Shown: in pieces, positions 1 to 64,000 of the stretch | Numbering within the stretch: position 1 is the stretch's first letter | Layout: the number at the start of each line of letters is the position of its first letter | Origin: Amphiura filiformis | Taxonomy: Eukaryota > Echinodermata > Ophiuroidea > Amphilepidida > Amphiuridae | Assembly: GCF_039555335.1 (NCBI RefSeq) | Contig: NC_092628.1 | Location: forward strand, 97,964,536 to 98,028,535 | Direction of reading: 5' to 3' | Length of the DNA stretch: 64,000 bases | Notes under the pieces: generated by a model | Database searches by the model: none | What the model was told of the DNA's origin: nothing | The model's input: only the letters and a program-made list of their open reading frames with translations | Program-made: the position numbers and the translations under genes

Positions 1-660
1 GTTTGTTTATTTATTTGTTTATAATTTTATTTGTTTGTTAATAAGTTTGTTGTTGATTTGTTTATTTGATTTTATTGTTTAATTATATTGTTTGTTTGTT
101 TTATAAGTTTGTTTATTTGTTTGTTATTTTATATTATTTTGTTTATTTGTTTATTTTTGTTTATGTTTACTTGTTTATTTTTTAAAGTTTGTTGACTTGT
201 TTGTTCAAACGTTTATTTATTTGTTTATAAGTTTTTTTTATTTATTTGTTTGTTAATTAGTTTGTTTATAAGTTTGTTAATTTGTTTATTTATTTGTTCA
301 TTTTTTGTTAATCATATTGTTTATTTATTTGTTTATAAGTTTGTTAATTTATTGGTGTGTTTGTGTTTTGTTAATGACTTTGTTTATTTGTTTGCATTTT
401 GTTTGTTTGTTTAAAAGTTTATTTGTTTATTTATTTGTTTATAATTTTATTTTTTTTGTTAATAAGTTTGTTGTTAATTTGTTAATTTCATTTTATTGTT
501 TAGTTATATTGTTTATTTGTTTGTTTTATAAGTTTGTTTATTTGTTTGTTATTTTATATTATTTTGTTTATTTGTTTATTTTGTATAACTTTGTTAATTT
601 GTTTATTTATTTGTTTATTTTTTGTTAATCATATTCGGAGTGGTGTAAATCGTTGTAAGT
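1..660. repeat. T-rich TTTG/TTTA low-complexity tract with a 420-bp duplication
   Basis: The tract is built of TTTG and TTTA steps. The segment at 1-190 recurs at about 421-600 with small changes (same TTTATAATTTTA and TTATATTATTTTG landmarks, offset 420). The long open frame inside (Leu/Phe/Ile/Tyr-rich) is a by-product of composition. Confidence 0.85.
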
Positions 661-2830
661 TAATAAATTAATTGATAACTGTTGCTTGCTTGCTTATTGT
701 TTTATCTTTTCAATGCTTGCTTATTTATTTAGGGGCTGTGCAATAATTATGAGGGGTGGGTATAATTTCCAAACGGCTCGTCAAAAATCCCCCCCCCCCT
801 CTCGGCCTGCCAAAAATCGCTTGCTCCCCCTCTCGGACCGCCAAAAAATCTTTGCCACCCCCCTTGTACATGCCAAATTTTTGTGATCCCAATTTGCAAA
901 CCTTAAATTGTCTATATACATGTTGCGGGCGTAGCGAGCAGGAAAATTTGCATATTTAAGTGTTTCCGTACGGTTTTCCTAAGCCTTTTTAGAGCGTTTT
1001 ATTTAAAACTAGCGGGAGACCCGCGCTTCGCGCGGGTCCCCGCTAGTTGAGTAAACGGGAGCGGTTAGTAAACGGGAGTGGTTAGTAAAGAGGGCGCAAC
1101 ACTAAATCACTCCGCATTTTATGTAACAACGAAATTCGGCTAATATAGTCCATAGTGAACATGAGATTGTAGCGACCATATCTACCGACATGTTCACTTT
1201 AAATCACTCAATATTGGCTCATATGAATTCGACAAGTGTCTTTAATGATAACATGCAGAAAAAAACTGGACAATTGATCTCAAAAGCAATTCTCTGTGGC
1301 GGATTAAGAGAAAACCCCATTTTGAAATGTGAGTGGTGAGTTTAGTATATTTTTAGCTATTATTTTTTGCACCGCAAAATAGCGAAAAAAGTCAATGGTC
1401 ATCGATATATGCCGACAAATGTTTTGGAATCTAGAGAAACAGAGCTTTAATTTGATACCAAATTTATTTTGCCAAGTATTGCAGGGACGTCAGGAATGGC
1501 GCTTGAAGTAGGCCGAATTCACACGTTATCCTATGGGACGCTGAATTAGTGCTGCGCCCCCTAAACATGGTAAACGGTGATGATGATAATCATGGTGTCT
1601 TGGTGTAGATTATTCATCCAGTATAGCATGTATAGTAATGACCATGTTAGCTTGATAATCATACGTTAGCTCCTGTCATATTAAAGAAGCTAAATAACTT
1701 TAAGTGAATATCCAGACCTGTGATAATGTTGTTACTCACTCAATCACTCAGATTTCTTTTGAAACAGCTCGTGACAAAATGGTTGATTTTAACTTTATCC
1801 CAACAAACATAAAACATTAATGTTAAAGAGGTTGCTAGAAAACGTTTCAATTTCGGGTTATAATGGTATAAAACATGTAAGCATCATGTTTAAAAGTTGC
1901 AGCAAAACATTTTAGCGAGCCCGTGTTAAAAGCTAGGCCTACATTATAGCCAGGATTTATTTGAGGGGTTCGCAGAATTTCCAAAATGTGGACTTTCAAG
2001 TTCTACTAAAGTGGGCTCACCCACCCCCTATCATTTAATCTTTTCGGGCTATACTGAACAGTTGAACGACTCTGCTATATTTTAACATTCCATCTGAAAA
2101 GTGGACTTTTTTTTTGCAAATCTGTCACCCAATAACCCCCCCCTTTTTTTCATCAGCTTACACCCAATGATCCCCCCGAAATGGTTTCAAGCCCTTTGCT
2201 TTGACCCAGTTTCCAATTCTGAGGGGACACAGGCACACAGCCGGCTGCACGGCGCGCGACACAATGGTGCTTCTTGGCCATTCAAAGAGGTGGCGGCAAA
2301 AAACTTCCGGGGTGGTATGTCTATGCGTAGGCCTACGCGTGTGGTACGCCAACATTAAATGCGTCCATACCATGCGCCGCAATGCGCGTGAAACCATGTG
2401 CCGTGTACGCGCAGGTGCGTGACTCGCCACTTACCGCGCGTGTTGGACACCGCTTGCATTTTGACGCGTTTGCTGTCATGACCTGACCCATAAGGTTATT
2501 GACCTCAACGGCCTAGCAACCGAACATTTTTTTTGTTATTTCCATAGTGACTAAATAGTTTTGCAAAAATGAACGTCAGATGGTTTAATGGCAATATGTA
2601 CCCGATCAATGTACGAATAAATCAGAGCTGAAAGTGAAAGCATCTCGGAGACTGCTTCTGGACAAGATTTAGCGACTTCCTTTTATTTATATAGATGAGC
2701 CCCAAGAATGTGTGCCAAAAATCGCATGCCCCCATCTCGGCTTGCCAAAAATTGCTTGCCCCTTTTGGCTCGCCAAAATTTCTTGCCCCCCCCAATTTTA
2801 CCCTTCCCCAGGGCTCATAATTATCACACA
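661..2830. repeat. Intergenic stretch with two C-rich dispersed modules and a GC hairpin
   Basis: Modules at about 779-880 and 2710-2800 share a pattern of GCCAAAAAT-CGC-TGCCCCC phrases separated by CTCGGC-TG. The left module is preceded by GGGCTGTGCAATAATTATG (734-752), which also occurs inverted at about 28013-28031. A hairpin lies at 1007-1048. The rest (1050-2700) shows no gene. Confidence 0.6.
1007..1048. repeat. GC-rich hairpin (19-bp stem, one bulged A, 3-nt loop)
   Basis: AACTAGCGGGAGACCCGCGC, then TTC, then the complementary strand ending CCCCGCTAGTT. The stem is perfect except for one bulged A. Its GC content contrasts sharply with its surroundings. Confidence 0.85.
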
Positions 2831-2864
2831 TTTGTTTTTTTTATTTTTTTTATTTTTTATTTTT

Positions 2865-2955
<91 letters not shown>

Positions 2956-3012
2956 TTCATTCATTCATTCATTTATTCATTCATTCATTCATTCATTCAT
3001 TCATTCATTCAT

Positions 3013-3055
<43 letters not shown>

Positions 3056-4085
3056 TTTGTGATTATATATTTGCTTGTTTATTTATTTGATCTATTATTT
3101 ATTTGTTCATCGCTCGCATCTAAATAAATAAATAATTAAATAACTTAGCAAGCAAGCAATAAACAATCAAGCAGGCGTGTGTTCAAATACTAACGCGATC
3201 AAACACGACCAACCTATCCATCAATATATCAATAATCAATCAATCATTACTTCAACAATCGCTCACATACTCATTAACTCACCCAATCAAAATGACAGTG
3301 GAGTGATTGATTGATTGAGTGAGTGAGTGTGGGGGTGAGTGGGGACGGTGTGAGTGAGTGAGTGAGGACTATCTTTTATGTGCAATAGTAGTGATAGATT
3401 GATTGAGTGACCGAGTGATTGATTGAGTGAGTGAGTGAATGATAGTGGAGTGGTTGATTGAGTGATTGATTGATTGATTGAGTGAGTGGGTGAGTGAGTG
3501 AATGATAGTGGAGTGATTGATTGGTTTATTGAGTGAGTGAGTGAGTGAGTGAGTGAGTGAGTGAGTGAGTGTGGGGGTGAGTGAGTGTGTGAAAGTTGAG
3601 TGAGTGAGTGAGTGAGTGAGTGAGTGAGTGAGTGAGTGAGTGAGTGAGAGAGTGAGTGAGTGTGGGGGTTAGTGAGTGTGTGAAAGTTGAGTGAGTGAGT
3701 GAGTGAGTGAGTGAGTGAGTGAGTGAGTGAAGGAGTGAGTGAGTGGGTGAGTCGAGTGAGTGAGTAATGAGAGGGGTGAGTAAGAGGTGTGAGTGATGAG
3801 AAGGGTGAGTAAGAGTGACGGATGAGTGATTGATTCATATAGTTCGAGATGTGATAGGTGATTAAACAAAAATAATTAAATAAATAAATACACGCACAAA
3901 CAAATAAATACAAAATGTAGATACATAAGTACCATAAGTATAGGCCTAGGCCCTATAAATTAAATAAATTAATAAATTAATAAATTAATTAATAACTTAA
4001 TAAAATAATAAATAAATTAATTAATTAATAGATTAATAGATTAATAAATAAATAAATTAATAAATTAATTAATTAATAAAAAAAA

Positions 4086-4160
<75 letters not shown>

Positions 4161-4330
4161 ACTAATTAATTAATTAATTAATTAATTAATGTAGGTCTAG
4201 GCCCTAGAATTAATAAAACAATTAGATAAGAGTTTAATTAATGAATGAATGAATGAATGAATGAATGAATGAATGTAGGTCTAGGCCCTAGAATTAATCA
4301 AATAATTAGATAAGAGTTTACTCGAACAGA
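2831..4330. repeat. Cluster of tetranucleotide microsatellites
   Basis: In order: TTTA (about 2860-3055) with a TTCA core (about 2955-3010); GAGT/GATT (about 3300-3760); TAAA and TTAA (about 3955-4190); ATGA (about 4240-4275). A unit GTAGGTCTAGGCCCTAGAAT followed by AATTAGATAAGAGTTTA occurs twice (about 4191 and 4275). Open frames here, such as the Ser/Thr/His-rich one at 3287-3913, are repeat artefacts. Confidence 0.9.
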
Positions 4331-4559
4331 CCATCATTGATTTAGACATGCAATACAAAAGACTCTCGGCATGATTGCAATATTAAATTGAAACACTGCA
4401 CCGAGCACCACATCCCTAATCTGTGAATGATACTCAAAAACCTGTTATGTACGTCATCAGATTAATTATTCATGAAGTCGGTCCGGCGGTTGGAAATCAG
4501 CGATTACCTGTATTCGCGCTGTGCCGGTTGATTTTACAATGGGTGAAGATACTTTGTCA
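4331..4559. other. Short intergenic stretch without recognisable features
   Basis: No open frame, splice pattern or repeat was seen between the microsatellite cluster and the LINE tail. Confidence 0.5.
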
Positions 4560-6490
4560 TTACAGAATCAGAATCAGAATGTTTTATTAACAATTACCGA
4601 ACATACAGTATGGTTAATACACAATACAACTATAATTACATATGAAACTACATAAACTACTAAAAATAAGAAACAAAGTTTAAAATATATGATATCATAA
4701 TCATTAGCACACATATCTAATTTATATGATGTAAAACTTGTACAAAAATTAACCAGTAATATTTAACCCAGCGCTAGAATGTCACTAGACTGCTGCCCTC
4801 AGTCGTCACTACGAAGCATACACAGTACATGCGAAGTGTAGACGGCTGATTGGAATTAGTCTAGAATGTCACTATAATACTGTCACGTCTCAGCCGACCA
4901 GTAAAAAATTGTATGGTGAAAGATTTAGATCAAGTCTAATTCAGCGCTATACAAAGACTCAGACTGTTCCACTGACCTGTGTCTTCACTCATCAGTGACT
5001 ATCGCCCTCACAACCAAATATTTACAAGGCATCAATTATTGAAAGCGGAGTTTACTTGCTTCATTTATAAATATACTAACAGATTTCACAATATCATAAT
5101 CTGTCGTACCAATTATCATTATAAATAAATCCTGCTCGGATAAAGTTGTGAAATCAAAGGTTTCAGATAGATCAGAAAACAATTTCAAACGATATTGTTT
5201 AACAAGATTACAACGCATAATAAAATGAAATTCATCATCTATTTCATTCAAATTACAAACTTGACAAAGTCTTTCTTCAGGTGGCAAACGTGGTTTTGAA
5301 TAACGCCCCGTCTCAATTAAAAGTTTATGGGCACTAATACGTAACTTACACATAACAGAAGTAGAGGATCTATTTAAAAAAAGAACATAATTTTCATGTT
5401 CAAATTTTGTTTTAAATTTACAATAAGTTCTAAGCTTAGGGCTATTATTAACACATGAGAACCATTCCTTGTTGTATTCAGCCTGTAATCCTGATAAAAC
5501 GACATCGGTTATTGATGATTTGCAAAGAATATTTGGTTTATTCCATATATCACTATGATGACCAATTAAATTACAAATATTTTTGATACCTTTTGACCAA
5601 GTAAAATAATTATTTACATCTAATTTACGATCTTCTAAAAGAGCCTGAATTACCAAGGAATGGTTACCGGTCATACATTCATTATTTAATTTCCACCAAT
5701 ACTTGATTGCTAAACATAACATAAATAATAATAGTGGATAACTTCCTAATTCCCCTCTTACTGCGTGATTGGATGCTTTTTTATGGACTCCCAGAATCAG
5801 CTTACAAAGTTTTACATGAAGCATTTCGCTCTTAAGTTTATCACATATGTTAATAAAATTACCATCTTTCAATCCTTTAAGTAAATAAGGAGACCAAACT
5901 TCACAACCATAACTTAGAATAGGTCTAACGAGACTAAAAACAATTTAAAACTATTAGAACTAGAACAGTATAAATTATCTCTAATCTTATAAAATGCTTT
6001 GCATGATTTATCATACAAAAGATTAATAGCTGTTGTAAAAGATCCTGATGGTGTAAATATGATACCCAAGTAACAGTATTCACGACATAATTGAATATTT
6101 TGATCTCCATAATTAAAGGAGTAATTAGTCAGAAGGCGACCACTTTTATTGAAAATCATGATTTTTGTTTTAGCAATATTAACAGTAAGTTTCCATTTTT
6201 GACAATAGGTATTCAATCTATTTATGGAATTTTGTAATCCAGAAGAACTACTTGACATGATAACTAAATCATCAGCATACATTAAACAATTCAGATTTCT
6301 TGTACCAAAAGAAATTGGATCACAACTATTATCAAATATTAAAGGAAGATCATATAAAAAAATGCTAAAAAACAAAGGACTGAGAACACATCCTTGCTTA
6401 ACACCCACTTTTGTAGAAAATGACTCGGTCATCTTGTTATTACATTTAACAGAGAAAATTGCGTGGTAGCTCTTGGAAAGATCTTCGCCC
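4560..6490 (-). mobile_element. 5'-truncated non-LTR retrotransposon (LINE) fragment with reverse transcriptase
   Basis: Reading on the - strand from about 6480, the sequence encodes part of a LINE reverse transcriptase: a GVKQGCVLSPLFF block, then the catalytic YADD, then a WKLTVNIAKTKIM segment. After about 5940 the frame shifts by one base (extra T in a T run) and continues as SLVRPILSYGCEVW into 5872-5036. The C-terminal region ends with a CxxC...H...C zinc-knuckle-like cluster (CQVCN...FHFIMRC). The 3' end carries three copies of an ATTCTG-type unit at about 4563-4580, a tail type seen in some LINE clades. Endonuclease and early RT are missing, so the copy is dead. I do not assign a clade. 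Confidence 0.88.
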
Positions 6491-6720
6491 GGAATAGTTG
6501 CTCATGCTGTAAACTTCCAGAAATTATTTTGTAATTTTCCACAAATAATATCTTTCTGAATCAATCAAGTGTTACTTTAGCATGTGTATACCGTAGAAAT
6601 AAGTTCTTAATGACATAAATGGGTAAATACATGTTACAACATATTGTAAAATACAAAATAACGGATTTTATTTATTACATTAATTTTCTGTGAGAAAACA
6701 CAAAATAATCCATCGAGCTC

Positions 6721-6842
6721 CATCGCTGAGCGACGAGCGATTGGTATTTGACCAATGAGATAGCGCGCTTTAGCCAACGCAACAAAAAGCTCTTTATCTC
6801 ATTGTTAAATTCCAATCATTCGTCGCTGTAGGTAGAGCGATG
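6721..6842. mobile_element. Small palindromic MITE-like element (122 bp)
   Basis: CATCGCTGAGCGACGAGCGA at the left pairs with the inverted CATCGCTCTACCTACAGCGA at the right; both arms continue through ATTGG and AATGAGAT. It is short enough to fold almost completely. Confidence 0.65.
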
Positions 6843-6872
6843 AAGTATGACTTCCTCAGCCAAAGGTGCAAA

Positions 6873-7197
6873 GGTCAATAAGCCCAATCGCCATTGTGAC
6901 TTCCGGTTTTTGAGAGCACTTTTAGGACACTTTGACCTCTGACATATCGGGAAAATTTCTCTAATTATTATTTATTTATCTATTATTGTAAAAATGTTAT
7001 CATTAAAAATATTTAAATAATTAATTTATACAACAAATATATTTTTTGATTTGTTTTATTCTAGTAAAACTTTTTAAATTATTTTTGTATGCACAAAAAC
7101 CAATATTTCTGATAGGTCAAAGGACAAAGTGTCCTAAAAATGCAAAAACTGTCCCACAATGCATTGCAAACTTCTAATGCCGATTTGGCTTATTGGC
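6873..7197. mobile_element. Palindromic MITE-like element (about 325 bp)
   Basis: Left arm GGTCAATAAGCCCAATCG and right arm (reverse) GGCCAATAAGCCAAATCG; both arms also carry TTTTTAGGACACTTTG-type segments (about 6922 and 7133). It ends about 325 bp before the ATPAF2 start codon. Confidence 0.7.
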
Positions 7198-7266
7198 CAT
7201 GTGTCATCTGTTTACATTTCCAGGGACCTGATAAATAAAGCTCTGTTTATTTCAATGTTCGTGTTT

Positions 7267-7496
7267 AAAGTTGTTTTCTTTAAACTTCCGTGGTCGTGCC
7301 TGTGCGTATCGCGTACACGAGCGTAAACACAAAAGCAATAAACAATCACGCTGATTGGCTGATCAATGCACTTGACAACAAGCCGGCTGACCCATTGGTC
7401 TTCGGCGCGGCGCGTAGTAGGCGACCTTGTCACTTCTACGCGATCACAATTCACCAGCGCGTACCCGGACCACGGAAGTTTAAAGAAAACAACTTT
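7267..7496. repeat. Inverted repeat immediately upstream of ATPAF2 (29-bp perfect arms)
   Basis: AAAGTTGTTTTCTTTAAACT followed by TCCGTGGTC (7267-7295) is exactly inverted at 7468-7496, 25 bp before the ATPAF2 ATG. The interior is CpG-rich. It may be a MITE that now forms part of the promoter or 5' UTR. Confidence 0.75.
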
Positions 7497-7521
7497 AGTA
7501 TTTAATGTCTGAATGAATACG

Positions 7522-10500
7522 ATGCTTGGAACAATGCTTGGAGCAAAGTGTTTACGACTGCAGAGAGGGTTGCCGTTCTTCACCCAACAAAGGTGGCACT
7601 CGTTTCGAGGTAAGCTTAAAAATTAGAGAGGTAAGCTTAAAAACAGTTCCAATAATCGAAACTCCCGGCTCCGACCTAGACTTGCTTGCCAGTCCTATAT
7701 ACGCCGTACCTATGTATATTAAGGACTGGCTTACGCCATTTTGGATGTCAATGGGAAATACACACTTAACAACTGCTTAACGATTTGCGCCGGTTAGAAA
7801 CTTGAAAAAAAATCTTTAAAATTTCATCAATGTATGGTCGCATGTCATAAGTTGGGTATGCAAAAAGGGTGGAGGGATTACATTTTTCGGAAAATTGCGT
7901 TACAAATTTGATTGGCTTTCCGTAACCCCATATCCTACAGCAGTGGTTGATACCTTATTTTAAGCCTAATATTATACTCTTTCAGTCTACTGAAGCATAT
8001 AATTATACATTATTCAGTAAAAAAATCACATCAGTTGAAACGAAAAATGCCAGGGGTGGAGGAGCAGGCGGATGTGGAGCAGGCGGATGCGGGAGTGTGC
8101 AATAGGGCCTATGTGAAAATTCACATGTCAGCATGTCAAAACTACTGCTTACTTTTTCAAATCTAGTGAGGCTATGATGTACTGACAGCTTTGAATGTTG
8201 AATTTGTACAACTAAAACAATTACTGACTACTTAAGGTGGTACTACACCCCCTGATAAATATTTTGACTAATTTTGCATTTTTCTCAAAAAGTAACTACA
8301 CACTGGTAACAAAAGTTATGTATATTATAGGGATAAGGACTCCAATTACTTCACTGAAATTTCAGTGATTCAAGACAAGGGGTTCATTATATATGTTAAG
8401 AAATGAGGTACATTCTAGCGGTACCTCCTTTCTTATCATAAATATAACATACCGCTTGTCTTGAGTCACTGGAATTCAAGTGTAGTAACTGGATTCCTTA
8501 CCCCTATAATATACATAAATTTTGTTACCAGTGTGTTATTATTTTTTGAGAAAAATGCAAAAATTGTCACAAATTTATCAACAGGTGTAGCGCCACCTTA
8601 ACAGGTTATATGTTCCATTTTTTTCATTTTTGATGAAATCCTAGTTGAATTTCAGTATTTTTAGCAACATGTTAATGTACATTTCTCTTCTTGATATTCA
8701 TTTCCTCAATAATAGAATAACCGTCTCGCTAATTACTTGTTAAAAGGTCATTGACCTTCACAATGTAATTAACATACATACAATTATTTTAAATAGTTCA
8801 TTTGAAGCATTAATGTATTGAGAACATATCCTCTAAATCTGATGCCATTCTTGCATAAAATAAAAAATTTACAGTCATTTTTGTAATTGAGGTCCGATTT
8901 GAGAAAAATGGATTTGAAAATTGAGATTTACATAGACGCCTGTGTATTAATTAATTAGTAATTAAGCATTATCTCATAAATTAAGCATGTGTTATGGTTA
9001 AAAATGGTGGTAATTATTAGAGGTTGTCAATATATACAACATATCAAAAAATATAGTTTTTGTCATTTTTGACCATGTAATTGAAATTGTACCCAACTTA
9101 TGACATGCGACCGTATATAAAAGTGGTACCAACCGTATTGTGCTTGCTAATTTAAGACTCGGTTGAAACAAAATTAAGGATCGAAAGCATTTTAGTGTCC
9201 AAAAGGCAAAATTATCGTCAAAGTTCTGCGAAATCGGCACCCTTGAGAAGGGTTCAGAATTCGAATCGGGAACGAAAATATCCGATCTTTGCGATCAAAA
9301 ACACAAAATTACAACTTTAAACATACTATTGGCAAAAGACATTATTACCAAACAATACAGAATAGAAAATTTGACATCATTTTCTCAAAATATTGAAAAA
9401 TTTGCTCACTAGACATCGAAAAAGTATGCAATCCAATTCCCGTTCAAACGCGTGGGAAACTGAAAGTGCGATAATCGTGACTACTCCGACCGGGAGTTCC
9501 AACAGGTGCTGTGTATGTGTTTGTATATATTTAATGTGCATTCACATACACACTTAGCCGTCGGTTCGAAGAAATCGTTGCTCGAAAACTGATTGCAAAT
9601 TACACATTTGTAATCATTTTTCACCACAAAATATGATATGAAAACACAGGTGAGCAATGTATGAATATATGGAGAGGAATTCCATGGAGAGGTGAAACAG
9701 GTTATTAATTATTGTCAATATTAATATTTTGCGACATTTATAATGAAAATAATTAACACTCTACCCACCCTATGGCACCTTCTACAACTTGAGAACAAGT
9801 CCTCAAACGTTCGAAATTTGTAGTTACTACAACTGGCTTAAAAAATAGAAATTAATATAAACATGCAGTGTACATGGTGTATGACTCCATGAGCATATAT
9901 AGGTCACCCCGGTCATCCGGTTACTTATATGACGCTACAGTCAGCTACACTTACGCTTTTCAACCCACAATAGACCGTGCAGCTGAGCGACTAGTTGAAG
10001 ACTTCACTTAGCAGAGCTCTTTGCATTCAGTTGTTTATATTCTGTTTTGATCTCGAATCGAGCAAATTTCTCGGCCGATTTCGGTAAAAAAAAGGTTAAA
10101 TACTTGGCGAAAATTGCATTTTATGTGAAACTGAACACATGAACATGTAGAGGAGAGTCTTTACCCCACTTTATTTTTGTTGTTGGCTGGAGGCCCCCAT
10201 GCCATGTCAAGAAGTTATAGAAATGGTAGTATTTTGGCCGATTTGAAAAGGGACAAACCACAGAAAACTACAAAATTTGACTTTTGAATCGGATTTGTTG
10301 TCAACGGAGGTCAACGGCTTGTGACGTCACTCTTGGGTCACCTATACAACATTGTACAACCCCTAAAATAGTCTACATTTAGTGATAGTTAAAATTGTGA
10401 TCACCAACCCTTTGCGGCCTGCGGTTTGGCTTATAATGGCTCTGTTAGTGTACAAATTTGTACGTAGATGTCTCCGCATTTTTAATTCGCTTATTTATAA

Positions 10501-13500
10501 TCGGAACCTAGGGCATTCATGAACAATGCCTCCGAGCCCTCCGTTCAACAGTTCAAGCACATTCACTTAAAAAGTAATATGGTACCGTAATGAATAATCA
10601 TGAAAAACAGCTGTTGTGATTTGAAAAAGTGACGGCCGCATATTTAAAACGTTCATTCCTATGGCTTAATTAAGGGGGTACTACACCCCTCGATAAATTT
10701 GTGTCTATTTTTGCATTTTTCTCAAAAACTAATAACACAGTGGTAACAAAAGTTATGTATATTATAGGGGCAAGGAATCAATTACTACACTGGAATATCA
10801 GTGACCCAAGACAAGCGGTTTGTTATTTATGATCAGAAATAAGGTACCGCTAGGATGTACCTCATTTCCTATCATATATACTGAGCCGCTTGTCTTGAGT
10901 CACTGAAATTTCAGTGTAGTAATTGGATTCCTTGCCCCAATAATATACATAACTTTTGTTACCAGTGTGTAATTATTTTTTGAGAAAAATGCAAAAATAG
11001 TCACAAATTTACCACATGGGTGTAGTACCCCCTTAATATCTACCTGGATGATTGAAAATATTCATACAAATTGACATATACTGCTTCAACCCAGAAGTAC
11101 AAACCAAATTTGTTGCATCGGGGGTAGATGCTTTGCGTCACATGCACTGACTGTGTGTTAAAAAACATGACGCATAAAGAGCATGGTGCGCGCAGAGAAG
11201 CATAAATTACACATACATTGTACTGAAATAATTATTCTCATACCTCCAGTTTCCGAGGTCTATTTACTTTGTACTTCTGAGTTGACAGACTTTATTTGGG
11301 TATCTGCAAACATGGTGGGTACAATTGGGCATTTTACCCATACCGCGGAAACATGGCATGTTGCCTCAGGGGATCGACGCTAAGTCAGGTACCGCGTGAG
11401 CAAACTCAAAAATAAGCGCAAACAGCGGCGTACATACTAAAAGAAACTTCGCGTAAGAAGAGCGATGTCGCCAGGTCTGTACGCTGTACGGCGTCAGCTG
11501 AATTGAGTACGCTTTACAGGCATGAAAAATTCCAATCTGTGTATTAATAATCTAAGATTTTACCACATTTATAATGTGAAGTAAATGGTTGTTTATGTTC
11601 AAAATGCTTATTAATTACAGAGAGGAAAAGATTCTACAAAAATGTGAGCATCAGCCAAATTGGTAGCAATAAATTTGAAGTCAACCTGGACAAAAGAAAG
11701 TTGAGGACACCATTGGGGAATATATTCACTGTACCAACAGAACCATTAGCCATTGCTGTAGCCACTGAGTGGGATGCCCAGAAAGAAATCATTAAACAAC
11801 ATACAATGCATCTGGTGAGGAATTAATGTTATAATTAGAGAATAAAGGTAGAACAACAAGGCCAAAGCCTGGGTTATTGAAGTAAGTAAGGCATCACAGT
11901 GTTATGATAAGTGCATGACAAAGCCTCCAGTCACACTACAGTGGAAACTCGTTAATACGAGATCGCTTAATGCGAGAATCCGCTTACTACGAACAGACAC
12001 TCGTGGTCCCGATTTCCCCCTATTATTTACTGTACAAAATAAACTGTTTAATACGAGGTAAATAATACGAAATCCGCATAATACGAGCACTTGCTGTCAG
12101 TCAAAGCTTTTGTTTTCTATTGTTTTTATGATGGATAAAACGAGCTAATTTCCCAAGGAAAATTTATGATGTAAATCATGTGAGAAGTTGACAAAATACT
12201 CGCTCGAGACATCACTTTAGCGGCAAATGATGAGGATTCCCTTTCCTATTTTTAGATGTTATAAAATCAAGTCATGACGAAATTTGCCATATAAGGCCAA
12301 TTATTGCTGACGACATCCATATCCATATCAGACATATCAGACTAGCCAATCGCAAACGCGGAAGTCTGCCCTTTGATCGAAAGTGGGAAACCCTTCAAGG
12401 CATGTTTACTAACTGCTGGAAGTAGGGGAAATCCCGATATCGCCATATAATTGTTTTATTTGGTTACGATAATCAGCTTGAGAAAATCATCTGAATTTCT
12501 TCAGAAAGCTGTGAGAAAAATGCCTCTTACCGAAAAACAAAAACAATTATTAGCCTATCATACCGATTGAGGGAATTTCAAACTGTGACATTGCTCGGAG
12601 GCTGCAAATCTAGTATAAAATAATGAAGATGGCTATGCAGACTCGACCAGTGAAGTTTTGCTTGTACAGCCCACTGAGCCGACTTTAGGCTTAAACACAT
12701 GCAGTCTTCCGACACATTTTGTACCCGACTTTTAAAACAAACTCCGCTTAATACGAGCTAAACATGCCGACCCCGGCGATCTCGTATTAACGAGTTTCCA
12801 CTGTATTAGGCCTATACTTGAGTGGCCCTCCGGGAAAACCATCAGCATGAATGCAAGAATATATCGTAAGTTCCTTTGTATTTCAATGTTACTTACAATA
12901 TACAGTTTGCATTCTTCAGATGATGTGAGTTTGTCAGGATAGTCCCAATTTTCAGCATTATTTGTTCAAAAGCATAAGAATATTAACTGAAAGCAGTCAG
13001 GACATATGCAGTACCGGTACATGTAAATGCATTGGTGATCATTATACCTTATTTGTTCCATTAACTGCCCATGCCCCTACCTAAGTGCCCAACCAGTGAC
13101 TTTACAAGTGAAAATGCAAATTGTTACTGCCCATGCAAATCTGGTTCATGGTCTGAAATATATGACATACTGATGTAGATGGATGGCTATTTTGAGCCAT
13201 TTTTGTCTTATGCAATTATGTAAACAAAGTAAAAAAATAAGTCCCCGCCAAAAATGACTTTGCTAAGCGCCCTGGGCAGTTAATGGAACGGATATGGTAT
13301 TTGATATCAATGTTGAATCCGGTATTTGATATATCAATGTAGTCATCTTGTTACAACCAATTAAATTACAAATTATAACTTTTGATTAGCCAAAGTAGAC
13401 ATGGTCAAAGATCAGACAAAACCTTGTAAAAGAGAAGTATCATTTAGAGTCTATGATTACATCTATCTACATGTGCAAGTAATCTTTTGGCATGGTTTTA

Positions 13501-16500
13501 CATATTCTTTTGCTTCTGATTTTTCTCCTTCCAGACATCATTATGTAACACTGCACAAGATAATCCTTCCATGAGAGCAAAAGACAAAGTTGTGAGAGGC
13601 ATTCTTCACTTTTTAGACACAGACACAATATGGTAAGTTGGCATTTTGTAAACAATTCGACTTCTAAACAGAAAATTGCTATGAAGTTTTCCATTGTTTG
13701 AAACAAGACTTCAGAATAAATGCTACCCTAGCCTGAAGTCAACTTCAATTGTGACATCAAATTCTGATTGTAACTTTGGATTAGCATGAATTAGACAGGG
13801 TATTTACACCACGTCCAGAATGTAGTCGACTTCAAACAAAGGGTGAATTAGACTTTTACGCCTTTGCTCATGCTTCAATAGTCATTATGAAATCGCCCTC
13901 TAAGGGAGTTTTTGTTTACATTGCAAAATTTTGAAGCGCAGATTTGAGTTTGAATTAAAAGAAACGGTCAACATTAGAACAAATGAAGTCTAAATTTGAC
14001 TGAAGTCAACTTAAGAGTCTAGATGTAAACAGGGTCTAGTATTAGTGTTTGGTTAAAGTACTAGGGGTAGGATTTGGGACATAGATAAGATCATTGATCC
14101 TTCATATGATAAGATTAATTTAAATAGGGTTATTGTTGCGTGTATTTCATTTCTTTTATTTCCACCATTGCTTCTTCACAGTTACAGGTTAAATGAACCA
14201 GTTGAACTAGTGCAATTCCAAACAGCTGAGTGGGATCCAATGTTAGAATGGATCAACAAGAAATATGACACAGAGATAACATCATCAACATCAATAGTTG
14301 GACCTCAGATACCGGATTCAACCAAGGAGATGATCACAAAGCATTTGAGCACAAGGAGTGATTGGGCACTAGTAGGTGAGTGATAAAGTTACCATTGTCA
14401 GGCCCAATTTTGACCTCAGGATATTCATTTCACATAACATAGTCACTCAATCAAGTAAACACTGATTTGCTATGTTCCCTTGATGGCCTGCCATGCTTGT
14501 AGAAGAAGAACATGAGTAAAAATATGTACTCCCAGTCGATGCACAGCACATACCACACCTTTAAGCTTCAGAATGAAACACCAGATGTGAAAAGTTGTGG
14601 TCTACAACATGCCATTCAGTCCTACTATGTAGCCTATTGTAGGGGCAAATTGGGCCTAGGGGAAATCAGACCCTTATCCGTGTGCTCAAGGTGAAATTTA
14701 CCCCTACCCATGTTACTGTCTTGCTAAAAGAAATAGCAATCAGTGGCTTTAAGGTGCTGAGGACAAATTTCTTCATCAAGGGAAGACAATTTCATTATTG
14801 TGTTAAGGCGACACAATCTTTTGTTGGTCAAAGCAACAACAACAAAAAATCAATTTTCATTGTCTAAATCAATATATTATTGAAAAATAACACTTTGATG
14901 TTTTGCAAAAGTTCATTCTACAAATCGTATACTTTGAAAACTTGCTTGATTTATTGTTAATGAGTTATGTACATTTTACAAAAGTGTTGTTGTTTCAGCC
15001 CTCTTTACATCATAACTCAAGAACCACAGGACCTACAAAAGTATATCTGTGATATTTGAATCCTTCTACATGCTCGCTATGAATTGAGCTATGCAATTTT
15101 TGCCAAAGCTCACTACCATTTGCACGATGCTGTGAACTACCAAATTGCAAACTTGTTTAAAATAGTTGCTAACCTCAAAGGTCTAGTGTACATGTATATA
15201 ATAAATGGATCATGATTTACACTTTTTTGTACTTACCAGGTTATGAGAATACAGTGCAGTGTTTGAAATCTGTGGTGCTAGCATTTGCTTTGATAGATAG
15301 GGAAATTACCGTAGAGAGGGCAGTCGACTTGTCTAATTTGGAATTGAATTACCAGGTGAGTACTACTACATACAGGCAGCCCTGCATAGAATACTGCACG
15401 TGTAATAGAAGAGTACACAATTTATTTTGCACTAAAAATCTGTAATGAGCATAATATCAGTGAAAGATACTGGACTGTAAGCCTCTATTATGGTGATACC
15501 TTAGATTTAACTGGACATTGTACAGTGATATAGTCCTATAACTTTGATGACCAAATTGTACTCATTGAATAACCTAACTTGCAGACTATTCTTAAAATTC
15601 ATCTATATTTCAGTGTTCCACATCTTCCGCATATGCACTTAATACGAAAGCTAAAGTTTACTTGATCTAATGGCAGCACAGTTTTTCCAGAATTTAACTA
15701 TTTTGCCATTCCACCTTTCATTGACCTTTTTGGTAAATCCCATAATTCCTTGCGATTGGACCTGAGATGTCTTCATTTGACGTCACACCAACTTGCAATG
15801 CACAGTAGCGGTGATCACAATGTGCCGTGCGCATCAGCATGACCTCAAATGAGTATCCGACCATAATGGCTGCAAGGATGTTTTCTTTTATTTGAGATAT
15901 CAGCAACGACAAATTGCAGAAATACTAGTAACCAAGTTATAAAACTAAGACAGTAGAAGGTACAGATTCAAACCCTTTGGTTTATACACGTCATGCATGT
16001 CATGAGTGCCTATGACAATAACCTTATTCAAAGGTGCAGCAAGACAATCAGGCTTACTATGGTAAATGTTGACAGTGTAAAATATTCACCAAAACTGGTT
16101 GAAAAGTGCCCAATTTTGTAAAAACTCCTAAACAGCCTGTTTTAGTGAACTTGGTTAAAATTTTACAGAATAAAAAACTTTCCTTGGCATTTTATAGATC
16201 TAGTTTCTGGAAATTGATAAACAAAAATTTGGGTTAAAAAACATTTTTTTGGGGATTTTCTCCAAAATGTGAGCATTTCTTCCCAAATTTAACTTCACAG
16301 ATGGATTTGTAAAGTAGTGTTTGCCATTTTAAATATGTCTAAGGCTCTAAGGTTTCCATAATAAATTAAGGGTTTCCAGGGTTATGACCAACCTTAAATT
16401 TCAATACAATGTTAAATCATGGCTTACTATGCTGTTGAATTTGGTCACATTCAAGTTCTTCGACAGCATTTTGTAGGCTCATTCCAAGTTTGCTAGCTTC

Positions 16501-16866
16501 AAATTATTGAAATCTACGCTCTACTAGAGATCATCAAACAGAAGATTTCACTATATCTGGCTCTAAGCCCTCAATATGTCGTTGCTACACATAATTATTG
16601 CAATACAAGTAAAACTTTGTCACAGTTTTGCTATGCAAAATTCTGACACTAAATTATGCCCTGAATGTTGCAACTTGGGTTGCCTTATCTTATGCTAGTA
16701 TTTTCTGCCTGTGTTATTTCTGTTGCAGGTCCAGAGATGGGGCAATGTGGAATGGTCACATGATATTGAATATGCCGACTCAAAGGCAAGAGTTGCAGCA
16801 GCATCACTCTTTGTTCACCTGGTCACAGAACAAACAAAGAAAATTAGCAAATCATCATTATTATAG
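7522..16866 (+). CDS. ATPAF2: ATP synthase mitochondrial F1 complex assembly factor 2 (six exons)
   Basis: Exons 7522-7609, 11621-11814, 13535-13632, 14182-14375, 15240-15355 and 16729-16866 join in frame (828 nt, 275 aa, TAG stop) with GT-AG introns. The family (ATP12 in yeast) is a matrix chaperone that binds the F1 alpha subunit during ATP synthase assembly. Exon 1 encodes a basic, Arg/Leu-rich N-terminus starting MLGTMLGAKCLRLQRG, with no acidic residue in its first 28 or so, as expected for a mitochondrial presequence. It ends in phase 1 and joins exon 2 as ...FR-E-RKRFYKNVSI. Family-typical stretches follow: IAVATEWDAQ, TSLCNTAQDNP, FLDTDTICYRL, EWDPMLEWINKKY, SSTSIVGPQIP, LAFALIDREITVERAV and WGNVEWSHDIEYADSKAR. 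Length is close to the human protein (289 aa). The start is the first ATG of exon 1; a second ATG four codons on is possible. The gene converges on DRC3. Confidence 0.95.
8232..8601. mobile_element. TTAA-flanked palindromic MITE, copy 1
   Basis: Bounded by TTAAGGTGGTACTACACCCC and its inverted counterpart ending GGTGTAGCGCCACCTTAA. Internal arms match along most of their length (AACAAAAGTTATGTATATTA; CAAGACAAG-GG). TTAA at both ends fits piggyBac-type insertion. It lies in ATPAF2 intron 1. Confidence 0.85.
8602..10669. other. ATPAF2 intron 1 interior without recognised gene
   Basis: Between the two TTAA elements there are no exons, RNA genes or clear repeats that I can name. The sequence is AT-rich with scattered short frames. 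Confidence 0.5.
10670..11036. mobile_element. TTAA-flanked palindromic MITE, copy 2
   Basis: Same family as the element at 8232: TTAAGGGGGTACTACACCCC at the left, GTGTAGTACCCCCTTAA at the right, and shared interior phrases (AACAAAAGTTATGTATATTA, AAGACAAGCGG). It lies in the same ATPAF2 intron. Confidence 0.85.
11939..12803. mobile_element. Decayed pogo/Tigger-like DNA transposon (865 bp, TA duplication)
   Basis: Terminal inverted repeats CAGTGGAAACTCGTTAATAC ... inverted, flanked by TA on both sides (11937-11938 and 12804-12805). The terminal CAGTGGAA...CGTTAATACGA pattern is typical of pogo/Tigger elements. At about 12520-12608 a relic resembles the N-terminal helix-turn-helix of such transposases: PLTEKQKQLLAYHTD, then after a frame slip EGISNCDIARRLQI. 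The rest of the transposase is gone. It lies in ATPAF2 intron 2. Confidence 0.8.
13044..13300. mobile_element. Degenerate AATAAGCGCCCA-family MITE, copy A
   Basis: Left ATACCTTATTTGTTCCATTA-ACTGCCCATGCCCC; right, inverted, ATACCATATCCGTTCCATTA-ACTGCCCAGGGCGC. Interior GACTTTGCTAAGCGCCCTGG matches the copies at 22693 and 57645. Confidence 0.7.
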
Positions 16867-19800
16867 CACAGGATATGTGGATCAAACTGATGTGCATGAA
16901 GGACATTGAGGTATCTGAAATAACTGAATAGTTAACTTCAAGGAGTCATTGTGAGAATCAACTAGAATTGCTTTCTAATGCAATTATACTCAACATTACA
17001 GCCAATCTGTGTGAAAAACTAAGTCTTGTACCATCTGTCAGTTTCTCTAGCCTCCTAGTAAGAAAACAATTCAACAGTGAAATTTACCTCGTAACGAACC
17101 TAAGGGGACAAAAGCCCAGGACTCACCAATACTTTGGTCCTAATTAGAGTTAAGGGCAACATACCGATTTCACCTGAAACTATCAGTCTGCCTCCAGCTT
17201 CCCATCTTTTTGGGTGGGTGAACACCTGTGATTGGTTGAAGGTGTGTGACCTGATTGACAACCTCACTCCACCCTCTTTAGTTGTTGGCATCTGAAGAAA
17301 GCCAGCCACAGTAACATTTAAGTTGTGTCTTTTTTAGATGGTATGATCAAACAAGTGATAGCCTCATCTTCATGTTGGTATATCACTCATACATTGCTCT
17401 GAGCTATAGACGTTTTTAAATAGGAAGTGGTGCAAAGATGGCTGCTGTTTGTTTATGATGACCAGTTTATAATAGTATCCCAGGTCATTATGCAGCTGTT
17501 GGATGCAGCACTTATGCTATAGTATTTTGCAGTAAACCTTCGACGAGCGCGACTACTGTGATGTTGCAAATTCGGAGCTAACAATGCGTACAGCCAGAGA
17601 AGATGATAAAAGAGGAGGTCGCTCGCTGCCCACATCAAATAAATAATGTGTGCATCCGCCTATTGATGGAAACAATGATCTAATCCGATTGATCAACTAA
17701 TACGATAAGTGGCTTTTGCGAGTCACGACTGTCTAGCTCTAAACGACGCATGCCCGGATATCAATTTGTTACGTCAGTTGACCGCGAAATATAATTTCTG
17801 TATTGTTTGGCATGACTGGCTGCTAAGTTTGACCCGAGATCCCTGTGAAAAAGACCGCATTTTGGATCCAAATAGCATTTTTGGACACGTTTGGACACAA
17901 AAGCGGGAGTATATGGAGAAACTGACACGAGTTTGAATTACTGATTACACTGGTTTTATGTTTCCGTAAACGGCCGCAAATATTCAAATAGTTATCATTT
18001 AAATTTCTTTTCCTTTGACCTTATATTAATTTGACTGGAAAATTAATTATGCTTGACTTTCCATAACTTAACAATTTTTTTGATTTTTGTAATGGGAGTT
18101 GCAATATATAGAATGCTTCTTCACTCGTTTAAAAATCATGGTCACCCTGGTTAGTATTTTTTTTTTTAAACAAAAAAAGCATGATTTGACTGCAAAATTG
18201 GGACTTTAACGATGTACTTCCGTGTGTGGAATATTTTCTCCACTGGAGAGAACTACCAAATCAGGCAAGCGTGTGGCGGATGAACAGATTACCACAAAGG
18301 AAGTTTCAAGTGGTGTTTTAAGTACCCCAAACAAAGAAAAGTGAATAGAGGTTAACTGTGGGTAATCGGATTATATGTTCGAGCGATCTCCTCTTTTCTC
18401 ATCTTCTCTGGTACAGCGCACAGTTCATTCATAAATTTCCACCCGGCAACTGCAGATTGCCTCAGCAGCCAATCGGAGATGCATGCGTCCAACGCAGTAA
18501 ATATGTGATGTATGCTTAAAATACGCACTCGTCAAAGGTTTACTGCAAATGATTATAGTTGTGCTTTGTGTAACACAATGTGACGCATTGTGTCACTAAC
18601 GAGATACACATGTAAAGATGCTAGCGTACGCTTTGTTACACTGCGTACACACCTGGTGCATGTGACCAGCTTTTCCAAATGTTTCAGATGCTGACTTGAA
18701 AAGGTCTATATAGTGATACACTTTCTGCTTCAAACATCAAAACCACTGAAGCAAGTTAAGTTAAAACTTGGAATCAGATTAATTTGGTGATAGGCCTTCA
18801 TGCAAAGGTAGAATATGAAAAAACAAAAATTGGATCACCCACATTTAATAATCCTGTATGTAGGTTTTCATACATATGATGGGTTTAGGCCACTCAAGAA
18901 GAGTTGTAAAATTAGCATTGACTGTGGTGAATAAAACAGAATGAAACAATATTTGTTAAGAAAGTCATTGATTTATATTTCTTGTTATTGATAGGAATTC
19001 ACAATATTTGGGTTTGATTTTTTTCTCTTCTTAGTGGTTACCTTTGACAATATGCTCTGTACTGCATTTATGTACATTGCACATCAACATGAATTATTCC
19101 CACCGCTATAAGGAAGTCTTCACTTGATTGAAAAGTCATCACTTTGAGTACAATTAATTAAAAGCAATAAAATCCAGATGAACATGTAGAGAATTTTTTA
19201 AGCAGCAACATGATACTACACCTGTTTAAAGATATCAGAATGACCAAGAAATTAATTAGTGAATGACCTTTGGTCTGATTCCAAACATTTGCATGACAGT
19301 TAGATTTACTGTGCTAGAGGATACATTTTAATGTGTATAATGAATGACCTTGCAAAATGCTCTCCATATTGAAAAACATACGGTCAACTTGGTCAATTAC
19401 TGATGGATGGGATATGCTTATCACTGCCGACTTTAGGTGAGTGGTACATGTTAGGCTATGTTACGTCACACTGTGTAATCTGTTTTTGCATATAACAAAT
19501 CCGGTCAAACTTCATTCAATCAATAATTTCACAATCATTTGGACTTGTTTTTACACAAATTTGGTATCACACTGCAGCTAACTGAATTCTTCTCCAATTC
19601 ATATCAGTTTTATTACTTTCATTTAAGTATACTCAGAGTTGCGGCCAATTGACCAGCCAATCAAATGGAGTATGTACTTATATGTAATAATTGCCTAATT
19701 GTTCATGAACAACCATCTTAGTAATCAGGCAGTTGAGTGAATGCCAAATATGAAATGTAAAATGTATACATTAAAATCTTGCCATGATGTGCCTTCCAGT

Positions 19801-20400
19801 TTGTCATGCCCTAGAGTGCAAATTTGGCTTGAAATATTGTGTGTTGTTACGAAAGAATTGAGTGCATCATGAGCATACAATCATTTTGTACCAATGGATG
19901 ACCTTTGTTACCATTTTACAGTTTCATAACAGTTAAAAACAGTAGCTTTTTAATTTTACTTAAACCTGATTGATGTTTCACAAAGGCACTGTACATTCAG
20001 TTGATAATAATTATGTATTGCAAATATGGACGGAATTTTCAGAAATATTTTCTCTATATACAAAAAAATGGAAGCAAACTATACATATTTACAATAAATT
20101 CAATAGGGAAAATATGTTACAAATATTAAACAACCTTGTCTTCTCTGCAGCTGGTTTAATTCCACTCACTCCACACAACCTGTCTTCCAATTTAAATGTA
20201 TAATACCATTTGTGGTTGGCTATGAAGATCCAACATGAAACAGTCCTATCCAGGAACTTCAGTGTCTGAGTTTGATATAATCACTCTAGGTGACTATCGC
20301 CATGACAATGTGGTTAAGATTTTAGCCAATCAAAGAGTTTGTGATGCAAACATTGGGTTTGTGTGGAGTGAATGGAATCAAACCGGGTGATTGAGACTAT
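16867..20400. other. ATPAF2-DRC3 intergenic region, left part
   Basis: The one structure seen is an inverted pair at about 17510-17640 and 18370-18560: GCAGTAAACCTTCGACGAGC and GAGAAGATGATAAAAGAGGA recur inverted with changes. This suggests a degraded element of about 1.1 kb. The open frame at 17709-17936 lies inside it and is not recognised. From 18600 to 20400 I see no gene or named repeat. Confidence 0.5.
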
Positions 20401-20455
20401 CCACAGCCTTCCTGGAAATGAAACAAGTGGTTTTAACCCAAATAGGTTTCATCAC

Positions 20456-20746
20456 ATATGTGTACATCCATATCAAAAGGATGCACTTGTCGGCTGCTAC
20501 ATGTGTCTCTTTTTACATAATAGCTACGAATAAATACCAGACTCATCTCAAGTGGAGGTCACTTCAAATCATCCCAAGTCACATGGTTTAGGAATGTTCT
20601 ACCTGTATTCTCAAAGCATGTAACTTGGGGATGATTTAAAGTCACCTCCTTGAGATGAGTCTGGTATTTGTTCCTAGCTAATTATGTAAAAAGAGACACA
20701 TGTAGCAGCCGACAAGTGCATCCTTTTGATATGGATGTTCACATAT
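20456..20746. repeat. Large imperfect palindrome (arms about 145 bp)
   Basis: ACATCCATATCAAAAGGATG-CACTTGTCGGCTGCTACATG at the left is repeated inverted at the right, and the arms continue through ATACCAGACTCATCTCAAG to a centre near 20600. A diverged relative of one arm (GTGTCTCTTTTT...AAATCATCCCCAAGT) sits inside the element at 60481. Confidence 0.8.
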
Positions 20747-20840
20747 TGGTAGGTTTCATCACATTGCAGTCAATTCAACATACCACTGGCAATGGTGGTC
20801 CTCAAAGAATGTTGCCACATGAAATAAGAAATGGATTAAC

Positions 20841-21168
20841 CACAGAATTAAAGACAGAGAATCGGGACTCGACCGCCATCTTGATACAGGCATGGAGCAA
20901 AAATTGGGGGTTTTCGGTTTCCCTCGGAATGCACTCGAGACCTTTGTTGTCATGCAAGCGCGACATGGATGAAGGGCGCATTTGAGAGACGCACTTGTTG
21001 CGACCTGCACGCGAGTACCAAGACGCTTAATGAAACGCAGAATTGTTTTCGTTCGTCTCCGTGCACCGTCGGCAATGACCCGAATACCCCCAATTTTCTC
21101 CCCATAGCTGACGGCGCGATTGTACATGGCGGTATAGGGAGTCCCGGTTCTCCTTCTCTAATTCTGTG
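20841..21168. mobile_element. hAT-like MITE with perfect 8-bp target duplication
   Basis: Terminal inverted repeats start CACAGAATTA-AAG-CAGAGAA and end inverted TTCTCTAATTCTGTG. GGATTAAC flanks it on both sides (20833-20840 and 21169-21176). An 8-bp duplication fits the hAT superfamily. A partial relative of its right end is at about 26031-26133. Confidence 0.82.
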
Positions 21169-21762
21169 GGATTAACACAAGTGCTAAATTGGGCATTTGT
21201 TTGTCATGTTATAAGTCACTTGCAAACTGTATGGTTTTATAGTCCCACCATGATATATGTAGCATGTCTATCCTGAATTGATAATACTGCCACCACCCAT
21301 TTAGGTTTACAGTTATTGATTGATGTTGAATGTTGGTATTAAGGTTTCATTTTTTGATAATGTACCTTGACAGAGAAAACAAAAATTTAAGTCTTGATTG
21401 ATGTTGTTGCACGGTATTTACATATTCTTATCATTTAATGCACGATTGATGCTAACTTTTATATAATGAGACCTACTCCCACAAAATGAGCAGAAAGTTG
21501 CACAATATTAATTTTTGAGTTAGGGCCAACTTCAACTCTCTGGATCACTTATATATCACTTGCCATTTCTGCTTCCTCACTTGGTATCTAGAAGTCAAAA
21601 TTTCAAAGATTTCTTTTGTTTTCTGGCATGTTCAATGAACCATATCTCCCATTTCTTCCCTGGCGACTTTCCACTCATTTTGTGAGAATATGTCTCTAAT
21701 GTGCATGTAAATTTGAGTGTAAAATGCTTCTGACTTCAAGACAGTGGTTATTGCAGGGTATC

Positions 21763-24700
21763 TTACAAACCAGACGGCAAGTCCAAGTTATCCACCTCTT
21801 CCCTTATATTGTCAACAAAGTTATTGATCTCTTTGACTCTATTCCTGTTCCTGGTGACCTCCTCCTCTTGATGGATTGTCTCCATGAGTGCTCCAAGCCA
21901 CCCGTTGGCCCTCTGGATGATGTCATCTTCTCTGTTGTCTATCTTGAGCATGTGGGTGTCATGGGATGCACTGACAGCATTGGTGATTGTGTCTTTGTCA
22001 ACCAGCAACTGTAAACAGACAATAAGTAACTTATTTAGACATACACAAATTGATCTTTGTCACTAGGTCAGGAAGTTTTCTTCATTATTGTGGTGATTGG
22101 TGAAAAAGACCTTTTATTTAGAGTTTAACTACCACAAATCATATTACTCAAGTTTTCAATAAACTGAGAGGTGCAGTTTTACTTGTTTATTTGAAAACCA
22201 ATTATGCGGCTATGAAAGAAAATTCTAGACATAACAAGTCCTAGCAAAGGAATTTAAATCTGCGAATATCAAATATCACATGAATGTCCAGTTATGTACA
22301 TCAGAAAAACATAACTTCAAAGAGACTGCAAATAACCCCATAGGTAAACCATTTCATTGGATTGTCACACATGGGGACCAAAATAGTGTACCTCCAGCAT
22401 TAATACTGTTAAATGCTTGAAACTGAATGAAAACTTTCAACCTTAGCATCTCAAAGGTTTGTGCAGTGTTATTCAAAGTCTCCTATGTACATGGCAATAT
22501 GTATATTACAGAGGTACAGTATATCCCCTTCATAAGTGATACGCAAGAGTCCAAACTCTAATAAGGGTTATTCCTGTGACGTCACCTGTCTGCCATCTTG
22601 TAGGTTCAGGCCGCCTTTGCCTTGAGCATTCAATCATTTACGCACCAACGCAAAACACTTTGCCAACGCACAACAACAGTTGCGTGATGTATGTACCGTA
22701 TTCGTTCCAATAAGCGCCCATGCCCCAATAAGCGCCCATCCAGCGACTTTGCAACAAACACAATATGAAATTATTAACCGCCCATCCAATGTTGTCAAAA
22801 TACTTCCACTGAAGTTCCAGTAAGCTTACCTGTCGAGTGATTTTACATGCATGCATGAGGGAGATTGAGCATCAAAAGTATCCAAAATGTTCACCAAAAT
22901 TAAATTATGACGCTATTTCATAGTGTGGAGATGTATAGATATTAAAAATACTTCACAATAACCACCTGCAAATGCCTTTAAAAGGCCAAGTTTGAGCTAA
23001 TTCTGTCTCAAATTCGTATTTTTTGCCGGCGCGGCAGCGGCCATCTTTATAGTGCGCCCTCAAAACATTTTTGTCAATATAATATTAAATTAAGACACAT
23101 ATGAGGGCGCACTAACTGAGAGTAACTAAATACTTTCAGACAGTGATTGATGACTAAAAACCAGGTAAAAAATAAGCGCCCACCCAAAATGACTTTGTTA
23201 AGCGCCCTGGGCGCTTATTGGAATGAATACGGTACACACAAATTGATATGTATCCACAAGATGGCAAAAGAAGGAATATATATCTGCAATACTTACCAAT
23301 CTAAGGTCTTCTGGTAGCTCATCATCCAATTCATTCTTGACATACTTCTCCAAGGTGATGATTGCTATCTCCAGCTGCTTCTCATGGTGAGCATTCTCAA
23401 AGTCACGGATCTGAGATATCGTAAATATCTAGTCAAGGAAACTAAGGTAAGTTATTAAAACAAAAGTGCTGAGAATTACATCAAAGATTAGTAATAATGA
23501 GTGCTCAACAAGTGATTTCTGTTTTCTCTTTGTTTTTTATAAAATAAACTGTAGGCATACCCATTCGCAGTCAACATTTGCCAACTGTATGTGGCTTTAT
23601 ATTGTTGCCAACTAATAAGCAGGTCTTGTAACCATCCAATCAGAGGCACTGTGTAAATACATAATTTGAGAATGGTATACACATGGAGTGGTTTGAAGAT
23701 GCTTACTCAGGCTATTGTGAGCACAAATGAAACTACTTTTGATTATTTTTGCCTATCTTCACTACCTTATTGTATAGATTTTAACATGCAACATCAGCAG
23801 ATTTAAGGTGGTACGAAAGGCAAAATCAAGTTGCTCTGATTGAGATTAAAATAGACTTGTTGCAGAGAGATATGCAAAATAATCTTAATTCCAAAATTTG
23901 AGCCAAATCGGACAAACGGTTTTGAGATATTGCTGTTGAAAGATTCTTTGTATTCTATTGTTTTTGCCAATATATTGATGAAGTTAATGAGGAAAATTGG
24001 CAAAATGTGCTCATTAATATTAATTTTTGCCAATATTTTGCCAATATTTTATGAATAAACCTTCATACTACTTTTACCTTTAAAATTTTGACCTGAAACT
24101 TTGCCAATGTGTCTCTATGACCTAAACCTTTAACATGTGATTTTCCGCCCATCTAATTTGCATATTTGCATAATTAATTAGCCTTAAGTATAATGCTAAT
24201 TAATTATGCAAATATGCAAATTAGATGGGCGGAAAATCACATGTTAATGTTTTAGGCCATAGAAACACATTGGCAAAGTTTCATGTCAAAATCATATAAA
24301 ATAAAAGTAGTATGAAGGTTTATTCATAAGATATTGGTATAATATTGGCAAACATGAATATTCATGAGCACATTATGCCAATTTTCCTCATTAACTTCAT
24401 CAATATATTGGCAAAAACAATAGAATACAAAGAAACTAAAAACATGTATATCTTGACAACCGTATGTCCGATTTCCTTCAAACAAAAACTATTTTGCTCA
24501 GTGTATTTAGCTTAACTTATTCAATCTATTCAAATGGCTCTAAATTCAGTGTCTGTTTTCCAGAAACATCGTTTCGAACCCCCTTAAGAATTGTTCTGAT
24601 CCTGTCAAAAACTCATTTGCCATCTTAGACACAAATTTTGAATGTAAAAACCTCCAATAAACTTGGAATGCTATGTATTTTGACATCATAAAGGATATAA

Positions 24701-27700
24701 TCCTTGCACACTCTCCACAAATCCAGCGACCATATCAGCCAGGTTTCTCTCAAACTCTTTGATTGTATCCTGTGAATAGTGGGGAAAAATCAAATGGTGA
24801 TTACTATATATATTATCATTGTATTGATAATCATGGAAACTTTCACATATATAAATCCAACTGCTCTTCCTGATGATCATGTAAAAAGACTTAGGTCACA
24901 CGCTGCTACGCAGCTTGATCGTCTAATGAAGTACAGATGTGATGACATGATAAACAGCACCAAATCAGCAAACTGCTGAAGAACCTTGCTAGAAACTATT
25001 ACAGTGTCTATATGTGATGCGATCAAGCAAAATCAGTCGAACTCGGAAATATTAAATTTTCAGTTTCTTATAGGATAGTAAAAAGCATTTACAAAGCTAG
25101 ATTTTCAGAAAACCCCATTGTAATTGAACAACCAGTTCCAAACATATAGGCAATTAAAGTGTTTCCAAAACAAGAGGAAACAAAAGGAAATAGTACCTTT
25201 GTTTGGCTATATATCAAAATCAATATTTCCGAGTTCCGACTGATTTTGCTTGATCGCATCACACATATTTTCACACTGCATGGATGGAAAATATAGTGGC
25301 AGCTTGACTTGGTTGCATCTTGTATTAATTGACAGGCATTTGGTTTGAAAATGTGGCAAATCATTGACATACTGGTTTGTCTGCTGCAGGATTAAGGGTT
25401 TGTCTCAATAGACTAACTCTTGTGGGACTTTGCATCATGCATGCTGCTGCTACTACAATCAGGCCCTACGTTTCTTGAGGATTCTACCAGAGGAGAAAGC
25501 ACTTTTTTGACTTCACCTATTTGAATTACAATGCTGTTATGCCCTTTGAAACAAACAAATCTGAACAAAATCAACATGAACAAAAATTTTCAGTGGCATG
25601 TACTCACCTCAAGTTGGTCTACTAATTGCAGCTCAAGTCCCATCAGGGTATCCCATAGTTTGGTGGTTTCCTCTGTGTATTCACTAAGTAGAGTGTCCAG
25701 CATTTTTGGATCTGTGATCATGTGGATCTCTTCAAACACCTGGAACCAGAGTAAAATAGTAAATTTATGGCAAATCTGGAATACTATATATTGCATGATA
25801 AAGTTTCTTTTGATAAGTTGTATCAATTTTCAATTTAGACAGTACTAACAGCTACATGCGAATTAAAAATGATTTGTACCAATTTTGATTTGAAAACTTT
25901 TAATTTTGTATCTTTGGTTTAAAAGAATTGTACATGGCATACTGAAAAGAAGATGTACTGTGCTGACAAATTGTGACTGTGCATATTTATCAAAAGATTT
26001 AACACAGAATGTATTTCTGCTTGCTGTTGGCAAGGAACTGAACACCCCCAAATATTTCCCCATAGCTAACGGTGCAAATATACAGTAAAGTATCAGGAGT
26101 CCGGATCATCTCCCTATTTATTATTTCTGTGGTTTCAACTGATAAACTCACCTTCTTCTTGTATTTCTTGAATTCATCAATCTTCTTGATTGCCATTGCC
26201 TTGTTCTCCCTCTTGGCATCATGTACACAGGAGTAGAACTCATCTACCTCTTTCTTCCTCCTAGCGTGTTCCTTGAGACCCACCTCAAACACTTGCTTGC
26301 ATATACCCACCATCTTATCTTTGTAAGTGTGGCTTGAATTAAGGAAATACTTTATAAATTTAATTGCATTCAAAGTTCATAAACTTAAGACAGTGAATGA
26401 TTTGCAAAGTTATGTTTTGTTTCTACATTTAAGCGTTACTGGCAAAAGTCATTGTATTGTGCATCCAAAATTACTGTAAAAGTGGCCATTTCCGCGAGTG
26501 TAAAGTTTTTGCACTTTGCCGATTTTTGACTAATTTGCTCGTTTTTAAATTCAGGATTAGTTTTTTTACATAGACCTATACCTACAAGAACATATTGGCG
26601 CATTTTTATTTTTGCGATAGGTTGAGCGCGAAATGCACAAAAATTAATATTCTGCAAAATGGTCCACTTTTACAGTATATATATTCTGGAATATATGATA
26701 TATATGTTACCAAGGTTGGAATTAAAGGAGCAAACTTACTTGCTGACAAGGGGGAAGGTGCAGTCAAGGAGGATATGAAGAGTTGTTCAGATGCAAAAGC
26801 CAATATTAAATTAAATTGACACCCTACTTTAAAAAATTCAATGTATCTTATTATCTCCCTTATTTTTGTTGGGTAATTGATTGTAAAGGATATATGAGTA
26901 GTAGTTCATCCACACCAGGCAGTGCTGCTAGCTTAGATGCATCTGGATCTTCCTCAAACATGGTATCAAATAAGTAGGGACCATTCAAGTTTTCTACATA
27001 TGCTTCCTGCAAAGGAATAAAGAAAGAAATGACAAACAGAAATAGCAGCTCTAGCAGGTAATCATTTACTACTGAATCAATGAGTTTGCAACACTTTGTT
27101 GGATTTGTTTGGTCGATCTTACATAAACAATTTCCCAAGAAAACCTGTCTGACATTAAAACCTCTCAATATTTTGGTATGCTCTCATGTGATGTTGTTCT
27201 ACATGCAACCCACACCTACATGTAACCACTGGCAAATGAGGATGTGATTCAAATAATAGAGTGTTTCTATCCAACGTGGAGACACACATTTTGATTTTTT
27301 CTTTGCCTTACCTTGAGTGTGGTTAAAGTTTAACTATCCAAGTGCAGACCCACCCCATACCAGAAACTGTGGTCATTAACTATAATACTTTCTTATGGCA
27401 TTTAATATGTAGAAACACCATCTAGGAGCTGTGCATAGTTCCTATGGGTCCACTGTTGCACAGAGATTTCTTGTGTGTGTTTGCTGGTGTTTACACATAC
27501 ATACCCCACCCTGCACACACACACCCCCCACACACACACACACCCCACCAACACCCCCTGTATACCCCCATTCACAAACCTTTTGTGTTGAAAACTCCGT
27601 ATCCTTAGCCTCTTGTTCCAATCTTTTATTTTCAGCTGATGTTTCATCTGCCACAAGTTCCTCAATGGCATATCTGTATTGCTCCATTGCTGCAGCTCTC

Positions 27701-30700
27701 TGTTGGAGAAACAATCACATTGGAATGATCAGGAGATTCACAATTGGGAATTACTTGCTTGTTAGAGGCTTATAAATCCTGATACATACAGCTACTTATA
27801 TATGATGTACGTAAACTTTGCTGAACATTTTCATTGTGCTTTAATTTCTACACCCTTGTAGTACATCAAACTAACACTGTACCCTAAAAATAGTGAGACA
27901 AAAATTATTCCCACCCACTTAGTTGCCTAAAAGTCCCTTTCCCTGTCACATCTCTCCCATTCTAGTCTGACAACAATTTATTGCTCCTCATTTTTATCTC
28001 CACCCAGGACACATAATTATTGCACAGCCCTTAAGAATACATGTACACACTTGCTCTTGATATTAGTCATTACAAATTTAACCCATGCTCAATTTATGCA
28101 CCATCCTCGCCATCTCCAAATAAGATCATGTACTTACCGTGTTTCCATCAATTAACCTGAAGTCTAAATACACTAATGATGGAACATGTGCCACTACAAA
28201 TGGTTTATAATTGGGATCCTCACAGAATGGATTGCCAGCTAGGTTGATGGTCTGGAGACTCTTGAATCGCCTCAAGTATATTAGCTGTATAGGAGACATT
28301 AAAGTGATAAGTTTATGAAGTTTCCTTATGGATTAATGTTATCTGTCTTCATCAAAACAGTTAACATTGATGGATCAAGATTGAAGTTGGAATTAAATTC
28401 TTTGCCTCTTTCATTTAACTGGAGAAACAAATGGCTTTAAGATAGCTTGAAATGTGTGAGGCAGGCAGGGGCATAAACAAATTTACTTTTCTTCCACTCA
28501 GTGTACAATTATTAAGATACAGCATGCAAACATAACTTGATGTGAGAACAAAGAAGCTGCACAATGTCAGCTTCATAAAGAATATTATAAAAACTGCTGT
28601 GCTACATTCATTTTATAAATGGTTTCAGTGCAATGGCACTTGAGACTATTGCATCTAGATGTGAACATTAAGTATCAAACCCTATAACTTGGCCCACCAT
28701 CCTTTTTTAGTTTTACAAGCAGTATGCAAGCACTGGCAATGTTTGGCAAATGAGTGGAGCTTAATGCTGTAGCAGATTATAGGCAGATTGCAGGACCAGA
28801 TCGGAATAATAAAGTCAAGCATATTTTAAAGTATGATTTGATATAGAGAGGATTCACGGCTGTTTGATGTATATAGAATTGGCTTCATTATTAACTAAAT
28901 GTAAACTATCGATGGTGCTATTGATCCTCAATCATATTTCTTTATTTGCAAGGGTTAGGTGATTAATACTGCCATTAAAACAGCTGGAATAGGTGAAACA
29001 AGCAACAAGGAAATTTTATAAACATATTTTATCAAACAATAAAAGGAATTATTTGTATTAAAAGCTTGAAAGGGTAATTTCCAGTAACTAAATAGCGCCA
29101 CCAATTTTGGCATTAATAGATACATTTTATATCCGAAAAAAGCTTTAAAAAATACTATAAAAGTGAATAATTTTGTAAAAGAGGGGGAAATTAAAGTTGA
29201 GAACGACTCAAAAGCATCTGTATACATTAATAGCAAGATATCACTTTTAGCTGTTTAAGGATAACATGATGTTTTGTTTATAAATGATCCCATCAAACAA
29301 CGGTGGATTTATGATTCAAATAAGGGAACCAATATGCACAAGATTTGGTGTATCACTGTAGGATAATAAATAAATAGCACCAGATTAACTACAGGTGTAA
29401 CTTATCAACTGGGCTATATGTCAATTCCAAATACACTTACATTTTCTAGTGAGCTGAGATTATTGTTGCCAATGGACACCACATGTAACCCTGTGAGACT
29501 GTCCATGTTTTCCAAGGAACTAATTCTGTTGTTGTACAAGGTTAAATCTTCCAGCTTGCTCAGCTGACTAAGACCATCTATGACTTCAATATTGTTGAAC
29601 GATAGATCTATAAAAACAAAGTCATTCACATTTGAATAGCAATGAATCAATTCAAGCACTGACAATGACAAGAAGAATGTTATGTAGTGTGATATCTCTG
29701 CAATGTAATTCATCAATCAACATCTTTTAAACCAAATAATGCCAAGCGAAAGATTTCTCTTAGAACCCTACACCTGTTGCTATATGAGGGCACGGTGGCT
29801 CAGTGGTTACGGCCTTGGACTCATAAACTGAGAGCTTGCTTGACGTGCGTGGGTTCAAGTCCCCGTCCCGCCACCGTGTTGCGCCCTTGGGCAAGGCGCT
29901 TTGTCTCGCTTGCCTCACCCCACCCAGGTGCAATGGGAAGCTGTTAGGGGTAGTCACAGTCGTTGTACTGATAAACCCTGCGCCATTTGTAGGCAGCAAA
30001 TGTGGTTCCGACATATTCTAATAACGGCGGAATAAATGTAAAGCGCTTTGAGGCTGTTTACGGCATAAAGCGCTATATAAATATCTACATTTTTTATCTA
30101 CATTTTATATGGAATTTGATTTGCTGCTTATGCAACTGGTTGATTTTCTGTTCAGCTGTCGGGGAAAAAATGAAAAGGAAATTCATTATGGCAACAAAAT
30201 GGCAAAAACGCCTTGGTGGAGTTAGGGTTATGCAACCACTTTTTTCCCTTTATCAGGATAGCTAATATCAATGCTATGGGATCGTTGGAATGTACTGATT
30301 GTGCAATTTTCTGGAAAATAACATCTCCAATAAGATTCTACTAAAACTGAAATCAAATTGATTTATGGTCTTCCAACTGTATTAATTATGGAAGTACAGT
30401 ACTTGTAACTTACTCTTACACTTACCTAACCAGACTAGATTCACCAGTGTATCTAAGCCTTCAATTTTCTCTATGATGTTGTTGTCTAATTGAAGTTTGA
30501 CTAAACTCTTAAACTGCCAAAGGTTGTCTATCTTCAAAATATCTGAAAGAGATCATCAAGAGAAGAGAATATCAATTTTCTACACCGTATAAAAGATGAG
30601 ATTTTATTTGTTTTGGAAGTACTGGCAGGTTGAATGAATAGTTCACAATATTAATTAAAAGAACACATTTTCAATGTTTTGTTAATCCGCAGGATGAATG

Positions 30701-31238
30701 AACAAAAAGTTTTGAAAAATGTGTTTTTTGTGCATATCCTCAAATAGAATATCCTCAAATTAAAAGTGAAACACATGCAGCCACAATACCTTACATCCAA
30801 AACAGTGTTTGTTTATTCAAAAATTAAATACCGGTATCTGATTTTAATTCACCCTGTGCACGGTCATCTCATTAAAAAGGTTCTACCTGCAAAGTGTGTG
30901 TTGCGTACGCCCGTCAAACGCATCATTATTACCGCATACGCTTTGCAAAAGCTTTCTAACTTTGACTTTTTGCAGTTTTTTTGCACATGCCTTTTGCAGG
31001 GCAAACCTCATTTTGGTAGCAAGATGACAGATCTACAGGTGCAAAGGGCAAATTATACCTGGTGTTCTTATGACTTACTCTTAAAATCTAGCCTGAGTTG
31101 AGTCACATCTGCAAAATCAATCCCCTCTGTTTTGGCAATGCGTCCTGCTTCATCTTTTGGACCTTGGTCTTCAACAGCCTTTTGTAGCATGTCTTCGTCT
31201 ATAACAGACGGCTCAACCGTGTCATAAAGCCGACTCAT
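21763..31238 (-). CDS. DRC3: Dynein regulatory complex subunit 3 / LRRC48 (eleven exons)
   Basis: On the - strand, exons 31238-31079, 30542-30426, 29607-29441, 28284-28138, 27699-27580, 27006-26894, 26326-26152, 25739-25608, 24769-24699, 23420-23297 and 22008-21763 join in frame to 1572 nt (523 aa, TAA stop), the same length I recall for human DRC3. The protein is a subunit of the nexin-dynein regulatory complex that links outer doublet microtubules and tunes dynein in motile cilia. Residues about 40-190 are leucine-rich repeats (NLWQFKSLVKLQLDNNIIEK, LDLSFNNIEVIDGL, LEDLTLYNNRISSLENMDSL) closed by a cap (VPSLVYLDFRLID). The rest is charged and helical, a probable coiled coil, ending in a conserved block (LLVDKDTITNAVSASHDTHM, LKIDNREDD, RNRNRVKEINNFVDNI). 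Introns 6 and 9 only splice in frame as AT-AC introns. The exon 5 donor (GTTTGT) is weak. Head to head with the TOM1 gene. Confidence 0.95.
22693..23235. mobile_element. AATAAGCGCCCA-family MITE, copy B
   Basis: GTACCGTATTCGTTCCAATA-AGCGCCCATGCCCC at the left and its inverted form GTACCGTATTCATTCCAATA-AGCGCCCAGGGCGC at the right. It lies in DRC3 intron 10. Confidence 0.82.
23421..24698 (-). other. DRC3 intron 9, predicted U12-type AT-AC intron
   Basis: The exon ends ...GAGAGTGTGCAAGGATT and the intron starts ATATCCTTT. The branch-like TTCCTTGAC has its A at 23433, 12 nt before a terminal AC (23422-23421). The join reads ...FVESVQGLISQIRDFENAHH, parallel to the vertebrate VQSLMAQCRDLEN. Using the nearby AG at 23412-23411 instead would delete conserved residues and break the frame. 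The intron also carries the 785-bp TTAA palindrome (23803-24587). Confidence 0.87.
23803..24587. mobile_element. 785-bp TTAA-flanked palindrome
   Basis: Begins TTAAGGTGGTACGAAAGG and ends CGTTTCGAACCCCCTTAA. The arms match along nearly all of their length, including AATTAATTATGCAAATATGC with AAATTAGATGGGCGGAAAAT next to the centre (about 24190) and CAATATATTGATGAAGTTAA further out. The start shares TTAAGGTGGTAC with the element at 8232. It is inside the second AT-AC intron of DRC3. Confidence 0.85.
26031..26133. mobile_element. Fragment related to the hAT-like MITE at 20841
   Basis: Shares GAACACCCCCAAATATTTCC-CCATAGCTAACGG and GGAGTCCGG-TC...TTCTGTGG with the right end of that element. It lies in DRC3 intron 7. 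Confidence 0.55.
26327..26893 (-). other. DRC3 intron 6, predicted U12-type AT-AC intron
   Basis: The preceding exon ends ...GTGGATGAACTACTACTCAT and the intron opens ATATCCTTT, the minor-spliceosome AT-AC donor consensus. Near the 3' end TTCCTTAAT (26347-26339 area) matches the U12 branch consensus TTCCTTAAC, 12 nt before a terminal AC at 26328-26327. Joining here gives ...DELLLIYKDKMVGICKQV, which matches the conserved LLxTYKDK of vertebrate DRC3. No GT-AG alternative restores this reading. Confidence 0.88.
27490..27570. repeat. CA/C-rich microsatellite beside a DRC3 donor site
   Basis: ACACACACACCCCCCACACA-type sequence. On the DRC3 strand it is a TG/G-rich tract starting within about 15 nt of the exon 5 donor GTTTGT (27579). 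Confidence 0.85.
29787..30108 (+). mobile_element. tRNA-derived SINE
   Basis: The 5' part resembles a tRNA gene with an A box (TGGCTCAGTGGTTACGG) and a B box (GGGTTCAAGTCCC), followed by a body and a tail AAGCGCTTTGAGG...AAAGCGCTATATAAATATC, then TCTACATTTT repeats. The GCGCTATATAAA tail is shared by many animal SINEs mobilised by LINEs. It lies in DRC3 intron 2, antisense to the gene. It is not a functional tRNA gene: the anticodon arm does not fold convincingly. Confidence 0.85.
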
Positions 31239-31639
31239 GGCTCTTTATTCTACTTTCCTGTGAAACAAATATTCCAGTTATACACAACTACTACATAACA
31301 TTGTATTATGTGAATAATATGTAATTCTAATCTTGGCCAAGAAGGAATAAGCCCGGGGAATAAGTTAGCACACTTGTAGCTCTGCAATAAACACACATAT
31401 AAAGCAGTCCAGAAGATTGGATGCACTGTATACATATGCCTTATACTAAGGCTGGCATTTTCGGCAAGGTATTGGTGCCGCCGAGATTACATTACCCGGC
31501 AGGTTTTGTAGTGTCCCGGACCTAGACCTAAACGCTAGGATCATTCATGGTTGACCTAAAAAAAAAAAAAAAAAAAAAAATTTCAAGATGTTTTGTATTT
31601 TTAATATGAAAATTGATATTTTGTATTCATGTCATACTC

Positions 31640-31692
31640 TATTAATGATTTCAAAATGCATTCAAATTCAATGCATTTTGAAATCATTAATA
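31640..31692. repeat. Perfect inverted repeat (23-bp arms, 7-nt loop)
   Basis: TATTAATGATTTCAAAATGC plus ATT at 31640-31662 is followed by a 7-nt loop and its exact reverse complement at 31670-31692. It lies about 400 bp upstream of the DRC3 start codon. It may be a small mobile element or an extruding cruciform. Confidence 0.85.
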
Positions 31693-32030
31693 GCGTTTGA
31701 CGCGTTTGACAGTTTTTTACTGCGTGACGCAATTCTGAATTTATTCAAGATGGCGAATTTCTCGAAAAACGCAATGTATTTTTCTTTAAATAATTCCCTC
31801 ATTTCACAAATTCTTTGCCACTTTCCACTCATCTGATCATCTTTTCATGTAACGGAAGTGATGCTGCTTTTATGAAGGTACGTTTCTTGTTTTTCCGATA
31901 ATTTTTAAATTGTTTTTTAAGACAAAAACTTCCGAGCATAATAGGCGTTTTCACTTGTTTGCAAAAAGTTGTTTTAAACTATTAAACCTTGACTTCAAAG
32001 TGTTTGGCAACTGTTTAACCTTGATGCAAA

Positions 32031-32140
32031 AGTAAACCGTGTCCTTGATGCGAAAGTAATTTTAGTCCCTAATATAGCGAGGATGGTCTAAAGGTAAAGA
32101 TCACCATTTTAACCTTATATAGCGAGGGTGGTCTAAAATA
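32031..32140. repeat. Short degenerate direct repeat in the DRC3-TOM1 interval
   Basis: TATAGCGAGGATGGTCTAAA (about 32072) and TATAGCGAGGGTGGTCTAAA (about 32116), each followed by AAAGATC within a few bases. Confidence 0.55.
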
Positions 32141-32936
32141 AAAGATCGCCTGTGTAAATGCTTCTTTGCTTAAATTTGGCGCTCGTCTCTACTGATGGCG
32201 CTGCGCGATTTTTGTACTTGCCGAGCGCAGCGCACAGCACAACTGCCACCACACACTTTAATCATGCGTCACGTTTCTTTAAGCACTGCATATTACGTTA
32301 CGCAAAGCATCGAACCCCGATGCCACATATTTGGATTGTACTTCTAGGTTGAAGAAGTATAATTATGCACGGACATTTGTCATGTTGTCTTAACTTGTTC
32401 ATGTGAAGACTGACGTGTTGGAGCAGAATTTGGAAGGCTTGTCATACAGCCCGTGAAAAAACAATCGTGAGTCAGTTTCAATGACAAATTACTCTCACAT
32501 GTGCCGGTCCCACATTGCTTTAAAGACTTTAAACGCATTGAATACCTGCTTCGGTTAAGAGTTTTGGAGGTAGAACGTCAAAATAACTGCAGTTTTATCA
32601 CTGACTGTGGCTTCTTCACCTCTCAAATTTGTTGTCAAGGAACACTACCCACAATTCCTTGCTCTGTGACCCCTAATATGCAAATGAGGTTAAAAATAGG
32701 AAATGACATCAGAGGTTAATTAGTAATCACATGAACAAATAATAAACCAAATATTTCCTTGTCACAATACCAAATTCGGGTCTTGTTTGTGTATTTGATA
32801 CATTAACTGTAACTAATAACGTTTTGCTGAGGTAAATTAGCGTGAATCAGAATTTTCTGGATAACACTCGTGTACTGTCATTTGCAATTTACGCGATCGA
32901 GGGCGTATATGGGAAGGCCAAGAAAGCTTACCAAAG

Positions 32937-35900
32937 ATGTCGTTCTTCGGTTCTAATCCACTTGTTTCGCCCGTAGGGCAAAGAATAGGTAAGTAAAACG
33001 TCTCTCTTTTTTATAAGAAGTTACTTCAGTGAATGAGTTAGTTGTATGATTCGTGGATCTTTCTCTAGATTTGCTCTAGATGACGTACAAATCAATCAAT
33101 GTTTTGATTGAGTGCCCAACCCCCCTTGCCTTAGCATGAAAATTGAAATGCATGCATGCATGCTATAAAATAATAGTTTCTCGATCATGAGAGTTCAATA
33201 GGCACGCATAATGATAATCGGCGCCGGTGTACAACGCCTACAACACACGCTTTGGGTAGCACTGCATTTCCTGTGCGTGCACAATCGATCGCGCTATCGT
33301 GTCATTCCACTCAACTTGCGACATTACGCACAGCGCAGTCACACAGATACTGTTATGATCAAGAAACTATTGTTTTAGCTATATTTTAGCTATGTTGTTT
33401 GGCATGCCCAATCAAAATAAAAAATGTACTTGCCACAGTCATTCAAGTCCTGCTCGTCTAGTTCCATAAGGGACGTTGTGCAGTATCACAAAGAAGAAGA
33501 AGAAGAAGAAGTCATGTCAGTGTCTGTGATAATGTTTTCATCACAATCAGCTGCACAGATTTATTTAGCTTTCATAACCTCAAGCCTGTGATCCAATCAA
33601 AAAAATTTATTGCCTGACTATGGCATGCCCGTGTCGTGCACTAATTCATTGCCCGGTCATGAACTCACAATGTCAATGACAATGAGAACAGTCTTGACTG
33701 TAATACGCGCTACAATGTCTTCTGCGCTCGTGTGCGTAAGCGGTATTGCAACACACGCCCACATGTTGCCGACGCACTTCTGTGATTGGTAGCTCTTGTT
33801 GTCGCCTCTAATGTCAAGTTCGCCTGGTTGATTTTTTGGTAGGGTAGGTTATTTACAATTTAATTTAAACTGTTTTATATTTAACAGTTATTTAGTTTTA
33901 TGGCATAAAATGCAGTTTTGTTTTAATGTTTAAAATATCAAATATGACGGTACCGGTAATGAATGTATTTTGAAATACCTCGGCCCAAAACAAAACCCTC
34001 CAATTTCCCACAATGACCTCAAGATATGCTGCACATTCATTGCAACTAGAAGTACCGGTACCGGTACCCAGTAAATTAAAATGCCAAATAATTTTTAGAA
34101 TAGTACCTGCTGAAGTACGTGCACACATGTCAAGCATGCAGGGTTATAGCCACGCCGGTTGGGGGCAACCGCAACGGACCGGCACTAAAAAAATATATAT
34201 TTTTGATTTTTGTTGTTGATTTTTTTCCCCAAAAATGTTTCATTCATCATAAAAAGTGTAAAAAACAAAAACAAAATTTGGGGGGTACCCTAGCCTATTC
34301 CCTGATCCCTCATGTTCGCTAAAAAGATTGTGCCCAAGCCAGCACTCTAATTGGATATTAGCCGGCACTCAACTTGGGGTAGCTATAACCCTGCATCGGA
34401 CCTCGTTCAGACATGTCAGAATAATTTGCATATATATTTTTATTCAAATTTCAATGAAAAAATTTGTATTTGTTTTTGACTATTTGAAATAAAACTTAAT
34501 TTGCTGTAAACATTTGAATATTTGACAAGATTATACTTACGCGATGTTAAAAAGATGCATAATAGTTTGTGTGTTACCGCCATATAATTATAATGCGTTG
34601 TGAATTGTAACATCACGATCACAAAGGTTTAGAGCAATCTGCTGTATCTAGACTATCATTGGATCATACATTAGTGTGCAATTTAAAAAGGCATTCATGC
34701 AGTTTTTATTCAATTGGTCATGTTTACTACATTTTCATCAGAATTCCTTAAACATTTAATATTTTGCTGATGTAGCATAGTTAAGTGTTAAGTTGTTAAG
34801 TTGTTAACCATTTAGTTGTGAGCACTGCTATATATCTACATGTACATCCCATAACAATGTACCTTGAGTAAAAACTCATGATCAACAAGATATGTATCAA
34901 CTGTCAAAATGTACTTGAACATAAAATTTAGATCCAGCCAATTTCAGCAAGTTATTGTTTCTTGCAGACAAAGCCACTACAGAGGGGCTAGCTTCAGAGG
35001 ATTGGGCTCTGAATATGGAAATTTGTGATATCATAAATGAAACAGAGGAAGGGTAAGTCTAGATAAATGTATTCTTTCCCGAAAAGTATTTGATGAGGTA
35101 CTGGTAGGGCAGGGTTCCCAATAAATTGTTGAATTTTTATGACACTATTGTCTGTCCAATTAACTTAGAGACCCGGTTTTTATTACTTATCTAGCTATAA
35201 TACACGTTTTCAAAAAAAGTCATGAAAGAAAAGTTGTTAGTGACTTTCAGACCTAAGAAGTTTTTCTTGTTCCAAAGATATTTGGTAACATTTTATAACT
35301 ACAAATCTATTGAATTTTGAGCAAACTCACAGCAAATTTGAAAATGATCTGTGAAACTTTGGGTGCCATTTACCAAATTTACGTATTTGGACGGTTCGAA
35401 TCATCTTCATTCATAGTGGAAATTTTAGAGCTTATATAATATCATGTTTGAGCGGGGGCTTAATTTTCGCGATTGGAGCTCCAACCACGGAAATAACACC
35501 TTGCGAATATGCAACATTCTTATTCAATGGGTGCGTCTTGTAAAGAATTGACGTAATTTGATTGGTTTTCTGGTGTATAATATCTCACAATAGTTGATAG
35601 TGATATTAGTCAGTGCGCGTGCCTCCACGCAACGGCGGCACGCTTGTTGCTTCTCAATGATCGCTCGATATTGCGTTCGCGTAATACAAGTGCGAGACCT
35701 AAGAACGCGATTCGGCGGCTTAGATATTTGTGATGGTTTCGTTCATAAAAAACAACAGTGATGTCCTAACAAAACAGCTTTATTTTTTTCTGAAAAAAGG
35801 CAGCTTTTCTCGCAAAATTTACATTAAAACTGAATAAGAATGAGATGCGCCGGCATCCACTACTCAAAATATTGGCCAGCCCATCCATTATGACACGATA

Positions 35901-38900
35901 TTGGATAGGCAAAAGACAAAATCCTATCTTTTATTCTCTAAAAGTAGAGGACAGGACTTAGCAATGGCGAAAATAACATTTGCAATTGCAAAAATGTCTC
36001 TCTTACTCTAAATCGCGAAAATAACTGCTCACAAAAAATCCCCTTTTACAGTATTTGGGAGGCTGGACTTGGCTGGTGGATTAAAATTTTCTTTTTCGTG
36101 GGTTGTTTTCAGGGAGGCCTGGAAAAAAGGGCAATTTGGCAATGTTCTTGCTGGGAAATTTGGTCATGTTGGAGAAAAGATTTCTGGATAAAGAAATACA
36201 TTTAGAAATAGTGGGAAATCCTACTAAGTTGAGGGAAATTGATCTCTCGTGCCGGAAAATAAACATTTTTCCAGGCCTGTTGCAACCACAATGTAGTCAA
36301 AAGTTTTTTTTTTTTTGTTTTTTTTTTTTTAGGGGGGTTAAGTTATCAAACAAACTCATTCAGGGGTTCAATCCTTCTAACCCTCCCTCCGGGGCTCCCT
36401 CCCTCCCTCCCCCCCACAAAGACCACACTGGTAACCATGCATTGTACCAAATATCACAGAAAAATTTTTTTAACCAGTAGTACAGACCGCAAAATCATCA
36501 AAATAGAGAGTATGCAAAGTTGCATTGTCCAAAAATTTGGATAAAAGGGGTACTTTGAGATAATCCAGTAATTAAATGTGTTGCATGTATCTGATACAAG
36601 TTATTTAGATATTTTTGAAAAAAAGGGACAAAACTTTCGAAGTCGGGCCTGCAGCGTGCGCCAGGAAGGAAGTAATGTCATCGTGGGTCAGCCTTTATTC
36701 AGAAGCATCATGCATTTATCAGTTTTAAGAAATTTTTGTTTTCAAATTTGTTTGCCCATAATGCCCAAGTATTTATGTTCTTATGTAACACACATTATCT
36801 TTATTTTCTCTAGACCTAAGGATGCTATGAAGGCAATCAAGAAGAAGCTGATAGGCAACAGGAAATGGAAAGAGGTTATGTTTACTTTAACGGTAAGTCA
36901 CACCCTCATGGATTCCTTGGGTTATGCGGTTTGCAATGACACTGCGGTGAACATGCTGCAAAATAAGGATTCTGAAGGGTGCTCATTTCAAGCCTTAAGC
37001 AATTTTGAAATGGCACATCTATTTTACAAGGCAATTACATGAAAAAGAATAGCAGCAATTAATAGGGCATTAAGGCAACTGGTAGGGGCACCAAAATTTT
37101 TTGCCTTCAGTGCCTTCGGTTATTTTGCAGCCTGACGGTGAATATTTTTAAGAGCTCTTTATAAATGTTGTTTGCCAGAGTTCAATAATTAACCAAATGT
37201 TGTTGTTTTTAATTTCCACACATAATTTTGATAATATTTCAAAAAATCAATAATTGACTAAACTTAACAATGAAATAACGGATTGCATGTAATGGAAACT
37301 GTTTTTAACACTGATGGTGGCAAAGGTGTCATCACATGATCAAAAGTGACATCATGACTGCTTTTAGAAGCTAGAAAAATCAACTGATGAAGCCAGGAAA
37401 TTATTTTTTTCCCACTTTCAGATTATGTGAGCCGTTAATGATATAAACTAGGAAAAGATATTCCTGGATTGTTCTTCATGCACATTTCCTTGGTCTAAAT
37501 AACCTTTTCCCAATGCTTCAATGTAATATGAAAATACATACAGGCTGCATCAAACAATTCATGATTGCTGTGCTCGATTTATAGGATTTTTATTAACTTT
37601 ATTTATTAGTTATTACTCTAACCTTATTTTTATACCCACATTTACATGAACACTTTCCTTTTGCTGACTTACCATAAACACCTTTAACTAGGGTGTGCAA
37701 TATTTTGTGAAGGGAGGTATTTATCAATATCAGAAGCAAATGTTCAGTAAAAAAAGCTTAAAAATCAAGGGCAAAATCGCAAAGTATGACTCACTTCCAG
37801 GTTGATTGCAGGCTCAAATCCAATGTGGCAGCGCTCACATAACAGTGTATTCACAGTAAATACTACTAAATTACATCACAAAGTGGATTTAAAGTAAGGA
37901 TGTGATTCTTACCATAATTTGGCAATGAACCAGGTGGAAATTTAAGTTTGAATAGATTTTGTTTCATGCAATTTATTGTGATAGCCACCATTTCAGGCTG
38001 GGAAATAAGTGGGACCAGGGGCCATTTGGCTCCTCCTGGTTCATTGAAAATAGCCTCTGGTTCCCTGTAAAACCCTGTAAACCAGGGGCAATTTTTTTTA
38101 CAAAGTAGCCCCTTATCTGGCGCTTGTTTCTGGCCTTTCATGGCAATAACCAAGCTTTAGTCCCTGGTTCATTGAAAATAGTCCCTGGTCATAAATAAGT
38201 GGGACCAGGGGCCATTTGGCTCCTGCAGGGTCAGAATTTCGTTTCACAGTGCGAGAATCAATCTTGATTCTTGCAGAATGAATTTATGGAATCATTTGAT
38301 TCTCGTAAATCAACTTCTGTGTAAACTACAAACGTTTGCGAGAGTCAACTTTGATTTACGTAAATCTGTTTACGAGAATCTTTGCGAGAATCGATTCACG
38401 CCGAAATTCTGACCCTGCTCCTGGTTCATTGAAAATAGCCCCTGGTTACCTGTAAAACCCTGTGAACCAGGGGCTATTGTTTTTACAAAGTAGCCCCTGG
38501 TCCGACGCTTCTTATTTCCCAGCCTGCTACTGATGCTATAGTTTAAAGCATATTCACACAATATGGCATGCAATATTATGCCGGGGCATTTATTAGAGGA
38601 GCTGACCAGGACTATGCATTTATGTGGATATGAACACTCCACTCCCAAGAAAGCAGCTATACCTTTTGTTTTATTTATAGGTGACATTTCACAATGCAAT
38701 TAATGCCAGACACACAATGTATGCAACCTTTTAAAAGAGTTCTCACTTCTAGGTCTAGTCACTCAAGATGAAGCTTTGCTTGCTGTGACATTGAAGTGTT
38801 AGGGTTTGTTTATTATTAGGTTTTCTGTTTAAATGAAAGGTTTGCATTGTATCGACTCCATGTTTAAAAAAATAAAATATAATATAGCAAGATCAAAATA

Positions 38901-41900
38901 ATTACGATAACCAATTTAATATAAACCAAGATTATTTATTCATTTATTTCATTTGTTCTTTCATTGTGAATTATGTACATTTATTTGGTTACATGTGTTT
39001 GGCATTTTATTTTATTTTGTTTTCTGCCTTATACAGAGAAAGCAACTGCAAAAAATATCATATTTGTATAGAAGCTTGGATTTCAAGTTGTAAACAAAAA
39101 TTGTGCCAACATGGCTCAAAATAAGCTAAGGTGTCATAAAAGTGTAACACACAATTATTTTTCCAGCTCTTTTCTTTTGGTCTCCAACCAGGTTTAAATT
39201 ATAGTATGCACATATATCGTTCATAATACACTAAAAGAAAGATAAGTTATAGACCATTTACTTCACAAATTTAATTTTCTAGCCCTGCGTACGTTATATG
39301 TGACAGACACAATTTTGATGATTTTCTGCAATCAAATAAAAATTTATAAAGTATTACATAAGGTATTTTGTGGTTATTTAGGTGTAGGACCTACACCAAC
39401 TGATTGTGGAAAAAAATGTGTCCAAATATTACAATAAGGAGGATAAATTGTTATAAATAAAATATGTGTGTCTGTCAAGCCATAACATACGCAAGATGTC
39501 TGTCAAATGTAACATACAGAATAATAATTTGGCAAAAACAGTAGTTCAAGATGGGAAATTGAATAAAGATCACATGCAGTTTATAAATCACATGTTTTAA
39601 AACACTTTTATAAACTCTAAACTATCATAATAATGTGAACATCAAGTGATTTTTAATTTTTTAAACGTATTATGTATGTTACTTTTGACAGACACATACA
39701 AATCTTATGTATGTTACTTATGCGTACAAATGTTTGACAGACAACACTTAACAATGGATTGTGTCATCAAAAAGCTTCTCCTCACAAAGTGATAGTGCCA
39801 CAAAGCTAGGTGGAGCTAAATGCTATGTCATGTAGCATAATTAGCTGTATCACCCTAGTTTAGCAGGAATTACAGCACCGTCTTGCGTATGTTACTATTT
39901 GACAGACATTTCAAGAAAAATTTTAAAATTGTTATATGTTCAAAAAAGATGGCAGTCACTTACAAATTGATTATAATATGGAGAAATGAAGTTATTTACA
40001 ATAGATTTACCCTTTAGTTTATGCTTCAAGTCTTTGTTTATAAAAAACTGAGGGACTTCAAAATCAATCAAAAGTTTGACAGACAATAGTAACATACATA
40101 AGGCAAACTTTTAAATCCTTTTTTGATCTGTTAACTTATAATTCATAATGCCTCTTTCTGTTTTTTTGATTGGTTTAATGCACCATTTTGGGAAACAGGT
40201 CACATGAATTTCTATAAGGATCCATAAAAAAAATTAAAAGCTGTTGAAAAAAGGCGTCTCTTGGCATGTTACAAATAAAAGTGTAAAAATAGGCATTTTT
40301 ACAGCTATTTTATATATTTTTTATTATTTAGAGTGAAAGAATTTTACTTAAATTGTGTATGCTATGTCTTTACTACCTAAACTTGCCACTAAACTAGCAA
40401 ATATTCCATTTCTATAATTATTATTTTTAAAAAAAGATGTCAAAATATATGGCTATAATATGACACCTTAGCATATTTTGAGCCACATACATGTACACAT
40501 CAAAATGAGCCTCCCTCTCTCAAGGGTTAACCAAAGAGATGATTTGAAACCAACAAAAATAACAGTAATATAATTCAATACCTATGTTATACCAAGATAT
40601 CATCTGATATCGAATAGGGAATGGCAACGTATACTAGAGAAGCGTTGTTTGTTTTGTCACACAATGTATTATCTTCCACGGTGTTCATATTGACTTGCAA
40701 AATAAAATTCAGCTGTAGCTCATGCATACCAAACTATGTAGCTAGCTCCCATGGTGAAGGATGTTTTTCAGACATAAATAAGGGGTGAGGTGAGGTCCTA
40801 TAACATGTTCATGTTCTATTTTCTATCTTACATACCAATACCATTAAAACAATTATGTTTCCAAATTTAGAGCTGTATTGCTCCAGCGGTTGTATTAATA
40901 TTGCACCCTCACTCTCTGTCACTAGTGATTTCTGATGATTGAACAGAATAGAAAGAATTCAAGAAGAAAATATTTTGAATTTTTTATTTATTGAATCAAA
41001 ACAGGGATTGCATAAATTGATATGAAAGGTCATTCCTTTCTCACAAATTTCATAATCATCAATTTTCAGGATATGTTTTATTACAAAATTTTATTAAATT
41101 ACACTTCATTTATATTCAAATTTAATACATGTACTTTTTTTCACAGACACACCCTCAGGCCTGGTTTAGAGTTTTTGGTAGCAAATATGGAATCAAACAA
41201 CCGTATCAATCATATTGTCATAACATGACCACATTTGGATTTATGATGGGTCATTGGAATGAGTGATTTCTTTTTGTGTTGTGTTATGAAGATTCAAAAT
41301 TGACAAATTCAACATAGATTTCTTTTCGTATTTCCAAATGTAATTGGAAACAATGTTGATCAATGTGCAGCAAGAATGTACTGCCACAATATTATTTTAT
41401 TGTTCCCAATTAATGAGACAATCCACTACCTTCAACCTTGCATAACCCATGAGCTATTAAATGACAATGGTACAGTGCTGAGCAACAGTGAATTTATTTG
41501 TTTATATTGACTTGATATTGAAGCAAATGACCTATGAAATTGTCCTGTGATGAAAGGATGTAATGATCCATCATCCAATTTGCTAAACTTGTCAGTGATG
41601 ATTTTATATAGCGTATCCTTGCAATATGATAGTGTAGTGTTACATTGCTTGCTTTTGTACTTTTGTTGGCAGTGGTATGCTGTTTATAATTAATTAATAT
41701 GAGTAAATTTCAACTTGCATTAAATTACATTATGCAATATATTTGAATTTGGAATTCCATCTGATTTTATTCAGTATGACATGCTTGCTTTGTGCAATTG
41801 TGAATATATTTTAATTATTTTGTATAACATGCAAGAAAAATATAAATTGAAATTGGTTTGAAAATTAATTGTTAAAAGGGCTATTTTGTATAATTTGTAA

Positions 41901-44900
41901 AGGAAGATTTATTTTACACAGAAGATGATGTTTCTGTTGCATGTCAAATAAGGCTTGTATATTTTGTTAATTGTTTAATTCTGGATTGCTTAATTTCTAT
42001 TTTTAACAATTCCATTGACACCTCATGCATATTTATACTGGGTAGGATTGTAGCTATGTTCACTGGAGGAGCATGCAAACTCAGTGAAACTGGCACTGCA
42101 GCCCTGTTATATTGATTTTTCAAAGTAAAATGCTAATACTATACTACAAATACAATGCATCCAAAGATCCAAGAATTAATGAGGTGTCGCTGGAGCTGAA
42201 TAACAGTTGGTAACAATTTTCGGAAAAAACAATGTCTTCGCTCATTTTGACATTTTATGCAGTGGTTTAGAAATGTAAAGACTTTAAACATGTATTGTTA
42301 TATTGTATTGTTATAGTTTTGATACATAATGCACAGTTGGTGTCTGTGTTGATGACTCAGCCATTATCAGTATTGTTTATTCAGTGCAAAGTCAAGCAAA
42401 TCCATGTCATGGCAGACCATTTGGAAGATATATGTCTGAATAACATATTAATTTTATCTTAGGCAACTCGTCACCTAAAGTGGAAAAATATTACATTACC
42501 ATTTTAATTATACTCACTGCACAAATACTGATTTGAAGACAACTTAGGAGAAATCTTAATTTATTTATTTTATGCACATTTTAAATGTTATCCTTTAATT
42601 GTGTAATGTGAGAATACCTCAGTTCCAAATTCTATTAATGTTCTGATACATGTATACATAGAATAAATCTCCCGTTGTGTGGTTTGTTGTTCAATTCTTT
42701 GTGCTGTGTTGTGTCCATACACACAGAAACCTCCTACATTAACTAAAATTTCAGTAGCCTGTAGAGTATGTTTGCACACCTCTACTTTTTCAAAATGTAT
42801 GTTTGATAATTAAAAAAACAATATAGGGAAATACTGATAGTGCCTTTAAGTGTCAATGTTTGATTGTTTTAAAATCCATTTAGGTGCTGGAGACGTGTGT
42901 CAAGAATTGCGGTCATCGATTTCATGTGTTGGTCTGCAAGAGGGACTTCATTCAGGAACTGGTCAAGATCATCCAGCCCAACATCAATCCACCCACGGTG
43001 GTCCAAGAGAAGATCCTCAGCGTGATTCAGACGTGGTCAGATGCATTCAGAAGCGCCCCCGATCTGCAGGGAGTGGTAAAAGTTTACGAGGAGATGAGAC
43101 AAAAGGGAATTGAGTTCCCTGCGACAGACTTAGACGCATTGTCACCAATTCACACACCACAAAGAGTAAGTATTTATTTTTTATGCACAGAAATCGGGTG
43201 TCTTAGCTAGCCAAATGTCCTTTTGAACAGTTTGCTGCTGGGGTGTGGCACCCCGCAATTTACTTCAGAAAGTTTTACAAATCCGTCAATTCGTTATTTG
43301 CATAAAATTCACACACCACAAAGAGTAAGTATTTATTTTGTATGCACAGAAATCGGGTGTCTTCGCTAGCCAAATGTCATTTTGAACAGGTTTGCTGCTG
43401 GGGTGTGGCACTCAACAATTTACTACAGAAAGTGTTACAAATCCTTCAATTCGTTATTTGCATGAAATGTGCACTAAAATAAAGGTGATTGGCTCCACAA
43501 CAGAGACACAGAGTGTACATTCTTCTTTTTGAGTCATTGGTGAACACCCATGTGTATAACTCCTAAATACATTCAGATTTGTTTGAACTACAAAACTTCT
43601 GGCAAAAAAAATCATTTTGGTTAAATTTAGAAACAGGAATCTCTACTTTCTGTTTCCTTTCCATTTCTATGAAAATCTTTATCACTAGTTTTTAATGTTA
43701 CGCTTACTGCACATGTGTCAGGAAATGGGAGGTCCCAGGGTCAGGATTTTTACAGATCGACCTGTTTTTATGCATAGCAGGTAGACATTTTTTATGCTAA
43801 AATATTTGCAAATTAAACAAAATACAAAATGGCCCCAATAATGCAGATGGCAAAAATGTGATTTGTAGTTAAATAGTGTGCAAATAAGTTGAAACAAGAG
43901 GTTTTGTTTGTTTGTTTGTTTGTTTTTTGTCTGTTGTTTAGTGTTCGTTTTACTTATTGAATCATTTCCCAGGATTTCAAGATTTAAAAGCTGTGCTACA
44001 TAATAATGTTGCTATTTCATATTATCAATTATTTCACATACATGTACATATGTATGCAATTAAACATTGCCATTTAACATGACTGTTGTTATACATGTAC
44101 AATTGTACATGTAAAACTAATCATTCCAAGCTGATGACACTAAAACAAGTAGGGCAACTGCTTTACTATCTGCAATTCTGCATGCATAAAAAAGTGTTCA
44201 ATGTCATATTTAATTTACTCACCTTTGTATTGAGTGAGTACTATATTATCACAGGCCATAGCCTTGATAGAACTAACATAATGGGCTTTGACTATTATAA
44301 ATGTATATAAATAGCCAGACCTTTCAATTCAGTTAAGTGCATTATATCTCACTGATAGTACCTATTGTCCTGCATGTACATTGCACTTGAAGAACAAGTC
44401 CAAATGAGGTTTTATAGATGGCCGTATACACATGTTGATTATGATTATATTTTAATTTTCCATTATTTCATTGATTTCAAGTTTGCTATGGCAACTAGTA
44501 AGTTACGAATCGTACAGGCGTACATGTAAAATGGTTGGAAAATTCTTCTCAACTAAAGTCCCCATGATAACTCTCTCACTGTGTCTAAGCGGCCGGGGTT
44601 CAATCACAGCTGAGTCCTGATGATATTTTTCTCTGTCAAAATTTTCATATGCCAGTTTACTTGAGCCCAAAAATCATCATTTAAATCACAATTTCTCAGG
44701 CTTGCATCATTTATTTCCAATCGTCACATATATTAATTGTGTCTTGCATTGTCTTACACCCTGCTAGGCTGAATCATACAGGCCACCTCCTTCTTTATTA
44801 TTTACAAATAGGTTTCCCCATATTAATATTCCATAGCTCAAATAAGGTTGAATAAAAGTATAAAAAGTATAGAGTATACAGAGTGCAATCTGGTACAAAG

Positions 44901-47900
44901 AATATGAATTTGTTCATTACACCAATATTCCTTGAAACTTTTTTTGTTATACAATTGATATAACACTTTCAATCATGTTAAGTTTTCATCTATAAGTACT
45001 CCCAGAAACTTGGTATTTGGTAACATTGTGTGTCATTATCTTTTTCATGTCAATCTTGACACAGATGACCCCTGAAGTGGACCCAGGTGCCAACATGGTG
45101 AGACAAGCCCCTACAAGACAGGTAATACGATATGAACTGATTTCAATACAAGTTTGATTCCAAATTTGTTGAATTACTCTCTTTTGATTAGGGGAAGTTA
45201 TGTAGAACTCTGACACTGAACTGAGGAACTTTCAATACATGACATTTACCTCCAACATCTGAAACATAATTTTGAGACATTCAGTGCCCAGTCCTGTCAC
45301 AATAACACGCCAAGACACATTGGAAGTCATGCTATGGTTTGCAACAAAAGTAGTGCACATACATTCTCATTTAGAACGTTCTGTTTCTTAGTTGTCGATG
45401 ACAAGCATATATTAAACACAATGGCATCCACACGTTGGTACAAAGGAATCCCTCTATCTGTCACCATCTGAATCAATTTTATCTAGGCTCTGACACCATT
45501 CAGTTAATTATGTGGTTTCCACAAGTTAGTATACATAAACATTTTTGCAAAGCTTGTGTGGTTTTTATGTATCTTGCATACATCCTCATCCTCATCACCA
45601 TCCTTCGGCTGCGGAGAATGTGACCACAAGGTATCTCCAAGCACCACTATTTTTGGCAAGTTCAGCTATTTGTTCTGCTTGAGTGCCTCTGTCATGTATA
45701 CATGCCTATGCCTTATGTATCTGAATAATATACAATTGTTCTTAGTAGACATAGACGAAAAGTCGGTATCACAATTATGTCTTGTGCACTTCACGAAATC
45801 ATTAGCCTTCAGTATATGTTAAGGTGTGAATTTGCTTACTTTCAATTGGTTTCATCTGTTCATTTATCATCTATGGCAGTATTTGATACCATTTCAGTAA
45901 ATGGTATTTATGGTACTCTTACACCTCAAGTGACTCAGATATGTTCTTTGTCAATACTGAGACCATCACATCTTCATTTCAACAAAATGTTTTTTGCTTC
46001 ATCATCACAGCCTACTCAAACACACGGTGGCCAGTCCCCACCCCAGCAACAGATGATGGCTCCACCCCAGCATCAGCCACAGCAGATGCCCCTCAGCAGA
46101 TGCCCCCTCAGCAGATGCCCCCTCAACAGCAACCACAACAGCCACTAGACCAACCTCTGACATCTCTTACACCAGATCAACTGTCCAAACTCAGGAGGGA
46201 TCTGGACACCGTGCTGGGCAACGTGAGGGTGATGTCTGAGATGCTGACGGAGATGACACCCGGACAAGAATCGCCAGATGACCTGGATCTCTTGCAGGTA
46301 ATATTGAAGCTTAATCTGGAGTTGACACAGAATGTGAACTAATGCTAAGCCAATCAATTGGTCATTATGAATGAGTTATTGATGTGAAATTGAGTATCAA
46401 ATTTGATTTTACTATAATTATTGATCACCTTATTGATATTTACAACTGAATTTGCAACAATTCAAGTGGACTGTCCCTGAGACTCATCCAGCCATAAGAA
46501 CTATGAATAATTATTGTTTTACATTAAAAAGGAGAAACAATGTACCACAATAACAAAATAAAATTTGAAAACAAACTAAACAAATTTCTGCCCAAGGAGA
46601 CAAGTGATTCTTCTACCCTTCCTTAATCCAGTACTATATATATGTCCATATATTCTTGACAATTCTCAAAGATATATCTGATTTGTTTGTAAACTTTCAG
46701 GATTTGAACCGTACTTGTAGGGCAATGCAGGCTAGACTTGTACAGTTACTTGATAGGGTTGACAATGAAGAAGTTACCGGTAAGTTGGTAGAAAATCCTT
46801 GTTTTAAACGTAGCTACCAGAAGGTCAAATGTTTAGGTAGTATGTGGTTTAGTTGGTATATTTCATAATTGAATTATAATCATATAAATGTATTGCTCCT
46901 GACTTGCAACTTTATAAAAAAAAAACACAATGTGTAGCTCTTCTTTTGAAGTTCAAGTTTTGTGCATTCTGTAAAAAGAACAAGAAAATATGAAATTTGT
47001 TGTTGCAAAATCCAGTTAGATTTTGTAAGCAAATTGATGTTGTAAAGTTTTCAGTTGTCGTTGCATGGTTATGTCTCTTGAAGATGAACAGATTTTGTAT
47101 GAATGTAGTAAGCAGAGCAAAAAATATTACAAAAATGGATTATTTCTTTATTACAAAGTGAAGAGCTTAAAATATATCAAATTATTTCCCAAAATGTTAG
47201 AAAATACAAACGTGAAATGTATACCTACTTCAACAATGTTTCCAACCAACACTAAATCAAAAGTAATTGCAATGCAGTATGTGCATCACCGTATACATCT
47301 ATATATCTTTGTTTTCAGGTGAGCTGTTGAGAGTAAATGATGACTTAAATAATGTTTTTGTGCGATATGATCGCTTTGAACGCTACAGGCAGAGTCAGCC
47401 TGGTGCACAGCAGCCACAACCCACTCAACCTGCAGCCATTCCACCTCCTGTAAGTCAATTATAATAATATGTTTGAAAGTCACTGTATTCTATAAGTTGT
47501 ATATTTGGAAGTTTTATGTGTATTTTATATTGTTTTGTACTGAGCAGGGTTTACCCTCAATTTAAAGATATCATTAAATAAATATAATTGGCTGCAAATA
47601 ATTACATCCAATTATATTGTGTATCCCACCAGAGTTGTCAGAAAGATCATCTAGAATTTGGATTTGAAATCAGATTTTTATGTGCAAGCTTAACATGTAC
47701 CTATTTCGCATATGAAGTTAACATGCACATTTTTGCTTTATCTAGGATAGAAAAGCTGTTTGAGCTAATGTGTCATTACATACTTTTGATACACTTTTCA
47801 TTAACAAATTTTATTCAAAACACACAGAGAAGCATATGCCTACAGACCTTTGGTTTACCTCAAGTTGAGTAGTGATATAGGTGCATATTCTGCTGTATTG

Positions 47901-50900
47901 AATCAGGCACATAAAGTTAATTGCAAAGTGCATACATGTACACATAAAAGGGCGGTTCGATATAAGCTTCTGGCAGTGGCGTAGCGACAGGGGGGGCAAA
48001 GGGGGGCACGTGCCTGGGTGCCACCCTTAGGGGCGCCAATTGACCAATTCAGCATCGATTCTGCGCCTCCTAGCGATGAAAGTCAAAATTTTCACACGCT
48101 TCAAGCGCATACTAACAAGCTACTAGCGATGAAAGTCAAAATTTGCACGCGCTTCAGGCGCATTTCAGCACAAAATCATTTATCAATTTAAGGCTGATAT
48201 GCAACTTCATTATAACCAAAATTAATGAGTGATAGGCCCTATTTGTGCACACGGTTGTTTCAAAGAATGGGGAGGACTGCTATTATGTATCCTTAGCCCT
48301 GGGCGTCACAACCCCTAGCTACGCCACTGGCTTGTGGCTCATGCGCAAAAAAGCATTAATGTTTTTTAACAAACATAAGGTAACCAAAGAATACATGCAC
48401 TCACTTGTTCACACACTAGTTGGATAAGAGATATCAGGCATAAGTTGACATTATACTGATATTGAATACAGTTTACATCTTTCATTAGTGTATGTACGTA
48501 TCCTTTGATATACACATTGGATGAATCAAATGAGATGATTTGAGCTGAAAAAGAGGGTAAACATTCAACAAACTAGCAAAAATTACATTTTGTATTTCAT
48601 ATGTATTAACTGCTTTCAATCCAACCTAACTTTGCTATTAAGCCTGATAATGCCCCACCCTCATATGACACCTGTATGGATGGTAAGGAGGGTGATAAGG
48701 GTCAGGATACCAAACCATCTGCACCTGTCGCAGGTAGGAAGATGATAATGAATGGAGGGAGGATACTTGTATAGATATTATATTAACAAAGAGGGAAGCT
48801 GTCAAATCTATGCCGACAGAAATGGCTGGTGGTTGAGTTGGCAAGATCTCCTTTTATTCATAATGATGTGCAGTAATTGGAAGTGTTATTATACTTGGCT
48901 GTCAAGTAGATAATCAGGGAATAGAAATTTGTTGGTTCTATCTTGCCAATGAGGTTGAACCAAAGAGTACCAACTGCATCATACGTGTGTGTTGCTAGTG
49001 GAGGACAGAATAGTGCACCTCCTGATTGCACCCGGACGGCCGAAATCTTTGATTCATAATATGTGGTTGTTTGCATTCTATGTGTAAAACATGCTTGATA
49101 CACACTACATGCACAAACCTTTGTGGTGCTCAAGCTTAAATATGCCGATTATCGGTCCATTTGAAGCTTTAGCAGATAAACAATGGCGGTAAACTTTTTG
49201 GCCTCCATGAGCAATAATCCAATATGGTGAATTTACCATACTGTTACACACAGGCAATTTTGGGCTGGTACTCCTTGGGTCTAACCTCTTTGGTTCTTGC
49301 AAGTTGCAATATAATATTTGTAGGAATCATTTTGACCCTAGTAAGCTACCTATGTTATGTAAACTTAGGAGAACAAAACTTTGATTCACACCAATCTTTT
49401 TATGAGAATCTTGTCCTAACATTGTTACAACAACAGTGCACAAACTGAGAGCCCTGCTTTAAGCTATAATATATATATTAGTTACTATTGAATGTCATTA
49501 TACCACCAGCCATAGATGTCAGCATGGGTTTTGAACAGACCTCTTTTGTGCTCAATATGATATTGTGATGCACAAGTTTGAACTGTTTTAATGAATTATT
49601 TTTGTATTGTATTTAACATGGTGGACTTGACAGGTTAAGAGGAGGCAACCAAGAAATGATAAAGAAAGAATGACGCTCTTGTACATACAGTACGTCACTC
49701 CTGTCAGACATCCATTGATTCATTTAACCCCCTGAGCATTACCTGCCGATATAAGATTGCCACTGATTGGTCAATTACATGATATCTTCACTTTAACCAC
49801 CAATCAGAATGGAGCTTTGCAAATAATTCACCCCAATTTTTTTGTGTGGTGAAATTATTCTAACAATGTTGCTGATTGGTCCAATTTATAATGAAAACTT
49901 CTTTTTGGCCAATCAGCAGGTAGTTCTCATGGGGTTAAGACAATAATAAAGTGCAACTCATATGTGGCATCCATTATTGTACAACCTAGCCAGAAAAACA
50001 GAACAGAAAATCAATATTGGCAGTGTTAGAAATAAAGGAGACCATGTGGCCAAAAGACTCTCAAAATTGATGAGGGCATTTAGATTTTCAAACCCAATGC
50101 CCTGAATGCCACAAATGACAAAAATGATTTTGGGCACATAGGTATACTTTCATGGTTAGCCTCTGTAACCTGTCAACATTTAAGCTTTAATCTTTATTTT
50201 GTTCAGTATACAATGCATGTAGAGAAAACGCAGATTTGTTTCACATATAATGTACACTACACATATTTGTCATAAACTGCTTTTCTAGTGCTTATCCTTT
50301 GTAACTGAGAGACATTGAAGAATAAGGAGCTGTTGATCTCCTAGTTGGGTAGCAGAATGCACCCAAACTGTTTTAATGTAACCGACAATGCCCCAATACA
50401 TTCAAGAATAAGTAGCCATCGATCTCCCAGTTTAAATCAGTGATGCTTGTACTGCTACATGTACAAGTAATAAATCAACTTACAATGAACAATGTACATT
50501 GCAAGTTAATGATTTGTTGGAAGCAAATACCAAATTAAACAAACAGACTTTTTGGCTGAAGTAGGACATGATACTGTATGTGATGTGTGAAACAAACCTG
50601 TGTTGTAAACAATGCATTTGCTTTTTATGTACTAGTAGTTGGTTGTATTTTGATCTCTAGTATCAATATGTATATCTCCCTCTATTAAACTGCAGGCTAG
50701 CTTGGGCCCACCATCACAGCCCCAGGAGACCGGTGGTGCCCTTATAGACTTTGGTGACACCTCCCCCGCCACTGCCGCACCCGGCCCGCCACCTGCCTAC
50801 CAACCCTCTCCCGCCGCTACTGCAAGTCTTACGCAACAACTTGCTGGCCTTGGTGAGCAAGGGGTGATCAATGCAAAACATAAATTGCTTGAAGGTCTAT

Positions 50901-53900
50901 TATTTTCATTTTATAAATGAACTATACCTTAGGAGGGTAGCAATGGGGAAATGGACAATCTTACAAGATTTCTTTGAATTTTTCATTTTGACTACTTTTT
51001 ATATCTGAATGTTTTTTCCTTTAAAGGCACTGTCAGTGATCAATTACCCTTATTTGGTTGTTTTCGGTCTTATCACTTGCCAGGTATAATAGCATAGCTA
51101 TTCTCTGTACAAAAATACACACATCTGATTTTTGGTGATTTTCTCAATTTAGCAAATTACTGATTGTGCCTTTAACTTCTCTGGCGAACTGTAATAAGAT
51201 TTTAGACAAAACAAGTGCCACAAGATGTGTGTGCCTGACTGCCTTATACCACATGTATACCAGAGGAGGTAGAGACTTTACAAATGTACCAATGTCAACA
51301 TTATTTATTCTAAAACTGGTTATAGTCCCTTTCCTTATGTTTATTTCGTGTAATTTTAGTTTCTTTATTGGGCTTTTTGTTCTGTTTTAGTTTAATTTAG
51401 TATTTCGGTTTGATTTTTTGATTTTATGATTATTTTGATTTTGATATTTTTGATTGTTTATTGTTTGTAAAGCTGTTGACACTGTTGTGGCGTTAGTTCA
51501 ACATTACCATGACACTTATAAACCTACAGCATGTTGCCTGAATACCTACCTGTGTGTTTAGCAACTGTGTCCTGTCAGTTACCTGAAATAAATAATCAAT
51601 TTTGTTTGATTAGATTCACTTGTTTGGAGTAGCTACATCAATTTGGCATCCTATCCGAGATGAAGTCAAGGCAGCAATTGGTTAATGATTCCAATACAGT
51701 TGTAATTAAATAAAAATTATACTGAGTAAACTCAGACACCATATAGCCTCATGTACAACACTATTGAAAATCTGCCGTCTGGGATCAATGGAATCCGCCA
51801 ATTGGAATATCACTCACAGGGATCAAAGGAAATGTACCTCTGGCATTTTCTGGTATCTTAACGTACAAACATTACAAGTTGCATATATAGTGCTGGATGT
51901 ATTATGTTAAAAACAGTAAATCTGAAATCAAAGTTTGATGAAGGTACAACTTTCATCCCTTTATGAGCAAAAACCAGGTGTTAGTTCTCAGGAATAAGTC
52001 AAAGCTGGATACGCACAAGGGTGTTGAAGAATAGTCCTCAACTCTAACTGTGTTCGGCCAAATTATTTGGAATGCATGCATCAACAAGTTACGCTCACAT
52101 GAATTCACAATAGCATGTGTCTCTCAATAATACGCAAGCACACTTGGTGTACATGTAGATGTTGCACCCAGCCCACTGATGCCCATAGAGCCTATATCGT
52201 ACTTTATCATTGACATAATTTGAGGTACCCACAGTACCTGAAATTATTCCAATGAGCTGCTTGTCTGAATTGGCACTTACACTTTGTCTGGAATTTTCGG
52301 TTTTAAATTGATATCGGTGGGTGTAACTCAATGATTTTCACAGATGAGAGTTGAGCTGGCCATTAATAGGATGTGTGACTGTAGCAAGTGCAAACAAGTG
52401 TGTTTAGTTGAACAGAATTAATATTTATTTCATTACATTTTTTACCTGGATGACTGACAGTATTTATGAATGTTCCTGTTTAGTATAAGGACTGCAAATA
52501 GATTTTGAGCTCACCAAAGGTTGTATGTATGTTTGTAGCACAGTATGTCTTGTTCACTAAGTGTAGAATCTGATGGAGATTGATTACAATAAATAGGGAG
52601 GAGGAGTTCAGTGATATTTACGAGAGCTGTAACATATTGAAAAATTCAAATTAAGTAGTTTCTGAACATGATAATAATACCCAATAGTAACCTGTTATTA
52701 GCATTATGAAGCACTATAAAATACACCTCTGTATATTTTACTTTGATAATTGATGACCAACAGTGATATTAAGGGATACAGGGATGATTGGAGATTGAAC
52801 AAATGTTTTCGGGATCGGATAGCAACTTTTGCACAGTAGATGGTAGACATCAGAAATAAAATTTGATGACCTTTTCGCTGTTTTAGAACAAAATCCATTA
52901 AGATATTATTCAATTTGTTTTACGGACTTAGGAGGATCTTTCCTATGAGAACGTCTCCTTGGTGCTACTCATACCTTTTGAATAGTTTTTCAGCATAGGT
53001 CTTAAAAAAACGTTCATGTAAAGCAATAGTTCCTAGTTAATGGTGTTTTGTTGATCACTTGATGATCTCAACAGAATTGGTGGGAGGCAGCACAGCAACG
53101 AATCAGACAAATGAGCCAGCAGCCGATGAATTTGATATGTTTGCACAGAGCCGGCAGATAACATTCCAGGATAGCAGAAACAGGTAATACAAGCTGTATC
53201 AAAATGTTTGGTACCCATCAGTTTTCATTGATAATCGATGAGTCTGACACATCAAAATTCAACATAAGATCCAAATAATTTGTAGATGAATTGTAAAACA
53301 AGTCATAAACTATACATTCTGGACATTTCCAGAGTATCCAATGTTGTATTTGGAAGAGGCAGACTTTTTCGATAAGCATTGAAATTGATGGGTACCAATC
53401 ATTTTGATACACCCTGTACAGCTGACATAAGAATGTGTTTCTGTATCATTGTATGGTGTACAAATTAGAGATCCATCAGTCCCAATCTACACTATTCCCC
53501 ATATGTCATTTGTTAGAATATTTACTAATAAGTAACCCCTACGAAGAAGAAGTTAGATACTGCGTTTCTCATGTCAAGAGAGACTATTCTTACTTCTTCA
53601 TGCATGCACATAAAGAATTTTGTGCAAATCCAATAGGGGTTGTAATCTCAAAGATGGGCATAAACATTTAGTTTTCTTCATATTTTGCAGATATTTCTGA
53701 ACAGAAAAAAGGTTTTAGGGCTTTTTTTTCTGATTTATCAACCAATTTTAAATGACTTCATAAAATTGTTGTTGGTCCATGACAGATCTCTAAAAGTCCA
53801 TTTAACTACATCCAGTACTATCTTAGAGGCTTGGAAGCTAGGAGTGATGCCACAGTGTGTGGTAAAGTCTTGTTGAAGATCTGTGTATGAAATAGATATG

Positions 53901-56900
53901 GAAGTTCCTCTCCCATGTGATGGTATTATGGAATTGTACCATCATTGTATGTTGTATGTGTGTGATTCTTTACATCATGCAAATGTGCGGATTTGGGGTT
54001 TGAACTTCGTCATGAGTGCAAATCAATTCTCACATTCTTGTAAACAGAGAATCAAAGTTATTTCTTGTCAAATTTTTAAAAATTAACCTAGCAACATGTT
54101 TGGAATAATAGAATGATTTTCTGAAACGTTTGTCAAACAACAAACAGATTCTCACTGTTATGTACTTCTCAAGGATTCTTTTGAATGATTTTCCTAAACC
54201 TTTCTTATCAATTAAATAATCCATATTAGGTTCTAACTTGTGATATTTTTCTGTGTCTTTCTTTCAGTGGTTCAACATATCAAGATAATACAAATGTAGA
54301 TCAGGCAGGTGGAACTTTGGGTAATTTTGTACAAGGCAAAGCGAACCCTAACCCATTCCAAGCTACTCAACCTACCCAGGTAAGCCTCCCTTTGTAATCA
54401 ACATTATTGTCAACTCTTAGTACTTAATCTAGTAGAGTCAATGACATCAAATGTGTTAGGCAGCTGTCTTGTGCACACTGCTATGGGTGTCTATAAATGT
54501 GTGGGTATGCCAGCTCTTTGAGTGAACCTTCAAGATGAGAAGCTATGCCCAATGAAATGTTCATTGTCTACACTGACTGCACTAGATGAAAGGCATTCTT
54601 GACCCTTTGCATAGATCTTACATATTGCTGCTAAAAGTGTATTTTGTTTTTCGTACATTTCTTGTACGCATTAACACAATACGCCAGAATGCCTTACTAA
54701 AGTATGTGTGCAAAAGGTGTAGGGAACACAACATACACTTTCAAGTGGAACCTCATTTTGAGATGACTACATTGTATGCAAAGGGACAATATAGCAGTAC
54801 TATTTGTGACTCGGGTCACCCAGAAACTGTGAATTCAAATGTTTGAAGCAGCAAGTCTTCATGTATACGTCATGTGACATGCCGCGTACACAGGTTTGCT
54901 CTCTTAGTATTGCATACAACTCTGACAAGAGAGACAACATCTCAGCATCCTTGTTGTTAAACATTCAGTGCAGTTGACTCCTCTCTGTGCTGTTGACTGT
55001 AGAGTGAATTCAAATAGTCACACAAGCAATAAGGGCAGCCCATGAAGTTCATACATGTAGCTTTTGTTGTTTTAATTTTCAGGTCATGTTTTACAGTGTC
55101 AAAATAAGTGTCGTAGTATTAGTCACTCATATAGTATCAATGCTATTTGTTATGTTATAGATATACACATTTGTTTATTTTTGTGCACATACATCAAATC
55201 AGATTACAGTTTGAGTAGAAACTATAAAACCTAAATAGTTAGTAATAGTGTTGTAGGCCATCATAAGTCAGTTATTGTATAATCTATATTTTTCACCCTG
55301 ATGTGGATGTGACGTCAGTGTACATTTCATTGGACAGTTTCAAATCGCAGGCATTTGCTCAAGGTGCTGGCATATTTATACACATATACATAAAGACGCC
55401 ACATATAATAATATAAAATAATAAAATAATTGATTAGTAGATCAACAAGTATGTATAAGTTATCATGATCATTTAGCATATTGTACATGTTTTATGTTCA
55501 AGTAGTTGTTAACAGCATTTTATTCACAGATTTAACTTCTAACTGTTTGTATTCACTCTTTGTTTTGCACCATGTTTTATTTTTGTCCACACTCATCTAT
55601 TCATCCCATGATCAATCAACCTCCCATTTACACTACTATACCACCAAAACCTATCAACCACAACATCAGAATGTTGCTGAAACAATAGAGGTAAGCATGT
55701 GGAATGTTGCTTTTACTTTAAAAATCTTTTCCAAATTAGGACTGACTTTTAGTAAAGTTTTGCATTATGGAGTGCAATTTTTTTGCTTGGATTGCAGTGC
55801 TTGCAGTGCTTACTTTAATATGGAAATCAGGCAGCTACTTTCCTGGGAAATATTTTTATATTTGGAGGGAAATTTGACTGATCCTCCTGGGAAACAAATG
55901 TTCTTTTCTAGGCTTGATCTCTTGGGCATAAATCAGCAATCATGCAGATGAAAGAAAAAAACTCATCCATGACTGTGGTTACATTACATTGAAATCTGAC
56001 TGTATAAATGGTCATTTTCACGTTGCTTTGATTTTTACAAATTTGTCAAGTAGAGTTTGGTTCATGAGTTTAACACACACAAATTTGAACTTTGGTCATA
56101 TAATAACATTAAGGCATGTCATGAACTAACACACACACACAAAGATCTCCATCATTGGATATTGCACAATTTATCACAAAAATAACCACTAATACAGTAA
56201 GACATTTTTATGGATGATTCATCAAATCAGCCCAACATGAAGGGAAATTGAGGTTACTTAACCCAAATTCTCAAAGCGCTTTTTGGGTTAATGGAAGGGA
56301 AAGAAAGAAGGAAGAAAGAGAGAAGATGAGAAAAAAGCTGTTTGTTTTGGTCAGGATTTTAACCACAGACCTCTCGCATGTCAAGCACTAGGTCGGTGAC
56401 CTGTAGCCACAGCATTCTCACTGGCCTTGCCAATGAATTTGGATGTATATGACATACGGTAATTGCGTCATCGTATTACATGGGATGCATGCATGTGCAG
56501 TGGCTTGGTGCTGTAGTATATTGTAGTATGCAGGATGGTAAGGGTTAATAGTAAGAATGTGGAATGAGCTCTTCCAGTTTAAATCTGTACACCCCTTAGG
56601 GAAGATATGATCTTAATCCCTCACACAGGGGGTGTAGATTTCAAAATGTCACCCATTATTTAGGTAACCCCATTTAAATCCATAGATTTCATCTGGAATA
56701 GGGGTGCATGGTTTCAACTGGAACAGGCCAATGGTGCTTTTACTTTAAGAAATATTTTCTTGAGACTAACTTTTGGGCAAGTTTAGTATTGTGGAGTGCG
56801 CTCTTTTCTTGCTTGGATTGCAGTGCTTACTTTCTCCTTTTGTTCATAGGATATGAGCAGCAATCATGTTGATGAAAAAAAACCATACAACATGCTCTGC

Positions 56901-59900
56901 ACTCATCCATGAATGTATTTAGCTTTTATTGAAATCTGATAATTAATAGAGGATTTATTATAGCTTCTTATTCATCCAACTGTTGATGAATTTATATGGG
57001 CTAAGATTAGATCTAGAGAATTATCGTTGTTAAGTTTATAATTTGCCCAAATTTGGGACTGATTTTTGGTCAAGTTTTGCATGATGGATTCTCTCAATGA
57101 GCATTGCCAGCAATGGGCTATTCCAGTTGAAAACCATACACTCCATATGGAAGACATGACCTTAATCTCCTGCACAGGTTTGTAGATTTCAAATGGAGTC
57201 ACCCATTCAGGTAACCCCATTTTAAATTCACACTCCCTGTTTGGAAGATTAAGATTATGTCTTTCATAGGTGTGTATGGATTGCAACTGGAATAGCCCAA
57301 TTGTTTTATGACAATATTTGAGTGCACATTTCAGGGGGTGGATCCAGGAATTTTCAATAGAGGGGGCGCCAAGCCACCACCGCCGCTGCTGCGGCTCGGC
57401 GCCCATACAAAGTCAGGCGCCGATCTGCAAAAAATAGAGGGGGCGCGCCGGGTGCGCCCCCCTCTAAATCCGCCACTGCATTTTAATTTACATGATACAT
57501 TAGATTATGAAAAAGCCCATACTTACCAAAACATATACAGCTATAGGCAAAAAAAAATGTTTGATTGACCTTACCCAACCTGCCCGACCCTTTATATTTG
57601 TATTTATTTTGAGGAAAAGAAAAAGGAAGGTAATTTAATTTGATGTACCGTATTCATTCAAATAAGCGCCCATGCCCCAATAAGCGCCCACCTGGGGTAT
57701 TTTCAATTTGCTAAAGGGTACCATTAATGTGGAAGTGACAGATAGACGTCGATACAGTGAAATAGCTGGGATTAGAAGTCCTGTGTAAACTTGCAATACA
57801 TTTTCTGCATCAGAAAAGCTACTAGAACGTCTCAAGACCCTTTTATAATGTATGTAAATTTGTTTCTAATAAACGCCTGTTAGGAAAAAATTAGGCAAAC
57901 CATGTAAAAAATAAGCGCCCACCCAGAATGACTTTGTTAAGCGCCCTGGGCGCTTATTGGAATGAAAACGGTACATATATTATGATAAGATATGCTCTAA
58001 AAATGAAACAAAGTAGTTTGTGACTGTTTGCTTTAGTCAAAAGTAAAGAAAATGTGCATTTAAACCATCTCATGATATCCTGCTTGTATCACTCTAATTT
58101 GAAAAAAGGTAAGATTTAGTAGTCTTTTACTCAATTAAAATAAATAAATAAAACAAAATCTGACCTACTCTCTGGTATTTCCCAGATCCTAGCTATGCAT
58201 CAATATTTCTGGAAAATCATTTGCTAGTTTATAGATAGCTAATCTGTCTATCAGATCAATACCTACCTTATAATGGAATGGTGTAATTAGTTTGGCAAAT
58301 TACAGAAAATTGCAGTGGTGTTGATCATGTGAGGGGTGCTATAGGTCAAAAGCAGTATATAACATTAATACTCTTTATACAACACCTTTCTGAACTACTC
58401 TAAATGTACTACTGTCATGATATTAGGTCGTATATTCAAATATCCAAAGAGCAGTAAAATGTCAAAAGTGTTTGTATGTTTAAAGGTATTAAAACCAATC
58501 GTTAATGCCCCCCCCCCCCAGTTAGATAACTACTTAAAGTATGTTATAGGCCTACCTGTTTTGGGACAACATTTGAGATGTTATTTATGCGTAATACTTG
58601 GACAAGCAAGTTAAACTTATTGAATGTAGAGCCAATCTTGTCTTTGTTATGTAACTGTAGATAATTTATTTCAACTAATACAATTGTCTAAATATTTCAC
58701 CACCATAGGAGGACAGTGATGCAGTAATGTTTGTAAGAAGGCTACTTCTTAGTCCATATTATCTCAGTTTATCTCCCTTATTTTCTTGTGTTGCATGTTA
58801 CTTTTGTTGCACTACCAGTTGAAGTTGTGCATGATGTGTTTGCCAGTTTTTTATCATTTCAGAAATGGGGTAGTTTAAGTTTACTTTTAACTTTGAAGGG
58901 GAAAAGTGTAGTTTTAGTTTGCTTTTATCATGGAAGAAAAAAGGTGTAGTATTAGTTTACTTTTATCTTGGAAGAAAAAAGGTGTAGTATTAGTTTACTT
59001 TTATCTTGAAAATAAAAAAGTATAGTTTTACTTTACTTTTATCTTGGAAGGCAAAAAAGTGTAGTTTTAGTTAACCTTTATCTTGGAAAGCGAAAAGGAA
59101 TTGTTTTAATTTACTTTATCTTGGAAAGCAATAAGCTACTATAATTTACAGATCTTAACTGTACTTGGTGTAGGATATTCTTTCAGTAGATTCATTTGTT
59201 ATTTATTCCCACATAAACATTCTGTTTCATGTTTTTGTTTAGTAAAATGCAAGAATTTATTTGTACCATGCTCGTTAATCAGTTATCTGTATTTATCAAT
59301 ATATCATAGCTATTCATATTGTTCATAAATCAGCTGACCTAAAAATGAAATAACCAATACATTCCACTCTAGTTCCAATCATTGGCCAAATCCTGATTCA
59401 TCCCTAAAAGCATGAGCTTTAAGTTTTCCAGGTTACCAATTGTAATGTAATCATGCAGAAAATAAGAACAATGTGACACGTACAGACAGATAGCCACATA
59501 CTACTGTGCTCTCTGAATATATATATAATGCATGGAATGATGTATGTCTTATAGGTAACCATTGACTGTAAGAACATTTTAAACAAATGATTCAGGTGCA
59601 CACAGCTGAATCCTTTGCTACAAGCTGTCATGCTGATTTTTGGCATGAAATTGTCAATGATATTCATTGCTTCTTTGAACTCCTTGTTAATGGTTTCAGG
59701 TGAAAACGTCCGATTTGTTGAAAACATTTCATTATCTCTACCTGCCTTCCCTATTATGCATGAAGGTGTAGTGTACTGAATCAAACACTGTTATTTGATG
59801 ACTTGATGGTATTGAACGTTGGTGCTCATGATCAGGCATAAATGCTGATCAACATTGATGTATGAAATCTCTTATGGGAGAACTTCAAGTGGCAATATTC

Positions 59901-62900
59901 TACTTCAGTTTCAAATGACAGTTGACCAAAAGTAGCCCTTACCTCTTATAAACATACCAACCTATACCATATTTCACCGTGATGTGGCAGTGACGTCAGT
60001 GCGCATTACATTGGGTGTAGCTTCAAACCGCTAGCATTCATTCAAAGTGCTGGTGTGCACATGCTTAAAGACGCCGCATAGATGTGCATGCAAAACAGTT
60101 GCTTCAACATGTTGACGTCGCCGCCATATCAGGGTGAAAATGGTATAGTAATAGTGAGTTAGCTATCCTTTTATAACCTGTTTACCATGCTCACACAGAC
60201 TTGTAGATTCTCTTGTAGTTATTGGTTTGTCTCGTCTATTTCAGGGGCTCCCTGGTGGTCCAGAAGATGTAGATGAGATGGAGAAATGGTTACAAGCAAG
60301 TGATTTGGTAAGTTACCTTTCTACAACCTCTCTCATAATTCCTTTAGCATGTACCATGTGTACCACATAAATAAGGAATAGATGTGGTCCTGATTGGCTA
60401 ATTGAATGATGTCAGGAAATATTAGCACTTAGTTGAACAAGGCATGTAGCATCACTTGGCCTGGTTCTTTTCATGCAATATGTGACCTGTCACGGCGAAT
60501 GAGCCGTAAATTCCTCCCCCTGTCAAAATTGTTTTATTTTGCGTTTAGAAAATAAACATCATAAGCTTTAAAATGGTATATTATTTGACTTCAAAAGATA
60601 TCCAGAAGCGGGGTTATGGTTTGTTAAACTTTGCTCCTTCAACAAAATGGTAGCTTTTTTTCGTTTCTACGTGTGTCTCTTTTTCCACATTGCTGGCAAT
60701 AAATATCAAACAGTCATAATTGGCGGTCATATCAAATCATCCCCAAGTCAACAAGGTTCAAGAAAGTTCTCTCATTGTTAATTGTTGGTTATACATACCT
60801 ATACAAAATACAATGCCTGGTAACCCACCACTTGAACAGGATTTAGCCAAAGCAAACAAAGACCAGAGCCATCTAAGGTAGAAGCTTATTATCCTCTTCA
60901 ATAATAGGATTATTGATTGGTGCTTGACTATCAAAATGAGATAGATGTTGCGCCAGCTGGAGATGCAGATGAATACGACCTGCATACACATTTTACACTC
61001 TAACTCAGAATACAATTTAGGGAATTTACGGCTCATTCGAGCTGTACGGTCACATATAAACAGAGCATGTGAGTTGGCAAGTGTGGAGGGGTCTTGCTGA
61101 GAAATGATGTACCATAAGGGCACAACTGATATATTATTAATTTCAAGATAAAGGACAATGACTTTGCTTAGTTTGCATTTATTTGTTCATGTACACCAAT
61201 TTTAAGGTTTGATTTGAGGTTAAGGGTTAGTGAAATGTGGGTAATTCTGATGTTTTACCAAAAAACATTCCAGTCAATCAATGTAACGTCTCTAGGGTTC
61301 ATGCATGATTATGAGAACTATTTCACTTTTGGTATCATCATTCCTTTGTGTAACTCTCTCTCCTTGGAGTGGGAAATAGATTGATAGTGCTAAATGTTGG
61401 CTTCCAGATATTGTGAATATTGTGTGAAATTCAAATAATTTTCAGGGTAGGTTTATGTTGTAATCGCTCTTTTTAACATCTAATGTATAGGGGTAGCTAC
61501 ATGTACACTTGGATTGGGAACCCCTTACTGTGTCACTAAATTGCATGTTTATACCACCTGCTAAATAACCTACCATATCCCCGGGGGTCACTCCCATTGT
61601 GGCCTGTACACCATCCGCGATAATCAACTTTTGAAAAGCACCCTAAACAAGGATTTAACCCTTGGCTAAAACGACACCCTAAACAGGGATTTCATTCCTA
61701 ACATCAAATTTCATACCCTAAATTTCATTTCAGCGTGATTTAGCAATTGCAATTTTGCTACCCTTTTTTCCAATTTTTCATGTTTTGACACCCTAAACGC
61801 GACACGCAGTATCGTGCCTACCCACTAAAAATCGACCCTTTTACGCGTTTTCATTATCGCGGATGGTGTACAGGCTACAATGGGAGTGACCCCCCCTGGA
61901 CCATATCCAGCATTATTTGTCCTCAATCCCAAGGTGTCATTTTGTTGTCCATACACACATGGGACTTTTAATTTTCTGATGTAAAGTAACACCATCTTCC
62001 TTCATAGCAATAACTCATCCTGTAACTATTTGCATTTTCCAGTCAAAGGCAGAAGACGGGTTTGCAGCAGCTAATACTCACCAACCTGAGGAACCAGAGG
62101 GAGGTATCACAAGCTCAGGTCAGTGTCATACCTAAATCAGGGATCCGTCAGGCCCAAACTACATTATTCCCCACATGTTGTTTTAAATGCACTTTTAGAA
62201 TATTTACTCATGTAGTGACTAAATAACCCCTACAATGAATAAGCTATACCATTTTTCACGCTGATGTGGCAGTGGCATCGACACGTTGAGGCAGCTGTTT
62301 CATGTGCGCATCTATGTGGAGTCTTTAAGCATATTCATGCATACACCAGCACTTTGAGCATCCGCTAGCAAACTTGAAGCTGCGCCTGATAAAATGTGCA
62401 TTGATGTCACTGGCACATCAGGGTGAAAAATGGTAGAGACACTGCATTTTTATGTCAAGAGAGTTCTCTATACTGGGGTGTCAGGAATACTGTGCATATC
62501 CAATAGGAGATGTAATCTTAAAAGATGGACATAACCTTTCAGTTTTCTTCACATTTTGTTTGCATTTCTGAAACAAAAGTTGTTTAAGGGTATTTCCTGT
62601 TCTATCAACCATTTTTAAGCAACTTCAGACAATTTTACAGATTTTTTTGGGTCCTTGGATCTCTGAAAGTCCCTTAAAGATTACAGGAACCACCATATCT
62701 GGTTTTCATGCTTGGGGACAAAGTAGTGTTTTTCCATATTGTTAACAAAAGCCAATGTTATTACATAATCATGGTTGTTTTAGGTGTTCATTCATAATTT
62801 TCTTCAAATTATCTTACCCTCTATGTGCGGCAAAATTTTGGTCACTGTTAAAGCTTAGTATTTGAAAACTGCCTTACAGGACCAGAGTTTAAATGTTTGT

Positions 62901-63315
62901 TTTCCAATGGAGTTACATAATAAGGCTAGATGATTTGCATTAGGGATGGCTTCAATACTTAACCACTGGCAGACCATCTAAAAGAACATTGTGATATGTA
63001 AGGACAAGGCTACCTGCCCAATTCCTAGTATAAACATTTAGTAATTGTTGGTATTTAGTTGACCAGGCCAACGATGCTAGACCTTTAAACCCCAGATTCT
63101 GCTATGTCACCGGCGATTGGGTTCTGAAGCCATCCTTTTCATAATTTTTTCTTATGCTTTCTTTTTTGTTTCTTCAGAATTCGACAAATTCCTTAGCGAA
63201 AGAGCGCAAGCTGGCGATTCACTCCCCTGGTAATCAAGGTGGACCAGCGCCAACAAACAGACCGGCAAGACAAATGCAGATGGAAGAAACAGAGAATACC
63301 ATGTTTGCCTTATAG
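32937..63315 (+). CDS. TOM1: TOM1/TOM1L2-like VHS-GAT endosomal sorting adaptor (14 or more exons, two frame anomalies)
   Basis: Exons 32937-32988, 34968-35052, 36814-36892, 42884-43165, 45065-45121, 46011-46297, 46701-46779, 47319-47449, 50696-50852, 53075-53183, 54268-54379, 60245-60307, 62043-62118 and 63178-63315; possible microexons at 55670-55690 and 58709-58732. About 568 aa if both frame anomalies are ignored (human TOM1L2 about 507). Order: VHS domain (residues about 15-150: [51 protein letters not shown], ending SPIHTPQR); a P/Q-rich linker; GAT helices ([52 protein letters not shown]), which in this family bind ubiquitin and Tollip; a clathrin-box-like [17 protein letters not shown]; an NPF motif; and a C-terminus [10 protein letters not shown]...MFAL as in vertebrate TOM1 proteins. 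One gene stands for both vertebrate paralogues, so TOM1 versus TOM1L2 is not decided. Read literally, the frame breaks in exon 6 and again in the last exon. Confidence 0.92.
34139..34393. mobile_element. CAGGGTTATAGC MITE in TOM1 intron 1
   Basis: Ends CAGGGTTATAGC and GCTATAACCCTG are exact inverted repeats; GCCGG phrases (GACCGGCAC, GCCGGCAC) recur inside. No clear target duplication was found. Confidence 0.7.
35053..36813. other. TOM1 intron 2
   Basis: Holds T runs (about 36306-36330) and a CCCTCC tract (about 36383-36413). No exon or named element was found. Confidence 0.5.
37994..38526. mobile_element. CAGGCTGGGAAATAAG element with internal duplication
   Basis: Terminal inverted repeats CAGGCTGGGAAATAAG ... 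CTTATTTCCCAGCCTG. Inside, a block (GGGACCAGGGGCCATTTGGC ... GTTCATTGAAAATAG ... ACAAAGTAGCCCC) occurs twice, near 38010-38115 and 38200-38500. The second block is interrupted by the insertion at 38226. Confidence 0.75.
38226..38417. mobile_element. 192-bp nested insertion (CAGGGTCAGAATTTCG ends)
   Basis: Inverted ends CAGGGTCAGAATTTCG and CGAAATTCTGACCCTG. It splits GGCTCCT/CTCCTGGTTC, which is continuous (GGCTCCTCCTGGTTC) in the sister block at about 38029-38043. The interior holds shorter inverted copies of GCGAGAATC / GATTCTCG. Confidence 0.8.
39112..40485. mobile_element. 1.4-kb terminal-inverted-repeat element with a periodic 20-nt motif
   Basis: Ends TGGCTCAAAATAAGCTAAGG-TGTCATA and, inverted, TGGCTCAAAATATGCTAAGG-TGTCATA. 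Inside, GTATGTTAC and TTTGACAGACA half-motifs recur near 39290, 39485-39515, 39675-39695, 39710-39743, 39886-39908 and 40073-40098 in both orientations. There is no coding capacity. It lies in TOM1 intron 3. Confidence 0.75.
43148..43465 (+). repeat. 159-bp tandem duplication spanning the TOM1 exon 4 donor
   Basis: 43148-43306 is repeated at 43307-43465 with a few substitutions. The unit begins with the last 18 nt of exon 4 (ATTCACACACCACAAAGA region) and includes its GTAAGT donor, so a second donor lies at about 43325. Confidence 0.9.
43466..45064. other. TOM1 intron 4 remainder
   Basis: A TTTG run near 43907-43925. At about 44585-44615 GGCCGGGGTTCAATCAC resembles a B box and may be a SINE scrap. 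Nothing else is supported. Confidence 0.4.
46089..46092 (+). other. Apparent 1-nt deletion in TOM1 exon 6 (C run of 4 where 5 is expected)
   Basis: Both neighbouring introns are phase 0, but exon 6 (46011-46297) is 287 nt, one short of a multiple of three. The exon holds three repeats of ATG-C-run-TCAGCAG type. The second and third have five Cs and encode MPPQQ; the first has four and shifts the frame to a TAG near 46143. Before the site the frame reads [20 protein letters not shown]; after it the conserved GAT helix is in the other frame. A sequencing or assembly error, a polymorphism and a real mutation are all possible. Confidence 0.8.
47974..48329. mobile_element. hAT-like MITE with CAGTGGCGTAGC ends
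   Basis: CAGTGGCGTAGCGACAGGGG at the left and CCCCTAGCTACGCCACTG at the right. Flanks GCTTCTGG (47966-47973) and GCTTGTGG (48330-48337) agree at 7 of 8 bases, fitting an 8-bp target duplication. It lies in TOM1 intron 8. Confidence 0.82.
49724..49938. mobile_element. TTAA-flanked MITE, second family
   Basis: TTAACCCCCTGAGCATTACC-TGC at the left and, inverted, TTAACCCCATGAGAACTACC-TGC at the right. The interior has two inverted CTGATTGGTC/GACCAATCAG-type phrases. Ends differ from the GGTGGTAC family at 8232. Confidence 0.78.
50853..53074. other. TOM1 intron 9
   Basis: 2.2 kb without a recognised exon, RNA gene or named repeat. Confidence 0.45.
53192..53411. mobile_element. MITE with TGTATCAAAATG ends
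   Basis: TGTATCAAAATGTTTGGTAC-CCATCA starts the left arm; the right arm ends TGATGGGTACC-AATCATTTTGATACA. GCATTGA/TCATTGA and CGATAA/GATAATCG phrases continue the pairing inwards. It starts just after the exon 10 donor. Confidence 0.72.
53460..53870. repeat. Dispersed repeat, uninterrupted copy
   Basis: Shares with 62135-62700, in the same order: CTACA-TATTCCCCA-ATGT, TAGAATATTTACT, AACCCCTAC, CATGTCAAGAGAG, GCA-ATCCAATAGG, AGTTTTCTTCA-ATTTTG, TATCAACCA-TTTTAA. No coding function is seen. Confidence 0.75.
55284..55404. mobile_element. CTATACCATTTTTCACCCTGATG-family element, partial copy
   Basis: CTATATTTTTCACCCTGATG-TGGATGTGACGTCAGTG matches the left end of the copy at 59962 and extends through AAGTGCTGGC-like and AAAGACGCC phrases. 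The right inverted end is missing. Confidence 0.6.
55670..55690 (+). other. Candidate 21-nt TOM1 microexon
   Basis: An acceptor-like CATCAG precedes AAT GTT GCT GAA ACA ATA GAG (NVAETIE), followed by GTAAGC. Both sides are phase 0, so it can be included or skipped without a frame change between exon 11 (ends 54379) and the exon at 60245. The acceptor's pyrimidine tract is weak. Confidence 0.4.
56250..56450 (-). mobile_element. Possible degenerate SINE, - strand
   Basis: On the - strand a B-box-like GGTTAAAATCC follows GCTTGACATGCGAGAGGTCT, and a tail AAAAAGCGCTTTGAGAA resembles the SINE at 29787. The A box is unclear. Confidence 0.4.
56565..56731. mobile_element. GGGCTATTCCAGTTG-family MITE, copy 1 (diverged)
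   Basis: GAGCTCTTCCAGTTTAAATC-TGTACACCCC at the left and, inverted, TGGCCTGTTCCAGTTGAAAC-CATGCACCCC at the right; interior GTAACCCCATTTAAA is shared with the copy at 57114. Confidence 0.65.
57114..57299. mobile_element. GGGCTATTCCAGTTG-family MITE, copy 2
   Basis: TGGGCTATTCCAGTTGAAAA-CCATACACTCC at the left; inverted TGGGCTATTCCAGTTGCAAT-CCATACACACC at the right; interior CACCCATTCAGGTAACCCCA. Confidence 0.78.
57332..57478. mobile_element. Short GC-rich hAT-like MITE
   Basis: CAGGGGGTGGATCCAGGAAT-TTTCAATAGAGGGGGCG at the left; GCGCCCCCCTCTAAATCCGC-CACTG at the right. A GGGGGCGC segment and its complement recur inside. The target duplication is not clean. Confidence 0.65.
57645..57974. mobile_element. 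AATAAGCGCCCA-family MITE, copy C
   Basis: GTACCGTATTCATTCAAATA-AGCGCCCATGCCCCAATAAG at the left; inverted GTACCGTTTTCATTCCAATA-AGCGCCCAGGGCGC at the right. Same family as 22693 but with a shorter middle. Confidence 0.82.
58709..58732 (+). other. Candidate 24-nt TOM1 microexon
   Basis: After TTTCACCACCATAG comes GAG GAC AGT GAT GCA GTA ATG TTT (EDSDAVMF), then GTAAGA. It keeps phase 0 on both sides and is acidic like the flanking protein. It could be an alternative cassette; no transcript evidence is available here. Confidence 0.4.
58870..59130. repeat. Minisatellite, about 38-45 bp unit, roughly six copies
   Basis: Units of the form GTGTAGTATTAGTTTACTTT-TATCTTGGAAG-AAAAAA with small changes, running just downstream of the candidate microexon at 58709. 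Confidence 0.85.
59962..60148. mobile_element. CTATACCATTTTTCACCCTGATG-family MITE, complete copy
   Basis: CTATACCATATTTCACCGTG-ATGTGGCAG at the left; inverted CTATACCATTTTCACCCTGA-TATGGCGG at the right; GTGACGTCAG and GTTGACGTC inside. It ends about 95 bp before the exon at 60245. Confidence 0.8.
60481..61054. mobile_element. TA-flanked element with TGTGACC...GCCGTAAATTCC ends
   Basis: Left TGTGACCTGTCACGGCGAAT-GAGCCGTAAATTCC; inverted right TGTGACCGTACAGCTCGAAT-GAGCCGTAAATTCC; TA on each side (60479-60480, 61055-61056), as for Tc1/mariner-type insertions. The interior includes sequence related to the palindrome at 20456. Confidence 0.78.
61581..61899. mobile_element. MITE with perfect 9-bp target duplication
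   Basis: CCGGGGGTCACTCCCATTGT-GGCCTGTACACCATCCGCGA at the left; inverted CCAGGGGGGGTCACTCCCAT-TGTAGCCTGTACACCATCC at the right. ACCATATCC flanks both ends (61572-61580, 61900-61908). A 9-bp duplication fits MULE- or Merlin-type transposition. The interior has an ACCCTAAAC phrase four to five times. Confidence 0.83.
62135..62700. repeat. Dispersed repeat, copy interrupted by a MITE
   Basis: Second copy of the repeat at 53460-53870 in the same order. It is split after AACCCCTACAATGAATAAG by the element at 62244-62438. Confidence 0.75.
62244..62438. mobile_element. CTATACCATTTTTCACCCTGATG-family MITE, nested copy
   Basis: CTATACCATTTTTCACGCTG-ATGTGGCAGTG at the left; inverted CTCTACCATTTTTCACCCTG-ATGTGCCAGTG at the right. 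The interior runs opposite to that of the copy at 59962. Confidence 0.8.
63224..63227 (+). other. Apparent 1-nt insertion in the last TOM1 exon (C run of 4 where 3 is expected)
   Basis: Read as given, the last exon encodes [18 protein letters not shown] and stops at 63231-63233. With three Cs it continues as ...[16 protein letters not shown]... to ...ENTMFAL and a TAG at 63313-63315. The terminal FAL matches the C-terminus of vertebrate TOM1 and TOM1L2, which supports the longer frame. A short natural C-terminus cannot be excluded. Confidence 0.72.
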
Positions 63316-64000
63316 AAATGAATAGAGAGGAGGGGCTATATGTACTGTGACATTCTGTATGGATCACTATAAAAAGACACAAATCACAATGATCACATTA
63401 TTGTCTGTATGCGTGCTTGTGTGTGCAATATATCAGTAAAGACACTCAATGTGGATTTCTATATTAATCTATAATGCTATAATAGCAAAATGCACATCTT
63501 AATATGAAGTATATTACACATATAATAACAAAATAACTTCATGATTTCAATTAGGACACAAATTAACCTGCAGCACACACTTAGTATGTGTCTTCAATAT
63601 AAGAATGTAACAGAACATATTAGTGGTTACTGATAAAGTCGGTGTGTCCTTGAATGCTATGGATAAGAGCTTTGCACCCATGTGTGGCTGTCTTGAAAAG
63701 TGGTCATTTACATTACTTGTTATTTACATTACTTGCATGTACACTACTTGTGGGGTATGAAATCCTAATAGAAACAGTATGCTGGGTGACCCAGATGCAG
63801 CCTTAGGCCACTTGGGGCCCATAATGAGGGTTCTGTGCAGCCTGGGAAGATGTGAAGAATATTGCACATATTACATCTGTGTGTATGTGTGCAATTTTGC
63901 CACAGTCTGGCAGTCGAGGCCAGTAGGGCTGGTTTAAACCAAACCAGGTTGGACATCCTTGTCAACATAGTGCAAAGAATTGAGCATCATTGAGAGTTCA
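63316..64000 (+). other. TOM1 3' UTR and flank
   Basis: Follows the longer-frame TAG. No clear AATAAA polyadenylation signal was found close to the stop, and the transcript may end outside the window. No further gene start is seen. Confidence 0.45.

Follow-up and report, generated by a model that had tools for sequence, protein, structure and literature searches.

The 64-kb stretch of DNA analysed here as a whole (the window) carries on its minus strand a coding region of 11 exons (21763..31238) that, in a gene model rebuilt from the window, runs as an open frame from an ATG at 31238 to a stop codon ending at 21763 and specifies 523 residues. Its identification as DRC3 (LRRC48, N-DRC subunit 3) is supported by the rebuilt model together with matches of the predicted protein to solved chains and to Pfam families. 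In a search against solved chains, the protein matched 9fqr_Qv (E 1.2e-174, over residues 1-518), 8j07_3 (E 8.5e-170) and 8glv_Em (E 5.1e-89), all of which bear the label dynein regulatory complex subunit 3 and which we take to stem from bovine, human and Chlamydomonas, respectively. Residues are identical at 279 of the 516 aligned positions in 9fqr_Qv, alignment is near full-length, and the 523 residues compare with 522, 523 and 524 in the solved DRC3/LRRC48 chains. Leucine-rich repeats are common to both sides of this comparison and sit in the N-terminal half, where Pfam reports LRR_9 at residues 92-207 plus LRR_4, both exceeding the curated cut-off. No relatives of DRC3 were confirmed among five pattern matches in viral contigs and 40 in prokaryote genomes.

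Pieces of two further genes, both on the plus strand, flank DRC3. One belongs to the ATP12 family (ATPAF2-like; 11575-16863) and consists of a segment with a Pfam ATP12 match (11575-11823) and of three pieces which, once joined, extend from about 14183 to 16863, hit solved chains of ATP12 (E 4.5e-06 to 9.1e-06) and gave no Pfam match at 0.001. The other, at about 42884-43168, encodes a TOM1-like VHS domain with TARGET OF MYB1 as the best solved match; the open frame at 45887-46339 had no Pfam match. On human chromosome 17, TOM1L2, DRC3 and ATPAF2 are adjacent and in the same relative orientation. If the arrangement is indeed the same, gene order is conserved and orthology of DRC3 gains support, and the shared ATPAF2/DRC3/TOM1L2-type arrangement would be a case of deeply conserved gene order.

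Eight of the ten introns within the DRC3 coding sequence have GT-AG ends and two, introns 6 and 9, have AT-AC ends (in order: five GT-AG, AT-AC, two GT-AG, AT-AC, GT-AG). Intron 9 (23421..24698, minus strand, 1278 nt, phase 2) separates coding exon 9 (24699..24769, minus strand, 71 nt; DTIKEFERNLADMVAGFVESVQG followed by two bases of the subsequent codon) from coding exon 10 (23297..23420, minus strand, 124 nt), which begins ISQIRDFENAHHEK. With its flanks it reads GGATT/ATATCCTTT...TTCCTTGACTAGATATTTAC/GATA, slashes marking the splice junctions, and its terminal bases are TTTAC. A motif scan placed the U12-type 5' splice site ATATCCTTT at 24690..24698 and the U12-type branch site TTCCTTGAC at 23432..23440 of the same strand, in which position 23433 is the presumed branch A. 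Intron 6 (26327..26893, minus strand, 567 nt, phase 2) is built in the same way and reads CTCAT/ATATCCTTT...TTCCTTAATTCAAGCCACAC/TTAC with its flanks; here, the 5' splice site ATATCCTTT lies at 26885..26893 and the branch site TTCCTTAAT at 26338..26346 (minus strand, presumed branch A at 26339). The textbook U12-type consensus is ATATCCTTT for the donor and TTCCTTRAY for the branch site, and both introns match all nine positions of each. Each has its presumed branch A 12 nt from the final base of the intron, and in each the AC end restores the reading frame. The initial annotation had presented intron 9 as the second AT-AC intron of the DRC3 gene, with a ATATCCTTT start and a branch site 12 nt before its AC end; the gene model reproduces its coordinates and these signals exactly and provides the partner in intron 6 (26893-26327), the anatomy of which is identical.

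Phase 2 in both introns agrees with the published underrepresentation of phase 0 among U12-type introns (PMC7367187). The numbering refers to introns inside the coding sequence; an acceptor-like CACAG directly 5' of the ATG hints that the 5' UTR is interrupted by an intron as well, in which case intron 9 would be intron 10 of the transcript. An origin of one AT-AC intron as a copy of the other finds no support: between them, blastn returned no more than an exact match of 14 nt and one of 21 nt at 81%, both in opposite orientation.

The protein encoded across the junctions speaks for the AT-AC boundaries. The joint of exons 9 and 10 reads ...FVESVQGL/ISQIRDFENAHHEK..., and, in line with the earlier proposal that splicing here restores conserved residues (QGL/ISQIRDFEN), it is gapless relative to the solved chains 9fqr_Qv and 8j07_3. 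The alignments to these two chains are likewise free of gaps over the intron 6 junction, and as internal stop codons are also absent, the gene looks intact and not like a broken copy. We then scored alternative boundaries against 9fqr_Qv, taking in-frame, stop-free pairs of the three kinds GT-AG, GC-AG and AT-AC within 75 nt of each intron edge. For intron 9, the AT-AC pair given above ranked first of 55 in-frame options with a score of 1442.5. Use of the AG at 23412-23411, which had been named as the acceptor that could overturn the assignment, is disfavored: in combination with the AT donor it removes 10 nt from the downstream exon and causes a frameshift, and with the best in-frame GT donor it reaches 1409.5, 33 points lower. 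Another AG is located within intron 9, 4 nt 3' of the branch A; if it were used with the AT donor, the frame would be displaced by 8 nt.

For intron 6, the pair given above (1442.5) came second of 57, the best GT-AG pair scoring 1411.5 and thus 31 points less. First place went to an AT-AC pair moved by 2 nt (1443.5), a near-equal homology score. The intron ends in CACAC (26327-26331) and hence in two tandem ACs, such that the junction can be placed 2 nt earlier at both edges (CTC/ATATATCC...GCCAC/AC) at the cost of a single residue, with codon ACT in place of ATT before YKDK. As ATATATCCT would be the donor of the shifted pair and makes a poor U12 site, we infer that the exact U12 donor favors the original intron 6 junction over the 2-nt shift.

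Taken singly, neither motif is informative, as each occurs within chance expectation in 64 kb. The donor RTATCCTTT has three matches in the window against 1.67 expected (19 of 100 shuffles reach three), and the branch motif TTCCTTRAY has four against 3.41 (44 of 100 shuffles reach four). Their combination was tested by requiring an exact ATATCCTTT, an exact TTCCTTRAY within 60-3000 nt and an AC 5-15 nt further on, with 300 single-strand dinucleotide-preserving shuffles of the window as the null. It is found twice on the minus strand and not on the plus strand of the 64-kb window; a single copy appeared in five of the 300 shuffles and two copies in none. The test is conservative, because it disregards the fit of the motifs to exon ends defined by protein similarity. 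When the donor was relaxed to the 8-mer RTATCCTT, four more donors appeared in the window, each on the plus strand, and two are followed by a branch motif with at most one mismatch; one, at 27599, lies antisense within DRC3 exon 6. Inspection by eye of the 150 nt before each of these four donors, and of the sequence after one acceptor, revealed no recognizable exon of a known gene. Rfam at gathering thresholds returned no RNA family for the 64-kb window, which at that size carries little weight as to the presence of U11, U12, U4atac and U6atac in the genome, and ARAGORN on the window gave zero hits.

Exon 9 could in principle be joined to exon 10 via a canonical GT-AG pair, the AT-AC motifs then being a coincidence, and in-frame, stop-free pairs of this kind do exist for intron 9. 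The best of them yields a protein of 522 residues; it scores 1420.5 against 9fqr_Qv, 22 points below the AT-AC pair, and its donor GAGT/GTGCAAGGA is far off the U2 consensus, whereas the AT-AC option brings exact U12 donor and branch motifs right to the exon edges. We therefore regard a canonical junction as extremely improbable. Just as little credence can be given to a variant in which the AT-AC ends are real and the cut is made by the major spliceosome, as in intron 21 of SCN4A. U2-type AT-AC introns are known, and those of sodium channel genes have a G at +5 (PMC2831892); introns 6 and 9 instead carry C at both +5 and +6, which speaks against membership in this class, as do an exact U12 branch motif and a branch A 12 nt from the end. 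From established U12-type AT-AC (A-type) introns, in contrast, the two introns, as known from sequence alone, do not differ in any sequence feature, be it donor, branch site, AC end, 12-nt spacing or phase 2. Both are thus almost certainly of the U12 type, and intron 9 would be a genuine U12-type AT-AC intron, one of two such introns and the second in order along an animal DRC3 gene that is intact, a reading to which we assign a probability of about 0.96.

Splicing of intron 9 by the minor spliceosome would proceed by pairing of U11 with the ATATCCTTT donor and of U12 with the branch site TTCCTTGAC, followed by entry of the U4atac/U6atac.U5 tri-snRNP, cleavage at the AC 12 nt past the branch A and departure of the intron as a lariat, leaving the QGL/ISQIRDFEN joint. 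Recognition of donor and branch site, tri-snRNP entry and lariat release are established steps of minor splicing, transferred here to DRC3. Failure to splice either AT-AC intron would truncate the protein: with intron 9 retained, a stop is predicted after residue 404 (tail VQGLYPL), and with intron 6 retained, after residue 285. The slow swimming of a Chlamydomonas drc3 mutant and the hydrocephalus and laterality defects of a mouse Lrrc48 missense mutant (PMC4978901) indicate that DRC3 matters for motility. It is plausible that DRC3, and with it the cilium, is sensitive to minor-spliceosome activity. One may go further and view the two introns as a U12-specific control point, at which inefficient splicing of AT-AC introns, occurring twice, throttles DRC3 and the assembly of motile cilia when that activity is low; this would add to the assignment as minor introns and not exclude it. 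Apart from the early stops predicted upon retention, such a role would be in keeping with the 92% of A-type minor introns that responded to CENATAC depletion in human cells and with reporter experiments in which AT-AC minor donors were outcompeted by GT-AG ones (both from PMC8280824), and also with the enrichment of cilium assembly among minor-intron genes upregulated in mouse testis (PMC6717393). The same logic, however, fits any minor-intron gene, and the excision rates of the two intron classes are, in PMC7367187, considered too similar to affect expression meaningfully, such that we deem a dedicated control point rather unlikely. Our guess, from the general history of such introns, is that both AT-AC introns are most likely minor introns kept from an ancestor and that no dedicated regulatory role attaches to them.

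The two AT-AC introns agree in class, subtype and phase, and exons 7-9 between them (24699..26326, minus strand) therefore form an in-frame block of 378 coding nt. Splicing from the donor of intron 6, which is identical to that of intron 9, to the acceptor of intron 9 was computed to give an open frame for 397 residues, with 126 residues of the C-terminal half removed. That this block serves as a minor-spliceosome cassette is nevertheless very doubtful. Within exons 2-10, consecutive exons can be grouped into 45 blocks, 17 of which are divisible by three, and the fit to the frame on its own is consequently weak evidence. The absence of exon skipping around U12-type introns has partly been put down to the small number of genes with several of them (PMC3584512), and a DRC3 gene with two would permit skipping of this kind. 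The same-class, same-phase pair is a natural test case for class-matched exon skipping, and, if the cassette were real, it would exemplify a route that is closed to genes with a single U12-type intron.

How exceptional is the pair? The initial annotation had called two AT-AC introns in one gene unusual. This holds for most genes, as one U12-type intron per gene is typical (PMC3584512). Such pairs are, however, on record: U12-type introns of either subtype occur in twos in about 50 human genes and in threes in a few (PMC3584512), and clustering in the same gene is significant in all 21 U12-bearing genomes of IAOD (PMC7367187), which weakens any claim of novelty. Among human minor introns, about one in four has AT-AC ends (PMC10639083; PMC8280824). 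As in the human genes with two U12-type introns (PMC3584512), the DRC3 pair is set among ordinary GT-AG introns; it differs in that the gene encodes an axonemal N-DRC subunit and in that the two introns, both AT-AC and in phase 2, enclose exons whose lengths amount to a multiple of three. No publication linking DRC3 or LRRC48 to minor introns was retrieved; DRC3 is absent from the accessible text of PMC13216214, PMC10639083, PMC6717393 and PMC6865273 and LRRC48 from the three of them that were searched for it, including PMC13216214, but gene lists are kept in supplements outside the reach of the search, so that this silence says little. On sequence evidence, DRC3 joins the genes with two minor introns, here both A-type, as one that encodes an N-DRC subunit of the axoneme. 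If the transcript is spliced as predicted, motile cilia of this animal would need minor splicing at two sites of a single transcript. Should vertebrates have U12-type introns at both positions, DRC3 would become a candidate for the cilium phenotypes of minor-spliceosome defects; should they not, it would be a data point on the loss or conversion of minor introns.

A near-palindrome at 23897..24482, clear of the splice signals of the intron, occupies 586 of the 1278 nt of intron 9 and thereby nearly half of it. Aligned with its reverse complement, it shows an 88% match over 588 columns, and it contains inverted repeats with arms of 152 nt (91%) and 102 nt (94%). In the pre-mRNA it would fold into a long hairpin, for which -368.9 kcal/mol is predicted. 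The element may be a fold-back transposable element; in a blastn search of the window, it matched only itself and its own reverse complement. A second inverted repeat lies 3' of DRC3 at 20456-20746, with 66-nt arms at 98% (20456-20521/20681-20746) and inner arms of 32 nt at 94% (20521-20552/20649-20680). Finally, positions 2821-3087 of the plus strand are of low complexity and contain open frames made up of repeated FIYL units.
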